Positions 1-64,000 of a DNA stretch of 64,000 nucleotides are shown piece after piece (positions within the stretch are counted from its first letter, which is position 1; each line of letters begins with the position of its first letter). The translations under genes were made by a program, and so were the position numbers. The notes under the pieces are model-generated. The model was not told where the DNA came from, did no database searches, and was given only the letters and a program-made list of their open reading frames with translations. Source of the stretch: Parachitinimonas caeni (GTDB lineage Bacteria > Pseudomonadota > Gammaproteobacteria > Burkholderiales > Chitinimonadaceae); assembly GCF_030129945.1 (NCBI RefSeq), contig NZ_JARRAF010000001.1, positions 124,001-188,000 of the forward strand, read 5' to 3'.

Positions 1-440
1 AGGGCACAGGCCAAGGCATCGGCTGCATCCGCCTGAGGAGCACCTTCCAGCGCCAACAGACGTTGCACCATATGACCAACCTGAACTTTGTCTGCATGGC
101 CATTGCCGACAACCGATTGCTTCACTTGCAATGCGGTGTATTCGGCGACGGGTAAGCCGGCCAGAACCAGCGCACTGATTGCAGCACCACGGGCCTGACC
201 AAGCAGCAAGGTCGATTGTGGGTTAACGTTGACGAATACCTGCTCGACGGCCGAGGAATCTGGCTGATAGGTGGCAACAATCTGAGCCATACCATCGAGA
301 ATGGTCTTGAGGCGCGAGGGCAAATCGCCATCACCTGTTCGAATGCAACCACTTGCAACGTAGCTGCGATTTTGACCAACGCAGTCTATCAGCCCAAAAC
401 CGGTAACCCGCAGGCCAGGATCAATTCCGAGGATGCGCAG
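1..440 (-). CDS. ruvC: Crossover junction endodeoxyribonuclease RuvC (partial, C-terminus beyond window)
   Basis: RuvC is the Holliday-junction resolvase that works with RuvAB in recombinational repair. About 146 N-terminal residues are visible, beginning [16 protein letters not shown]. With this start the catalytic acids fall at D7, E66, D138 and D141, the numbering of the E. coli enzyme. The frame holds no ATG, GTG or TTG between an upstream in-frame TGA and the conserved first strand. The only sensible start is a CTG at 440-438, seven bases after an AAGGA ribosome-binding site. An ATT at 467-465 is a weaker alternative, and a sequence error is possible. The gene is read toward the left edge and its 3' end is missing. 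Confidence 0.9.
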
Positions 441-634
441 AGTGGATTCCTTAGGGAGGCTAACAATTGAAGACAGACGCCATATGCTATGCTGTCTGAG
501 TTCCCTACAACCCGCGTACCGTCAGAAAACTGCCTGATGACGGAAGACGCAAGGCCGGACGGGAAGGTGCTGGATTATAAACCGGCCCGGCGCCAAGCGG
601 CGCAAGGCAGCCATCTTTCGAGAGCTACCCAGCC

Positions 635-2023
635 GTGAGCGTTCGCAAATTCTTCCCCGCCAACGCAGCCCTAACCGACGAAGAAGCCCTGTACGGTTAC
701 CGCGCAACGACGCAAATTCTGGCAGCCATGCGCCAGGTCATCTGGTCGATGACCCTTGGCCGCGACAAGATCCTCTACCTCTCGCCATCCGCCGAGCAGT
801 TATATGGTGAATCGGCTTCGGTTCTGAGAGACCACCCCAATTTCTGGCTGGAAGCCATTCACCCCGAAGACAAAGCCGCCGTCTGGTCCGGCATGAGTCA
901 CCTGATGCAAACCGAGCACACTGAATTTGTCTACCGCATCCAGGTAGAAGATAGCTCAGTGCAGTGGGTACATCATCGCAGCCAAATTGGCCACAACCGC
1001 TTTGGCGTTGCCGAACGCATCGACTTCTGCGTAGCACTTTGCGACCCACCCAAGGCTGCCAATACGGGCGTCGAGCCCTATCAGAAACTGTTCAACGCCT
1101 GTGGCGACGCAATGCTGTTGCGAGACCCGACAACACTTAAAATCGTCGAAGCAAATCCTGCTGCGATCCGGATGTTTGGCATGGGCAGTGCGGAGCTTTG
1201 TCGCCAGCGTCTGGAAGAACTCTCGGATCGAACGGAAGGCTTTGATTCGGCCGCCGAAGCCGAAGCGATTGAAGCCGCTAAAAAGGGGCAGATCCAGCGC
1301 TATGATTGGCAGATTCGCACCATGCATGATCAGGCACGCTGGGTTGATATTACCTTGACCATCGTACATCTCGGCGGAAAAGAGTTGCTGTTAACGGTTC
1401 TACGCGACAGCGACACACGCAAACAGCAAGACGAATCCCGAATAGTCGCTGCCGACATTATTGCCAGAAGTGTCGATTTTGTTGGGTTTGCCAATCCAGC
1501 AGGTCAAATTGCCTCGCTCAATCCAGCCATGCAGGAGATGTTAGGGGTTCGCGCCGACGAAGTACGTAAGCTGTTTCTGACAGATCTGCTACCGGTCTGG
1601 GCACAACCGCTCTTTCTGCATACTTGTCTGCCGCTGGCAACAAAAAATGGCATCTGGCGAGGAGAATTGGCGCTAGTCGGCCAAGAAGGCCGCCATATCC
1701 CGGTTATTCTGAATTTACTCGCCCATAAAAAACGGGGAGCCATCAAGGGCTACTCACTAGTAGGTGTGGATATTTCCGAATACAAGCATCGGGAGAACCG
1801 TTTGCTCCAGACCAAAGAGCAGCTCGAAGCAGATAACCACATTAGGCAACAGATGCTAGCTAACGTCAGTCACGGGCTAGTGCCATCGTTAAACGCCCTG
1901 CAAAACTCGCTCTCTAGCCTGACTACCGAAGACGCAGCCAAAGCAGCAGCCAACATCGCCAGAGCGGTCAAGCAGATACGCACGTTGGTGGATGCTGTGA
2001 TTGCCTACACCAAACCGGATTAA
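635..2023 (+). CDS. Triple-PAS sensor protein with a lone, degenerate histidine-kinase dimerisation segment
   Basis: A 462-residue protein with no signal peptide or membrane segment, so probably cytoplasmic. Three PAS-like domains follow one another: about residues 25-130 (with YLSPSAEQLYG and a PAC-like HPED stretch), 145-255 (with VEANPAAIRMFG) and 270-385 (with IASLNPAMQEMLG, ending VDISEYKHRE). The last ~65 residues look like a kinase DHp helix pair: ANVSHGLVPSLNAL resembles the H-box consensus ANVSHELRTPLNAI. No ATPase domain follows; the stop is at 2021-2023 and tonB lies on the other strand. The start is GTG without a clear ribosome-binding site; an in-frame ATG at 728 is an alternative. 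Partner and signal are unknown. Confidence 0.8.
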   Translation: MSVRKFFPANAALTDEEALYGYRATTQILAAMRQVIWSMTLGRDKILYLSPSAEQLYGESASVLRDHPNFWLEAIHPEDKAAVWSGMSHLMQTEHTEFVYRIQVEDSSVQWVHHRSQIGHNRFGVAERIDFCVALCDPPKAANTGVEPYQKLFNACGDAMLLRDPTTLKIVEANPAAIRMFGMGSAELCRQRLEELSDRTEGFDSAAEAEAIEAAKKGQIQRYDWQIRTMHDQARWVDITLTIVHLGGKELLLTVLRDSDTRKQQDESRIVAADIIARSVDFVGFANPAGQIASLNPAMQEMLGVRADEVRKLFLTDLLPVWAQPLFLHTCLPLATKNGIWRGELALVGQEGRHIPVILNLLAHKKRGAIKGYSLVGVDISEYKHRENRLLQTKEQLEADNHIRQQMLANVSHGLVPSLNALQNSLSSLTTEDAAKAAANIARAVKQIRTLVDAVIAYTKPD

Positions 2024-2051
2024 TGCGCCTGCTCATTCACCAACAACGTCG

Positions 2052-2996
2052 TTAGTCATCCAGACTGTTGTCTCCCCGCGTAAAGCGCCAAGTGCGGGTG
2101 ATGCTCAGGATATCTGCCGGCTTACCAGCGTTATCGACAATTCCTGCCGGCAGACGCGGGAAGGGAGAAGCCAATTGCACAATGCGTTTGGCGGATTCAT
2201 CCAACACCGGATTACCTGATGAACGGTTGACCTCAATGGCACTGACGCTACCATCAGTCCGGATTTCAACAGTAATACGCAGCTGACCATAAAGGCGCTC
2301 ACCATTACTGGCCTTGGGGTAGTTCAGATTACCAATGCGCTCAATTTTGATTCGCCAGTCATCGACATAACGCGCTTCAACTACCCCTTTAGTGCGAGCA
2401 CCGACAAACGCCTTGCGAGGTTTGGTCTGGTACTCATCAATCCTTCGACTGATTTCACCTTCAAGTTTGGCGATCTGCTGGGCCCGCAATCGCTCGGCAT
2501 CGACGTTGATTCCTTCAACCGGCTGAGTATGGGGTTGCGGTTTTGCATCATTTACCAACACCTGATTGGGGCTCAACTTGAGCTGAGTCATCAATTGAGA
2601 TTGTTGTTGCTCTAGCTCAATCTGTCTTTTTGCAACCTGTGTAACCTGCTCACTTTGCTCAGCATTGTCATCAACAGGCAAAGGGGTTTTTACCCGCCGG
2701 TTTTCCGCATCGGTATTGCCACCGCCATCAAGATTTACCTGAGCCAGAGCATCAGGCTTTTCAGGTGCGGTCTGGCTCTTGGAATTCACCAGAATGATGT
2801 CCAGCGGTGCCCGATCAAGCAATTTGCGAGGATCCGGCGGCGAGAAGCGCAAGCCAAAGATCACCAAGCCATGTAGAGCAATCGAGAAAGCGACAGCTCC
2901 GATCAGCCACTGATCGGAACGTGCGGAAACATTAAGCGTTGTAGACGACATGAGGCCCAGACTCGCATCCTGCATAAACAGAGCCGAGTTTACCAT
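2052..2996 (-). CDS. TonB-family energy transducer protein
   Basis: TonB-type proteins carry proton-motive energy from ExbBD in the inner membrane to outer-membrane receptors. This 314-residue protein has one N-terminal membrane segment (about residues 32-50, AVAFSIALHGLVIFG). A long, charged, Gln- and Pro-containing periplasmic linker follows. The C-terminal ~90 residues fit the TonB C-terminal fold, with YPKASNGERLYGQLRITVEI and a later GSVSAIEVNRSSGNPVLDE stretch. No exbB or exbD is adjacent, so it either shares a complex coded elsewhere or acts in envelope stability. The start is uncertain: in-frame ATGs lie at 2996, 2975 and 2951, and only the first has a modest upstream AAGGG. Confidence 0.85.
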   Translation of the reverse strand: MVNSALFMQDASLGLMSSTTLNVSARSDQWLIGAVAFSIALHGLVIFGLRFSPPDPRKLLDRAPLDIILVNSKSQTAPEKPDALAQVNLDGGGNTDAENRRVKTPLPVDDNAEQSEQVTQVAKRQIELEQQQSQLMTQLKLSPNQVLVNDAKPQPHTQPVEGINVDAERLRAQQIAKLEGEISRRIDEYQTKPRKAFVGARTKGVVEARYVDDWRIKIERIGNLNYPKASNGERLYGQLRITVEIRTDGSVSAIEVNRSSGNPVLDESAKRIVQLASPFPRLPAGIVDNAGKPADILSITRTWRFTRGDNSLDD

Positions 2997-3011
2997 AGCC
3001 CTTCAGGTCGC

Positions 3012-3039
3012 TTGCGATAAGGCTGAAGTGGTATATAAC
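3012..3039 (+). promoter_or_regulatory. Possible sigma70 promoter for the cytochrome c gene
   Basis: TTGCGA at 3012-3017 and TATAAC at 3034-3039 with a 16-base spacer, in the region between tonB and the cytochrome gene. The distance to the start codon is about 120 bases, and no motif score was computed. Confidence 0.35.
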
Positions 3040-3157
3040 ATTGTGATAATCGCGTGCTCGGCAGTCAGGCATCGAAAATCCAATCTACATACGTTATTTA
3101 ACGGGTACCTAAAGTTCATTCATAAGATTTACCAACTGCTTTGATAGGAGAATCCTG

Positions 3158-3472
3158 ATGCGCCTCGCACATATTGGACTAATTGCAACAATAGGCTTAC
3201 TCACCAATGCAGCATGTTTGGCTGCTGACTCCGCCGACAAACTCGCCGCCAAGAACAACTGCTTGGCCTGCCACCAAATCGACAAGAAAGTAGTCGGGCC
3301 GTCGTATAAAGAAGTGGCTGCGAAATACAAAGGAGATAAGTCGGCAGAATCAAAATTAATCGAGAAGGTCAAAAAGGGTGGAACAGGCGTATGGGGCAAT
3401 ATTCCAATGCCGGCACAAAATGTCAAGGACGACGAATTGAAATCCATTGTTAAATGGATTCTAAGTCAATAA
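3158..3472 (+). CDS. Periplasmic mono-haem cytochrome c (c551/c552-like)
   Basis: A 104-residue small class I cytochrome c for periplasmic electron transfer. A signal peptide of about 23 residues ends near AACLAA. The haem-attachment motif CLACH is at 35-39, and M84 in the NIPMPAQ stretch fits the distal methionine ligand. Length and the closing helix (DELKSIVKWILSQ) are typical of the c551 group. A GGAG ribosome-binding site precedes the ATG. The gene stands alone between tonB and dksA, so its oxidase or reductase partner cannot be named from context. Confidence 0.93.
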   Translation: MRLAHIGLIATIGLLTNAACLAADSADKLAAKNNCLACHQIDKKVVGPSYKEVAAKYKGDKSAESKLIEKVKKGGTGVWGNIPMPAQNVKDDELKSIVKWILSQ

Positions 3473-3632
3473 TCTGACTACCTATTTTTGACATTAGGCC
3501 ACCTGAAATCACGATTTATAGACTCATGTGAGTACGGGCCCGTATTGCAATAGATCGCGTCGTTGAGTAAGCTGCCGTCCCCGGTGGAAGCGCTCCTTCC
3601 GCCGCCCTAAAACATAGCGAGGAAGATGGATC

Positions 3633-4046
3633 ATGGCTACCACACTTACCGAGGAAGATATCCTGAACTGGAAAGGCGAGGACTACATGAATGCCGACCA
3701 TCTCGCTTTCTTCAAGCAGCGCCTGATTGACATGAAGCAGGAGTTGCTCAATAACGCGACGGCAACCAGTCAGCATTTGCAAGAACAGGAAGCAACCCCC
3801 GATCCGGCAGATCGTGCAACACTGGAAGAAGAGTATGCTCTGGAACTGCGCACCCGTGATCGTGAGCGCAAACTACTGCTGAAAATCGACTCTACGCTGA
3901 AGAAGATTGAGGACGGTAGTTATGGCTATTGTGAAGATACAGGTGAGCCGATCGGACTACAGCGTCTGCTAGCACGCCCGACCGCGTCACTGACGATCGA
4001 AGCACAAGAACGTAGAGAGCGCTTGAAGCGACAGTTTGCGGATTAA
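3633..4046 (+). CDS. dksA: RNA polymerase-binding transcription factor DksA, zinc-free type
   Basis: DksA binds the secondary channel of RNA polymerase and, with ppGpp, adjusts rRNA and amino-acid promoter activity. The 137-residue protein has the long coiled coil with the tip acids D57 and D60 (PDPADRAT) and the C-terminal globular part YGYCEDTGEPIG...ARPTASLTIEAQ. Of the four cysteines that bind zinc in E. coli DksA, only C100 is kept; the others are T103, T121 and A124. Similar cysteine-poor versions occur naturally in other proteobacteria, so this is probably a working zinc-independent form. A GAGGA sequence lies upstream of the ATG and a strong terminator follows the gene. Confidence 0.94.
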   Translation: MATTLTEEDILNWKGEDYMNADHLAFFKQRLIDMKQELLNNATATSQHLQEQEATPDPADRATLEEEYALELRTRDRERKLLLKIDSTLKKIEDGSYGYCEDTGEPIGLQRLLARPTASLTIEAQERRERLKRQFAD

Positions 4047-4071
4047 GCCCCCTCACTAAGTCTCAGCTAAC

Positions 4072-4107
4072 AAACCCGAGCCGCCAGCAATGGTCGCTCG
4101 GGTTTTT
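4072..4107 (+). terminator. Rho-independent terminator of dksA
   Basis: Perfect 10-bp stem AAACCCGAGC (4072-4081) / GCTCGGGTTT (4096-4105) followed by T residues, 26 bases after the dksA stop. Confidence 0.9.
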
Positions 4108-4211
4108 CATATATAACCGGGCAACCCACTCCATCCTGCACATTGTTATTTGCAGCCAGTAGTTTCCACAGTTATCTTTGAAGTCTTGTCCAATCGACCT
4201 GCGGTGGCATC

Positions 4212-5273
4212 ATGCTGTTTAAAACCGATGACGTTCGAATCAAAGAGATCAAAGAACTTCTTCCCCCCATTGCGGCCCTGGAGCGCTATCCTGCAACTGA
4301 AGTTGCCTCCACAACCACGTTCAAGGCACGCCAGGCCATTCATCAGATGCTGGTCGGCGACGATGATCGTCTACTGGTCATCATCGGCCCTTGCTCAATT
4401 CATGATGCCGATGCGGCAGTTGAATATGGGCGGCAACTCAAGACTTTGCATGACCGCTTTGAGAAAGATCTGGTTGTGGTCATGCGTGTATATTTTGAAA
4501 AGCCGCGTACCACCGTTGGCTGGAAAGGGCTAATCAACGACCCACATCTAGACGGCAGCTTCGATATCAACAATGGACTGAGACTCGCTCGAAAACTTTT
4601 GCTGGATCTGAACAACTTGGGCATGCCAGCAGCAACCGAGTTTCTTGACATGATCACGCCACAATACGTGGCAGACCTAATTGCCTGGGGAGCGATTGGT
4701 GCGCGAACCACTGAGTCACAAGTCCATCGAGAACTTGCTTCTGGCCTGTCTTGCCCGGTTGGCTTCAAAAACGGCACTGACGGCAACCTGAAAATCGCAA
4801 TCGACGCCATCAGGGCGGCTAGCGTGCCCCATCACTTTCTGTCGGTCACCAAATATGGGCACTCTGCCATTGTGGCTACAGGAGGTAACCCAGACTGCCA
4901 TATTATTTTGAGAGGCGGCAAGACACCCAATTACGATGAACCGCATGTAAGAGCCAGCGTTGCGGATTTAGCTGCAGCCGGTTTACCGGAGAAGTTGATG
5001 ATTGACTTCTCCCATGCCAATAGCCGCAAAGACTACCGTAAGCAAATTGAGGTATGTGACGAAGTCTGTGCTCAGTTGGCAACAGGAAATCGAGCCATCT
5101 TTGGAGTAATGGTGGAAAGTCATCTAGTCGAAGGTAGACAAGACTTGCTACCAGGAAAACCTCTGACCTATGGACAAAGCATTACAGACGCCTGTATCGG
5201 TTGGGGTGATACGGAAAATTTGTTAGCAACCTTAGCTAACGCAGTACAAGCAAGAAGAAAAGCCCAACGATAA
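4212..5273 (+). CDS. aroG: 3-deoxy-7-phosphoheptulonate (DAHP) synthase, class I
   Basis: Condenses phosphoenolpyruvate and erythrose 4-phosphate, the first step of the shikimate pathway. The 353 residues match the AroF/G/H family in length (about 350). Visible signatures are LLVIIGPCSIHD near residue 57, the PRTTVGWKG segment, SVTKYGHSAIV, and the late DFSHANSRKDYRKQ and VMVESHLVEG motifs, which carry metal- and substrate-binding residues. Which aromatic amino acid inhibits it cannot be read with confidence. It stands alone, facing the minus-strand E3-binding gene, with a GC-rich hairpin between them. Confidence 0.95.
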   Translation: MLFKTDDVRIKEIKELLPPIAALERYPATEVASTTTFKARQAIHQMLVGDDDRLLVIIGPCSIHDADAAVEYGRQLKTLHDRFEKDLVVVMRVYFEKPRTTVGWKGLINDPHLDGSFDINNGLRLARKLLLDLNNLGMPAATEFLDMITPQYVADLIAWGAIGARTTESQVHRELASGLSCPVGFKNGTDGNLKIAIDAIRAASVPHHFLSVTKYGHSAIVATGGNPDCHIILRGGKTPNYDEPHVRASVADLAAAGLPEKLMIDFSHANSRKDYRKQIEVCDEVCAQLATGNRAIFGVMVESHLVEGRQDLLPGKPLTYGQSITDACIGWGDTENLLATLANAVQARRKAQR

Positions 5274-5293
5274 GTAATTTGTGAAAAATAAGT

Positions 5294-5312
5294 CGGGGGA
5301 GACCCTCCCCCG
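5294..5312. terminator. GC-rich hairpin between convergent genes
   Basis: CGGGGGAG (5294-5301) and CTCCCCCG (5305-5312) form an 8-bp stem with an ACC loop, 20 bases past the aroG stop. On the minus strand a T-rich stretch begins a few bases after the stem, so it may stop transcripts from the lipoyl-like gene; on the plus strand the T tract is missing. Confidence 0.5.
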
Positions 5313-5377
5313 CATTGCTATCGGCGAAAGAACAGAAAAAGCCACCATACCGCTACAAATGATTTTGTTCGGCCAAA

Positions 5378-5884
5378 TCAATGCCTCCACAACAATCTTC
5401 GAATTGCATCAAGCTGCTCCAATGCAAGACGCACGTGGCGTTGAACATCAATCAGCTGAACTTGCCCTTCAGGACCTGTTCCTTCAACGCCTTCAACACT
5501 CACCCCAAGAGCCTGCGCCCACATCAACGCTTCGTGCGTTGCCAGAAAGGCCGGATCTCGTGGGTAGACCAATCGGCAAGATGGGGTACTCGGCTGCACT
5601 AACTCTCCTTCTGCCAGCAAGAACTCTTCGCCAAAGGCTTCTTCCTCCGCCTCAATCATTGCAAGCAGATCGTTCACAGCAACCAAATCACCAACTGCAA
5701 CACAACACTCAGATAACACGCCACCAACCGGCGCAGAGATTTCCACGCTCCGGCCCTCAGAAATAAGACGGACCAAGGGCGCATCAACTTCAATCAGCTG
5801 GCCATCGCGAACGTGCCAGGAAGCCACGACGGCATCCTCGACAATCTCTTCTGGAGCGCAAACTAAATGCAAAGTAGTAGGCAT
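5378..5884 (-). CDS. Lipoyl-like / E3-binding domain protein lacking the lipoylated lysine and the acyltransferase domain
   Basis: A 168-residue protein shaped like the front half of a 2-oxoacid dehydrogenase E2 subunit. Residues 1-80 resemble a lipoyl/biotinyl carrier fold. However, the hairpin that should read D-K-A/S before VEVPAP is E43-G44-R45 before VEISAP, so the lysine is absent. After an acidic linker, residues 108-150 fit the peripheral-subunit (E3) binding domain: THEALMWAQALGVSVEGVEGTGPEGQVQLIDVQRHV. There is no catalytic acyltransferase domain. The ATG at 5884 is chosen over 5890 because AGGTGA sits six bases before it. It lies downstream of glmU with a 104-base gap. Scaffold or E3-tethering roles are only inference. 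Confidence 0.8.
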   Translation of the reverse strand: MPTTLHLVCAPEEIVEDAVVASWHVRDGQLIEVDAPLVRLISEGRSVEISAPVGGVLSECCVAVGDLVAVNDLLAMIEAEEEAFGEEFLLAEGELVQPSTPSCRLVYPRDPAFLATHEALMWAQALGVSVEGVEGTGPEGQVQLIDVQRHVRLALEQLDAIRRLLWRH

Positions 5885-5926
5885 GACCATTCACCTATAT
5901 TAGGTTTCGCTTAAGCGTGCGCCCAC

Positions 5927-5938
5927 TGACACGTGTCA
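5927..5938. promoter_or_regulatory. 12-bp perfect palindrome upstream of the lipoyl-like gene
   Basis: TGACACGTGTCA is a perfect palindrome 43 bases upstream of the 5884 start and just downstream of the glmU stop. It could be an operator. It does not match the ParB site consensus outside the CACGTG centre. Confidence 0.3.
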
Positions 5939-5988
5939 TCAAATAGTGCCGCCAAGCGGCTCTAAATTCCGCCTAGACGGCTAACAAC

Positions 5989-7365
5989 CTACTGCTTCTT
6001 ACGCGCAAAGGGACTCTCCCAGTGCGCAATATTGATCTGCCTTGATCTTGCGATCGCCAAGTCTCCTGCCTCAACAGAGTCCGTAATCGTCGAACCGGCA
6101 CCAACCGTGGCCCCCGAACCAACTTGCACAGGAGCAACCAGCATGGTGCCCGAACCGATAAATGCCTTATCCTGTATTACAGTCTTATGCTTGTTTACCC
6201 CATCATAATTACAGGTAACCGTGCCAGCACCTACATTAACGCCTTCTCCAATTTCCGCATCTCCTATATAGCTTAGATGATTTACTTTTGAGCCAAGACC
6301 GATATGGCTCGCTTTGACTTCCACAAAATTGCCAATGCGCACTGAATCTTCTATTTGTGTATTGGGACGTAACCGTGCATAAGGCCCAACTACCGCATCT
6401 TTCCCAATAAAACATTTAACCAAATGACAATGCGGCTCGATACGTGTATTGTCCAAAATAGTCGCATCTTTAATTAAATTAAATGGACCGACGCGCACAC
6501 CGTCACCAAGCCTAACTTCTCCCTCAAATACGCAATTCACATCAATATATACATCCTTTCCACAAACTAGCGTTCCTCGCACATCAATGCGATTTGGGTC
6601 TGCTAACTGAACACCGGACTCCATCAGGGCAAAAGCATTTTTTTCCTGGTATTCTCGCTCTAATTGCGCAAGCTGCACCTTATCATTTACTCCGGTAATC
6701 TCAATCAAATCAGATGGGTGCATAGTACCAATTCCCAGTCCGGATTGGCTCGCCATTGCGATAATGTCCGTAAGATAGTATTCGCCTTGTGAATTATTGC
6801 AATTTAATTTACCTAGCCATTCTTTTAGACGGCAAGTTGGAATTGCCATGAAGCCAGTATTGACCTCTTTGATTTCCAATATTTGGGCATTTGCATCTTT
6901 GTGTTCAACAATTTGAGAAACTTTGCCATCGAAGCCCCGCACAATTCTGCCATATCCAGCAGGATCATTTATTATTGCAGTAAGCAGCGACATTTGATCA
7001 CCGTCGCATAATTGCACGAGATTCTTTAATGTTCTACCCGAAATAAATGGAACATCACCATATAATATGAGTGTAATACCACCTTCTAGATACGGAACTG
7101 CTTGCAGCACAGCATGCCCAGTTCCAAGTCTCTCTCGTTGCTCTACCCAGATAACATCGTCTTCACTAATTTCGGCTTTAACCCGATCACCATCGAAACC
7201 GTGGACAACAATTAACTTATTTGGTAACAAGCTACGAGCGCTAGCTAGCACATGTGCAAGCATGGAACGGCCGGCAATTTCGTGTAAGACTTTCGACTTC
7301 TGCGAACACATACGCTTACCTTGACCAGCCGCAAGCACCACTATATTTAAAGGCGCATCAACCAT
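5989..7365 (-). CDS. glmU: Bifunctional UDP-N-acetylglucosamine pyrophosphorylase / glucosamine-1-phosphate N-acetyltransferase
   Basis: GlmU makes UDP-GlcNAc, the precursor of peptidoglycan and lipid A. The 458-residue protein has the N-terminal nucleotidyltransferase domain (NIVVLAAGQGKRM near residue 5, with K at KVLHEIAG and the LYGDVPF motif). A C-terminal left-handed beta-helix of hexapeptide repeats follows, with the acetyltransferase stretch GNFVEVKAS...NHLSYIGDAEIG and GAGTVTCNYDG. ATG 7365 is preferred over 7383 because GAGAGGTGG lies just before it and the protein then begins near the conserved strand. It follows the atp terminator, so it probably has its own promoter. Its base composition is noticeably AT-rich (about 42% GC in three sampled lines). 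Confidence 0.96.
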   Translation of the reverse strand: MVDAPLNIVVLAAGQGKRMCSQKSKVLHEIAGRSMLAHVLASARSLLPNKLIVVHGFDGDRVKAEISEDDVIWVEQRERLGTGHAVLQAVPYLEGGITLILYGDVPFISGRTLKNLVQLCDGDQMSLLTAIINDPAGYGRIVRGFDGKVSQIVEHKDANAQILEIKEVNTGFMAIPTCRLKEWLGKLNCNNSQGEYYLTDIIAMASQSGLGIGTMHPSDLIEITGVNDKVQLAQLEREYQEKNAFALMESGVQLADPNRIDVRGTLVCGKDVYIDVNCVFEGEVRLGDGVRVGPFNLIKDATILDNTRIEPHCHLVKCFIGKDAVVGPYARLRPNTQIEDSVRIGNFVEVKASHIGLGSKVNHLSYIGDAEIGEGVNVGAGTVTCNYDGVNKHKTVIQDKAFIGSGTMLVAPVQVGSGATVGAGSTITDSVEAGDLAIARSRQINIAHWESPFARKKQ

Positions 7366-7400
7366 GCTTATCCACCTCTCCACTGACTGAACGAATTAGC

Positions 7401-7425
7401 AAAAAGGGCAGCCAACGGCTGCCCT
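7401..7425 (-). terminator. Terminator of the atp operon
   Basis: On the minus strand AGGGCAGCC - GTT - GGCTGCCCT is followed directly by TTTTT (complement of 7401-7405), 37 bases after the atpC stop and before glmU. Confidence 0.85.
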
Positions 7426-7461
7426 CTTTCTCATACTTTCCATCACATACCAGTAGCGCAA

Positions 7462-7890
7462 TCAGTGCCCACGCTTACGAAGCTTCTGAATTGCCGCCAA
7501 TTGCGCAATTGCTTCAGCCAATTCGGCTTGAGCCTTTGCGTAGTCCATAGAACCACTGCGGTTACTCAATGCTTCCTCAGCCTTCCTTTTGGCATCCAAT
7601 GCCTTAGCCTCATCAAGATCCTGACCGCGAATTGCTGTATCAGCCAACACAGTAACTACATGCGGCTGAACCTCCAAGATCCCACCAGAAACATATACCA
7701 AAACTTCTTCGTCATTAGTATTAGCTACCTTAATCCGAAGCGCCCCTGGTTTGATCTTGGTGAGCAGAGGGGCGTGACGAGGCAAAATTCCAAGCTCGCC
7801 GAGTTCACCGGGTACCGCTACAAACTCAGCGGTGCCCGAATAAATCTGCTCCTCAGCACTAACTACGTCGACATGCATCGTCATGGCCAT
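7462..7890 (-). CDS. atpC: ATP synthase epsilon subunit
   Basis: The 142-residue epsilon subunit belongs to the F1 central stalk; it couples gamma to the c-ring and can inhibit ATP hydrolysis. It starts [19 protein letters not shown], the family's usual opening. It contains the beta-sandwich signature [19 protein letters not shown] and ends in the two-helix region ([14 protein letters not shown], then [12 protein letters not shown]). It is the last gene of the atp operon, 12 bases after atpD, and a clear terminator follows. Confidence 0.97.
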
Positions 7891-7902
7891 ATCTTCGTCG
7901 CC

Positions 7903-10204
<2,302 letters not shown>

Positions 10205-10232
10205 GACTTGACCTTTCTCTAGTTAGATCAAA

Positions 10233-11774
10233 TCAGTAAGCACCAGTAGCTTTGAACGACTTAATAGCTTCCGCCAACTTCTTGTCGTTCTCACCGGAAA
10301 GTTCGCCCTTACCATCCATCTCTTCAATAACTGCAGCGTAATTTGCCTTGATATATGCATAGAGGGCCGCCTCAAAGGCAAGAGCCTTCTCGACCGGCAC
10401 ATCATCTGCCAAGCCCTTTTCAACTGCATAGAGCGTTATGGACAACTGGGAGACTTTCTTAGGCTCATACTGGCCCTGCTTGAGCAACTCGGTAACCAAA
10501 CGACCACGATCAAGCTGCTTACGAGTAACTTCATCCAGATCTGAAGCAAACTGTGCAAAGGCAGCCAATTCCCGATACTGCGCTAACGCAGTACGAATAC
10601 CACCAGCGAGCTTCTTGACGACCTTGGTCTGAGCTGCACCACCAACACGAGATACTGAAATACCCGCATTAATCGCGGGACGAATACCCGCGTTAAACAA
10701 GTCCGTTTCCAGAAAAATCTGACCATCTGTAATCGAAATCACGTTTGTCGGTACAAACGCAGAAACGTCACCAGCTTGAGTCTCAATAATGGGCAAGGCA
10801 GTCAGCGAACCTGTTTTACCTTTTACTTCGCCATTAGTGAATTTTTCCACATACTCAGGGTTCACGCGTGCGGCGCGCTCCAGCAGGCGGGAGTGAATGT
10901 AGAAAACATCACCAGGATAAGCCTCACGGCCAGGAGGACGACGTAACAGTAGAGAAATCTGGCGATAGGCAACCGCTTGTTTCGATAGGTCATCGTACAC
11001 AATCAGTGCATCTTGACCACGATCGCGGAAATATTCGCCCATTGCACAACCGGCATACGCAGAAATAAACTGCATTGCAGCTGACTCAGATGCAGACGCT
11101 GCTACAACAATTGTGTGCCCCATTGCGCCATGCTCTTCCAGCTTGCGCACAACGTTAGCAATCGAGGACGCCTTCTGACCAATCGCAACGTAAATACAAA
11201 TTACGCCAGTACCCTTCTGATTGATAATGGCATCCAGTGCAACGGCAGTTTTTCCTGTCTGGCGATCCCCAATAATCAGCTCACGCTGACCACGTCCGAT
11301 GGGCACCATGGAATCAATAGCTTTAATGCCGGTCTGCAACGGCTGAGAAACCGACTGACGTGCAATAACGCCTGGTGCAATCACCTCAATTGGGCTTGAT
11401 AGTTTTGCACCAACCGGTCCCTTGCCATCGATAGGCTGCCCCAGCGCATTTACAACACGACCAACCAATTCTGGACCAACTGGTACTTCCAAAATACGGC
11501 CGGTGCACTTTACCTCAGAGCCCTCTGAGATGTGTTCGTAGTCGCCCAAAATAACCGCACCAACCGAATCGCGTTCCAAGTTCAGGGCGAGGCCAAAAGT
11601 ATTTCCTACAAACTCCAGCATTTCACCTTGCATCACATCAGAAAGACCGTGGATGCGGACGATGCCATCTGTCACCGAAATGACGGTACCAGTTGTACGG
11701 GTCTCCGCATCAACCGATAGATTCTGAATCTTGCTCTTGATCAGCTCACTGATCTCGGAAGGATTCAATTGCAT
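10233..11774 (-). CDS. atpA: ATP synthase alpha subunit
   Basis: Non-catalytic nucleotide-binding subunit of F1, 513 residues, the usual length. It begins [16 protein letters not shown], the delta-binding helix, and has the Walker A loop [13 protein letters not shown] near residue 169. The signatures [28 protein letters not shown] and [25 protein letters not shown] follow. A short gap of 11 bases separates it from atpH and 28 bases from atpG. Confidence 0.98.
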
Positions 11775-11785
11775 TGTTTGTACTC

Positions 11786-12322
11786 CTAACTGGTAAGGCG
11801 GACCGAGAGAGCTGCAAGTTTTCCACGCACAGAAGCGTCGATCACATCATCTCCGATTGTCATTCGGACACCACCGATAAGATCCGGATCGACACTCACT
11901 GTAGCGTCCACCCGTTTCCCAATACGTGCCGTCAGCAAAGCCTTGAGTTCGTCAATCTGGGCACCATTTAACTCAAATGCCGACTCGATACAGGCGTTTA
12001 CCGAACCTTCCGCTTTAGCCCGCATTTCCTCAAACAGCAGAGCAACCTGAGGCAAAACAGCGAAGCGCCGGTTTTCCAAAATGGCAGAAACAAAATTACT
12101 AACTTGTGGATTTGCCATTTTTACCAGCACATCATCCAACAACTGCTTAACCTGCTCGGATGAATACTTCGGATTGGCCACATATTCCGCAACTGTTGGC
12201 TCTTGTGCCAATGCAGATAGCACAGCCAAAACTTCCGACCAAGCCAAAAGGCTATTCGTCTCACTTGCCAGTTTGAAGACTGCTTCAGCGTACGGCCTTG
12301 CGACAGTAATAAGTTCCGCCAT
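11786..12322 (-). CDS. atpH: ATP synthase delta subunit
   Basis: Peripheral-stalk connector between F1 alpha and the b subunits, 178 residues. It starts [19 protein letters not shown], the common N-terminal helix. The C-terminal part has the family signature near residues 140-170 ([36 protein letters not shown]). It lies 6 bases after atpF and 11 before atpA, in the conserved order. Confidence 0.97.
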
Positions 12323-12328
12323 GAGTGC

Positions 12329-12799
12329 TTATAGCTCCGATTTTAAGGATGCCAGCAGGTCTGCATGACGAGAGGAATCGATCTCTTTACGCAGAATTTT
12401 CTCAGCACCTGCAATTGCCAACAACGAAACCTGCTGTCGCAACTCTTCTCGAGCATGATGAGCTTGCTGTTCGATTTCTGCCTGAGCAGCAGCCTTCTCA
12501 CGCTCACCTGCAGCACGACCTTCATCCTTGGCTTCATCGACAATTTGCGCAGCACGTTTTTCGGCTTGAGCAATTATTTCTGCAGCCTGAGTCTTAGCCT
12601 TGCGAAGCTCTTCCGCAATCCGCTTCTCGACCAATTCCAGATCATTCTTGGCCTTATCTGCGGCAGACAATCCGTCAGCAATGCGCTTGGCGCGCTCTTC
12701 TAGAGCTGCAATCAGTGGAGGCCAAATGAACTTCCACGTAAACAGCACCAGGATCGCGAAGACCAACGCCTGCCCAAACAGGGATGCGTTTGGTTGCAT
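12329..12799 (-). CDS. atpF: ATP synthase b subunit
   Basis: Peripheral stalk of Fo, 156 residues. One N-terminal membrane span (about residues 8-26, [23 protein letters not shown]) is followed by a long charged coiled coil typical of b ([24 protein letters not shown] onward) that reaches the delta subunit. It lies between atpE and atpH, 34 bases from the first and 6 from the second. Confidence 0.97.
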
Positions 12800-12833
12800 G
12801 GTTTAATCCTTCTTCTTTTGGCAAAGCGCCAAA

Positions 12834-13106
12834 TTACTTAACCATACCCAACAGAGGGTTACCGAAGGCAAACATCAGAGCAACAGCAACGGTAATAATG
12901 AAGATAGCGTCAACCAAACCAGCAATCACAAACAGCTTAGGTTGCAGAGCAGCGGCAGACTCAGGCTGACGAGCAGCACCTTCCAGAAACTTCGCACCAA
13001 CCAGAGCAACACCAATGGCTGCACCAACGCCAGCCAAGCCAATCATCAAGCCAATAGCCAAAACCGTAAACTGTTGTACGTTGGCGATCAGAGCAACATG
13101 TTCCAT
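12834..13106 (-). CDS. atpE: ATP synthase c subunit
   Basis: Proton-carrying ring subunit, 90 residues, two membrane helices joined by the polar loop AARQPESAAALQPK. The first helix has a glycine/alanine-rich packing face (GLMIGLAGVGAAIGVALVG). The second holds the essential carboxylate in GLVDAIF. The acid is Asp, and the Gln/Glu-Ser set of sodium-binding rings is not seen, so proton coupling is expected. It lies between atpB and atpF. Confidence 0.97.
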   Translation of the reverse strand: MEHVALIANVQQFTVLAIGLMIGLAGVGAAIGVALVGAKFLEGAARQPESAAALQPKLFVIAGLVDAIFIITVAVALMFAFGNPLLGMVK

Positions 13107-13170
13107 TTAAAATACTCCTAGGTAACGATTAGTGAGTTAAGAAAGTTCTACTGAAAAACAAAATTCAAAA

Positions 13171-13995
<825 letters not shown>

Positions 13996-14004
13996 TCAAA
14001 AGTT

Positions 14005-14412
14005 TTATTTAAAAATCAATACCAGCAAGTAAGCCGCCAAAGCGGCCAAAAACGCTGCGGCAAACCACACAGCGCTTTCCCCGAAAAAAACAAAGCCCGC
14101 TGCCAACAATATGACAGCAACCACTATTTTTACCATTTCAGCCAATAGAAATTTGCTTAATATGGTCTTCGGAGCCGGGAATCCTTTTATTTGCGCGACC
14201 CAACCGTAAATAGCAACCACAGCAATATGGGCTAAGCCACCAATTATTGCTGCTGTCATGGCCTTGCTTCCGGAAACAATTAATCCGATACCAGCAACAA
14301 GCAGCACAATGACTGCCATAACTCGTAGTACCGAATTAATCTTCTCACGCAGCAAGCTTGGAAGATCGGTAGGGCGCGAAATCTTTTGGATGTTATCGTT
14401 TTCCAAGCGCAT
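14005..14412 (-). CDS. atpI: ATP synthase assembly protein AtpI-like
   Basis: A 135-residue membrane protein with about four hydrophobic helices (residues 27-47, 50-72, 92-110, 113-134) in the position of atpI before atpB. AtpI helps assemble the c-ring in some bacteria, but its sequence is poorly conserved, so the call rests on size, topology and position. It is the first gene of the operon. The atp promoter should lie in the 86 bases up to parB, where I saw no confident -35/-10 pair. Confidence 0.85.
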   Translation of the reverse strand: MRLENDNIQKISRPTDLPSLLREKINSVLRVMAVIVLLVAGIGLIVSGSKAMTAAIIGGLAHIAVVAIYGWVAQIKGFPAPKTILSKFLLAEMVKIVVAVILLAAGFVFFGESAVWFAAAFLAALAAYLLVLIFK

Positions 14413-14498
14413 AGGTCAAGCAAATCGCCTTCTTTAATACGATAATCATCTGTTTTTCTGCTGATTTTTACTGAGCATTAGCTAAAGCTATCACGTTC

Positions 14499-15347
14499 TT
14501 ACTGCTGTAGTAACGCAAGAAGGTGATCAAGCTGGTCTAAGGACGCATACTCAATCGTCAGACGGCCGTTTCCCTTCCGGCCTTTGGCGATAGCAACTTT
14601 TGCACCAAGACGGTCAGAGAGGTCTGTTTCCAATCTGAGCAAGTCTGGATCCTGTTGCTTGACGGGCTTTGCTTCCAAAGGTACTGGCTGCAAGGTAAGA
14701 GCCTGGACCAAGCGTTCAACCTCTCGCACCGACAACCCCAGCTCCGCTACTTTTGATGCCAGCTCTATTTGCTTTAGCACGGGCAATCCCAAGAGCGCTC
14801 TTGCGTGCCCCATATCTAGCTTGCCTTCCAGCAGCAGATCACGGACCGGTTCAGTCAAATTCAGCAAGCGCAACAAATTTGTAACGGCACTACGAGACCT
14901 GCCGACCGCACGAGCGCAAGCCTCATGAGTCATCTCGAACTCTTCAATCAGGCGGTGCAGTCCCATCGCTTCTTCAATGGGATTGAGATCTTCTCGCTGG
15001 ATGTTCTCAATGAGTGCCATAGCCAAAGCTGCCTCATCCGCCACCTTACGGACGACTGTTGGCACTTCCGATAACCCTGCACGTTGCGCCGCCCGCCACC
15101 GCCGCTCTCCTGCAATAATCTCATAGCGGTCAACGCCAATCTCGCGAGCCAGGATCGGCTGAATTAGCCCTTGGGACTTGATTGATTCGGTGAGATCCGC
15201 AAGCGCCTCTTCATTCATCTTGCTACGAGGTTGATATTTACCCGGTTGAAGATACTTGACGGATATATATTGCAGACTTTCGTCGCTAGTTATGGAAGAA
15301 GCCAATAGAGCATCCAGCCCCCGACCCAAACCTTTCAACTTTGTCAT
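14499..15347 (-). CDS. parB: Chromosome-partitioning protein ParB
   Basis: ParB binds parS sites and spreads as a CTP-dependent clamp, guiding origin segregation with ParA. The 282-residue protein has the N-terminal box GLGRGLDALL, the ParB/CTPase segment with YQPRSKMNEEAL, GLIQPI, AGERRWRAAQRAG and ENIQREDLNPIEEA, then a helix-turn-helix region (THEACARAVGRSRSAVTNLLRLL). The C-terminal dimerisation part ends LDQLDHLLALLQQ. ATG 15347 is chosen because the protein then begins MTKLKGLGRGLDALL, seven bases past the parA stop; an in-frame ATG at 15395 would overlap parA. No perfect parS was found in the window. Confidence 0.95.
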   Translation of the reverse strand: MTKLKGLGRGLDALLASSITSDESLQYISVKYLQPGKYQPRSKMNEEALADLTESIKSQGLIQPILAREIGVDRYEIIAGERRWRAAQRAGLSEVPTVVRKVADEAALAMALIENIQREDLNPIEEAMGLHRLIEEFEMTHEACARAVGRSRSAVTNLLRLLNLTEPVRDLLLEGKLDMGHARALLGLPVLKQIELASKVAELGLSVREVERLVQALTLQPVPLEAKPVKQQDPDLLRLETDLSDRLGAKVAIAKGRKGNGRLTIEYASLDQLDHLLALLQQ

Positions 15348-15354
15348 AATGTCT

Positions 15355-16125
15355 TTACTCGCGAGAACCTTGTCGTGACAAGAGTTCATCCGCAAGCCTT
15401 AAATATGCCTGCGCCCCTTTTGACGACTTGTCATAGGCCAGAATTGGCCGCCCGAAACTTGGCGCCTCAGCCAAACGAATATTTCTAGGTATTACCGTTT
15501 CGTAAACCTTGTCACCGAAGTGTTCTCGCAATTGAGCCGAAACCTGCTGCGCCAAAGTGCTACGCGGGTCATACAGAGTTCTGAGCAATCCTTCGATCTC
15601 AATGCGCGGATTGGTGGAGCTACGAATTTTACGAAGGGTGCCAATCAAGTCAGACAGGCCTTCCAATGCAAAGTACTCGCACTGCATTGGAATGATTACG
15701 GCACCAGCAGCCGTCAACCCATTTACGGTCAGCAAGCTAAGGGCTGGCGGGCAATCAATGAGCACGTAATCATAAATATTGCCTAGCTCAGCCAAGCAAT
15801 CGCGCAGCCTGGCTTCTCGCTTGGCGAATGTCACCAACTCAACTTCTGCACCACCCAAATCACGATTTGCAGGCAAAACATCGAAACCAAACTCGGTAGA
15901 AATCCGCACGTCAGCGATTGACTTCTCGCCAAGCAAGACATGGTAAACAGTGCCGCGAACCAAAGATTTGTCTACGCCACACCCCATAGTCGCATTGGCC
16001 TGAGGATCCAAATCAATGAGTAAGACCTTATGAGACAGATGAGCCAAAGACGCAGCCAGATTAACAGCCGTCGTCGTTTTGCCCACGCCCCCCTTCTGAT
16101 TAGTGACCGCAATAATGCGTGTCAT
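15355..16125 (-). CDS. parA: Chromosome-partitioning ATPase ParA (Soj family)
   Basis: A 256-residue deviant-Walker ATPase that moves ParB-bound origins on the nucoid. It has [19 protein letters not shown] (Walker A with the signature lysine), the A' motif DLDPQANATMGCG and the Walker B-like VLIDCPPALSLLT. It overlaps rsmG by four bases (ATGA) and is followed closely by parB, so mnmG-rsmG-parA-parB are probably cotranscribed. Confidence 0.96.
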   Translation of the reverse strand: MTRIIAVTNQKGGVGKTTTAVNLAASLAHLSHKVLLIDLDPQANATMGCGVDKSLVRGTVYHVLLGEKSIADVRISTEFGFDVLPANRDLGGAEVELVTFAKREARLRDCLAELGNIYDYVLIDCPPALSLLTVNGLTAAGAVIIPMQCEYFALEGLSDLIGTLRKIRSSTNPRIEIEGLLRTLYDPRSTLAQQVSAQLREHFGDKVYETVIPRNIRLAEAPSFGRPILAYDKSSKGAQAYLRLADELLSRQGSRE

Positions 16126-16757
16126 TCACGCTCCCAAACCATCAATATCAAGTGCCGATCAGCACTCAGATTTGGCACCCGCAAAGGTACCGCCTGCCTA
16201 ACGATCACGCCTTCAGGAAGCCGCTCAATCTCCTCATGAGGAAAGACCCCTTTGAGTGCAGCCCAACTGCCCGTCTCTGCAAGCAAGTGCTTGGTCAGGC
16301 TTACAAAATCCCGTAACTCTGCAAACGCACGGGAGGTAATGACATCAAACTGTCCAGTCAGCTGCTCCACCCGAAAACACTCAATACGGACGTTCCGCAA
16401 TCCGAGCTCAGCCACTGCTTGGCGCAAAAAGCTGGTTTTTTTGTGATTACTATCACACAGCACAAATTGCCACTCTGGCTTAGCTATAGCCCACGGAATA
16501 CCAGGCTGACCGCCCCCGCTTCCGACATCCAGAACAGTTATAGTTTTGCAATCCACAAGAGGCATGATCGCCGCCAAGCTGTCCAGCACATGCAAAGCAG
16601 CCATCTGTGATGGCTCTCGAATTGCCGATAGGCTGTAGACACGATTCCATTTTTCCAAAAGCTGCAGATAAGCAACGAGTTGCTCTACCTTCTCATTGGA
16701 AAATGCAAGCCCCAGCTCAGCTACGCCTTGCTCAATTTGACTCTTAACTTGGATCAC
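16122..16757 (-). CDS. rsmG: 16S rRNA (guanine527-N7)-methyltransferase RsmG
   Basis: SAM-dependent methyltransferase acting on G527 of 16S rRNA; its loss gives low-level streptomycin resistance in several bacteria. The 211 residues include the SAM-binding motif [22 protein letters not shown] and the following [36 protein letters not shown] is a further family signature. It overlaps both mnmG and parA by four bases, a translationally coupled arrangement. Confidence 0.96.
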
Positions 16758-18652
16758 GCTTGCTGCGCCTCTCTCGCACCGGCAAACCCGCGCTTGAGAT
16801 GTACCAGCAACAAGGCAATAGCCGCCGGAGTCACCCCGGAAATGCGCGAAGCTTGACCTATTGTCTCAGGCCGGTATTGATTCAGCTTTTGCTGGATCTC
16901 TTTGGATAATCCATGCACCAAACCGTAGTCGATATCAGCCGGTAACCGGACCCCATCCATATGCTCACGTCGAGACTGCTCATCTCGCTGGCGATCAATA
17001 TAGCCAGCATACTTGACCTGTATTTCAACTTGCTCAGCAACAGCAGGATCTTTCACCGCCTCACCAAATCCCTGCAAACGAGACAAAGTCTGGTAATTGA
17101 TTGCCGGCCGTCTTAACAACTCATGCAGCGTATATTCGCGCTCTATGGCTTGTCCCAATACCTCAATCGCCTCATCTGCCGCAACGATTCTCGGGTTGAC
17201 CCATGTCGAAGCCAACCGGGCCAGCTCCGCGTCCACTGAATCGCGCTTCCTGCAAAACGCCGTCCACTCCGCATCAGATACCAAACCGAACCTACGCCCA
17301 ACCTCTGTCAAGCGAAGATCCGCATTGTCTTCTCGCAGTTGAAGCCTGAACTCTGCCCGGCTGGTAAACATGCGATATGGCTCATTTACACCACGGGTGA
17401 TCAAGTCATCGACCAGAACTCCCATATACGCTTCATCACGAGCAGGACACCAAGCTTCTTGCTCGCGTACTTTCAGGGCCGCATTCACGCCTGCAAGCAG
17501 GCCCTGAGCAGCCGCTTCTTCATAACCCGTAGTACCGTTAATCTGTCCCGCAAAGAACAATCCACCGATTGCTTTCGTCTCCAAACTGGACTTCAGCCCC
17601 CTTGGATCGAAATAGTCATATTCGATGGCGTAGCCTGGGCGCAGGATGTGCGCGTTTTCTAGACCGCGAATCGATCGCACGGCCGCAAACTGGATATCAA
17701 ACGGCAAGGAAGTCGAGATGCCGTTAGGGTAAAACTCGTTCGTCTCAAGCCCTTCCGGCTCAAGAAAAATCTGGTGAGAATCCTTATCCGCAAATCGGTT
17801 GATTTTGTCCTCTATGCTCGGGCAGTAACGCGGCCCAACTCCCTCAATCACCCCGGTAAACATCGGGCTGCGATCAAAGCCGGACCGGATAATGTCGTGC
17901 GTCTGAGTATTGGTGTGGGTAATCCAGCAGGGCAACTGCTTTGGGTGCATGGCACGATTACCGCGAAACGAAAACACGGGGGCCGGATCATCGCCGGGCT
18001 GCTCGGTCATGACCGCAAAATTAATCGTACGCCCATCAATCCGTGGCGGCGTGCCGGTCTTTAGACGGCCAACCGGTAACTGCAATTCGCGCAAGCGATG
18101 CGACAAGCTGATGGAAGCCGGATCGGCCGCGCGACCGCCAACATGGCTCTCCAACCCAACATGGATCTTGCCAGACAGGAAGGTACCCGCAGTTAGGACA
18201 ATTGCCGGCGCATCAAAGCGAATCCCGATCTGCGTGACCACCCCTATCACTCGATCGCCCTCTACCACCAGATCATCCACCGACTGCTGGAACAAGGTGA
18301 GATTCGGCTGGTTCTCCAGCATGGAACGGATCGCTGCCTTGTAAAGAACGCGATCTGCCTGTGCGCGTGTTGCCCGCACGGCAGGCCCTTTGGATGAGTT
18401 CAGAGTACGGAACTGGATACCCGCCATGTCGGTAGCCAATGCCATCGCTCCGCCCAGAGCATCCACCTCACGCACCAGATGGCCTTTACCAATGCCGCCG
18501 ATCGAAGGGTTGCAAGACATCTGTCCAAGCGTCTCGATATTGTGAGTCAGCAACAAGGTGCGCGCGCCCATTCTAGCTGCAGCCAATGCAGCCTCTGTGC
18601 CGGCGTGGCCGCCGCCAACCACAATCACTTCAAACGATATGGGATAGCGCAT
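16754..18652 (-). CDS. mnmG: tRNA uridine-34 5-carboxymethylaminomethyl modification enzyme MnmG
   Basis: MnmG (GidA) binds FAD and, with MnmE, modifies the wobble uridine of several tRNAs. The 632-residue protein has the dinucleotide-binding motif [21 protein letters not shown], the conserved [28 protein letters not shown], and [12 protein letters not shown]. The C-terminal helical domain includes [11 protein letters not shown] 18652 is chosen because AAGGA stands seven bases before it and the Rossmann motif then begins near residue 10; an in-frame ATG at 18700 lacks this support. It heads the mnmG-rsmG-parAB run. Confidence 0.97.
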
Positions 18653-19529
18653 TGCTTGTCCTTGGGCCTTACAAAGGGCATATATTCTACGCGAAAACAA
18701 GTGCTTGCGTAAGGTGGACTGGTACTGCCCGCAACAACAGATTCAACCTCCTGACCTTTGGTGAAGACCAACCGGGAAAATGCCCCCACCCACCAGCCAC
18801 TCAGATACCACTTCTAGCAAGGCACACCACACTCTCGCAGATGATTAATATTTTTCTTTATTATCAATTAGTTAAATTGATTCCTCATTAACCAGATCAT
18901 CAACTTTCTTCAAGCTTTCAACCCACCCCATTCGCTCCCCATGCGCAGAGTGCCAATTCAGACAGAACAAGTCGGCGTTCGCCATGATGGGTATAGTTGA
19001 ATTGAATCAAATTTTCCCTGCCATCCCGTCGCGGTCAGTAGGGGCACACATACACGCAGCAATTCCCTACTAAATCTCAAGGGAATAGTCGGCAAGCAAA
19101 CCAAAGCCGCACACACCACCTGTTTGATCAAATGCGGGGCGGGTCGGATGCTTGAATGACAATTGAAAGACTCAGGCTCTGTTGACGTTACGTTTCCGGT
19201 CGCGCCGCACCAAGTTCTAGAACAGGGAGCGATACCCACAAGGAATAGGTCATGGATAGCAAGGGGCCAACCACTACGCAAACAGGGTGAGGCCGTTTTA
19301 GCAAACTAAATAGGCGAACCCTAACAACGCCATGCTCCGAAAATCGACCCAACCTTGGGGGGATAAAGGGTCTCACCGGAATTAGGCCTGCCGTCGCGTT
19401 AACAGCCAAGCAGAAAACCGCGTGGTTTTTCACTAAGCGGTGCGCCTTCCGCCTTGCATCAGACCCCAATCCGACGAAACTTGATCAGGAAACAAAATGC
19501 CTACAGCGCCTACTGCATGCGTCCCGTGA
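18653..19529. other. 877-base region without a convincing gene
   Basis: This stretch separates mnmG from the receiver-TPR gene. It holds an AT-rich part (about 18840-18910) likely to carry the mnmG promoter. One terminus matching the small palindromic elements described below lies at 19173-19190. Two overlapping minus-strand open frames (19281-18958 and 19469-19188) have no recognisable domain, no good ribosome-binding site and odd composition, so I do not call them genes. No DnaA-box cluster (TTATCCACA type) was seen. Confidence 0.6.
19173..19190 (+). repeat. Isolated terminus of the palindromic element family
   Basis: CAGGCTCTGTTGACGTTA matches the AGG(C/T)TCTGTTGACG end seen at 40394 and, inverted, at 45391. 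I could not find its opposite CATCCACAGAGCC-type end nearby, so it is a solo end or a decayed copy. Confidence 0.5.
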
Positions 19530-21239
19530 TCAAGCCACTTTGAACTGGCGGCGTGTCGCTTTGTACGCCTCGAACAGTTTCAGATACTTACCATTGGCGG
19601 GATCAATGACTCGAATCCGCTCCAGATACTGACGTGCAATTTCCATGTAATGATCGTGCCAGCCTCGCCGCGCTACATAGGCAAGCAACGCATTAACGGC
19701 GTTCAATGCCACCTGCACATTTGCCGGCATCTCTTCCACAGCTTGCATGAACAATTCGACAGCACCATCAAGATCGCCGGCTTGCGCGGCACGCACCGCA
19801 CGGTTGTTGATTTCCACGATGTTCTGGGCATTTTCTTCAATCAACTGCTGACCTAGCTCGGCACGGCCGAGTACGTCATACATCAGGCTCACCCGCTCCA
19901 GCATCTCGGTATTTTCATGGTGATTCTTGAGCACCTGCTGCACCAAACTGCCAGCATCCTCTTCGCGCCCCAAGCGATAACAAGCATCAGCAATTTCAAG
20001 TACGTAGTTATCAGGCACCCTGCCCCCCAGCGCATTCAGCTGGGTTCGGGCTTTATCGAGCAAAGTATTGGCGCGATCATCGTTGCCTTGAACCTTGCTA
20101 ACCTGGCATTCCATCACTGTTGCCAGCACTTCTGCCTGCTGGTCATAGCGAAATTCCTTGCGCACTTCTGCAGCGGTTTTGGCCGCTGCCATCACATCCC
20201 CTTTGGCCAATTGCACACGATTGAGGCTGGCATAGTCCCCCGCATCCCGCCAGAAGGAATACTTGGCCAAGGAGATCGTCTGCTGATACGCCGCCTCAGC
20301 CACCTCGAAGTCACCATTACGCATGGCGACTTCCCCGAGTTTCTTTTGTCTATGAACGATCGCAGGGGAAATCTCGACAGCCTGAAGTAACACGCTTTGC
20401 GCTTCGGGATAGGCATGCTCGGCCTGATGAATCCGGGATAGCCAGTCGTAAGCCTCCATCACCCGATCATTCTCGGCGAGAACGTTTTCGAAGATGGAGC
20501 GGGAAGCATCGTAGTCTTTCAGGTGGAACAGCGCCTTGGCCAAGCCCATCTTGGCCCAGGGAATAGGGCGTACTCGCAGTACGCTCTCATAGGTTGCCTT
20601 GGCGCCACTGTGATCGCCAATCATGAGTGATAACCGGCCCTTTAACTTCAGGAAGTCCAGCACAAACGGTCCGCGTTCGGCAATCCGCTTGTTGCACTCC
20701 GCGAGTGCCTTCAGATAGTCCTGGTTGACCATCGCATCGTCTACGCACTGCAATTCGAGCTTTTTGCGATAGACACGATCCAGCCGCTGCTTGAGTTGTT
20801 CGCCTGTAAACGGTTTGAGCAGGTAGTCATCCGGTGCCAGCTCGACCGCCGAAATCACCAATTTGGCCCGCCGCTCGCCAGTTACCACCATGAAGATTGA
20901 GGAAGGCTTGATGATGTTGCGCAGCTTGACCTCTTCGAGCAGGTGCAGACCGTCGTAGCCGTGACCCAGATCATATTCGCAGAGCACCACGTCGTACTCG
21001 CTACGCTTGAGCATGCCGATTGCTTCTGTCGCACGAAGGGCGTACTCAATCTTGGTCACGCCAAATGTGGTCAGCGTCATATTCATGGCTGACCGCATTT
21101 CCTGCAGCGAGTCGATGACCAAAAACCGCTTTTTCGAGTAATCAATTTCCGGTGCGGCAGGTCCACCCGCCCCCATCACCACCGAAGCTCGCTGGGCGGA
21201 AGCGCCTTCCAGCCAACCTAATCCTTCTTTGTCCGCCAT
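19530..21239 (-). CDS. Receiver-like domain plus tetratricopeptide-repeat protein
   Basis: A 569-residue cytoplasmic protein. Residues 37-155 have a CheY-like receiver fold, and the rest is a run of tetratricopeptide-like helical repeats (for example KATYESVLRVRP, EAQSVLLQAVEISP, DGAVELFMQAVEEMP). The receiver is altered. The usual Asp-Asp pocket is D43-S44, and the phosphoacceptor position in VVLCEYDLG holds E88 instead of Asp. T120 (VVTGER) and K142 (LLKPF) are kept. The protein may therefore sit in a fixed state or respond without phosphorylation. No kinase is adjacent. The start has GGGGG about five bases upstream of the ATG. Confidence 0.85.
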   Translation of the reverse strand: MADKEGLGWLEGASAQRASVVMGAGGPAAPEIDYSKKRFLVIDSLQEMRSAMNMTLTTFGVTKIEYALRATEAIGMLKRSEYDVVLCEYDLGHGYDGLHLLEEVKLRNIIKPSSIFMVVTGERRAKLVISAVELAPDDYLLKPFTGEQLKQRLDRVYRKKLELQCVDDAMVNQDYLKALAECNKRIAERGPFVLDFLKLKGRLSLMIGDHSGAKATYESVLRVRPIPWAKMGLAKALFHLKDYDASRSIFENVLAENDRVMEAYDWLSRIHQAEHAYPEAQSVLLQAVEISPAIVHRQKKLGEVAMRNGDFEVAEAAYQQTISLAKYSFWRDAGDYASLNRVQLAKGDVMAAAKTAAEVRKEFRYDQQAEVLATVMECQVSKVQGNDDRANTLLDKARTQLNALGGRVPDNYVLEIADACYRLGREEDAGSLVQQVLKNHHENTEMLERVSLMYDVLGRAELGQQLIEENAQNIVEINNRAVRAAQAGDLDGAVELFMQAVEEMPANVQVALNAVNALLAYVARRGWHDHYMEIARQYLERIRVIDPANGKYLKLFEAYKATRRQFKVA

Positions 21240-21381
21240 ATAACCCCCTATCTGGCGGGATCAACGCCACAACCCGTATCGTCAATCACCTCATCGCTTA
21301 ACCTCGGCTTGGCGCAACCGACGATGAAACTTCAACCGCACCAGAAAACCCGGCGTGGAGTGTGAACCCTGCGATCTCAGC

Positions 21382-23526
21382 TCAGTCCAGCAGCTTGAGC
21401 TTGGCGTACTGCAAGGCCAGCCACTTGATACCGACCGCACCAAAATTCACTTGTACGTTCGGGTTGGCACCTTGCCCTTCGTAGTCCACGACCACACCCA
21501 CACCAAATTTCGCATGTTCTACCGTTTGTCCAATCCGTAGACCCGACTCGGCAGGAGGCGCCCGGCGTGATGCTGGTGTTACCTGCGAAGGACTACTGTG
21601 AGGCACTGCCCCAACAGCCGGATAACCACGGTTCAGCCACCTCAACAGATCCTGCGGTAGCTCATCCAGAAACCGCGACGCCAACGAGAATCTTGTCTGA
21701 CCGTGCAACATGCGACTCTGTGCCAAAGAAAGATAAAGCCGCCGCCGCGCCCGGGTAATCGCCACATACATGAGGCGCCTTTCTTCCTCAAGATTTGCAG
21801 GATCATTAAGACTGTTATCGTGAGGAAATAGCCCTTCTTCAAGCCCTGTAATAAAAACTGTGTGAAATTCCAATCCCTTAGCAGCATGTACCGTCATCAG
21901 CTGCAATGCAGCTTGCCCAGGATTGGCTTGGTGATCGCCTGCCTCCAGCGAGGCATGCGCCAGGAAAGCCGTTGCATCATCGTCGTTCTCGGAAACAAAA
22001 GTCAGGGCAGCGATCGCAAGCTGGTCCAGGTTATCCAGACGCTCCTGGCCATCCTTCTCACTCTGGTAATGCTGCAATAGGCCGGATTGCTCGACCACCA
22101 AGCGAATTATGTCAGGCAAGCTCAAATTTGCCGCAGTCGCCCGCATTGCCTCAATCAGCTGGACAAAACGCGCCACACTGGCAGCGCTGCGACCTGCGCC
22201 ACCGCTACACGCCGCCTGCCAGACCGAGGTTCCGGTAACACGGGCCGTTTCTTGCAGCGTCTCCAGGGTGCGATTGCCGATACCGCGCGTCGGAAAATTG
22301 ATAACCCGCAACAGTGCATTGTCATCGTCACTATTGGTAATCAAGCGCAGATACGCCAATGCGTGCTTGATTTCCTGGCGTTCGAAAAAACGCAGCCCCC
22401 CGTAAACCCGATATGCAATCCCGGCGGTAAACAAGGCGTGCTCCAGAACCCGGGACTGCGCATTCGAGCGATACAACACCGCGATATCGCCAAGTGGCAA
22501 ACCATCTCGTTCCAGCTGCCTTACCTCCTCGACCAAAAAATGCGCCTCTTCGAAATCGGACGCAGCATCGAATACCCGGATCGGCTCACCTGCCGCTTCG
22601 GCAGTCCAAAGATTTTTGCCCAGCCGTGAGCGATTCCGGCCAATCAAAGCATTTGCCGCATCAAGAATATTGCCGTGTGAGCGATAGTTCTGCTCCAGCC
22701 GGATCACGGTATCGACAGCGAAGTCACGCTGAAAATCATACATATTGCCGACATTCGCGCCACGGAAGGCGTAGATCGACTGATCATCATCCCCCACAGC
22801 GAACACAGCCGCACCGCCGCCCGCCAGCAGCTTGAGCCAGCGGTACTGAAGGCGGTTGGTATCCTGAAACTCATCCACCAGCACATGGCGGAATCGGCCC
22901 TGGTAGTGCTCACGCAAGGGACCGTGGTCACGCAGCAACTCGTAACAACGCAGCAACAGTTCAGCAAAGTCAACGACGCCCTCGCGCCGGCATTGCCGAT
23001 CATATTCTTCATAAATGGCGCGAAGTTGTCGCGAATGCTCGTCCCAAGCTTCGACCTCCGCCGGCCTCCGCCCCTCTTCCTTGTTACCGTTGATGTAGTG
23101 GCCCACTTCGCGTGGCGGAAACTTGTCATCGTCCAGATTGAGTGATTTCAGCAAACGTTTGATGGCAGAAAGTTGATCCTGGCTATCCATGATCTGAAAC
23201 GCTTCTGGCAAGCCTGCATCACGGTGATGCAGGCGCAGCATGCGGTTACACAAGCCGTGGAAAGTGCCGACCCACAAGCCACGCGGATTGATGGGCATCA
23301 GCGCCCCGATCCGCGTCAGCATTTCCTTTGCCGCCTTATTGGTAAACGTTACGGCCAGAATACCCGGCTGACCAACCTGGCCCGTTGAAAGCAACCAGGC
23401 AATCCGGCTGGTCAGAACCCGGGTCTTACCACTACCAGCTCCAGCCAGAATCAAAGCAGAACGCGGTGGCAGGGTCACAGCAGCAAGCTGCTCGGGATTA
23501 AGGCCTTCAAGCAAGGGATGGGTCAT
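21382..23526 (-). CDS. uvrD: DNA helicase II UvrD
   Basis: Superfamily 1 3'-5' helicase for nucleotide-excision and mismatch repair. The 714-residue protein shows motif I LILAGAGSGKTRVL, motif II VDEFQDTN, motif III AVGDDDQSIYAFRGA, motif IV region RLEQNYRS, motif V TVHAAKGLEFHTVF and motif VI YVAITRARRRLYL. It ends with a small tudor-like domain (VEHAKFGVGVVVDYEG...LKLLD) that in E. coli UvrD contacts RNA polymerase. ATG 23526 gives the family's opening, MTHPLLEGLNPEQLAAV. An upstream in-frame GTG at 23604 adds 26 residues that do not look conserved. Confidence 0.95.
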   Translation of the reverse strand: MTHPLLEGLNPEQLAAVTLPPRSALILAGAGSGKTRVLTSRIAWLLSTGQVGQPGILAVTFTNKAAKEMLTRIGALMPINPRGLWVGTFHGLCNRMLRLHHRDAGLPEAFQIMDSQDQLSAIKRLLKSLNLDDDKFPPREVGHYINGNKEEGRRPAEVEAWDEHSRQLRAIYEEYDRQCRREGVVDFAELLLRCYELLRDHGPLREHYQGRFRHVLVDEFQDTNRLQYRWLKLLAGGGAAVFAVGDDDQSIYAFRGANVGNMYDFQRDFAVDTVIRLEQNYRSHGNILDAANALIGRNRSRLGKNLWTAEAAGEPIRVFDAASDFEEAHFLVEEVRQLERDGLPLGDIAVLYRSNAQSRVLEHALFTAGIAYRVYGGLRFFERQEIKHALAYLRLITNSDDDNALLRVINFPTRGIGNRTLETLQETARVTGTSVWQAACSGGAGRSAASVARFVQLIEAMRATAANLSLPDIIRLVVEQSGLLQHYQSEKDGQERLDNLDQLAIAALTFVSENDDDATAFLAHASLEAGDHQANPGQAALQLMTVHAAKGLEFHTVFITGLEEGLFPHDNSLNDPANLEEERRLMYVAITRARRRLYLSLAQSRMLHGQTRFSLASRFLDELPQDLLRWLNRGYPAVGAVPHSSPSQVTPASRRAPPAESGLRIGQTVEHAKFGVGVVVDYEGQGANPNVQVNFGAVGIKWLALQYAKLKLLD

Positions 23527-23723
23527 GGCGGATAACGCAAATACAGAATGGAGCGGGATTTTAGCGTTTGCTCCGGAAACCGGTGTTAAAAAGCTACCAT
23601 TCACGTGAAGCTCAGACTCGCCTATGCCCCCACCAAGCGGGCCGGTAGCTCACAGCACAGGGGTACTTCCACTTTGCACAAACATTAGTAGAATCTAATG
23701 CAGACCCACCTGAATGTGTCCGG

Positions 23724-23729
23724 TATAAT
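23724..23729 (+). promoter_or_regulatory. Possible -10 box for the RNase II-family gene
   Basis: A perfect TATAAT 31 bases upstream of the ATG at 23760. No good -35 hexamer is seen 16-18 bases before it. Confidence 0.4.
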
Positions 23730-23759
23730 CAACGGTTTACCCTGCCTTAATCGCATCCA

Positions 23760-25613
23760 ATGAATGTAATTTTCGAAGAGGACGGCAGTTTCAAAGTTGG
23801 AACCATCCTGTCCGACAATGAAACCTCCCTGCAAGTCGAAACCGCATCTGGCAAACGCAGTAAAGTCAAAGCCAGTAATGTCGTACTGCGATTCGAACGT
23901 GCATCAATCAGCGATTTCATGGCAACGGCCCAGCATATGGCCGAAGAAATCGATATTGATTTCCTCTGGGAATGCTGTGGGGAAAGTGAATTCGGCTTTC
24001 TGGACTTGGGTGCAGATTATTTCGGCCATACCCCAAGCCCCCATGAATCCGTTGCTGTCCTGCTGCGTCTGCATGGCGCCCCCATGTACTTCTATCGCAA
24101 GGGCAAGGGCCGTTACAAAGCAGCGCCCACAGACACTTTGCAGGCCGCGTTGGCAGGCATCGAACGCAAGAAACGGGAAGCCGAGCAGATAGAGCAATGG
24201 ATTGAAACTCTCAAGACAGGGCAACTGCCACCGGAAGTGGCACAACACAGTCGAGCACTGCTACACAAACCCGACAAGAATTCAATGCCTTGGAAGGCTT
24301 TGGCTGCCGCAGCGGAAGCCATGCAGCTATCGCCGCTACGACTACTCGAACGCTGTGGTGCCATTCCTTCGGTCGAGAACTACTTTCTGGATGGCTTCAT
24401 CGCCGAGTACTTTCCCAAGGGGCTGGGATTTGGCAACTATCCTGCACCCGCCGATGCACCGGAACTACCGGTAGCCGATGTCTCAGCATTCAGCATCGAC
24501 GATGCAGCCACCACCGAGATCGACGATGCTTTCTCGGTCACAAAGCTCGAAAATGGGGGTTACAAGATTGGCGTGCATATCGCGGCCCCCACGTTTGGCA
24601 TCCCCGCCGATTCCCCACTGGAACAAGTCGTACTCAGCCGCCTCTCCACGGTTTACATGCCGGGCAACAAGATCACCATGCTGCCGGACGAGGTTGTAGA
24701 GCGTTTCACGCTTGCCGCTGACCACACCTGTCCCGCGCTCAGCTTGTACCTGACGCTTGATCAGGACCTGGAAATCACAGGTACGCACAGCCAGGCGGAG
24801 CTCGTACACATCGCCGCCAATCTACGCCACGATGCGATTGAGCCCTTCTTCAACGAGGCCACTGTGGATCAGGAAGGGGGGAGGGACTACCCATACCGTG
24901 ACGAGCTAACCTTGCTCTGGCGACTGGGTAACAAGCTCGAAGAACGGCGGGGTAAGGCAGATCCGAATCGGGTGGAAAGACTGGATTACAGCTTCCATAT
25001 CGACCCACAAGACGATGGCAGCAAACGAGTGCGGATTGTTCCACGTAAGCGTGGTTCCCCAATGGATAAGCTGGTTGCCGAGCTGATGATCTTCGTCAAC
25101 AGCGAATGGGGAAAAATGCTCGGCGAAGCAGGTATTCCGGGTATTTACCGGGCACAAGCGGCAGGAAAAGTCCGCATGACAACTACGCCAAGCCCACACC
25201 AGGGCCTCGGTGTCGCGCAATATGCCTGGTCCAGCTCACCGTTAAGGCGCGCGGTCGATTTCATCAATCAACAGCAGCTCATTGCAATGCTGTCGGGCAG
25301 CAAACCACGCTATGCCAAAAATGATGCGATGTTGTTCGCCGCCATGCGCGATTTTGATGCTGCCTATAACGCCTATGCCGACTTTCAGGAAAAAATGGAG
25401 CGTTACTGGTGCCTGCGTTATCTGGAGCAAGAACAGATCGACCAGCCAACAGGCACTATCATCAAAGAAAATCTGGTCCGCTTCGATAGCATGCCTCTGG
25501 TAATGCGCATTGCCGGTCTGCCCGAACTCGAAGCTGGTACGCCCGTTCGCCTGCAACGGATCGCGACGGATTATCTTGATCTCACCCTTGAATGCCGCCC
25601 ATTGGATGTTTGA
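23760..25613 (+). CDS. RNase II-family (RNB domain) 3'-5' exoribonuclease
   Basis: A 617-residue RNB-domain enzyme that degrades single-stranded RNA from the 3' end. The catalytic centre is the acid-rich stretch FSIDDAATTEIDDAFSV near residues 243-259, whose aspartates bind magnesium. The later segments RLSTVYMPGNKITMLP and FSIDP-like turns are typical of the family. The N-terminal ~60 residues look like a small beta-barrel RNA-binding part. It is shorter than RNase R and similar to E. coli RNase II in length, but I leave the symbol empty because the betaproteobacterial subgroup is distinct. A small CxxC protein gene starts six bases after its stop. Confidence 0.93.
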   Translation: MNVIFEEDGSFKVGTILSDNETSLQVETASGKRSKVKASNVVLRFERASISDFMATAQHMAEEIDIDFLWECCGESEFGFLDLGADYFGHTPSPHESVAVLLRLHGAPMYFYRKGKGRYKAAPTDTLQAALAGIERKKREAEQIEQWIETLKTGQLPPEVAQHSRALLHKPDKNSMPWKALAAAAEAMQLSPLRLLERCGAIPSVENYFLDGFIAEYFPKGLGFGNYPAPADAPELPVADVSAFSIDDAATTEIDDAFSVTKLENGGYKIGVHIAAPTFGIPADSPLEQVVLSRLSTVYMPGNKITMLPDEVVERFTLAADHTCPALSLYLTLDQDLEITGTHSQAELVHIAANLRHDAIEPFFNEATVDQEGGRDYPYRDELTLLWRLGNKLEERRGKADPNRVERLDYSFHIDPQDDGSKRVRIVPRKRGSPMDKLVAELMIFVNSEWGKMLGEAGIPGIYRAQAAGKVRMTTTPSPHQGLGVAQYAWSSSPLRRAVDFINQQQLIAMLSGSKPRYAKNDAMLFAAMRDFDAAYNAYADFQEKMERYWCLRYLEQEQIDQPTGTIIKENLVRFDSMPLVMRIAGLPELEAGTPVRLQRIATDYLDLTLECRPLDV

Positions 25614-25618
25614 AAACC

Positions 25619-26143
25619 ATGCGCCGTACAGCCAAACTTTCTCGCTTCCTGCCTTTGCAGTTCAGCAACGGCCATAAAGTCAAGCAGTTTTCAAAACCTT
25701 GTCTGCGTTGCAAGCACATGCTGCACGCCAACGACATGCACGGCATCGCCCGCTTGATACAGGATCAGATTCATCTCGCCGCCGACGCAGAATGCCCGGC
25801 CTGCGGTTTGAAGTTTGGTGTTGCTTGTGTCATTGACAGCGAAAAACGCGTCAAACGAGTGTTACCCCCCCCTTGGCTGTTTCTTTTGCTGCTCAGAGTG
25901 ATTCCAGGAACCGACCCAGGCCCTCATCCCTTGCTACCCGATACCAGCACCATGCCTGCAGGGCCGATTCAGCCGCAAAACTATCGTCGAGCGACTGAAG
26001 TGATTGGCCGTTATGCTGACCGTGAAATCCCGGCGTATATTGAGATCAATGGTCAACGCTACGACTTTGATCGAATTGAGCCCAAAGGAACGGGCGACGT
26101 CTCGGAATTCCTGATCGATGGCTGCCTTGTCTATCGCAGTTGA
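25619..26143 (+). CDS. Hypothetical protein with two CxxC pairs
   Basis: I do not recognise this 174-residue protein. It has CLRC near residue 29 and CPAC near 61, which could form one zinc ribbon. A hydrophobic stretch follows (about 83-95, PPPWLFLLLLRVIPG), perhaps a single membrane segment. The soluble tail ends in a beta-rich motif (YIEINGQRYDFDRIEP...FLIDGCLVYRS). The ATG at 25619, six bases after the exoribonuclease stop, suggests cotranscription with that gene. An in-frame ATG at 25592 would overlap it. A terminator follows. Function unknown. Confidence 0.7.
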   Translation: MRRTAKLSRFLPLQFSNGHKVKQFSKPCLRCKHMLHANDMHGIARLIQDQIHLAADAECPACGLKFGVACVIDSEKRVKRVLPPPWLFLLLLRVIPGTDPGPHPLLPDTSTMPAGPIQPQNYRRATEVIGRYADREIPAYIEINGQRYDFDRIEPKGTGDVSEFLIDGCLVYRS

Positions 26144-26174
26144 TCATTCGGTGCCTTGATTGACCCAGCACCCC

Positions 26175-27095
26175 TCACTGGGCGGTAGAACCGCCCAGTT
26201 TTTCCATCACCTCGGCGGAAGCCGAAACCAATTTTTCCACCGACACATTCGGCAACCGTGCCGCGTAGCTCAGCAAGTAATAGTCTTCACCGATCTCCGA
26301 CACCATACACACTAGCTCAGCCCCATACTGGGCCAGTAGTGCATCCTTCAGCACACTCGCCGCTGGAAAATAGCCAGCCCCCTGAGCGCCAAAAGTTTTA
26401 AGTAGGGCGCTGTCATCAAACTCCCCCACTATACGTACTGAGGTGGGGGCATGGGCATCCAGCCAGACATCCAGACGTGCCCGCAGAGAACTACGCTGGC
26501 TAGGCAACAGCAAAGGCGCCCCCTCAGGCAATCGTCCACTACGGTCGGGGTCTAATCGATCCAGCAAGCTTTTCACCGCAAAAATACCCACAGGACACCC
26601 AGCAACCCGGCGGCAGGTCAGATTGAGCTGACGACTTTGCCCTGGGTCACGATCGCTCAGCACCACATCCAGCTTGTGGCGCGCCAGAGCCAGCATCAGC
26701 TCTTCCACACTCCCCTCATGGCACACCAAACGCAGCTTGTCCTGCTGCATCAACGGTTCGAGGATCTTGTAAGCCACCAACTTGGCAACCGAATCCACAA
26801 CGCCAATGGTCAAGGTTGTCGTTGCCCCCAACTCAGGGTCCGCCAACGCTGCCTGCAGGCGACGCCCAATCATGAAAATCTCATCGGCGTATCGCAATGC
26901 TTCACGCCCGGCTTCGGTCAACTCCAGCCGCCGACCCACTTGATGAAACAAGGCGCGACCGATCTCCCGCTCCAGCGTCGAGAGCTGACCGCTGATGGTT
27001 TGCGGACTGATACCCAAGCGTTCCGCTGCCCGGGTTATCCCCCCCTCCTTCGCGACAACCCAGAAATAGTGCAGATGTTTGTAATTCAGTTCCAA
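26175..27095 (-). CDS. nhaR: LysR-type transcriptional regulator, NhaR-like
   Basis: A 306-residue LysR-family activator. The N-terminal helix-turn-helix reads MELNYKHLHYFWVVAKEGGITRAAERLGISPQTISGQLSTLE, the form typical of NhaR. NhaR in E. coli responds to sodium and activates the nhaA antiporter gene and pgaABCD. The effector domain spans about residues 90-295. No nhaA or pga gene lies in this window. It is divergent from the HPF-like gene with 118 AT-rich bases between them, where its operator might sit. The gene symbol is by similarity of the DNA-binding half. Confidence 0.85.
   Translation of the reverse strand: MELNYKHLHYFWVVAKEGGITRAAERLGISPQTISGQLSTLEREIGRALFHQVGRRLELTEAGREALRYADEIFMIGRRLQAALADPELGATTTLTIGVVDSVAKLVAYKILEPLMQQDKLRLVCHEGSVEELMLALARHKLDVVLSDRDPGQSRQLNLTCRRVAGCPVGIFAVKSLLDRLDPDRSGRLPEGAPLLLPSQRSSLRARLDVWLDAHAPTSVRIVGEFDDSALLKTFGAQGAGYFPAASVLKDALLAQYGAELVCMVSEIGEDYYLLSYAARLPNVSVEKLVSASAEVMEKLGGSTAQ
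26177..26203 (+). terminator. Rho-independent terminator after the CxxC protein gene
   Basis: ACTGGGCGGT (26177-26186) pairs with ACCGCCCAGT (26190-26199), then TTTTT. It lies inside the last codons of the convergent nhaR gene, so both genes share this DNA. Confidence 0.85.
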
Positions 27096-27213
27096 CGCAA
27101 ATAGCCTTAATTAATCGAAAAATACGAATCATTAAACAGAAAAAGATCGATTCATCCTGATAATCGACACGTTTATGCTGGGGCTTCCTTTTGTTCACCC
27201 CTGGGAGCACACC

Positions 27214-27555
27214 ATGAGACCGCACATCATCGCCCGGCAAATCCATGTAGATGAGGCAACGCGTGAGTATGTGATGCGCCGCCTGCAATTTGCCTTGAAT
27301 CGAACCCTGAACCGAATTGGCGCCATCACCGTAAGGCTAGTTGATGAAAACGGGCCAAGAGGCGGCATCGACAAGGTCTGTCAGGTATTGCTGGTACTCC
27401 CTGGGCGCGCCAGCGTCGTCATCACCGAGCGGGCCAGTGAACTACATCGCGCCATCGACAAGGCCATTCATCGTGCCGCCCATGCCGCAAGCCGCGCTTT
27501 CGGCCGACAGCAATCCGGGCGAAGGCAGGTTTTGCCTTTGATCGAAGGCCAATAA
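27214..27555 (+). CDS. HPF/RaiA-family ribosome-associated factor
   Basis: A 113-residue protein related to the ribosome hibernation and stationary-phase factors that bind the 30S subunit. It has the beta-alpha-beta form of the family: [24 protein letters not shown], then [27 protein letters not shown] and [31 protein letters not shown] 27214 follows GGGAG; the earlier in-frame ATG at 27175 has no such site. It is followed after 16 bases by htpX, so both stress functions may be expressed together. The C-terminal dimerisation domain of long HPF is absent. Confidence 0.88.
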
Positions 27556-27571
27556 CTGTACGGAGTCTTTC

Positions 27572-28447
27572 ATGAAACGCATTGCTCTTTTTCTCGCAAC
27601 CAACCTTGCCATCATGCTGGTGCTTTCCCTCAGCGTTCGGCTGCTGGGCGTTGACCAGTATCTGACAACCAAGGGAATCAACTACGGCATGCTGCTGGTT
27701 TTTGCTGCAGTAATGGGATTTGGTGGTGCATTTATCTCATTGCTGCTCTCGAAAACCATTGCCAAGTGGAGTACGGGTGCGGAAGTCATTGCCCAGCCAC
27801 GCACCGCAGATGAAGCGTGGCTGGTGGAAACCGTACGCCAGCTCTCTGAAAAAGCTGGCTTGCCGATGCCCGAAGTTGCCATCTATGAAGGAGAGCCGAA
27901 TGCCTTTGCCACGGGAGCTAGCAAATCCAGCTCTCTGGTAGCGGTTTCGACGGGCCTGCTGCAAACCATGAGCCGCCGCCAGGTAGAAGCCGTGCTGGCG
28001 CATGAGGTTGCCCATATAGCCAACGGCGATATGGTTACCCTCACCTTGATTCAGGGTGTGGTCAATACATTCGTCGTCTTCCTGGCACGTATCGCCGCTT
28101 ATGCCGTAGACAGCTTCTTCCGAAAGGATGATGAAGAATCAACCGGCCCAGGAATCGGCTACATGGTGGCAAGCATTGTCTTCGAAATCCTGTTTGGCGT
28201 CGTTGCGAGCATGATCGTCATGTACTTCTCACGGCAACGTGAATTCCGGGCAGATGCCGGCGCAGCCAAGCTGCTCGGTAGCAAGCAGCCGATGATAGAA
28301 GCGCTGCAGGTGCTCGGCGGCATGCAGGCTGGAGACCTGCCGAAGAATATTGCCGTAGCGGGGATCAGCGGCAGCGGCATGCTCAAGCTATTTAGTAGTC
28401 ACCCTCCGCTGGAACAGCGTATCGCGACGTTGCAGCAGTCCCGCTAA
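27572..28447 (+). CDS. htpX: Membrane zinc metalloprotease HtpX
   Basis: Inner-membrane protease that works beside FtsH to remove misfolded membrane proteins. The 291-residue protein has two N-terminal membrane helices (about residues 4-24 and 38-58), the zinc motif HEVAH at 144-148, two more hydrophobic segments, and the third ligand region [18 protein letters not shown]. Length is typical of the family. It starts 16 bases after the HPF-like gene. No heat-shock promoter was recognised. Confidence 0.96.
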
Positions 28448-28515
28448 CACACCGACCCGCCCTCTCGGCCACAGGCAGAGAGGGCAAATCGGATAATTGA
28501 AAGAGGAGAATTGAA

Positions 28516-29475
28516 ATGGACTATCCACTCTGGATGTGGGGCATATTCGCCGCCGTCGTGCTGATCCTGCTTGCACTGGATCTTGGCGTATTGAACAAGA
28601 AAGACCATGAGATCGGGGTCAAGGAGAGCCTGAAACTGTCCGCGTTTTACATCAGCGCGGGCTTGCTGTTTGGCGGCTGGGTCTGGTATCAGGCCGGACC
28701 AACCGCCGGCATGGAATACCTGACCGGCTTCCTGGTAGAAAAAAGCCTGTCAATGGACAACGTTTTTGTCATCAGCCTGATCTTCACTTACTTTGCTGTT
28801 CCGCGCGTCTATCAGCACAGAGTCCTGTTCTGGGGCATTCTGGGAGCAATCGTCCTGCGCGGCACCATGATCGGCCTGGGGGCAGCGCTGATTGATCAGT
28901 TCCAGTGGATTCTCTATATATTTGGAGCGTTCCTGGTGTTTACCGGTATAAAGATGCTTTTCATGAAGGATGATGAAACCGATGTCGGCTCCAACCCGAT
29001 GATCGGCTGGTTACGCCGGCACTTCCGCTTCACTCATGAATTGCACGGCAATCACTTCTTCGTCAAACAAGCTGATCCGAAAAACCCGTCGCGGCAGGTC
29101 TGGTGGGCAACCCCGCTGTTTCTGGCCCTGATCATGGTGGAACTGACCGACCTGATTTTCGCCGTCGATAGCGTCCCGGCCATCTTCGCCATTACCCGCG
29201 ACACGTTTATCGTGATGACGTCGAACATCTTCGCCATTCTCGGCTTGCGCGCCCTGTACTTCGCTCTGGCCGCCATGGTGCATCGCTTCCACTATCTGAA
29301 GTACGCCCTCGCGGTGGTATTGGTGTTCATCGGTATCAAGATCTTCCTGGTGAACTTTGCCATCAAGATCCCGGCGCCGCTGTCACTGACCGTCACCTTT
29401 GGCTTGCTGGCAGCTGGCGTACTGTACTCCCTCTGGAAAACGCGCAACGAGCCAATTCCCGAGACCGGTAGCTGA
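28516..29475 (+). CDS. TerC-family integral membrane protein (Alx-like)
   Basis: A 319-residue protein with about eight or nine hydrophobic helices. The TerC-family signatures are present: an acidic first helix (LILLALDLGVLN), the EKSLSMDNVFVISLIF stretch and the late VELTDLIFAVDSVPAIFAIT, whose acids are thought to bind metal. Alx of E. coli exports manganese and is controlled by a pH/Mn riboswitch. Here the upstream gap is only 68 bases. It holds an 8-bp hairpin (GCCCTCTC/GAGAGGGC) but is too short for a full yybP-ykoY riboswitch. AGAGGAG precedes the ATG. Confidence 0.92.
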   Translation: MDYPLWMWGIFAAVVLILLALDLGVLNKKDHEIGVKESLKLSAFYISAGLLFGGWVWYQAGPTAGMEYLTGFLVEKSLSMDNVFVISLIFTYFAVPRVYQHRVLFWGILGAIVLRGTMIGLGAALIDQFQWILYIFGAFLVFTGIKMLFMKDDETDVGSNPMIGWLRRHFRFTHELHGNHFFVKQADPKNPSRQVWWATPLFLALIMVELTDLIFAVDSVPAIFAITRDTFIVMTSNIFAILGLRALYFALAAMVHRFHYLKYALAVVLVFIGIKIFLVNFAIKIPAPLSLTVTFGLLAAGVLYSLWKTRNEPIPETGS

Positions 29476-29529
29476 CCTCACTGCACGATTAGGCGCTGGG
29501 GGTTTCGACGGGATAATCAATGGATTTTC

Positions 29530-29566
29530 AAGGAAGCCTTTGAATCTGCAACGCAAAGGCTTCCTT
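29530..29566. other. Long hairpin downstream of the TerC-family gene
   Basis: AAGGAAGCCTTTG (29530-29542) and CAAAGGCTTCCTT (29554-29566) give a perfect 13-bp stem with an 11-base loop. No T tract follows. It precedes a classical terminator by about 45 bases and may be an RNA 3'-end stabilising structure. Confidence 0.5.
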
Positions 29567-29611
29567 CACCAATCAGATACGTCAGCAATAGCGTCCAGCT
29601 ACACTCAAAAC

Positions 29612-29640
29612 AAAAGGCCACCGCACGCGGTGGCCTTTTT
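29612..29640. terminator. Bidirectional rho-independent terminator between TerC-family gene and grxD
   Basis: AAAAGGCCACCGC - AC - GCGGTGGCCTTTTT forms a long GC-rich stem flanked by A and T runs, so it can serve both the plus-strand TerC-family transcript and the minus-strand grxD transcript. Confidence 0.9.
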
Positions 29641-29687
29641 ACTTGGATCGTAGAGCCAACAGTCAACGGCAGACTACTGGCAGGCAA

Positions 29688-30002
29688 TCAGCCTTTGGCG
29701 GCGTCCAGCAGCTTTTGCAACTCACCAGACTGGAACAGTTCTTTCATGATGTCGGACCCCCCCACAAATTCCCCCTTGATGTATAGCTGGGGAATGGTCG
29801 GCCAGCTGGCATATTCCTTGATGCCTTGGCGGATATCGGCATCTTCCAGCACATTGACCGCCGTAAACTGGGTGCCACAAGCCTTCAGAATGGCAGCAGC
29901 ATTGGCAGAGAACCCGCACTGCGGAAAAGTCGGGGTACCTTTCATATACAGAACAACAGGGTTCTCGGTAACGGTCTGATGAATGACTTGCTGAATATCC
30001 AT
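29688..30002 (-). CDS. grxD: Monothiol glutaredoxin Grx4-type (GrxD)
   Basis: A 104-residue CGFS-type glutaredoxin, active centre C29-G30-F31-S32. Such proteins bind a glutathione-ligated 2Fe-2S cluster as dimers or with BolA and take part in cluster delivery. The glutathione-binding parts KGTP (21-24), WPTIPQLYI and GGSDIM are present. It is the last gene of the likely operon mgtE-prmC-grxD on the minus strand, 58 bases after prmC. The genome also makes glutathione (gshA and gshB in this window). Confidence 0.96.
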   Translation of the reverse strand: MDIQQVIHQTVTENPVVLYMKGTPTFPQCGFSANAAAILKACGTQFTAVNVLEDADIRQGIKEYASWPTIPQLYIKGEFVGGSDIMKELFQSGELQKLLDAAKG

Positions 30003-30060
30003 GACAAATTTCCTCCGGCCACATAGGCCAATATCCGATTGATTCAGTCGGGTATTTTAC

Positions 30061-30915
30061 TCAGCGCAATGCGGTGGCGGCAAGCTGCCCACCCGTTACC
30101 CGTTCGATGCCGGCAAGATCCTGCCAGGACTGCACCGCTGTAAATCCATGTGACTGCAGCAGCTGACGACAGGCCGCAGCCTGGTCGTAGCCATGTTCAA
30201 ACAACAGCCACCCCTCGGCATACAGATGAGCGCCTGCCTCACTGATGATCTGCCGGATATGCGCCAAGCCATCCGCACCATCCGTTAAAGCCCCTATCGG
30301 CTCAAAACGCAGATCGCCTTCAGATAAATGCCAGTCACCCGCCGCAATATAAGGCGGGTTGGAAGTGATGAGATGAAACTGCTCACCCTGCAAAGCGTCA
30401 TACCAATCGGATAGGCACCAGCGGACGGCAAACCCTAGGCACTGCCCATTCCGCTCAGCAATCGCCAAGGCATCGGGCGAAACATCCACCGCTGTCATGG
30501 TGCAGTCCGGCCGTTGCGATGCAATCGCCAGCGGGATGGCACCGCTGCCGGTCCCCAGATCAAGCACCAAGCATTGCTTGCCCAAGGGTAGACGCTCCAA
30601 AGCCAGATCAACCAGCAATTCAGTCTCCGGACGCGGGATAAGTACGCCCGGTCCAACAGCCAATTCCAGACCATAGAACTCGCGCCGCCCGAGCAGATAG
30701 GCTATCGGTTCGCCCAATCGGCGTCGGGCCACCAGTGCTTCAAACTGTGCGAAAGACGTAGCATCCAGTACGGTCTCGGGGTATGTAATTTGGCGAACAC
30801 GGTCCAGGCCGCTGGCCGCCTCCATCAGCATACGCGCCTCAGACATGGGCAGGCCACACGCCCTCAGGCTGCGATCGAGGGTAGGTAGTGCGTTGCAATG
30901 ATTTTCAGACATCAA
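30061..30915 (-). CDS. prmC: Peptide-chain release factor N5-glutamine methyltransferase PrmC
   Basis: PrmC methylates the GGQ glutamine of RF1 and RF2. The 284-residue protein has an N-terminal helical domain, the RREFYGLELAVGPGVLIPRPETELLVDLAL segment, the SAM motif VLDLGTGSGAIPLAIA and the catalytic NPPY in LITSNPPYIAAGDWHL. prfA is not adjacent; the gene instead follows mgtE by 61 bases and precedes grxD. Confidence 0.96.
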   Translation of the reverse strand: MMSENHCNALPTLDRSLRACGLPMSEARMLMEAASGLDRVRQITYPETVLDATSFAQFEALVARRRLGEPIAYLLGRREFYGLELAVGPGVLIPRPETELLVDLALERLPLGKQCLVLDLGTGSGAIPLAIASQRPDCTMTAVDVSPDALAIAERNGQCLGFAVRWCLSDWYDALQGEQFHLITSNPPYIAAGDWHLSEGDLRFEPIGALTDGADGLAHIRQIISEAGAHLYAEGWLLFEHGYDQAAACRQLLQSHGFTAVQSWQDLAGIERVTGGQLAATALR

Positions 30916-30976
30916 AAGTCCCCGTTCAGGCCCTCAGGGCCACCAAACCAGATTGGTTGAATGGCGCGAAAGGCGC

Positions 30977-32425
30977 TCAAATGTGGCGCAACAGAAACAG
31001 GGTGGCCAGGCCATAGAAAATCAAATTTCCCATGCCGTCAGTCATGAAAGTAAGAAACACGCTTGAGCCATAGGCAGGATCACGTCCCAGCTTGTGCATG
31101 GTCAGGGGTACGAACAGACCGACGGCGGCGGCAACCTGGAAATTCAGCAGCATGGCCAATGCCATTACCAGTCCCAGCCCCGGCTTGCCGTAGATGATTA
31201 ACGCCACGATACCCAGAACCCCGCCCCATAGCAGGCCATTGAGCAAAGCAATACCGAATTCCTTGGCAATCAGGCGGCGAGTACTCCCCAGATTCACCTG
31301 CCCTAGCGCCAAGGCACGAATGATAATCGTAGCCGTCTGCGAACCCGAGTTTCCGCCAATCCCCGAGATGATGGGCGCCAAGGCAGCCAGCGCAACAATG
31401 CTGGCAGTCGTAGCTTCAAAGGCTCCAATCACCCGCGACACGATGATCGCTGTGACAATATTGATCGCCAACCAGGGCCAGCGATTGCGGGCCGACTTCC
31501 AGACGGACGAGAACAAGTCTTCATCCTCGGTCAAACCCGCGAATGACAACACTTCCGATTCCGACTCTTCACGGATTACGTCAACCATCATATCGACTGT
31601 CAATCGGCCGATGACTTTTCCAACCGAATCCACCACCGGGGCCGAAATCAGGTCATAACGTTCGAAAGCCTGCGCCGCAGCGCCTACTTTATCGTCAGGA
31701 CGAAAGACCACCACGTCGGTCGCCATCACTTCATGCACCATCAAATCCGGGTCGTTCACCAGCAGCCGCTTGACTGGCAGTACCCCTTTCAGCATGTGCT
31801 CACCATCGACCACAAACAACTTGTCGGTATGGTGTGGCAGCTCGTCAAAGCGGCGCAGATAGCGCAGCACCACCTCCAGACGAACGTCATCGCGAATACT
31901 CACCATGTCGTAGTCCATCAAAGACCCGATCTGGTCTTCACGGAATGACAACGCTGACTGCAGCTGAGCCCGCTCTTCTTCTTCAAGATTGCCCAGCAGT
32001 TGATTCACCACCTGCTGCGGTAAGTCAGGCGCGAGATCTGCCAGTTCTTCGGCGTCCAGATGCTCGGCGGCAGCCAGAATTTCGTGCTGGTCCATGTCCG
32101 CCAGCAGCGTTTCCCGCACCGCATCGGATACTTCAAGCAGGATGTCACCCTCGCGGTCGCTATGGACCAAGCTCCAGACCATCAAGCGGTCATCAAGCGG
32201 CAAGGATTCGAGGATATAAGCAATGTCAGCCGGGTGGAGTTGCTCCAGCTTGCGAGCCAGTTCGGTCAGGTTCTGTTTGTGGACCAGACCTTCGACCAGG
32301 TCGTGATGAGGCATGTCCTGCTTGTGGACCAGGTCTTCAACCAGTTTGTGGCGACGGAGCAGGTGAACAACCTGCTGCAGGCTTTCCTGCAAACTTTCCT
32401 TGGGGACTGGGCTTGGAAGGCTCAT
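30977..32425 (-). CDS. mgtE: Magnesium transporter MgtE
   Basis: MgtE is a magnesium channel gated by its own cytosolic magnesium-sensing domain. The 482-residue protein has the helical N domain (residues ~40-160, with LHPADIAYILESLP and DLPQQVVNQLL). A CBS pair follows (about 160-285, with RLLVNDPDLMVHEVMATDVVVF and PVVDSVGKVIGRLT), then five membrane helices with the pore segment GNSGSQTATIIIRALALGQV. It begins the minus-strand run that continues into prmC. The first ~40 residues repeat the motif LVEDLVHKQ/LVEGLVHKQ, a small internal duplication. Confidence 0.95.
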   Translation of the reverse strand: MSLPSPVPKESLQESLQQVVHLLRRHKLVEDLVHKQDMPHHDLVEGLVHKQNLTELARKLEQLHPADIAYILESLPLDDRLMVWSLVHSDREGDILLEVSDAVRETLLADMDQHEILAAAEHLDAEELADLAPDLPQQVVNQLLGNLEEEERAQLQSALSFREDQIGSLMDYDMVSIRDDVRLEVVLRYLRRFDELPHHTDKLFVVDGEHMLKGVLPVKRLLVNDPDLMVHEVMATDVVVFRPDDKVGAAAQAFERYDLISAPVVDSVGKVIGRLTVDMMVDVIREESESEVLSFAGLTEDEDLFSSVWKSARNRWPWLAINIVTAIIVSRVIGAFEATTASIVALAALAPIISGIGGNSGSQTATIIIRALALGQVNLGSTRRLIAKEFGIALLNGLLWGGVLGIVALIIYGKPGLGLVMALAMLLNFQVAAAVGLFVPLTMHKLGRDPAYGSSVFLTFMTDGMGNLIFYGLATLFLLRHI

Positions 32426-32632
32426 CTCGGCACCATGAGCGTGGGGGTCGCCGAGTTTAGCACATAGCGTTTTCCGCTATAACTTGCGGCCTGCCACAAT
32501 CGGCGCAGAATAGGATGGCAACGCCGATTGCCGAATGGCGTCCGTATGCGAGGCAAGAATTTGCTACTTGTTGCCAAGCCAAGGCGCCCTGATATAGAAC
32601 TTTCCGAATTGTTGACAACAGAGACCGCTGCG

Positions 32633-33928
32633 ATGACCGTTCCTCACCTGGCAACTGCCCTGACTGGCCCCATCCTAGAGCTGGAGCGCCGTATTCTTGA
32701 AGCCCAACCCACGATCGAGTGTTGGTTCAGAGGTCAATGGCAGGAACACACGCCCCCCTTTTACGGATCAGTCGATTTACGCAACGCCGGGTTCAAGCTG
32801 GCGCCGGTGGATATGAATCTGTTCCCAGGCGGATTCAACAATCTGAACCCTGACTTCACGCCACTGTGTGTACAGGCGGTCATGAGTGCGCTCGACAAAA
32901 TCTGTCCCGACGCACGCGGCCTGTTGCTGATTCCGGAAAATCACACACGCAATACCTTTTATCTGCAAAACGTTGCCGCTATTACCCGTGTCCTGCGTCT
33001 GGCAGGGCTGACGGTACGCCTGGGCAGCCTCAACCCTGAAATCACCCGCCCCACCAGTATCGAAACCCCGGATGGCGGCGAGTTGCTGCTTGAGCCCATC
33101 AGCCGTCACGGCAACCGCATCATGGTCGATGGCTTCGACCCCTGTGTAGTACTGCTGAATAACGACCTGTCAGCCGGGATCCCGGCCCTGTTACAGAATC
33201 TGGAGCAGACACTGCTCCCTCCCCTACATGCAGGCTGGGCCGTCCGCCGCAAAACCCATCACTTCGCCGCGTACGACGGCGTCGCCAACGAATTTGCCAA
33301 CCTGCTCAAGATCGACCCCTGGCTGATCAACCCCTATTTTGGCCATGTTGCCGGGCTCGACTTTCAAAGCCGGGAAGGAGAAGAACAGCTGGCGGCCGAG
33401 GTGGAGAGGATCTTGAACCTGACACGGATGCGTTACGCTGAAATGGGTATCACCGAGACCCCCTACGCCGTCGTCAAAGCCAATGCCGGCACTTATGGCA
33501 TGGGCGTCATGACCGTCAAAGACCCTGCAGAAGTGGTCGGCCTCAACCGCAAGCAGCGTAACAAGATGGCCGTCGTCAAAGAGGGAATGGAAGTCAGCGA
33601 TGTGATCGTGCAAGAAGGGGTCTACACCTTCGAGACCGTCAATGCCGCCGTGGCGGAGCCGGTTGTCTACATGATGGACCGCTATGTCGTTGGCGGTTTC
33701 TATCGAGTACACACCGGCCGTGGCTCGGACGAAAACCTGAATGCGCCAGGCATGCACTTTGTACCGCTCGCCTTTGCCAGCCCCTGCTCCACGCCCGATT
33801 GCAGCGGCTTGCCAGATACCCCACCCAATCGTTTTTATGCCTACGGCGTGGTTTCCCGTTTGGCCCTGCTGGCAGCCGCTCGTGAAATCGAGCAAACCAC
33901 ACCGGCAGAAGTCGCCGTTCCAGTCTGA
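32633..33928 (+). CDS. gshA: Glutamate-cysteine ligase (proteobacterial GshA family)
   Basis: First step of glutathione synthesis, joining glutamate and cysteine with ATP. The 431-residue protein belongs to the family found in many betaproteobacteria and acidithiobacilli rather than the E. coli type, judged from motifs such as GSVDLRNAGFKLAPVDMNLFPGGFNNLNP near residue 45 and VVKANAGTYGMGVMTVKD. ATG 32633 is chosen because the conserved region starts right after it. A longer frame opens at 32528, but the added 35 residues look uncoded. Its partner gshB lies 4.5 kb downstream in another cluster. Confidence 0.92.
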   Translation: MTVPHLATALTGPILELERRILEAQPTIECWFRGQWQEHTPPFYGSVDLRNAGFKLAPVDMNLFPGGFNNLNPDFTPLCVQAVMSALDKICPDARGLLLIPENHTRNTFYLQNVAAITRVLRLAGLTVRLGSLNPEITRPTSIETPDGGELLLEPISRHGNRIMVDGFDPCVVLLNNDLSAGIPALLQNLEQTLLPPLHAGWAVRRKTHHFAAYDGVANEFANLLKIDPWLINPYFGHVAGLDFQSREGEEQLAAEVERILNLTRMRYAEMGITETPYAVVKANAGTYGMGVMTVKDPAEVVGLNRKQRNKMAVVKEGMEVSDVIVQEGVYTFETVNAAVAEPVVYMMDRYVVGGFYRVHTGRGSDENLNAPGMHFVPLAFASPCSTPDCSGLPDTPPNRFYAYGVVSRLALLAAAREIEQTTPAEVAVPV

Positions 33929-34027
33929 GCCACTTCAACCCTGGCTGCGCAACCTTTTGTTGCAGATTTGCTGGCGGGTTGTGCAGCCGCTTCAGCTCCA
34001 CCATCCGCCAGCAGCAAGCTCGGTGCT

Positions 34028-34609
34028 TTACATCGTATAACCGATGATGGTCTTGGCATGCTGGTGGGCCCAGCGGATTCGAGGTCCTACCACGCGCCAG
34101 GCAAATCCGGCGGCCAGTAGCATCACACCACCATAGAGCGCCATGAAGCCCCCATAGCCCAAGCCCAGCAAAGGCTTGGCCACGCCAAGAAACACCAGAT
34201 AGACCCAGCTTGATACCGACATGACACCCAGCATGGCAATCGGTCCCTGGCTACCGCGTACATCGCGCTTGATCCCAACCAGACGCGGCAACGCAAACTT
34301 GTAAAACACCACGGTCTTTAGCGTCAGAATCCCCATCACCGTGATCTTGGACAGCAACAATGGTTGCCGCGCAATCAGCTGCCAGGAAAACCCCGTATCA
34401 AACGCCAATACCAACAGTCCGCTGATCCAATGAGCCAGAATCGCCATCATGGTCGCCTGTGCGGATCGGAGTAAGAGGCCGGATCTCATCTGTTCGTAAC
34501 GAAAAATAGCGTGGTGGCAAGCCGTCATGGTGATGCCGGCATACACCATGGTCATCACATGACCGAACATGAACATTACCCGCAAACCCTCTGCCAAGCC
34601 ATTAGACAT
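34028..34609 (-). CDS. Uncharacterised multi-pass membrane protein
   Basis: A 193-residue protein with about five hydrophobic helices (residues ~10-30, 52-70, 83-105, 125-148, 152-172). Several histidines lie in or beside them: GHVMTM at 16-17, CHH at 31-33 and AHW near 59. These could bind haem or metal, but I cannot assign a family with confidence. It is a single gene convergent with gshA and divergent from rnfC across a 690-base AT-rich region. Good codon use and clear topology support it as a real gene. Confidence 0.75.
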   Translation of the reverse strand: MSNGLAEGLRVMFMFGHVMTMVYAGITMTACHHAIFRYEQMRSGLLLRSAQATMMAILAHWISGLLVLAFDTGFSWQLIARQPLLLSKITVMGILTLKTVVFYKFALPRLVGIKRDVRGSQGPIAMLGVMSVSSWVYLVFLGVAKPLLGLGYGGFMALYGGVMLLAAGFAWRVVGPRIRWAHQHAKTIIGYTM

Positions 34610-34816
34610 CCCGTTCCCTATCTGAAAAACATGGGGGACGGGATTATTACCCTGATTTGCGTTTGCTACAAAAACATGCTTTTATCATAATACTTATCTT
34701 ACTTTGTAATCAAACTAAATAATAAAGGTCTTGGCATCGCCGTATTTTCTCTCTACAGTAGCGAACAATAAAAATGTAAGACAAGCAAACCCCGCGCAAC
34801 ACGCCGGGTAACCACA

Positions 34817-34854
34817 CCAAGGCAGACCTTCAACCGATTGAAGGTCTGCCTTGG
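34817..34854. repeat. Perfect 17-bp inverted repeat with 4-base loop
   Basis: CCAAGGCAGACCTTCAA (34817-34833) and TTGAAGGTCTGCCTTGG (34838-34854) with loop CCGA. No T tract follows on either strand, so it is not a typical terminator although it lies in a divergent region. Confidence 0.9.
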
Positions 34855-35126
34855 CGTTTGAAACGGACCCAATGGAGTCTGCTCTGCGACGTCTGACTTG
34901 GCCACTTGCATCCACCCGCATGGCGGAACAGATAAAATTCAGGTCATATATTATTGTTTCATAACAATATAAGTATTTCTTCCTTACCGAGAATACCCTG
35001 GCCCGACAGGAACAATAACCGCCACCTCATGCGGAAATTGCACAGCACGATATCAATTTTGCCGCACAATTTTCTGCAGAAAATACAAAAATTTATGCAA
35101 GACAAGCTAGATCTTTCGGCCTATAT

Positions 35127-35144
35127 TATTAGAATATTCTAATA
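35127..35144. promoter_or_regulatory. 18-bp AT-rich palindrome upstream of rnfC
   Basis: TATTAGAATATTCTAATA is perfectly palindromic and lies 154 bases before the rnfC ATG. Its form resembles operators bound by dimeric winged-helix repressors, but no regulator gene is adjacent and the binder is unknown. Confidence 0.45.
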
Positions 35145-35297
35145 CACAGGCTTGCACCACTGCGATAGCGTCTAAGCTTTCTGGAAAATTACTGCATATT
35201 GAAAAATGATGAAGTCATTATTCAAATGCTCTGAATAATTTCATTGGCATTTCCCCAATCTTGATTTGGGGTGATAACAGCCCCAGCAGGAGTGATC

Positions 35298-36668
35298 ATG
35301 CAACTGAACGCCGAACAGAGCGTCAGGCCAGTTCTTAGCTGGTTGAAACAGCGAGTCAGCGTACGGGACACCCAGATAGAGTCCTGGCGTGGCGGCGTAC
35401 ATCTACCTGATCAGAAGCATCTTTCCAATCGCCGGCATATCCGCCATGCCCCCTTGCCGCGCATGCTGTGCGTACCTTTGGGCTGGAATGGCCGAGAAGC
35501 TCAGCCTGTAGTTGTACCAGGTCAGCGCGTTCTCAAAGGCCAGGCGATTGCCAGTGGTGTTGGTACGGCCGTATGGGTGCACGCTCCCACCTCGGGCATC
35601 GTCAAACGCATCATGCCGGTCCCCGTTGCACCGGGCACCCAGATGCCAACCTGCATCGTCATTGAGTCCGATGGAGAAGACGAGTGGGGGATGCTGGAAC
35701 CACTGGCACGAGAAGAAACCAGTATTGATACCCTCTCGGCGTTTCTGATGCAGAAGGGATTAGTCGGGCTAGGGGGGGCAGGATTCCCGACCGGTCTCAA
35801 ACTCAAAGGGGGTGATCGCACCATCGACACCTTGGTGGTCAATGGTGCCGAGTGCGAGCCTTTTATCACCTGCGATGATCGCCTGATGCGGGAACGGGCT
35901 CTGAGCGTATTGCAAGGCGTGCAGGTACTGGCAAACACCCTGCAGGTAGACCGTGTGCGAATTGGTATTGAAGATAACAAGCCGACTGCCATCCGACGTA
36001 TGCAGGAAGCGTGTGCACAGATTCATTCCAATATCGAGGTCGTCGAAATTCCAACCCGCTATCCGGCAGGCAGCCTGCGTCATCTGGTCAAAGCGCTGAC
36101 CGGCCGGACCATTCCGGAAGGGGCCCTGCCAGCCGCCATTGGCGTCACGGCACTGAACGTCGCCACGGCTTTCGCGGTAGGACAGGCCGTACTGGAAGGG
36201 CGTCCGCTGATTTCACGTATCGTCACCGTCACCGGTTTATGTGAGCGACCAGGCAATTTCGAGGTACCTATCGGTATGGGGGTCCGGCAACTGATCGGCT
36301 TGGCCTTGCCCCAGCCCGATGCGCGAGGCGTTCATGTGGGTGGGCCGATGATGGGGGAAAGTCTGGCCCACCGCATGTCTGTCGTGGCAAAAACCACCAG
36401 CTGTCTGATTGTGGGCGCCCGCAGCCTGTTGCCACCTCGACCTGAACCCACGCCTTGCATCCGTTGCAGTCGCTGTGCCGATGCCTGCCCGGTAGGCTTG
36501 CAGCCAATGGAGCTTTTCCGCGCCAGCAGCAACGACAACCGGCCGTTACTGGCTACACTGAAGATCAACTCCTGTATCGAATGCGGTGCGTGCAGCTATG
36601 TTTGTCCGAGCAATATCCCATTGCGAGATACCTTCCGGCAGCAGAAGCGGGCTCAGGCCAAGCGCTAG
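35298..36668 (+). CDS. rnfC: RnfC-like NADH/FMN/iron-sulphur electron-transfer subunit
   Basis: RnfC is the peripheral NADH-oxidising subunit of the Rnf/Rsx complex. The 456-residue protein has an N-terminal barrel-sandwich part with GVHLPDQKHLS, the nucleotide-binding motif GLVGLGGAGFPTGLKLKG and NGAECEPFITCDDRLM. Near residues 387-398 and 426-437 are two 4Fe-4S motifs (CIRCSRCADACP and CIECGACSYVCP). ATG 35298 follows AGGAG by seven bases; an in-frame start at 35271 is less supported. It heads a run with rnfD and apbE, but rnfA, rnfB, rnfG and rnfE are not here. Confidence 0.9.
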   Translation: MQLNAEQSVRPVLSWLKQRVSVRDTQIESWRGGVHLPDQKHLSNRRHIRHAPLPRMLCVPLGWNGREAQPVVVPGQRVLKGQAIASGVGTAVWVHAPTSGIVKRIMPVPVAPGTQMPTCIVIESDGEDEWGMLEPLAREETSIDTLSAFLMQKGLVGLGGAGFPTGLKLKGGDRTIDTLVVNGAECEPFITCDDRLMRERALSVLQGVQVLANTLQVDRVRIGIEDNKPTAIRRMQEACAQIHSNIEVVEIPTRYPAGSLRHLVKALTGRTIPEGALPAAIGVTALNVATAFAVGQAVLEGRPLISRIVTVTGLCERPGNFEVPIGMGVRQLIGLALPQPDARGVHVGGPMMGESLAHRMSVVAKTTSCLIVGARSLLPPRPEPTPCIRCSRCADACPVGLQPMELFRASSNDNRPLLATLKINSCIECGACSYVCPSNIPLRDTFRQQKRAQAKR

Positions 36669-36794
36669 GCTCAGGCCGCCCGCACTACCAGGCAGAAACG
36701 CGAGCCGTACGGTTTCCTGCCAGCCTTTCCCCCGGTCAGCGCCCCCTGCTGCGGCGACCGCATCCGGGCCTGATCGCATCCGGATCAGCGCACC

Positions 36795-37727
36795 ATGTAT
36801 GTAATCAAGTCAACCCCTGCCTTGATGCTGGCAGTCGCCATCGCCCTCATGCCGGGCATGGTGCTACACGGTCTGCAATTTGGTCCTGCCGTCTGGCTAC
36901 AGGTGGGCATCTGTCTTGTCGCAGCCCTGCTGGCCGAACTGGCGGCGGCTTTTTATCGCCAAGTCGGGCTGGTAAAAACCCTGGCCGACTGCAGCTGGGT
37001 TCCCACGGGCCTGCTACTGGGTCTGTCCCTGGCGCCGCTGACCCCGATTTATCTGGACCTCCTCGCGACAATCGTTGCCATCAACCTGATCAAACATGGC
37101 GCCGGCGGCATGGGCCAGAACCGGATCAATCCTGCAATGGGTGGCTTGATGGTCGTCGCCTTGGCATTTCCCACCCTGCTTTATCCCGCCCCTTCTGCCC
37201 ACGCCCCCTGGCTGGCCCAGGTTGATCTTGCCCAGGCCTGGCAAGCCATCCTGCGCATTGGACCGCGTCTGCATTTTGACGCCATGGCGAGCGCCACCCC
37301 GCTCGCTAATCACTATCAAGGCGGGTTCAGCGTGCATTGGTCGGTGTTTGGTTATCTGCTGGGCGGACTGGCGCTGGCAGCGTTACGGGTCATCCGGCTG
37401 GAGATTCCGTTGATGCTGCTGGCAAGCTGTGCGCTGACCTGCGTTGCGCTCGGTGAAAGCTGGGCAGACTCTCTCACTGAACTGTTATATGGCGGCTTGA
37501 TGCTGGCAGCGTTCTTCATTGCGACCGACCCCGTCACCAGTCCAGTCACCTTCAAAGGCCGCCTTGTCTATGCCGCACTGATCGGCGCCCTGATTGGCAC
37601 AGTCCGCCGTTTCGGACTTTATCCGGACGGGATCTGCATCGCCGTGGTTCTTTGCAATCTGCTAGTCGTTGATATCGACCGCCGTATGCGCCCTGCCGTT
37701 TTTGGCAACCCGCCGGCAGGGCGCTGA
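36795..37727 (+). CDS. rnfD: RnfD-like flavinylated membrane subunit
   Basis: NqrB/RnfD-family membrane protein, 310 residues with about nine hydrophobic helices. In Rnf this subunit carries FMN bound covalently to a threonine. Here the matching motif is DAMASATPL with T168 as the likely attachment residue, and apbE, the FMN transferase, is four genes on. Other family marks are GAGGMGQNRINPAMGG and DPVTSPVTFKGRL. The 126-base gap after rnfC and the short N-terminus leave the start uncertain: an in-frame stop lies 24 bases upstream, and the region before it has no conserved sequence I can read. Confidence 0.88.
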   Translation: MYVIKSTPALMLAVAIALMPGMVLHGLQFGPAVWLQVGICLVAALLAELAAAFYRQVGLVKTLADCSWVPTGLLLGLSLAPLTPIYLDLLATIVAINLIKHGAGGMGQNRINPAMGGLMVVALAFPTLLYPAPSAHAPWLAQVDLAQAWQAILRIGPRLHFDAMASATPLANHYQGGFSVHWSVFGYLLGGLALAALRVIRLEIPLMLLASCALTCVALGESWADSLTELLYGGLMLAAFFIATDPVTSPVTFKGRLVYAALIGALIGTVRRFGLYPDGICIAVVLCNLLVVDIDRRMRPAVFGNPPAGR

Positions 37728-37784
37728 ACCGAAACCTCGCAGAGCAACCCGCTATAAAGACTTGCAGGCACCCCGCCCCTTGCC

Positions 37785-38402
37785 ATGCCCGCTCACCGCC
37801 CCCACATCGTGCATAACCTGAGCCTGACCGGCCTGCTTTGGCTAAGCCTCACAGGCTGCGCTGTGCGCCCGATTGTCAACTTGGCAGAACCTTCACTGTC
37901 CCGACAGCAGCAAGAGCACGCCACGCTGGTGGCGATCCGGCAACGGGGCCAGACGGGTGATTGGCTGGTCATCCGTGGCGTACACGCCACCGATAACCTG
38001 GTTGCCTCCATGACCAATATGGCGTTGTCGCATGCGGGCGTACTGGATCTTGCGCAGATGCAGGTGATTGAAGCAGATGGCAGTGGCGTCCATCTCACGC
38101 CACTGCCGGAATTTATCGGCAAATCTGCCCGGCTGATGCTAATCCGCCCGCAATGGTCTGGTGGCGAGGTCGCCGTTGCCCGCGCCTACCAACTGCTGGG
38201 GCGGCATTACGATTACACTGGCCTGATTGGACTGAATCAGCCAGAACGCTACTACTGTACGGAGCTGGCAATCAGCATTTACACCTCCGCAGCCGAAAGC
38301 GACCACGGCAATCCGATTCCACCCGTCATTGCCCCAGGCCAGCTCTACCATTGGGGAACCATTCTTTACGACTCCGGCCCAGTTCTGACCCTTCCGCCAT
38401 AG
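37785..38402 (+). CDS. Lipoprotein with a YiiX-like papain-type (NlpC/P60-related) fold
   Basis: A 205-residue predicted lipoprotein: a hydrophobic leader ends SLTGC with the lipid cysteine at C25. The rest resembles the permuted papain-like YiiX/YaeF group (peptidase family C92). H83 in LSHAGVLD and C158 in the ERYYCTEL motif fit the catalytic pair, and ADGSGVHLTPLPEF gives the typical strand. Substrate unknown; amide or ester hydrolysis at the cell envelope is plausible. It lies 57 bases after rnfD and 9 before gshB, so it probably shares their transcript. Confidence 0.78.
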   Translation: MPAHRPHIVHNLSLTGLLWLSLTGCAVRPIVNLAEPSLSRQQQEHATLVAIRQRGQTGDWLVIRGVHATDNLVASMTNMALSHAGVLDLAQMQVIEADGSGVHLTPLPEFIGKSARLMLIRPQWSGGEVAVARAYQLLGRHYDYTGLIGLNQPERYYCTELAISIYTSAAESDHGNPIPPVIAPGQLYHWGTILYDSGPVLTLPP

Positions 38403-38411
38403 ACCCAAACC

Positions 38412-39353
38412 ATGAAAATCGCCTTTCTCGCCGACCCTCTCGACCACTTCAAGATCTACAAAGACACGACCTTCGCCATGATGCGGGAAGCCGCGCAGCG
38501 TGGGCACACCCTCTACGCTTTCGAGCAAACAGACATGGCGCGCCTGCACGGCAGGGTGCAGGCGCGCGCTACCCCAATCCAGCTGACAGGTGCGTCGCCC
38601 GACTGGTATCGGGCAGGCGAGGCTGAAACAATCGGTTTGAATGCATTCGACGCCGTGATCATGCGTAAAGACCCGCCGTTCGATCTGGAATATCTCTATG
38701 CCACCCAGCTGCTCGAACAAGCCGAACGCGAAGGCGCCAAGGTCTTTAATGCGGCGCGGGCTTTGCGTGACTACAACGAGAAGCTGGCGATTCTGCGCTT
38801 TCCCGAATTCATTGCGCCGACCATCGTTACCCGCGCAGCCGACGATATCGTCCACTTCCTGCAGGAACACGGCGACGTCATCCTCAAACCGTTGGATGGC
38901 ATGGGCGGCAGCGGCATTTTCCGCCTGACCAGCAATGACCCCAACCTGGGTGTAATTCTCGAAACCCAGACCCGATTCGGCCAACAGACCGTGATGGTGC
39001 AACGCTACTTGCCCGCCATCAAAGACGGTGACAAGCGCGTGCTGCTGATTGACGGCCAGCCCGTTGACTGGTGCCTGGCGCGGATCCCCAAAGCCGGCGA
39101 AACCCGAGGCAATCTGGCTGCGGGGGGCACTGGCGTCGCTCGGCCGTTGTCCGCACGCGATCGAGAAATCGCCGAAGCACTTGGCCCGCAGTTGCGGGCT
39201 GAAGGATTGTTACTGGTTGGACTGGATGTGATCGGCGACTGTCTGACGGAAGTCAACGTCACCAGCCCGACCTGCTTTCAGGAAATCAGTGCGCAATCGG
39301 GCATCAATGTTGCCGGACTGTTTCTGAATGGGCTTGAGCGTGCTTTGGCCTGA
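38412..39353 (+). CDS. gshB: Glutathione synthetase
   Basis: Adds glycine to gamma-glutamylcysteine using ATP. The 313-residue ATP-grasp enzyme has [21 protein letters not shown], the [17 protein letters not shown] segment, [16 protein letters not shown] (ATP-binding loop), [22 protein letters not shown] and the late [15 protein letters not shown]. It lies between the papain-like lipoprotein and apbE (19-base gap), an unusual place for gshB. Confidence 0.96.
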
Positions 39354-39372
39354 AACGCCGACCCCGTGGCGC

Positions 39373-40395
39373 ATGACAGGCTGCCTGCTGCTGACAGCCT
39401 GTCTGGCCGGCTGCCAGCAACCTCCTCTGGTGCAACAGGAACGCTATGTTTTCGGCACCCGCGTCCAGATCAGCATCTGGGGATTACCAGAAGCGCTATC
39501 CCGACAGGAAATGGATCGCGTGCTAGGTGAGATGGAACGCTTGCATCGCAAACTGCACGCTTGGCAAACCAGCGATCTGACACGACTCAATACCGCTTTC
39601 TCGATTGGCGAGGCGGCCACCATCGACATCGAACTGCGTGGCCTCCTGCAGGAAGCCGCCCGTTACGAAACCATCAGCGATGAACTGTTCTGTCCGGCCA
39701 TTGGCATGCTGGTCGCGGAATGGGGGTTTCATCAAGATCAACCCAAACCCGCCAACCCGGACCCACACGTCATCACCAGTGTTGTCACCGCCAAACCACG
39801 CCTCAGTGATCTGGACATCAGCGACACCACAGTATCCAGCCGCAATCCGACCGTGCAGCTAGATCTGGGGGGCATGGCCAAAGGCTTTGCGCTCGACCAT
39901 GCCGCAGCCATGCTGCAAAAACACCGCATCAACAACGCGCTGATCAATATCGGCGGCCATGTGCTGGCCCTGGGCAAGAAAGGCAACGAAGCCTGGAAAG
40001 TCGGCATCCAGGACACGCGCCGGCCGGAAGCCATGGCTGTGGTCGAATTGCAGGACGGGGAGGCCATCGGTACATCTGGCGACTATCAGCGCTACTTCGA
40101 AAAAGACGGACAACGCTACAGCCACCTGATTGATCCACGCAGTGGCCGACCCGCACAGGGCATACGTGCCGTAACTGTCATTGCCCCCAAAGGATTACGG
40201 GCGGGTACGGTATCCGATGTCGCAACCAAGCCGATGTTCATCGGCGGCCTGGACACTGCCCGCGACTATGCGAACCGCTTTGGCATCCGCGATGCGCTGC
40301 TGGTCAGCAACGATGGCTCGGTCTATATCACTCCCAGCCTGCAACCGCGACTGAAGTGGCTACTTCCGCCGCGTCATCTATATTGGCTGCGTTAG
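39373..40395 (+). CDS. apbE: FAD:protein FMN transferase ApbE (lipoprotein)
   Basis: ApbE transfers FMN from FAD onto a threonine of exported or membrane proteins such as RnfD, RnfG and NqrB/C. The 340-residue protein starts with a lipoprotein leader, MTGCLLLTACLAGCQQ. It has the family motifs VFGTRVQISIWG near the N-terminus, LDLGGMAKGFALDHA, NIGGHVLALG and the metal/FAD part YFEKDGQRYSHLIDPRSGRP. ATG 39373 gives the leader directly; a longer frame from 39328 overlaps gshB. RnfD upstream is its likely target. Its TAG stop (40393-40395) joins a short palindromic element. Confidence 0.93.
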   Translation: MTGCLLLTACLAGCQQPPLVQQERYVFGTRVQISIWGLPEALSRQEMDRVLGEMERLHRKLHAWQTSDLTRLNTAFSIGEAATIDIELRGLLQEAARYETISDELFCPAIGMLVAEWGFHQDQPKPANPDPHVITSVVTAKPRLSDLDISDTTVSSRNPTVQLDLGGMAKGFALDHAAAMLQKHRINNALINIGGHVLALGKKGNEAWKVGIQDTRRPEAMAVVELQDGEAIGTSGDYQRYFEKDGQRYSHLIDPRSGRPAQGIRAVTVIAPKGLRAGTVSDVATKPMFIGGLDTARDYANRFGIRDALLVSNDGSVYITPSLQPRLKWLLPPRHLYWLR

Positions 40396-40456
40396 GTTCT
40401 GTTGACGTGAGGTTCACCGTCGCGTTTCGCAGGAAAACCTGTCATCCACAGAACCT
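40394..40456. mobile_element. Short palindromic (MITE-like) element, copy 1
   Basis: 63 bases with 21-base imperfect terminal inverted repeats: AGGTTCTGTTGACGTGAGGTT at 40394-40414 and AACCTGTCATCCACAGAACCT at 40436-40456. One end reads TGTTGACG, the other (inverted) TGTGGATG, the same asymmetric pair as at 45336-45391. No coding capacity. It overlaps the apbE stop codon and lies before the PTS genes. Confidence 0.65.
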
Positions 40457-40605
40457 GGGCTGCCGCCTGCTTGTCACAGCAGTGGCTGGTAAACGGTGTA
40501 GAATCGGCAAAAATACCAGTATGGCTGCACCGCTTGTCCACCAGCGCGGCAACCGACTGGCCTTCTGAACCTACCCGCCGCCCCGAGCGGCAACGAGAGA
40601 CCTGA

Positions 40606-41052
40606 ATGATAGGCATTGTGATCGTGACCCACGTCACGCTGGGCGACAGCCTGATCCAGTGCGCTCAGCACATCCTCGGCAGGGAATTGCATAACCTGGC
40701 CCAACTGGCGGTCAGTCGCCAGGATGACCCCGACGAAGTCGTGCAACGCGCCAAAGCACTGGTTGCCAGCGTCAACGATGGCTCCGGCGTGCTGGTGTTG
40801 TCAGACATCTACGGCGGCACCCCTTCGAATATTGCTTATCGCCTGATCGAGCCCGGCCATATCGAAGCGGTGGCCGGGGTCAATCTACCCATGCTGGTGC
40901 GGGCACTCACCTATAGTCATGAATCACTGGAAGTCGTTGTCGGCAAGGCCATTACCGGTGGCCTCGAAGGCGTCATGTATATGCTGCCTCCCGAAAACGC
41001 CGTCCGGCATGAAGAAAAAACAAATGCTATCGGCACAGCCAACACAGGATAA
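40606..41052 (+). CDS. PTS EIIA component, mannose/fructose (EIIA-Man) family
   Basis: A 148-residue EIIA-Man-type phosphocarrier, with the phosphorylatable H9 in IVIVTHVTLG and the signature LVLSDIYGGTPSNIAYRL. No EIIB, EIIC or EIID follows; instead HPr and EI come next. In Betaproteobacteria this partial PTS has a regulatory role rather than sugar uptake, probably linking phosphoenolpyruvate level to other proteins. It starts 150 bases after the palindromic element and ends four bases before ptsH. Confidence 0.93.
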   Translation: MIGIVIVTHVTLGDSLIQCAQHILGRELHNLAQLAVSRQDDPDEVVQRAKALVASVNDGSGVLVLSDIYGGTPSNIAYRLIEPGHIEAVAGVNLPMLVRALTYSHESLEVVVGKAITGGLEGVMYMLPPENAVRHEEKTNAIGTANTG

Positions 41053-41055
41053 GTG

Positions 41056-41325
41056 ATGCAACAGATCGAGATCGAAATCATCAACAAACTGGGCTTGCAT
41101 GCCCGCGCCTCATCCAAGCTGACCCAGCTGGCCGGGCGTTACAAGTGTGAAGTGTGGCTCACCCGCAACGGCAAGCGGGTCAACGCCAAAAGTATCATGG
41201 GGGTCATGATGCTGGCCGCTGCCAAGGGCAGCAAGATCAGCATCGAGACCAATGGCGCAGACGAGGAGGCAGCGCTGGCAGCGCTGGTGGAGCTCATCAA
41301 CAATCGGTTCGACGAGGCCGAATAG
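41056..41325 (+). CDS. ptsH: Phosphocarrier protein HPr
   Basis: An 89-residue HPr with H15 (GLHARASS) for phosphate from EI and S46 (NAKSIMGVMML) for regulatory phosphorylation by HPr kinase where present. hprK is not in this window. ATG 41056 is chosen over GTG 41053. EI follows after 35 bases. Confidence 0.96.
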   Translation: MQQIEIEIINKLGLHARASSKLTQLAGRYKCEVWLTRNGKRVNAKSIMGVMMLAAAKGSKISIETNGADEEAALAALVELINNRFDEAE

Positions 41326-41360
41326 CGAGCCGCCGTCGGGCGGTTGCGGGGAGGCAGGAC

Positions 41361-43100
41361 ATGGCGATTACCTTGCATGGCATCGGTATCGGCGGCGGCG
41401 TCGCCATTGGCCGCGCCCACCTCGTTTCGCATGCGGATATTGATATCGACCACTACGACATCGCGCCGGAGCAAGTCCCTGCCGAGATCGCCCGCTTCGA
41501 TGCCGCCATCCGCGCCACGCGCAAAGAACTGGAAATGCTCTGGGGCAGCATCCCCGAAAATGCCCCAACCGAACTGGGCGCCTTTCTTTCGCTGCACATC
41601 ATGCTGCTCAACGACCACACAATCTCGCGCGAACCGCGAGAAATCATCGAGGAGCTCGGCTGCAATGCCGAATGGGCACTCAAGCTGCAGCAAGACCGGC
41701 TGTTGGCCCAATTTGATGAGATCGAAGAAAGCTATCTGCGCGAGCGTCGCAATGACGTGAATCAGGTCATTGAGCGGGTCTTCAAGTCTCTCGACGGCCG
41801 GGCCAGCACCAGCCAGCCGGTTACCGACCGGCAACGCAACAATATTCTGGTGGCGCATGATCTCTCGCCCGCCGACATGATCCTGTTCAAGGACACCGAG
41901 TTCGCCGCCTTCATCACCGACCTGGGTGGCCCGACTTCGCACACCGCCATTCTCGCCCGCAGCCTCGACATCCCTTCGGTGCTGGCCCTGCACCATGCCC
42001 GACAGCTGATCCGCGAAGATGAAATGATCATCGTCGATGGCGCTGCCGGGGTCGTGATTGTCGATCCTGACGAAACCATTCTGGACCAGTACAAACGCCG
42101 CCAGACTGCGATTTCTCAAGAACGCAAGCGGCTGAAGAGCTTGAAATCGACTGCCGCCACCACACGCTGCGGCACCCCGATCGAGCTATATGCCAATATC
42201 GAGGGGCCGTCGGATATCGAGCATGTGCGAGCCAACGGTGCCAATGGCATCGGCCTGTATCGCAGCGAGTTCCTGTTCCTGGGCCGCGATGGTCTGCCGC
42301 CGGAAGATGAACAGTACGAAGCCTACAAGGCCGTACTCGAAGGTATGAAAGGCGGGCCGGTCACCATACGTACTGTCGATCTCGGCCGTGACAAGATGCC
42401 GAAGTGGGCAGACACCAGCAATAGCCCCAATCCGGCACTGGGCCTGACCGGGGTCAGGCTATGCCTGGCCGAGCCGCAGATGTTCCGCACCCAGCTGCGG
42501 GCTTTGCTGCGCGCAAGCAGCCACGGCCATCTGCGCTTACTGGTGCCGATGCTGGCCTCGTTGCACGAGGTCAACCAGGTCCTGTTCCACGTCGAGCAGG
42601 CCAAGCAAAGCCTGCTGGAAGAAGGCGTCAAACTGGGTGACAACATCCAGGTTGGCGGGATGATCGAAATTCCGGCAGCGGCGTTAACCGTTGGCCACTT
42701 TCTGAAACGACTCGACTTTGTCTCCATCGGCACCAACGACCTGATCCAATACACGCTGGCCGTTGATCGTGGAGATGATGCCGTCTCGCATTTGTATGAT
42801 CCGCTGCATCCAGCCGTGCTGCACCTGATCGCCCACACCATCCGCTCTGCCGATAAAGCGGGTGTGCCGGTGTCCGTCTGCGGTGAAATGGCAGGCGACC
42901 CGCGCATGACGCGCTTGCTGTTGGGCCTGGGCTTGCGCCGCTTTTCGATGCACCCGGCGCAGCTGCTGACGGTCAAGCAAATCATCCTGAATACCGATAT
43001 TTCAATGGTGACCCCCATCGCAACCCGTATCCAGAAAGCCGAGGATGCCGATCGGGTACGCAGCCTGCTCGCCGACCTCAACTCGGTTGGTACCAACTAG
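41361..43100 (+). CDS. ptsI: Phosphoenolpyruvate-protein phosphotransferase (PTS enzyme I)
   Basis: Transfers phosphate from phosphoenolpyruvate to HPr. The 579-residue protein has the phospho-His segment GGPTSHTAILARSLDIPSV near residue 190, the PEP-binding barrel signatures IGLYRSEFLFLGR and RTVDLGRDKMPKW, VGGMIEIPAAAL, SIGTNDLIQYTLAVDR and the catalytic cysteine region VCGEMAGDP. ATG 41361 follows GGGAGGCAGGAC. A much longer open frame begins at 41154, but it overlaps ptsH and reads as out-of-frame sequence. Confidence 0.97.
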   Translation: MAITLHGIGIGGGVAIGRAHLVSHADIDIDHYDIAPEQVPAEIARFDAAIRATRKELEMLWGSIPENAPTELGAFLSLHIMLLNDHTISREPREIIEELGCNAEWALKLQQDRLLAQFDEIEESYLRERRNDVNQVIERVFKSLDGRASTSQPVTDRQRNNILVAHDLSPADMILFKDTEFAAFITDLGGPTSHTAILARSLDIPSVLALHHARQLIREDEMIIVDGAAGVVIVDPDETILDQYKRRQTAISQERKRLKSLKSTAATTRCGTPIELYANIEGPSDIEHVRANGANGIGLYRSEFLFLGRDGLPPEDEQYEAYKAVLEGMKGGPVTIRTVDLGRDKMPKWADTSNSPNPALGLTGVRLCLAEPQMFRTQLRALLRASSHGHLRLLVPMLASLHEVNQVLFHVEQAKQSLLEEGVKLGDNIQVGGMIEIPAAALTVGHFLKRLDFVSIGTNDLIQYTLAVDRGDDAVSHLYDPLHPAVLHLIAHTIRSADKAGVPVSVCGEMAGDPRMTRLLLGLGLRRFSMHPAQLLTVKQIILNTDISMVTPIATRIQKAEDADRVRSLLADLNSVGTN

Positions 43101-43229
43101 GCTCCGCCTGGCTACCCTCTACTTCGTTGCACTGTTCAGATTCCAGCCAGCCGCCCATCGGCGCCGACTGGCTGGCGCAAGTCATACTATTCACCGCTTT
43201 GCAGTCTGGAGACCCGTTTGAGTCAAACC

Positions 43230-44363
43230 ATGAAACTGGCCATCGTCCGCCAGAAATACAATCCATCCGGTGGCGCCGAGCGCTTTGTCAGCCGCGCCAT
43301 TGCAGCCCTGGCCGGATCGGTGGAAGTCACCTTGATCACCCGCAAATGGGAAGACCATGCCGGCTATCAATCCATCAAGGTAGACCCGTTCTACCTGGGC
43401 TCAGTCTGGCGGGACTGGAGTTTTGCACGGGGCGTCGCCCAGGCCGTCCGCAGCCAGCCTTTCGATCTGGTGCAATCGCATGAAAGACTGCCCGATTGCG
43501 ATCTGTACCGTGCCGGCGATGGCGTCCATCGCGAATGGCTGGCACAGCGCACCCGCCAGCAAAGCGCACTGGGACGACTGGCGAATCAACTCAACCCTTA
43601 TCACCACTACGCGATGTGGGCGGAAAGCCGGTTGTTCCATAGTCCCCGGCTCAAAGCCGTGATCTGCAATTCGCAGATGGTCAAAGACGAAATCCAGCGC
43701 TGGTTTGGTCTGCCTGCCGACAAGCTGCATGTGATTTACAGCGGAATTGATGCCACGAACTTTCACCCGGAAACAGCCAGGCAGCGCCGGGACGTATTGC
43801 GCGCTAACCTGGGCATTCCGGCCGAGGTGGCCACTTTGGTCTATGTGGGCGCCGGTTTTGAACGCAAAGGTGTCGCCTGCTGCATCCGCGCCTTGGCGCA
43901 GGCCGGAGGAAAAGCCCATCTGCTGGTCGTCGGGAACGACAAAAAATCCAGCCAGTACCAGCAGCTGGCGCAGCAACTGAATGTGAGCCAGCGCGTGCAC
44001 TTTGTTGGCGCACAGAAGCAGGTAGCTGATTGGTATGGTGCTGCGGATGCCCTCTTCCTACCGACGCTGTACGACCCCTTTCCCAATGTTGCCTTGGAGG
44101 CGTTTGCCTGTGGTTTGCCGGTACTGACCAGCACCAAATCCGGTGCCGCTGAATTCATACGGGAAGGCCAGAATGGCTTTGTGCGCGATGCACTGGACGT
44201 CGCCGGCTTCGCCGCCCTGCTGGCACAGCGGCCACACGCCGCTGACTGGCAGGTCATGTCCGAAGCTGCTCGCCAAACCATTCTTCCCTATTCGCCAGCG
44301 GCAATGGGAGAAGCGCTGACCCGCCTTTATCGCCAACTGCTACAAGCACCTCCGGCCGCTTGA
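43230..44363 (+). CDS. Family 4 glycosyltransferase, lipopolysaccharide-core type
   Basis: A 377-residue GT-B glycosyltransferase that uses an activated sugar, probably for LPS core assembly. It opens MKLAIVRQKYNPSGGAERFVSRAI, with the GGAE acceptor loop. The nucleotide-sugar domain shows VIYSGIDATNFHPE, LVYVGAGFERKGVACCIRAL and the GT4 E-x7-E motif in FPNVALEAFACGLPVLTS. This looks close to WaaG/RfaG-like enzymes, but sugar and acceptor cannot be read. ATG 43230 is chosen; a TTG at 43218 is an alternative. No other LPS gene is adjacent. Confidence 0.88.
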   Translation: MKLAIVRQKYNPSGGAERFVSRAIAALAGSVEVTLITRKWEDHAGYQSIKVDPFYLGSVWRDWSFARGVAQAVRSQPFDLVQSHERLPDCDLYRAGDGVHREWLAQRTRQQSALGRLANQLNPYHHYAMWAESRLFHSPRLKAVICNSQMVKDEIQRWFGLPADKLHVIYSGIDATNFHPETARQRRDVLRANLGIPAEVATLVYVGAGFERKGVACCIRALAQAGGKAHLLVVGNDKKSSQYQQLAQQLNVSQRVHFVGAQKQVADWYGAADALFLPTLYDPFPNVALEAFACGLPVLTSTKSGAAEFIREGQNGFVRDALDVAGFAALLAQRPHAADWQVMSEAARQTILPYSPAAMGEALTRLYRQLLQAPPAA

Positions 44364-44395
44364 GCCACCGTTCATCGCCCTGTCTACCTGCAGAC

Positions 44396-44424
44396 TTGAC
44401 CACTTACTAATCAGTAAGTAACCT
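44396..44424 (+). promoter_or_regulatory. Promoter with a TetR-like operator between -35 and -10
   Basis: TTGACC (44396-44401), 17-base spacer, weak TAACCT (44419-44424). The spacer region holds the inverted repeat ACTTACT - AATC - AGTAAGT (44402-44419), the size and form of a TetR-family operator. It lies 42 bases upstream of the alpha/beta hydrolase start. No tetR gene is adjacent. Confidence 0.55.
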
Positions 44425-44465
44425 TCAAGCACTCAAATCCCCGCTTGATCGGCAAGGAGGTCAGC

Positions 44466-45338
44466 ATGGCCAATATGCAGACGTTTGATGTTCAGACTCA
44501 GGATGGCTTTTCACTGACTGCCACCCGCTTCGATCCACCAGGAGCCAGTCGGGGCGCAATTCTGATCGTGCCAGCAATGGGAGCCGCCCAGTCGTTCTAT
44601 GCCCCCTTTGCCGAATGGCTGGCCGAGCAGGGCTGGCTCACCTTGACCTTTGACTATCGCGGGATGGGCGCTTCACGCCGCAGCCCCCTACGCGGCTTCG
44701 ACACCGATCTCAGCACCTGGGCCACGCAAGATTGCGCAGCCATGGTGGCAGTCATCCAGCAGCTGGCACCGCACGTACCGCTGCTCTGGATTGGTCACAG
44801 CCTGGGCGGGCAGATTGCCGGCATGGTGCCTGGCATTGAGCGTTTTTCGCAGATACTGACCATTGCTTCCGGTAGCGGCTACTGGCGCCAGAACGCGCCA
44901 CCACTCAAGCGACGGGTGCTGCTGCTGTGGTATGTGCTGGCCCCGCTGCTAACCGCCAGCTGCGGCTATTTTCCCGGCAAGCGGCTGAAGATGGTGGGCG
45001 ATCTGCCTGCAGGCGTTATCCGGCAGTGGCGCCGTTGGTGTCTGCACCCTGAATATCTGATGGCGGAAGGCGAGCCCATGCGACAACGTTATCAGCAGCT
45101 GCAACTGCCGATTGCTGGCTTGTCCTTTACCGATGACGAGCTGATGACCCCTGCCGGAATTGAAGCCCTGCACGCCCTGTATAGCGGCAGTCGGGCAGCG
45201 TTAGAACACATTGCGCCCGACACTACCGGCATGCGGCGAATCGGCCATTTTGGTTTTTTCCGCCCCGAAAGCCGCGAGCCACTCTGGCATAGCCGGGTGC
45301 AACCGGTGCTGGAGCGCGTCCGTGCCAGCTTCAACTAG
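44466..45338 (+). CDS. Alpha/beta-fold hydrolase
   Basis: A 290-residue serine hydrolase of the alpha/beta type. The nucleophile elbow is GHSLGG near residue 116. An oxyanion strand reads ILIVPAMGAAQSFYAPFAEWLAEQGW, DYRGMGASR follows, and a late acid (TDDELM) and histidine (RIGHFGFF) complete a plausible triad. Substrate unknown. ATG 44466 follows GGAGG; an earlier TTG frame start is unlikely. An operator-bearing promoter lies upstream. Its TAG stop joins a palindromic element, and fadH follows, so a lipid-related role is possible but only inferred. Confidence 0.88.
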   Translation: MANMQTFDVQTQDGFSLTATRFDPPGASRGAILIVPAMGAAQSFYAPFAEWLAEQGWLTLTFDYRGMGASRRSPLRGFDTDLSTWATQDCAAMVAVIQQLAPHVPLLWIGHSLGGQIAGMVPGIERFSQILTIASGSGYWRQNAPPLKRRVLLLWYVLAPLLTASCGYFPGKRLKMVGDLPAGVIRQWRRWCLHPEYLMAEGEPMRQRYQQLQLPIAGLSFTDDELMTPAGIEALHALYSGSRAALEHIAPDTTGMRRIGHFGFFRPESREPLWHSRVQPVLERVRASFN

Positions 45339-45391
45339 GCTCTGTGGATGCTTTGTTTTCGGATCGGAAACTAAAACGTCAACAGCGCCTA
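45336..45391. mobile_element. Short palindromic (MITE-like) element, copy 2
   Basis: 56 bases bounded by TAGGC and GCCTA. The left arm TAGGCTCTGTGGATGCTTTG pairs imperfectly with the right arm, which inverted begins TAGGCGCTGTTGACGTTTTA; the arms meet at a GATC centre. The TGTGGATG/TGTTGACG end pair matches copy 1 at 40394-40456. It overlaps the stop codon of the upstream hydrolase gene. Confidence 0.65.
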
Positions 45392-45460
45392 AGCTTTATG
45401 CAAGGTTTTCCCTTTAACCTGACGTTTGGCCACGACCATGGCCAAGCCAGCCAACTCTGA

Positions 45461-47503
<2,043 letters not shown>

Positions 47504-47520
47504 GCGCAGCACTACAGAAA

Positions 47521-47559
47521 AAAGAAAGCCGACCTCAAAAGAGGCCGGCTTTTCTTTTT
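47521..47559. terminator. Bidirectional terminator between fadH and ansB
   Basis: AAAGCCGACCTC - AAAA - GAGGCCGGCTTTT with one mispair, flanked by AAAGA and TTCTTTTT, between convergent genes. Confidence 0.85.
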
Positions 47560-47579
47560 GAATCTGCGCAAAAATCGGC

Positions 47580-48656
47580 TTAGTACTGATAGAACCAATC
47601 CTGAATCTGCTTGGTGTCGCTACTACGGGTCAGTGCCAGCATCAGCAGGATGCGGGCTTTCTGGGGGCTCAGCGTATCCGAGGCCACAAAATCCAGCTCA
47701 TCATCATTCGCTTCGCCATTGCGGGCCACAATACCCTGCCCGACGCGGGAACTACGCACCACCAGCACGCCTTTCTTGCGGGCCTCAATCAACCCAGGCT
47801 TGACCGCATTGGCCAGGCTGCCATTCCCCACCCCCGCATGCACAATGCCCCGCGCTCCGGCAGCCACCAAGGCATCAAGCGCTATCCGGTTCATGTTGGC
47901 GTAGCCATAAACGATATCGACCTGCGGCAAGGATTCGAGCTTGCTGATGTCGAATTCAGACTGCAAGGTGTGCTTGCGGATCGGGCTGCGGTAAAACACG
48001 ACCCGGCCTCCCTGCACGTAGCCCAGATAACCCAGCTCACCCGTCCGGAAAGCATCCGGGCTGGAGGTGTTGGCCTTGGTCACATCCCGGGCGGCATTGA
48101 TCTGGTCATTCAGCGCCACCAGCACTCCCTTGCCGACCGCCTCCTTGCTACCCGCAATCAAGACAGCGTTGTAGAGATTGAGCGGGCCATCGGCACTGAG
48201 CGCCGTCGCAGGCCGCATCGCTCCCACAATCACCACCGGCTTCTGGCTTTTGACCACCAGATCGAGAAAATACCCGGTCTCTTCAATGGTGTCGGTACCG
48301 TGGGTAATCACCACGCCGTCCACATCCTCCTGTGCCAGCAAGGTATTCACACGCTTGGCCAGCTTGAGCCAGTAGTCGTTATTCATGTTCTCGCTGGCAA
48401 TCTGGAATACCTGCTCACCCCGCACATTCGCGACCTTCTGCAACTCAGGCACCGAGGCAATCAACTTCTCAACCCCAAGCTTGGCTGCGCTATAGCCCAC
48501 CGTTGTGGTACTGCTGGCCCCCGTACCGGCGATGGTGCCGCCTGTCGCCAGAATAGTGACATTCGGCAGACGTTCTGCCGCCCAGGCGGGCACCAGCACG
48601 GCAACAGTCAGGCAAAGTCCGGCCGTGGCACGCAGGCAGGTTTGAATAAATGGCAT
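47580..48656 (-). CDS. ansB: Periplasmic L-asparaginase, type II
   Basis: Hydrolyses asparagine to aspartate and ammonia in the periplasm. The 358-residue protein starts with a signal peptide (cleavage near PAWAA, residue 27). It then shows the two active-site threonine motifs, ILATGGTIAGTG near residue 36 and VVITHGTDTIEETGYF near 120, and VIVGAMRPATALSADGP. The type II form usually has high substrate affinity and is often induced by anaerobiosis and carbon limitation. A GTGA-N6-TCAC site lies 34 bases upstream of its ATG. Confidence 0.95.
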   Translation of the reverse strand: MPFIQTCLRATAGLCLTVAVLVPAWAAERLPNVTILATGGTIAGTGASSTTTVGYSAAKLGVEKLIASVPELQKVANVRGEQVFQIASENMNNDYWLKLAKRVNTLLAQEDVDGVVITHGTDTIEETGYFLDLVVKSQKPVVIVGAMRPATALSADGPLNLYNAVLIAGSKEAVGKGVLVALNDQINAARDVTKANTSSPDAFRTGELGYLGYVQGGRVVFYRSPIRKHTLQSEFDISKLESLPQVDIVYGYANMNRIALDALVAAGARGIVHAGVGNGSLANAVKPGLIEARKKGVLVVRSSRVGQGIVARNGEANDDELDFVASDTLSPQKARILLMLALTRSSDTKQIQDWFYQY

Positions 48657-48689
48657 TGCGATGTCTCCTTGTTATAAGAAATACAGCGA

Positions 48690-48703
48690 GTGACCTAGGT
48701 CAC
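48690..48703. promoter_or_regulatory. Crp/Fnr-type palindrome in the ansB promoter region
   Basis: GTGACCTAGGTCAC is a perfect 14-bp palindrome with the GTGA-N6-TCAC layout of Crp-family sites, 34 bases upstream of the ansB start codon. E. coli ansB is controlled by Crp and Fnr. Binding here is inferred. Confidence 0.55.
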
Positions 48704-48941
48704 CCATCTGAGGCGGCACAGTGTCAAACCGTGCCCATCGCATCGCCATTAGGAGAAGCCTTTAAGGGATTCCCGCAGCCAGCCAGCTCCTGCCGAGGAT
48801 TCAAGCACTTGCCTGACCTTGATCAAGCTTCTGAAGCATCCACCGCGATAGGCTGCATCAAGACAAACCGCAAAACACCGCGCAGTTTCGCCGGCGCCTG
48901 CTAGGCTTGAACCGTCAACTCCAGGCTATTGAAAGCTCCCC

Positions 48942-50663
48942 ATGCCTACGTCTCACTGGCTTGAACAACAAGAAGTCCGTCTCTCTGCACTCCGCCGCGA
49001 GTTGCGCCAGCGCTATGACCCCTTCGGTCTGATCGGCATCTGGCAGCGCGCCCAGGCCGCCTGGCTCGCCCACCCCAAGGAACTGGCGCTGGCCGTTACC
49101 CGCCTCCAGTACGATCTGCTGACCCTGAACAGCCACGGTCTTGCTCGCCTGCTCGGCCAACCAGATACCGACGTCTTCCCGCAGAATCCCGAAGATCAAC
49201 GATTTTCTGAGCCGGTCTGGAGTGAGTCACCATATTGGGACTACCTCAAAGAGTCCTATCTGATGAGCACCCGCTGGATTCAGGACATGTTGTACGAATC
49301 ACCGGGACTGACCGACAAAGAGCGGCGAATGGCAGCTTTCTGGCTTCGACAGTGGCTCAATGCTGTCGCCCCCACCAACTTTCTGCTCACCAACCCAACC
49401 GCTCTGGCCAAAGCCCGGGAAAGCCAAGGCGCCAGCCTGTTGCAAGGGCTGCAGAACTTCGCTGCCGATATGCAGACCGGCGACGTACGCATGACTGATC
49501 GCAGCCCATTCAAGGTGGGCGAGAATCTCGCCACCACTCCCGGCGCCGTGGTTTTCCAGAATCATTTGCTGGAAGTCATTCACTACAGCCCGACCACCCC
49601 CCAAGTCCACGCCATGCCGCTGGTACTGGTATCACCCTGGATCAACAAGTACTACATCCTTGATCTGACCCCCGCCAAGAGCCTGGTCCGTTATCTGGTT
49701 GCACAAGGCTTTAACGTTTTTATCACCAGCTGGAAAAACCCCACGCCCGAGATGGCGGACATCACCTTTGATGACTACATCGTCGATGGCATCGACAAGA
49801 TCGTCGAAGTCGCACGCAGTGTCGGTAAATCAGAAAAAGTCGGCGCGCTCGGCTACTGCATCGGCGGCACCCTGTTGTCGATCTACATGGCCTGGTGCAA
49901 TCGCCGCGACCCGGACAAGGTACCAGTAGCGCACTGGACCCTGATGACCACGCTGGTCGACTTCGGCAAGCCCGGCGACATCGAAGTGTTCATCGACGAA
50001 GACGGCCTGGACTTCATTGATCGGAAAATGGAAGACAAAGGCTTTTTATCCGGGCAGGAAATGGCATCGAGTTTCCGCATGCTGCGACCGAATAGCCTGA
50101 TATGGAATTACTGGGTGAAAAGTTATTTGCTGGGCGAGACGCCTCCCGCCATGGACGTGCTTTACTGGAATACCGATCTGACCCGAATGCCGCGCGCCAT
50201 GCACCGCTATTACCTGCGTGAATTCTATTTGAATAACCGGGTTGTGGAAGCTGATAGCCTGGTCCTGGCTGGCCATCCGATCGATTTGGGACAAATCAGC
50301 CAACCGCTGTTTATTGTCGCCGCCGAAGAAGATCACATTACCCCTTGGCGAGAAACTTATAAAATCACTCAATTAATCAAAGGCCCAGCTCAATTTACGC
50401 TTTCTACATCGGGCCACATTCTGGGCATGATCAACCCCCCGGTAGACCCACCCAAACGCAGCTACTGGCAAGCCGATGCCAAGCCAACCCCATTGCCCGA
50501 AGACTGGTTCGGAAAAACCACAAAAACGCCCGGTTCCTGGTGGCCTTCGTGGATTGAATGGCTACGCCCCCGTTGCGGCGAGATGATTTCCCCCCTCCCT
50601 GCCGCCAATCGCGCTTATCCCAAACTGTCTGACGCACCAGGCACCTATGTATTTGAAATTTGA
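48942..50663 (+). CDS. phaC: Class I poly(R)-hydroxyalkanoate synthase
   Basis: Polymerises hydroxyacyl-CoA into storage polyester granules. The 573-residue protein has the lipase-like box GYCIGG with catalytic C306. The acid and histidine regions read AAEEDHITPWRETYK and LSTSGHILGMINPP, and the N-terminal half has the family stretch LVLVSPWINKYYILDLTPAKSLVRYLVAQGFNVF. Length and the absence of a phaE or phaR neighbour fit class I. phaA, phaB and phasin genes are not here. The ATG has only a weak upstream site. Confidence 0.95.
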   Translation: MPTSHWLEQQEVRLSALRRELRQRYDPFGLIGIWQRAQAAWLAHPKELALAVTRLQYDLLTLNSHGLARLLGQPDTDVFPQNPEDQRFSEPVWSESPYWDYLKESYLMSTRWIQDMLYESPGLTDKERRMAAFWLRQWLNAVAPTNFLLTNPTALAKARESQGASLLQGLQNFAADMQTGDVRMTDRSPFKVGENLATTPGAVVFQNHLLEVIHYSPTTPQVHAMPLVLVSPWINKYYILDLTPAKSLVRYLVAQGFNVFITSWKNPTPEMADITFDDYIVDGIDKIVEVARSVGKSEKVGALGYCIGGTLLSIYMAWCNRRDPDKVPVAHWTLMTTLVDFGKPGDIEVFIDEDGLDFIDRKMEDKGFLSGQEMASSFRMLRPNSLIWNYWVKSYLLGETPPAMDVLYWNTDLTRMPRAMHRYYLREFYLNNRVVEADSLVLAGHPIDLGQISQPLFIVAAEEDHITPWRETYKITQLIKGPAQFTLSTSGHILGMINPPVDPPKRSYWQADAKPTPLPEDWFGKTTKTPGSWWPSWIEWLRPRCGEMISPLPAANRAYPKLSDAPGTYVFEI

Positions 50664-50966
50664 CCCTTTGCCGGCAGGTATTCAAAACCGGCATTCCATG
50701 ACTTTTTATGTCATCGCCCGCTGCCAATTTCAAATAAGTAGTTAATTGCCATTGAAATGGTTATTCAATTGGTAATTTAGCTACGTAATCAGTGCAAGTT
50801 CCAATTGCATTACAACGACTTAGCTTGCCCATACCCGGCAAGCTCGGCGATAATGCGCGCTTTCAAAAAGCAGGCGCGATCGCCCCGCGCATTCGAAACC
50901 TGCCAGATGCCCAATCTACCAGCGCAGGTTTCGACACTCACCCGGCATCTCGCGAAAAGGATCTCG
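50664..50966. other. 303-base region between phaC and tkt
   Basis: Contains a short GCCGG/CCGGC hairpin just after phaC and an AT-rich part (50735-50790) that probably carries the tkt promoter. No gene seen. An in-frame extension of tkt to 50805 lacks a ribosome-binding site and conserved residues. Confidence 0.5.
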
Positions 50967-52961
50967 ATGGCAACCCGCACTGAACTCAGCAATGCAATCC
51001 GCGCCCTCTCGATGGACGCTGTGCAACAAGCCAACTCTGGCCATCCCGGCGCCCCGATGGGCATGGCAGAAATCGCACTCGCATTGTGGGGGGGCCATCT
51101 GAAACATAATCCCGCCAATCCAAAATGGGCTGATCGTGACCGCTTCGTCCTTAGTAACGGCCACGGCTCAATGCTGCTTTACAGCCTGCTGCACCTCACC
51201 GGTTACGACCTGCCCATCGACGAAATCAAGCGCTTCCGCCAGTTACACAGCAAGACCCCCGGCCACCCGGAATACGGCTACGCACCTGGCATCGAAACCA
51301 CCACCGGGCCACTGGGCCAAGGCATCAGCAACGCTGTCGGTATGGCAATGGCTGAAAAAATGCTGGCCGCACAATTCAACCGTCCCGGCCACGACATCGT
51401 CGATCACTACACCTATGTATTCATGGGCGATGGTTGCCTGATGGAAGGTATCTCCCACGAAACCTGTTCCTTGGCCGGCACCTGGAAGCTGGGCAAGCTG
51501 ATTGCTTTCTGGGACGACAATGGTATTTCGATCGACGGCCATGTCGAAGGCTGGTTTACCGACAACACACCGGCGCGGTTTGAGGCTTACGGCTGGCACG
51601 TCATTCGCGATATCGATGGCCATAATGTCGAAGCGGTCGAAGCTGCGATCCGCGAAGCAAAATCGATCACCGACCAACCCAGCCTGATCTGCTGCAAAAC
51701 GATTATCGGCAAAGGCGCTCCCAACAAGCAGGGCGGACATGACGTTCATGGCGCACCGCTTGGCAAGGACGAAATCGCCGCCGCCCGCGCTCATTTGGGT
51801 TGGAGCCATGCCCCATTTGAAATCCCGGCCGAGGTGTATGCCGGTTGGGATGCACGGGAAACAGGCGCCGCAGCAGAACGCAACTGGAACGAAAAATTCA
51901 GCGCCTATCGTGCAGCCTTCCCCGAGCTGGCCGCTGAGTTCGAACGCAGGATGCGGGGTGATCTGCCCACCGACTGGGACAGCACCAAACAAGCCGCCCT
52001 GGCCAAAATCAATGAAGCCGCACAAACCGTTGCGACACGTAAAGCCAGCCAGATTGCCATCGAAGCCCTGTCACCCACGCTGCCTGAATTTGTCGCCGGC
52101 TCAGCGGATCTGACAGGCTCGAACCTCACCAACTGGTCTGGTTCGAAATGGATCGACAATGCCGGGAATGGCAACTACATCAGCTACGGTGTACGTGAAT
52201 TCGGCATGGCCGCCATCATGAACGGCATGACCTTGCATGGCGGTCTGCGCCCCTACGGCGGCACTTTCCTGATGTTCAGCGAATACGCCCGCAATGCCCT
52301 GCGTATGGCCGCGCTGATGAAAATCAATCCGATTTTTGTCTTCACCCACGATTCGATTGGCCTGGGCGAAGATGGACCTACCCACCAGCCGGTCGAACAG
52401 ACCACCACCTTGCGCTATGTGCCAAACATGGACACCTGGCGCCCGTGTGATACCACCGAAACCGCCGTTGCGTGGGCTACCGCTGTTGAACAGAAAACCC
52501 GCCCCAGCAACTTGGTGCTGAGCCGTCAAAACCTGCCTTTCGTTACTCGCGATGCAGCACAGATTACCGACATCGCCAAAGGTGGCTACGTGCTGCGGGA
52601 AGCCACGGCTGGTGCCGCCAAACTGGTATTGATTGCGACCGGCTCGGAAGTCGAGCTGGCGTTGAAGGCGCGAGACCAGCTGGAAGCCGATGGCGTGCCG
52701 ACCCGCGTGGTTTCGATGCCTTGCACCAATCTGTTTGATCGGCAAGATCGCAGCTATCAGCAGTCGGTACTGCCGGCAGGTGCGCCCCGACTGGCCATCG
52801 AAGCCGGTGTCAGCGACTTCTGGCGCAAATATGTTGGACTGGAAGGTGATGTGGTCGGTATCGACCACTTTGGTGAGTCTGCGCCAGCGCCCGTCCTGTT
52901 CAAGGAATTCGGATTTACTGTCGATCAGGTTGTCGCCAAGGCCAAAGCCTTGTTGTCTTGA
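50967..52961 (+). CDS. tkt: Transketolase
   Basis: Thiamine-diphosphate enzyme linking glycolysis and the pentose-phosphate pathway; it also supplies erythrose 4-phosphate for AroG. The 664-residue protein has [28 protein letters not shown], the ThDP motif [16 protein letters not shown]...[13 protein letters not shown], and the pyrimidine-domain segments [33 protein letters not shown] and SLR-type end. AAGGA precedes ATG 50967. gapA, pgk and fba follow on the same strand. Confidence 0.97.
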
Positions 52962-53114
52962 GTCGATAGATGGACTCGCTGCCCACGCAGGCAGCGAGCC
53001 GAGGAGCCGGCACAGCCGGCCGAAGCGCGCTTTCTGGCGCTTGCGGACAAGTCCCCAAGTCCGTCGAACCTCTGGCGCCTCGCGCCCATTTGCTTGAATG
53101 GAGAACGTAAGTCA
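52962..53114 (+). other. Structured leader between tkt and gapA
   Basis: 153 bases with several hairpins: CTCGCTGCC/GGCAGCGAG (52975-52998, 9-bp stem), GCCGGC-ACA-GCCGGC (53006-53020), and a weaker one near 53025-53045. None has a T tract. It could be an RNA processing or attenuation region that separates expression of tkt and gapA. Confidence 0.5.
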
Positions 53115-54128
53115 ATGAGTATCCGTATTGCCATCAACGGCTATGGTCGAATCGGCCGTAATGTTCTGCGTGCCTTGTACGAGCTCAACCGCTCCGAAGA
53201 ATTCAAGATTGTCGCGATCAACGCGACGGGCGATCTTGCCACCAACGCCCATCTGACCAAGTTCGACACGGTTCATGGTCGCTTTAATGCCGATGTTCGC
53301 GCAGATGGCGACTGGTTGCGCATCAATGATGAGCACATCCGCTTCTTTTCGACCCGTAACCCTGCGGAATTGCCCTGGGGCGATCTGGGCATTGATGTCG
53401 TGCTTGAATGTACTGGCGCATTTACCAGCAAAGCCAAGTGCCAGGTGCATATTGATGCCGGGGCAAAAAAAGTCTTGATCTCCGCCCCAGGAGACAAGGA
53501 TGTGGACGCCACCGTGGTATACGGCGTCAACCACAACATCCTGCGTAGCAACATGACCGTTGTCTCCAATGCGTCCTGCACAACGAACTGCCTTGCTCCA
53601 CTGGTCAAGCCGCTGCATCAGACGATTGGTCTGCTCAAGGGCCAGATGACAACGGTTCACGCCTATACCAACGACCAGGTTTTGACCGACGTCCGACACA
53701 AAGACCTGCGCCGCGCCCGCTCCGCCACGCAGAGCATCATCCCGACCAAAACCGGTGCGGCATCAGCCGTTGGACTGGTATTACCAGAGCTGGCAGGCAA
53801 ACTGGATGGCTACTCTGTGCGCGTTCCCACCATCAATGTGTCGATGGTTGATCTGACTTTCCAGGCTGCACGCGCCACCAGCAAGGAAGAAATCAACGCC
53901 ATCCTCAAAGATGCTTCGCGCGGCGAATTGAAAGGTGTACTCGGCTACAACGATCTGCCGCTGGTATCGGTCGATTTCAACCATACCAACGAATCATCGA
54001 TTTTCGACTCGACACTGACCAAGGTCATTGATGGCGACCTCGTTAAAGTCGCCGCATGGTATGACAACGAGTGGGGCTTCTCCTGCCGCATGCTCGACGT
54101 TGCCAAAGCCATGATGGCTGCAGCCTGA
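53115..54128 (+). CDS. gapA: Glyceraldehyde-3-phosphate dehydrogenase
   Basis: Glycolytic NAD-dependent enzyme, 337 residues. It begins [16 protein letters not shown] and has the catalytic cysteine C155 in [41 protein letters not shown] and the C-terminal [10 protein letters not shown]-type motif ([14 protein letters not shown]) follow. In the cofactor loop INATGD replaces the more usual IND-L-GD, which may slightly change NAD binding. Erythrose-4-phosphate dehydrogenase was considered, but the overall sequence and the tkt-gap-pgk context favour GapA. An in-frame start at 53094 is less likely. Confidence 0.94.
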
Positions 54129-54251
54129 CCCTGCACTGCACACGCGGTCAGACTAACGGGACGGGGCGCGTATGCGCCCCGTCTGCACTACAGCTCCGGT
54201 CCTTGTTACATTTGGAGCCCTCTCCTTCAACCCTTGTTCAGATCCCCGGCC

Positions 54252-55421
54252 ATGAACTTCAAAAAGCTCACAGACCTCTCCCTCGCTGGCAAGCGTGTAT
54301 TGATTCGTGTCGATATGAATGTACCGATCGCCGACGGCAAGATTGGTGACGATACCCGCATCCGCGCTTCACTTCCTACCATCCAGCACTGCCTGCAAGC
54401 TGGTGCGGGCGTGATCGTCATGACCCATCTGGGGCGCCCCACTGAAGGTCAGGTCAACGCCGAAGACCGTCTGGAGCCAGTGGCACAACGCCTGGGCGAG
54501 TTGCTGGAAAAGAACGTGCCGGTACTGGCCGACTGGGCTGGTTATCAGGTTGCCGCTGGCGATCTGGTCATGCTGGAAAATGTCCGTTGCAATGTCGGCG
54601 AGAAGAAAAACAAAGATGAACTCGGCCAGGCTTATGCAGCCCTGTGCGACATTTTTGTTCACGACGCTTTCGGCACCTCACACCGCGCCGAAGCCTCCAC
54701 TTATGCCGTGGCCAAGTTTGCACCAACCGCCTGTGCCGGCTTGTTGATGGCCGCCGAACTGGATGCCCTGGGCAAGGCGCTGGCACAGCCAAAGCGCCCG
54801 CTGGTTGCTATCGTCGCCGGCTCCAAGGTTTCCACCAAGCTGACGATTCTCGAAGCCCTGGCCGACAAAGTGGACCAGTTAATCGTCGGCGGCGGCATTG
54901 CCAACACCTTTCTGCTGGCAGAAGGCAAGGCCATCGGCAAATCGCTGGCCGAGCCAGACCTCGTTGAACAAGCCCGCACCGTCATCAACAAGATCCAGGC
55001 CCGTGGCGGCAACGTGCCGCTACCGACTGATGTGGTCGTTGGCAAGAAATTCGATGCCAGTGAGCCTGCCGTCACCAAAGTACTCAGCGACGTCGCCAGT
55101 GATGACATGATCTTTGATATTGGCCCGGATAGCGCCACCGCACTGGCCGAGCTGATCAGCAAAGCCGGAACGATAGTATGGAATGGCCCGGTTGGCGTGT
55201 TCGAGTTCGATCAGTTTGGTCAGGGCACCCGTACTCTGGCCAACGCCATTGCCAACAGCCCCGGCTTCTCGATTGCCGGGGGGGGCGATACCCTGGCCGC
55301 CGTCGCCAAATATGGCATTACCGATCAGGTCGGCTACATTTCGACCGGAGGCGGCGCATTTCTGGAGTTTCTGGAAGGCAAAACCCTACCCGCCGTCGAA
55401 ATTCTCGGTCAACGCGCCTAA
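54252..55421 (+). CDS. pgk: Phosphoglycerate kinase
   Basis: Transfers phosphate between 1,3-bisphosphoglycerate and ADP. The 389-residue protein has [13 protein letters not shown] near residue 17, THLGRPTEG, the lysine-rich substrate part, [36 protein letters not shown] and the nucleotide-binding end [20 protein letters not shown]...[17 protein letters not shown] 54252 begins the family's usual [11 protein letters not shown]. It follows gapA by 123 bases and precedes the DUF4349-like gene by 10. Confidence 0.96.
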
Positions 55422-55431
55422 GGGCTAAACC

Positions 55432-56301
55432 ATGCTGAGACGTCTGCTGCTGTCATCCGCCCTGCTACCAATCTTGTTGGCATGTGGGCAGAAAAAAAGT
55501 GAAGCCATGCCCGAGGTTGGGCGGACGGCACCAATGACCGTCGCGGAGTCGTCTCAACCGGCACCACCACCAGCCGCTGCCGAGCAGCAAGCGCGTGGCG
55601 CCGCTGGTGGCAGTCCCGACAGTGCCGCTCCCCGTTACCTGGCCATCCGGCATGAAATCGAGCTGGAAACCGATGCCGCCAAGGTTGAACCCCTGTGGCG
55701 TAGCCTGCAAATTCGTGTGGCAGAACAGGGAGGGGACATCATCAACGCCCGTCTGTCACGCAGCGACCTGCGCAGCCCGACGGCGACACTGTCACTGCGT
55801 CTGCCACCCACCAGGGTGGATGGCTTCCTGAAGCAGCTCGAAGGTAGCGCCACCATTGTTGACCAGCACACCAACAGCGAAGACAAGACGATTGAAGTCG
55901 TCGATGTCGAAGCCCGCCTGAAAAACCTGACCGAAGCCCGCGACCGCCTGCGGCGCATGCAGTCGGAAAAGACCGGCAAGCTGTCTGATGTACTCGAAGT
56001 GGACAAGGCCCTGACCGACACCCAAAGCCAGCTCGATAGCCTGACCTCGCAGCGCAAAGTACTGGCAGCAGAAACCAGCAAGATCCGTCTGGATCTGACA
56101 TTGCACACCCCACGCAGCATTGGCGAAGCGAGTGCGTTGGAACCTCTGCGCCACGCCTGGCGCAATCTGGGCCATGTCTTTTTCTCCAGCTTCGGAACCG
56201 TGCTGGAATTCCTGGCCGCCATTCTGCCCTGGTTGGCGCTGTTTACCCCGATTGTCATCTGGTGGCGTCGTCGCAAACGGGCCAGACAGGCCATTAGGTA
56301 G
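55432..56301 (+). CDS. DUF4349-type lipoprotein with a C-terminal membrane anchor
   Basis: A 289-residue envelope protein. The leader LLLSSALLPILLACGQKK contains a lipobox with Cys at 18. A Pro/Ala-rich linker follows, then a conserved domain with IRHEIELETDAAKVEPLWRSLQ and LSLRLPPTRVDGFLKQLE. A coiled coil (LTEARDRLRRMQSEKTGKLSDVLEVDKALTDTQSQLDSL) and one membrane helix near residues 255-276 complete it; the tail is basic (RRRKRARQ). The layout matches DUF4349, whose function is unknown. Why it lies between pgk (10 bases) and fba is unclear; cotranscription is likely. Confidence 0.8.
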   Translation: MLRRLLLSSALLPILLACGQKKSEAMPEVGRTAPMTVAESSQPAPPPAAAEQQARGAAGGSPDSAAPRYLAIRHEIELETDAAKVEPLWRSLQIRVAEQGGDIINARLSRSDLRSPTATLSLRLPPTRVDGFLKQLEGSATIVDQHTNSEDKTIEVVDVEARLKNLTEARDRLRRMQSEKTGKLSDVLEVDKALTDTQSQLDSLTSQRKVLAAETSKIRLDLTLHTPRSIGEASALEPLRHAWRNLGHVFFSSFGTVLEFLAAILPWLALFTPIVIWWRRRKRARQAIR

Positions 56302-56407
56302 TATCGCCTACATTGACTACAATAATCGGCTGTTCAAACCGAGCCGATTGCCCCTTTCCGGCAGGCTGCACCTACCGCAGCCAAGCCCACACCACAAGGA
56401 GTGACCC

Positions 56408-57472
56408 ATGCCTCTCGTATCCATGCGCCAGCTACTCGACCACGCAGCCGAACACAGCTATGGTCTGCCGGCGTTCAACGTCAACAACCTTGAGCAAGTA
56501 CAGGCCATCATGCAGGCGGCCGATGAATGCAACAGCCCGGTCATCATGCAAGGCTCGGCAGGTGCCCGTAAGTACGCGGGTGAAGCCTTTCTGCGCCATC
56601 TGATCCTGGCAGCGGTCGAAGCCTATCCGCACATTCCGGTTGTCATGCATCAGGACCATGGCGCCAGCCCCGCCGTCTGTATCCAGGCCATGCGCTCGGG
56701 GTTCTCCAGCGTGATGATGGATGGTTCGCTGATGGAAGATGCCAAGACACCTTCTTCCTACGAGTACAACGTGGACGTTACCCGTCGGGTGGTAGAGATG
56801 GCGCATGCCATTGGCGTTTCGGTAGAAGGTGAGCTGGGTTGCCTGGGTTCGCTCGAAAGCGGCATGGGTGAAAAGGAAGATGGTCACGGCGCCGAAGGTG
56901 TACTCAGCCACGACCAGCTGCTGACCGATCCGGATGAAGCGGCCGATTTTGTTCGCAAAACTCAAGTCGATGCCCTGGCCATTGCCATTGGCACCAGCCA
57001 CGGCGCCTACAAATTTACCCGTAAACCAACCGGCGACATTCTGGCAATCGAGCGTATCAAGCAAATCCACGCCCGTATTCCCAACACCCATCTGGTCATG
57101 CACGGCAGCTCCAGCGTGCCGCAGGAGTGGCTGGAAATCATCCGCGAGTTTGGCGGCGAGATGAAGGAAACCTACGGCGTGCCAGTCGAAGAGATTGTGA
57201 CCGGTATCAAGTATGGTGTGCGCAAGATCAATATCGACACCGATATCCGCTTGGCCATGACTGGCTCGATTCGCCGTCACCTGGCTCAGCACAAGAGTGA
57301 GTTTGATCCACGCAAATTCATGAAAGACGCCATGCTGTCGGCCAAGGATATTTGTAAGGCCCGGTTTGAAGCCTTTGGTTGTGCCGGACAGGCCGACCGG
57401 ATCAAACCGATTGCCATGGAGACCATGGCAGACCGTTATAAGAAAGGTGAGCTTGCGGCACTGATCAAGTGA
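56408..57472 (+). CDS. fba: Fructose-bisphosphate aldolase, class II
   Basis: Zinc-dependent aldolase for fructose 1,6-bisphosphate, 354 residues. It has [14 protein letters not shown], the zinc-ligand histidines in [41 protein letters not shown] and [10 protein letters not shown], and the [18 protein letters not shown] motif. It closes the tkt-gapA-pgk string, 106 bases after the DUF4349-like gene, with its own strong terminator. This subgroup (sometimes called CbbA) is common in Betaproteobacteria and does not by itself mean CO2 fixation; no rubisco gene is here. Confidence 0.96.
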
Positions 57473-57500
57473 TCCATGCAGTAAAGCCCGAGCATCGGTC

Positions 57501-57527
57501 AAACCCGCCTGCATGGCGGGTTTTTTA
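57501..57527 (+). terminator. Rho-independent terminator of fba
   Basis: AAACCCGCC (57501-57509) - TGCAT - GGCGGGTTT (57515-57523) then TTTT, 29 bases after the stop. Confidence 0.92.
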
Positions 57528-58007
57528 TTGCTTACTAAATAATGCGCCCAAGAAAACAAGCCAGATATTTTATATATGAATATCAAAGACTTTTATAAAT
57601 AAACTCTTGAATGGCATAAATCGCTAAACCCAACATTTTAGTGTCCCGACCGTCAAGTAATTTTGAATAAGTAATCAATCTTACTTCACCAGACGGCGAT
57701 GCTTTTCGACCGTGGTATAGTTTGCAACAATTATGATGAGCTGGTCAGACAAGTTGGCACCGCAAGGTTGATCGTCTTCTAGGCAATCTGTCCCGTCCAT
57801 CGCTGGCAATATTCAGGGATGGGCCGATCAACGCCACCAACTTCAAACTGCTTCATCAAGGTTTGATGGTTATGGTCATGCGTCACTTGTTATTACCCGA
57901 TCAAGATCAGTGGCAAGCTACCGCCCACCAGACCTAGTGCCAAGCGAGGTACAGGTGGTGGCAAAGCTTTTTCGCAACCCATTTCTTACGAATTGCTGAA
58001 TACAGCT
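57528..58007. other. 480-base region upstream of the exporter genes
   Basis: The first half is AT-rich with no gene. The second half (57700-57950) has protein-like reading in short frames that break off: a 27-codon plus frame beginning MLFDRGIVCNNYDELVRQ near 57700, and a later plus frame with SLAIFRDGPINATNFKLLHQG ending at a TAG near 57935. Frame shifts between them suggest a decayed gene or chance. No double-glycine leader peptide for the downstream C39 exporter was found. Confidence 0.45.
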
Positions 58008-59237
58008 GTGTCTCTATTTCGACAGGAAGTCTTTGAAGCCAAAAAGCGGGCGCATGTTGGCAAGGTGGTATTGCGCAGCCCGGCAGCCTTCGTCTGGTTT
58101 AGCGCCCTGGCGGGCTGTGTTGCCGTTGCCTTGGTCGCCATGCTTTTTACCTTCAACTACACCAGCCGGGCCCATGTGGTGGGCAAACTGGAACCTGATC
58201 TGGGTTTGGTCCAGGTCTACCCGCTACAAGCCGGCCGCGTGGTATCGCGCAAAGCACGGGAAGGAGACCAGATTGCTGCGGGATCGCCGCTCTTTCTGCT
58301 GTCTGGTGAGCGGGTCGGCAAGCTGGGAGAAACCACGGCAGCGGCCATGCGCTCGTTGGAATCGCGCCGACAAAGCCTGCGCCAGGAAATCGATAATGGA
58401 GCCTTACTGATTTCGGAGCAACGGGCCGCCAGCCAGAAGCGCTTGATCGAACTGCGAGCCCAGCTGGCGCAGCTGACGCAGGAAGCCGATAGTCAGAAAC
58501 GACGCATCGAGATTTCTCAGGCGACACTGGCTCGCTACACCGAGCTGGCCAAAGCCAACTTTGTGCCAACCCTTCAAGTGCAGCAGCGGCATGAAGAGCT
58601 GCTTGATCAGCAGAGCCGGTTGTCTGCACTGGTCCGCGCAGCCGCCGATCTGAAGAGCCAGATCAGTACAACCGAATCCGAGCTGGCCAGCCTGCCTTTA
58701 CGCGAAAAAACCCAGAAAGCCGCCGCAGAACGCAGCTTATCCCTACTGGAACAGGAAGCCGCAGAAACCGCTGCGCGTGGCGAGCTGTCAGTGCTGGCGC
58801 CGGTCGCCGGTACGGTCTCGACTTTGCAGGTTGAGCAAGGCCAGACCGTCACGGGTGATCAGGCCCTGGCAACCATCATCCCGTCCGGCTCATCGCTGGT
58901 GGCCAATTTCTTCGTGCCAAGCAGCGCCATCGCTTTTGTAAAACCCGGTCAGAAGGTGATGATGCGCTATCCGGCTTTCCCCTATCAAAAATTCGGTCAG
59001 GCCGAAGGCATCGTCAGTGACATCTCTCGCAGCGCGGTCATCCGCCCTGGTCAGCCAGCCAATAGCGAGCCGGTCTTCCGCATTACGGTAAAGCCTGCGT
59101 TGCAGCAAGTGATGGCATATGGCCGCTGGATGCCGCTGCAACCGGACATGACGGTTGAAGCCGACGTGATGCTGGATACCCGTCGCCTGATCGAATGGAT
59201 CTTTGAGCCCTTGCTGTCGATCAAGGGCAAGCTATGA
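58008..59237 (+). CDS. HlyD-family membrane fusion protein of a type I secretion system
   Basis: Periplasmic adaptor that joins an ABC exporter to an outer-membrane channel. The 409-residue protein has one N-terminal membrane helix (about 28-50, FVWFSALAGCVAVALVAMLF). A lipoyl-like half (VVGKLEPDLGLVQVYPLQAGRVVSRKAREGDQI), a long coiled-coil hairpin (about 95-240) and the second half with VLAPVAGTVSTLQVEQGQTVTGDQ follow. The pattern resembles CvaA/RaxA adaptors. A GTG at 58008 gives MSLFRQEVFEA, a typical start; a TTG at 57993 is also open. The exporter gene follows after 21 bases. No TolC-like gene is present. Confidence 0.9.
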   Translation: MSLFRQEVFEAKKRAHVGKVVLRSPAAFVWFSALAGCVAVALVAMLFTFNYTSRAHVVGKLEPDLGLVQVYPLQAGRVVSRKAREGDQIAAGSPLFLLSGERVGKLGETTAAAMRSLESRRQSLRQEIDNGALLISEQRAASQKRLIELRAQLAQLTQEADSQKRRIEISQATLARYTELAKANFVPTLQVQQRHEELLDQQSRLSALVRAAADLKSQISTTESELASLPLREKTQKAAAERSLSLLEQEAAETAARGELSVLAPVAGTVSTLQVEQGQTVTGDQALATIIPSGSSLVANFFVPSSAIAFVKPGQKVMMRYPAFPYQKFGQAEGIVSDISRSAVIRPGQPANSEPVFRITVKPALQQVMAYGRWMPLQPDMTVEADVMLDTRRLIEWIFEPLLSIKGKL

Positions 59238-59258
59238 CACACCGCCAAGCCACCCAAC

Positions 59259-61394
59259 ATGAATATTCTTGAGTCCCTGCAATGGGGTATGAGCCGCAAG
59301 CTGCCGATGCTGCTGCAAACCGAGGCCGCAGAATGCGGTGTGGCCTGCCTCGCCATGATCGCCACCTACCACGGCCACGGGCTGGACGTCGCGACACTGC
59401 GCCGGCGCTCCTCGGTGTCGCAAAAGGGGGCCACAGCAGCGCAGCTGGTGCGCATTGCCAACGGTCTGGATATGGCAAGCCGTGCTCTGAGAACCGAGCT
59501 GGACCAATTGCCCATGCTCGCCGTGCCTTGCATCCTGCACTGGGGTCTCAATCATTTTGTGGTTTTGAAACAAGCCAATAGCCGTGGCATCGTCATTCAT
59601 GACCCGGCTTTTGGCATCCGCAAGATGACTTATGCCGAGGCATCCGACTATTACACCGGGATCGCCATCGAACTGACCCCGACCCCCAAGTTCGAAAAAA
59701 AACAGGAAGCGCAGTCGATCAAGCTGAAAAACCTGGTAGGCACCGTGGTTGGCTTGCGTCGCTCGCTGCTGCTGGTGCTGGTTCTATCGTTTTCACTGGA
59801 AGTGCTGGCGATTCTGTCTCCGTTTTTCCAGCAATGGGTGATGGACGGCGTCATCGTCTCGCGAGATCGGGATCTACTGCAGGTATTGGCCTTCGGCTTT
59901 TTCATGCTGATGTTGATGCAGATGTCGATTTCGACGCTGCGGTCCTGGGTGGTGCTGTACTTTTCCACCACGCTTAATCTGCAATGGGTCGCCAATCTGT
60001 TTACCCGGCTGACCCGCCTGCCGATGAGCTATTTCGAGAAACGCCATCTGGGTGATGTGGTATCGCGGTTTGGGTCGATCCAGACCATCCGCCGGGTGCT
60101 GACCACCACCGCCCTGGATGCCATTCTGGATGGGGTGATGGCGATTGTCGGGCTGGGCATGATGATGCTGTACAGCGTTCAGCTCGCCACGGTGACCTTG
60201 ATCGCGCTGACGCTGTACATCCTGATTCGTTGGATCGCCTACAGCCCCTATAAGGCCGCCAATGAAGAGCAGATCGTCCATGCCGCCAAGGAGCAGACGC
60301 ACTTCATCGAGAGTATTCGCGGCATCCAGAGCATCAAATTATTCAATCGCGAAGATGAGCGACGTACCCAGTGGCTGAATCTGGTCGTCAACACGACTAA
60401 TCGTGGTCTGGCCACCGAAAAGATGAATGTGCTGTTCCACACGGCCAATGGGCTGGTGTTTGGTATCGAAAACATTCTGGTGACCTACCTGAGCGCCAAG
60501 TTGGTCATGGATAACCAGTTTTCAATCGGCATGATGTTTGCCTATGCCGCCTACAAGACCCAATTCAGCAGCCGGGTAGGCAAGCTGGTTGATATCTTCT
60601 TCGATATCAAGATGCTACGACTGCAAAGCGAGCGGCTGGCCGACATTGTGCTGCACGAGCCGGAGCCACAGCTCGACACACCCGAGATGCAACGAGAGAT
60701 CGAGCCCTCGATCGAATTGCGGAATATCCGCTTCCGCTATGCCGATACCGAGCCTTGGGTCATTGATGGTGTCAGTCTCAAGATCGAGGCCGGAGAATCG
60801 GTCGTGATTGTTGGCCAGTCCGGTTGCGGCAAAACGACCTTGCTGAAAATACTGCTGGGTCTGATCCCTCCGACAGAAGGTGAAATACTGATCGGCGGCA
60901 GTCCGCTCAAAGGACTGGGCCTGCGCAACTATCGTGAAATGCTCGGTGCAGTTATGCAGGATGACCAGTTGTTTGCCGGGTCAATTGCCGACAATGTCGC
61001 ATTCTTCAACGCAGATCACGACCAGGAACGAATCGAAGCTGCCTGCAAACTTGCTGCCATTCACACTGAGATCATGGCGATGCCGATGACCTATCAGACC
61101 TTGATCGGCGATATGGGGACGGCCATTTCGGGTGGGCAGAAGCAGCGGATCCTGCTGGCGCGAGCGCTCTACAAACAGCCAAGAATCCTGTTTCTGGATG
61201 AGGCAACCAGCCATCTGGACGTAGGACGCGAGCGTGAAGTGAATGACTCGGTGCGCAATCTGCGACTGACCCGGGTGGTCATTGCACATCGCCCTGAAAC
61301 CATCGCCATGGCAGAACGTGTGATCCGGCTCTCGGCCGGTAAAGTTGAACAGGACTTCCGGCAAGTGCCGAATCTACGCGAAGCCAATGTCTGA
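59259..61394 (+). CDS. ABC exporter with N-terminal C39 peptidase domain (bacteriocin/microcin type)
   Basis: A 711-residue peptidase-containing ABC transporter of the CvaB/RaxB kind, which cuts double-glycine leaders and exports the peptide. The C39 domain (1-135) keeps the full catalytic set: C26 in TEAAECGVACLAMI, H99 in GLNHFVVL and D115 in HDPAFG. Six membrane helices lie about 160-430. The ATPase domain has Walker A VGQSGCGKTTLLK, signature ISGGQKQR and Walker B ILFLDEATSHLD, with a late switch histidine (VIAHRPET). It pairs with the adaptor just upstream. No candidate substrate gene is visible, so the cargo must be elsewhere or was lost. Confidence 0.95.
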   Translation: MNILESLQWGMSRKLPMLLQTEAAECGVACLAMIATYHGHGLDVATLRRRSSVSQKGATAAQLVRIANGLDMASRALRTELDQLPMLAVPCILHWGLNHFVVLKQANSRGIVIHDPAFGIRKMTYAEASDYYTGIAIELTPTPKFEKKQEAQSIKLKNLVGTVVGLRRSLLLVLVLSFSLEVLAILSPFFQQWVMDGVIVSRDRDLLQVLAFGFFMLMLMQMSISTLRSWVVLYFSTTLNLQWVANLFTRLTRLPMSYFEKRHLGDVVSRFGSIQTIRRVLTTTALDAILDGVMAIVGLGMMMLYSVQLATVTLIALTLYILIRWIAYSPYKAANEEQIVHAAKEQTHFIESIRGIQSIKLFNREDERRTQWLNLVVNTTNRGLATEKMNVLFHTANGLVFGIENILVTYLSAKLVMDNQFSIGMMFAYAAYKTQFSSRVGKLVDIFFDIKMLRLQSERLADIVLHEPEPQLDTPEMQREIEPSIELRNIRFRYADTEPWVIDGVSLKIEAGESVVIVGQSGCGKTTLLKILLGLIPPTEGEILIGGSPLKGLGLRNYREMLGAVMQDDQLFAGSIADNVAFFNADHDQERIEAACKLAAIHTEIMAMPMTYQTLIGDMGTAISGGQKQRILLARALYKQPRILFLDEATSHLDVGREREVNDSVRNLRLTRVVIAHRPETIAMAERVIRLSAGKVEQDFRQVPNLREANV

Positions 61395-61411
61395 GCGGTA
61401 GAAGAAGCCCT

Positions 61412-63925
61412 TCACCCCGTCAACGGCTCCAGAACCGAGCCATTGCCGGCCGTCTGTGGTGGCATGCGGGGGATGCGGAAGCTGAATACCGCCCCACCCA
61501 CCGCCAGATTTTTTGCCTCGATATCGCCACCATGATGGCGGACGATTTCACGGCAGATAGCAAGGCCAAGCCCGGTGCCACCCAAGCCGGGCGTCTGACT
61601 GCTCTGCATGAACTTATCGAAAATCAGCTCGCATTCGGCTTCTGGAATGCCCTGGCCCTGATCAGCAACAGACAGCGATAGCGTGTCCGTATCGTGCTCG
61701 CCAATGGTGACGGTGATAAGCCCACCCTCAGGGCTGAATTTGATGGCGTTGGATAGCAGGTTGCGGATGACCTGACCGATACGCAAAGCATCAAACTGCG
61801 CGATGTCATCCACGGTAGCCTGGGCGACAGTGATCTTGAGTTGACGCTTGGCCGCCAGCTCTGCCAACTCATCCAGCACCACTTCCGTCACCTGCCGTAA
61901 TCGATTCCGCTCAAACCGATAGGCCATTTTTCCGGCCTCCAGCTTGGTAATGTCGAGCAGATCGTTAACAAGCGTCAGCATGCGCTCGCCAGATTCGGCT
62001 ATGTTCAGGAAATAGCGCTTCAACTTGTCGGCATCGCCCTGATCTACCTTGCCCGCACCCAGTCGCGCAAAGCTGAGGATCGCATGCATGGGGGTGCGTA
62101 GCTCATGCGAGATATTCGAGACAAAGGTCGTCTTGGACTGGTTGGCAGCGTCAGCTCTTTCCTTGGCCGCCAGCAGATCGGCAGTCTGGCTGCGTACGAC
62201 TTCTTCCAGATGGTCGCGCGCCTGGCGGATCGCACCTTCTGCACGCTTCAGTTCAGTGACATCGCGCACCAACCACAAAACAGCCGACTCTTCGGAAAAC
62301 TGCTTGGGCAGTGGTATCGACACCCCCTCAAACTGACGCAGATCACCATCCAGCTCCTGACGATATTCCACCCGTGCCGGCTTACCACTGCTCAGACAAT
62401 CGGCAACCGACTGTATCGCCAGCTGCGCTTGCGATGCTGGCAACAGATCCCGCAAATTACAACCCTGCGGCGACTCATCCCACAGTGCCAACCAGTGCCC
62501 GAACACTTCCAGCACATGACCATCAGCCGCCACCACCAGAACTGGGTCAGGTATCGCTTCAGACAAAGCCGAGAGGCGTGCTGCCAGTTGCTGGGCATTC
62601 GCCGCCTCGCGCTGCCGTTGCAGGACTTCGGTCTGCAAGGCCGCATCCCGGGCCCGCAATGCCTGGGCCAATTCGCTGAAAGCCTTGCCAAAATGACCTA
62701 TTTCATCCTGCCCCAGCTGATCGAGCCGGATCTCGTATTGCCCGGCGCGGATCTGTGAGACAGCCTGCTGCAAGGCTGCCAGCGGCGTCGCCACCTGGGC
62801 TCGCAGCACGGCGCGCAGCACCAGCAACTCAATCAGTAAAGACAGCGCCCCCAGCGCCAGCACAATCGTTGCCGACTCCCGCGCCAGCCCCAGCAGCAGG
62901 TGTTTGGGATACACCGTAATCAGCAACCAATCCGGCCCGCGTAAACGTCCTACCCCGAGCCAGAAACGACCGTCATCCGACTCGACCACCGAAGGCATCC
63001 CTTCGGTACGTCGGGCGGCACTCACAATGCTCGCCAGCTCGGGATTCTGCAGACGGGCGATATCGAGCACGCCACCTGCAGACTGGATCTGTCGAGTCAG
63101 CTCAGGGTGGGCAATCAGCTGGCCATCCCGCCGCACAATCAGGTTGTAAGTACCGGCCAGATGCTCGTTGGTGGTACGGCCAACCAGATCATCAATCACG
63201 ATGTCTTCACCGGGTGAAGCAATCCAGCGCCCGTCGTCATCCACAGGCGTAACGTGCGACACCATCCACTTCCTGGCACCATCATCAAAGTAGACGCCGG
63301 TCCAGAACGGCAGGCGCTTTGGATTTTTCTCGCGGGTAGAGCGCCACACCGTTTCATAGCTGTAGATATCAGTGTCTCGCGTGGCGGAGTTGCTCCAGTC
63401 TACAAACGGTGCGTAATTGAGCGAGAGTTGCTCAGGCATGTTCATGAAGCTATCGAGGAAGCGGTTGGTGGATAGCGGTCCCCACTCGCTCAACAGGTGG
63501 TAGCCAACCAGCAAACGGCGTTTCAGATCATCCGTCAGCGGCACATCATGCCGGACAAACACGGTAGCGCGATGTCGAAAATCGTTCAGCTCCGGCCGAA
63601 CCCGGATCAGGCCGTCCGGGTATCGGCTGAACACGCGATCAAACTCGGCATCAGGATTCGTCTGCTTCGCCAGCCGGTATCGCCGCAGGAATTCATCCGC
63701 CAACATGCGGGTCTGCGTTTCAGCCAGCAAGAAATGCTCACTATCGGCCTTGCTGCGGACCTCAACGTAATCGCGCAACCCTTCCAGCGTTGTCTTCTGC
63801 AGCCCTTGGTACTGAAACCAGCCAGCCAACACCGAGCCGATGACGATGACGATCGCGATTCGCGACGCCATTCGCCAAAGCACCCTACGGGCAAGTTGTG
63901 TAGGAACCGGCGCAGACAGTGGCAT
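61412..63925 (-). CDS. Membrane sensor histidine kinase with large periplasmic domain, HAMP and PAS
   Basis: An 837-residue kinase. TM1 (22-40) and TM2 (about 350-372) enclose a ~310-residue periplasmic domain of probable double-Cache type (YSYETVWRSTREKNPKRLPFWTGVYFDDGARKWMVSHVTPV is characteristic). HAMP (373-427), a short coiled coil and a PAS domain (450-560) follow. The kinase core has H607 in FVSNISHELRTP, the N box around N722, G1 DQGQG (755-759) and G2 GGTGLGL (782-788). All catalytic motifs are intact. No response regulator follows in the window, so its partner may be beyond position 64000 or unlinked. It converges on the exporter gene with only 17 bases between stops. Confidence 0.93.
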   Translation of the reverse strand: MPLSAPVPTQLARRVLWRMASRIAIVIVIGSVLAGWFQYQGLQKTTLEGLRDYVEVRSKADSEHFLLAETQTRMLADEFLRRYRLAKQTNPDAEFDRVFSRYPDGLIRVRPELNDFRHRATVFVRHDVPLTDDLKRRLLVGYHLLSEWGPLSTNRFLDSFMNMPEQLSLNYAPFVDWSNSATRDTDIYSYETVWRSTREKNPKRLPFWTGVYFDDGARKWMVSHVTPVDDDGRWIASPGEDIVIDDLVGRTTNEHLAGTYNLIVRRDGQLIAHPELTRQIQSAGGVLDIARLQNPELASIVSAARRTEGMPSVVESDDGRFWLGVGRLRGPDWLLITVYPKHLLLGLARESATIVLALGALSLLIELLVLRAVLRAQVATPLAALQQAVSQIRAGQYEIRLDQLGQDEIGHFGKAFSELAQALRARDAALQTEVLQRQREAANAQQLAARLSALSEAIPDPVLVVAADGHVLEVFGHWLALWDESPQGCNLRDLLPASQAQLAIQSVADCLSSGKPARVEYRQELDGDLRQFEGVSIPLPKQFSEESAVLWLVRDVTELKRAEGAIRQARDHLEEVVRSQTADLLAAKERADAANQSKTTFVSNISHELRTPMHAILSFARLGAGKVDQGDADKLKRYFLNIAESGERMLTLVNDLLDITKLEAGKMAYRFERNRLRQVTEVVLDELAELAAKRQLKITVAQATVDDIAQFDALRIGQVIRNLLSNAIKFSPEGGLITVTIGEHDTDTLSLSVADQGQGIPEAECELIFDKFMQSSQTPGLGGTGLGLAICREIVRHHGGDIEAKNLAVGGAVFSFRIPRMPPQTAGNGSVLEPLTG

Positions 63926-64000
63926 CTTTCCCCTGAAAAAAACCGACGAACTGCTTCAGTTATAGTCAACGCCCAGTCCGGGTGTCTGGGTTTGTGCAAC

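Follow-up and report, generated by a model that had tools for sequence, protein, structure and literature searches.

A rnfC-rnfD gene pair in Parachitinimonas caeni and five other bacteria: a probable stand-alone electron wire derived from Rnf

Introduction

The Rnf complex (RnfABCDGE, also RsxABCDGE) is a six-part membrane electron machine, and its RnfC-RnfD half runs electrons from NADH to the outside. The solved Rnf route is described as leading from NAD(H) through RnfC to the riboflavin of RnfD, then to the FMN of RnfD, and finally to RnfG (PMC11889175, PMC12174285). Which Rnf or Nqr subunit moves Na+ is disputed: work on Clostridium tetanomorphum (PMC9588780) and on NQR (PMC12174285) points to RnfD/NqrB, whereas a 2025 study of Acetobacterium woodii assigns this role to RnfA/E alone (PMC11889175).

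Two other types of system share the membrane part. NqrB of Na+-NQR is a homologue of RnfD, and its partner NqrA is reported to be without redox cofactors (PMC12174285). The NQR/RNF-like systems (Meheust 2021, PMC8238504; PMC11334425) are described as ApbE-associated and as having two subunits, with an RnfD/NqrB-type membrane part and a proposed one-way electron flow from NAD(P)H to the outside. In these systems a PF00175 NAD domain is fused to the membrane part, which itself lacks an FMN site and acts together with an FMN_bind protein (PMC8238504, PMC11334425).

The DNA analyzed here (the window) is a 64,000-nucleotide stretch of the P. caeni genome (contig NZ_JARRAF010000001.1, positions 124,001 to 188,000) that contains rnfC and rnfD without adjoining rnfA, rnfB, rnfG, or rnfE. 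RnfC and RnfD are homologous to those of Rnf throughout their cores and keep the checked 4Fe-4S, riboflavin, and covalent-FMN residues; unlike Rnf, the pair has no ferredoxin end and has a cut RnfG-contact linker. Its two-subunit composition recalls the NQR/RNF-like systems. It differs from them in having RnfC as the putative donor and an FMN threonine in RnfD, with no PF00175 domain detected by Pfam in either RnfC or the 310-residue RnfD and thus no PF03116-PF00175 fusion. The extracytosolic FMN_bind partner described for those systems (PMC8238504) also has no counterpart in the genome. In contrast to Na+-NQR, the genome has no NqrC, NqrD, or NqrE, the window RnfD has no NqrB glycine pair, and the window RnfC keeps two cluster motifs.

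Results and Discussion

Gene content of the locus

Pfam and NCBIfam searches confirmed the initial annotation of a single plus-strand run of rnfC, rnfD, a YiiX-like lipoprotein gene, gshB, and apbE, with gaps of 126, 57, 9, and 19 bases. The run lies within the range first assigned to it (34610-40456), although 34610 itself is intergenic, the first gene begins at about 35298, and apbE ends at 40395. The rnfC gene (35298..36668) encodes an FMN/NADH domain and two 4Fe-4S motifs; its product scores 445.9 bits against TIGR01945 (curated cut-off, 245.95), placing it in the RnfC subfamily. Its open reading frame opens at GTG 35271, and ATG 35298 is the more likely start because it is preceded by GGAG. 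The rnfD product (36795..37727), a PF03116 membrane protein (211.7 bits), passes the curated cut-off of the TIGR01946 RnfD subfamily narrowly (209.6 versus 207.05 bits), a cut-off missed by the pair RnfD of both Vogesella (201.9) and Chitinibacter (174.1).

Downstream, a lipoprotein gene (37785..38402) encodes a YiiX/YaeF-like (C92) permuted papain fold. The C92 assignment is upheld by Pfam (PF05708, 30.9 bits; cut-off, 27), but the protein does not attain the cut-off of the NCBIfam YiiX equivalog (26.1 of 216 bits). It is followed by gshB, encoding glutathione synthase (38412..39353; TIGR01380, 433.5 bits), and by apbE (39373..40395), encoding a FAD:protein FMN transferase over the PF02424 cut-off (224.2 bits) with a lipobox recognized by eye. 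Both gshB and the upstream plus-strand gshA (glutamate-cysteine ligase, 32528..33928; PF08886, 647 bits; TIGR02049, 643 bits) are ordinary neighbors, the latter outside the module.

Cofactor residues and linker

As first claimed, the window RnfC carries both 4Fe-4S motifs (CIRCSRCADACP and CIECGACSYVCP) along with a flavin loop that reads GLGGAGFP. Both cluster motifs are kept in RnfC of all six pairs now known, and the flavin loop reads GLGGAGFP in five and GMGGAGFS in Chitinibacter. The window RnfC has a C-terminal tail of 19 residues and no long C-terminal extension; short RnfC proteins (435 and 443 residues) are also known from complete Rnf.

Thr168 of the window RnfD (codon 37296..37298, plus strand, in the context D-A-M-A-S-A-T) aligns with the FMN threonine and is the predicted attachment site. 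This threonine is present in all six pairs and in 113/113 other RnfD rows of the alignment. The riboflavin Asn and Asp are likewise kept in all six (N112 and D245 in the window), their equivalence to N123 and D249 of A. woodii RnfD, in which the FMN threonine is T156 (PMC11889175), having been read from alignments by eye.

The linker that follows this threonine comprises 20 or 21 residues in every pair RnfD (21 in the window, 37299..37361, plus strand), compared with 33 to 45 in the 113 other rows. In the solved Rnf complex of C. tetanomorphum, this linker has five helices and is described as the seat of RnfG, with an occlusion loop that covers the FMN (PMC9588780). An AlphaFold2 model of the window RnfD matches Azotobacter vinelandii RnfD with a Z score of 31.0, and its linker region (159-179) is among the least confident stretches of the model. 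An N-terminal extension of RnfC and a shorter N-terminal arm of RnfD were considered as further marks of the pair and discarded, as their ranges overlap those of other rows.

Rnf genes elsewhere in the genome

The initial annotation had described RnfA, RnfB, RnfG, and RnfE as absent. For RnfA, RnfE, and RnfG this extends to the whole genome (97% complete), which gave no match to PF02508 (RnfA/RnfE/NqrD/NqrE) or PF04205 (FMN_bind; RnfG/NqrC) in searches with positive Escherichia coli controls; a complete rnfABCDGE set that the window pair could duplicate was not found. RnfB is an exception. A second reduced set, rnfB-rnfC2-X277-rnfD2, lies on another contig (C293), so that RnfC and RnfD each occur twice and the missing subunits are A, E, and G alone. 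Comparison of these two loci by tblastn located rnfB at C293 and not in the window, and the window pair therefore lacks the RnfB expected in the gene cluster of a Rnf system. RnfD2 is without the FMN threonine. X277 exceeds the cut-off of no Pfam family, matches no NCBIfam family, and has an uninformative AlphaFold2 model (pLDDT, 33.6).

Other rnfC-rnfD pairs

A genome scan found five further pairs, in Vogesella, Chitinibacter, Marinobacterium, Pontibacterium, and an Oceanospirillaceae metagenome-assembled genome. The pair is rare: apart from the window, five of the 80 loci that the scan retained carry it. No further pair was found among the candidates scored in a class-level sample of 369 genomes (no more than six preliminary candidates for each genome listed), in which the sole other match (G403, 220 bits) belongs to a canonical rnfC-D-G-E run.

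RnfD proteins of the six pairs form one clade in both a quick tree (80 rows; SH-aLRT, 100) and a careful tree from which linker columns were left out (77 rows; bootstrap/SH-aLRT, 100/100), and their RnfC proteins form one clade in a separate quick tree (SH-aLRT, 99). In profile searches, held-out members outscored every nonmember for both RnfD (288-478 versus at most 215 bits) and RnfC (503-713 versus at most 482 bits). In tblastn searches (E value, 1e-3), neither the window nor any of the five other pair loci was matched by RnfA, RnfB, RnfG, or RnfE; each of the four matched three complete rnf loci used as controls. All five other hosts nevertheless encode two to four PF02508 (RnfA/E-type) proteins, indicating that the pair does not replace Rnf or Nqr there, and in Vogesella and Chitinibacter the RnfA, B, G, and E genes are found together at a separate locus.

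Eight genomes of the order (G022, G046, G104, G124, G162, G256, G273, and G341), selected by comparing match lists by eye, have an RnfD-type match and no PF02508 match; none contains an rnfC-rnfD pair. In G022, rnfB adjoins the RnfD-like protein. The other seven have a distant RnfD-like protein, next to which tblastn detected, in 7/7, a protein related to one DUF2330 protein; a Pfam scan of two such loci put DUF2330 over the cut-off in one (L154) and just under it in the other (L150).

Proposed electron path and alternatives

The initial proposal of a two-subunit module leading from NADH to the envelope gains backing from this comparison, with its five other two-gene units, a single clade in the trees of both proteins, retained cofactor residues, and a cut linker. 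We consider the pair to be probably a stand-alone, Rnf-derived transmembrane electron wire from NADH to the periplasm. NADH would reduce an FMN in cytoplasmic RnfC. By way of the two 4Fe-4S clusters, electrons would reach the riboflavin of a contacting RnfD and, from there, the FMN bound to Thr168 close to the periplasmic side. The window ApbE is proposed to put this FMN in place. With the RnfG-contact linker cut, this FMN would be expected to lie more open and to pass electrons outward, to a candidate periplasmic or membrane acceptor. Counting against this reading, no acceptor has been identified, the neighboring genes differ among all six loci, and apbE adjoins the pair only in the window. 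The rarity of the pair, the PF02508 proteins of the five other hosts, the variant flavin loop of Chitinibacter RnfC, the low confidence of the modeled linker, and the short RnfC of some complete Rnf also weigh against it.

The presence of RnfA/E-type proteins in all five other hosts, two of which have the RnfA, B, G, and E genes together elsewhere, means that RnfC and RnfD of the pair could there, under some condition, take the place of the usual subunits in a complete Rnf. Such a swap is excluded for the P. caeni genome, which has no RnfA, RnfE, or RnfG, and it fits poorly with a cut RnfG-contact linker in 6/6 pairs; overall we regard it as unlikely. Reduction of a membrane quinone by RnfD, which would make the pair a nonpumping NADH:quinone oxidoreductase, is suggested by the common fold of RnfD and NqrB (Z, 25-27) and by the reported transfer of electrons from NqrB to quinone (PMC12174285). 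The NqrB glycine pair G140-G141, reported to be required for ubiquinone (PMC4014512), is however not seen in any of the six pairs at the site that is GG in Pontibacterium NqrB. The N-terminal extension of that NqrB, the one compared, is also absent from pair RnfD, and a quinone reductase is decidedly improbable.

The C293 cluster could be taken as a sign that this genome is losing Rnf genes: A, G, and E are not among its genes, the FMN threonine is gone from its RnfD2, and nine family relatives have no RnfD match. That the window pair is itself a functionless, decaying leftover of a Rnf operon has only a slim chance, since decay would not yield one clade and the six pairs have diverged (37-47% RnfD identity to that of the window) with open reading frames and checked cofactor residues intact. 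The chance is slimmer still that the window pair and the C293 set form one hybrid machine. Both sets are without A, E, and G in one genome, and of these two loci only the window has an RnfD with the FMN threonine and only C293 has rnfB; yet no residue-level link between them was found, and the five other genomes combine the pair with RnfA/E-type proteins.

If the wire exists, nature has separated the latter half of the Rnf path from the rest, as an experiment would. It would also add to the flavin-based exits of NADH electrons to the envelope a route whose donor subunit, RnfC, is mentioned nowhere in the main text of either of two flavinylated-system surveys. Because RnfA/E/G are missing beside this natural RnfC-RnfD pair, it also raises directly the question of what RnfD conducts by itself: electrons, ions, or the two together. 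The two-gene half recurs in a few other bacteria, where it makes up a family of its own, and may serve as a minimal line for exporting electrons. The case is evenly balanced for a minimal class of Rnf descendants that has not been described before, a two-protein wire from NADH to a covalent FMN exposed to the periplasm, with no ferredoxin, RnfG shuttle, or RnfA/E pump. Among the matches listed in a search of the open-access literature, with subscription papers mostly outside it, none described an RnfC-RnfD pair standing alone.

Neighboring genes and minor features

ApbE had been taken as the flavinylase dedicated to the pair, with the link expected to persist in relatives. The expectation was borne out for the FMN threonine and failed for apbE, which, like the YiiX-like lipoprotein gene, is found in 0/5 other pair loci; the window is the one locus where apbE, the YiiX-like gene, and gshB go with the pair. 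Within P. caeni, RnfD nevertheless is left as a candidate substrate of the window ApbE, because the second of the two apbE genes adjoins its own probable substrate, DUF3570, at a separate locus (contig C44), an arrangement matching the described ApbE-DUF3570 system (PMC8238504).

A suggested tie to thiol or glutathione chemistry is not borne out. In eight relatives from the family, the gshB locus (about 3.9 kb, reaching ~1.5 kb beyond gshB) contains no rnfC, rnfD, YiiX, or apbE gene. These loci contain gshA in four cases, ptsIIA or HPr in three, and neither in L144 and L145; in L140 and L145, gshB itself was missed by the open reading frame picking. As gshA, gshB, and pts genes thus neighbor each other in relatives without the pair, the glutathione role was rejected as unsupported.

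A CopD-like membrane protein encoded upstream (34028-34609, minus strand) was also rejected as a conserved partner, with no counterpart in four other pair loci. The one near the Vogesella pair (32% over 91 residues; E value of 3e-4 in a two-sequence comparison) falls to an E value of 0.13 against the open reading frames of eight loci.

An Rfam scan of 28000-44000 returned no match. The intergenic region 5' of rnfC contains a perfect 15-bp inverted repeat (34819..34852), present as a single copy in the window, and the RNA fold of the surrounding segment (34800-34880) has a z score of -6.4.

Gene organization of the window run

Gene calls, Pfam and NCBIfam support the initial annotation of a five-gene plus-strand run with gaps of 126, 57, 9, and 19 bases: rnfC (open reading frame from 35271, likely start 35298), rnfD (36795-37727), a gene for a C92/YiiX-like lipoprotein (37785-38402), gshB (38412-39353), and a gene for the lipoprotein ApbE (39373-40395). 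Upstream of rnfC lie gshA (32528-33928) and a minus-strand gene (34028-34609) whose product, named by eye as a CopD-like membrane protein, has no Pfam or NCBIfam match; genes for mannose-type PTS IIA, HPr, and ptsI lie downstream of the run. A perfect 15-bp inverted repeat at 34819-34852, in the region separating rnfC from the divergent CopD-like gene, gives a strong hairpin (z -6.4), occurs once in the window, and has no Rfam match.

Rnf proteins in the host genome

RnfA, RnfB, RnfG, and RnfE had been reported as missing. For RnfA, RnfE, and RnfG this held in a search of the whole genome (5.65 Mb, 337 contigs, 97% complete), which contains no PF02508 protein (RnfA, RnfE, NqrD, and NqrE) and no FMN_bind protein (RnfG and NqrC); it did not hold for RnfB, encoded on contig C293. 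Two full-length RnfD proteins were matched, with a further weak match below the cut-off; RnfC and ApbE each occur twice. The second reduced Rnf set is internal to C293, on the minus strand (L008:5972-10217), and comprises rnfB, rnfC2, a gene for a 277-residue protein with no Pfam family over the cut-off and no NCBIfam family, and rnfD2. It is preceded by folD-like and pyrD-like genes (by eye) and followed by two opposite-strand open reading frames and then nth (Pfam), a neighborhood resembling the rsx-nth region of Escherichia coli. Genes like folD and pyrD also adjoin the complete Rnf set at locus L042, in another genome of the order. RnfD2 retains both riboflavin residues (Asn and Asp), but Leu occupies the alignment column of the FMN threonine, and the linker (the stretch after that column) has 17 residues.

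The second apbE of the genome (contig C44, L009:8858-12141) adjoins a gene for a DUF3570 protein (Pfam), with genes for a TlpA-like thioredoxin and a cytochrome c-like protein (both by eye). DUF3570 proteins are a known type of ApbE substrate, according to PMC8238504, and this locus is probably a separate flavinylated system.

A family of rnfC-rnfD pairs

A scan of named genomes (407 of 457 stretches confirmed, 80 loci kept) identified window-like rnfC-rnfD pairs in five loci, from Vogesella indigofera, Marinobacterium arenosum, Pontibacterium granulatum, Chitinibacter tainanensis, and an Oceanospirillaceae MAG; this count is a minimum, because the scan was driven by only two short peptide patterns. 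Neither the window nor any of these five loci (15-17 kb each) gave a tblastn match to RnfA, RnfB, RnfG, or RnfE, but all four were found in three complete loci used as controls, including other Vogesella and Chitinibacter loci. None of the five loci contains apbE, YiiX, or gshB, so that among the six hosts the five-gene run is particular to the window's genome and the linkage of apbE to the pair is not kept in the other five. The suggested link to thiol or glutathione chemistry is based on gene position only, since gshA-gshB or gshB-ptsIIA neighborhoods are present in relatives whose gshB loci (eight, about 3.9 kb each) lack rnfC, rnfD, YiiX, and apbE. Weakly similar CopD/DUF2214-like membrane proteins are encoded near two of the six pairs (window 34028-34609 and L041:7193-7738), probably by chance.

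RnfD of the six pairs formed one clade in a quick tree (SH-aLRT 100; 80 rows) and in a careful tree with linker columns removed (100/100; 77 rows), as did RnfC in a quick tree (SH-aLRT 99; 68 rows). All Shewanella rows except five (quick RnfD and RnfC trees) or three (careful tree) were dropped beforehand, as was L008, which duplicates C293. The quick RnfD tree also omitted the RnfD rows from the hosts' other sets (L127, L128, L129, and L131); in the careful tree the first three were restored, and L131 and four repeat rows were dropped. Long end branches flagged in the trees included RnfD2, Chitinibacter L050, and the window RnfD. Held-out pair members scored 288-478 bits for RnfD (non-members, ≤215 among 116 RnfD rows) and 503-713 bits for RnfC (non-members, ≤482).

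Conserved residues and proposed electron path

The FMN threonine noted in the window RnfD (T168) is kept in all six pairs, together with the riboflavin Asn and Asp (N112 and D245 in the window). Both 4Fe-4S motifs are kept in every pair RnfC, and the flavin loop reads GMGGAGFS in Chitinibacter and GLGGAGFP in the other five. The distance from the FMN threonine to the next helix motif is 20-21 residues in all six; the same linker has 33-45 residues in 113 other RnfD rows (median 41; a few rows represent one gene twice) and 40 in A. woodii and C. tetanomorphum (hand count). The RnfC tail past the last cluster motif has 15-22 residues in the pairs versus 75-503 in 93 other rows, but a short tail alone is not diagnostic, as short RnfC proteins (435 and 443 amino acids) also occur in complete complexes. 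Modeled with AlphaFold2, the window RnfD aligns structurally with that of A. vinelandii (Z 31.0, rmsd 3.4, 295 residues), with low confidence at residues 159-179.

In solved Rnf, as described in PMC12174285, PMC9588780, and PMC11889175, electrons pass from NAD(H) through RnfC FMN, two 4Fe-4S clusters, RnfD riboflavin, and RnfD FMN to RnfG, so the route from NADH to the periplasmic face is covered by RnfC and RnfD alone. In C. tetanomorphum Rnf (PMC9588780), RnfG rests on the RnfD linker, and an occlusion loop of this linker covers the FMN; by alignment, the linker is what has been shortened in the pairs. The best reading is that the pair would work on its own as an electron wire whose FMN is more exposed; the direction of flow, the acceptor, and the occupancy of the cofactors are inferred. 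In the other five hosts, all of which have PF02508 proteins (two to four each), the pair could in principle join a complete Rnf complex instead; this is excluded in the window's genome, unless RnfA, RnfE, and RnfG lie in the 3% that the assembly lacks. No counterpart of the GG pair in helix III of NqrB was seen in the pairs (one NqrB compared), and an NqrB-type quinone site is not indicated.

The nearest systems described (PMC8238504 and PMC11334425) are NQR/RNF-like two-subunit complexes. These differ from the pair in having another donor domain, a membrane part lacking an FMN site, and an FMN_bind partner, of which the window's genome encodes none. RnfC does not occur in the main text of either paper, and no stand-alone RnfC-RnfD pair was described among the literature matches listed.

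Distribution among related genomes

RnfD had no match in the nine other genomes of the family that were searched. In a sample of 399 genomes of the order, 155 had an RnfD match and 148 a PF02508 match, and comparison of the two lists by eye gave nine genomes with the former only: the host, at E 3e-201, and eight whose matches are weak (E 8e-4 to 1e-9) and, on inspection, are not the rnfC-rnfD pair. The strongest relative in this sample is 48% identical (genome G035). Besides the host, the profile gave one match at E 1e-60 in a sample of 369 genomes of the class (220 bits), which belongs to a canonical operon.

Other arrangements were also observed. At L149 (G022, without PF02508), rnfB adjoins an RnfD-like gene whose product lacks the riboflavin Asn and Asp (by eye). 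At L150-L156, from seven genomes of the order without PF02508, distant RnfD-like membrane proteins are encoded beside DUF2330-type proteins. In two genomes of one genus, with two PF02508 matches each, a 153-163-residue protein of no assigned family, probably secreted, is encoded between rnfC and rnfD (L043:7721-11527 and L044:7617-11590).
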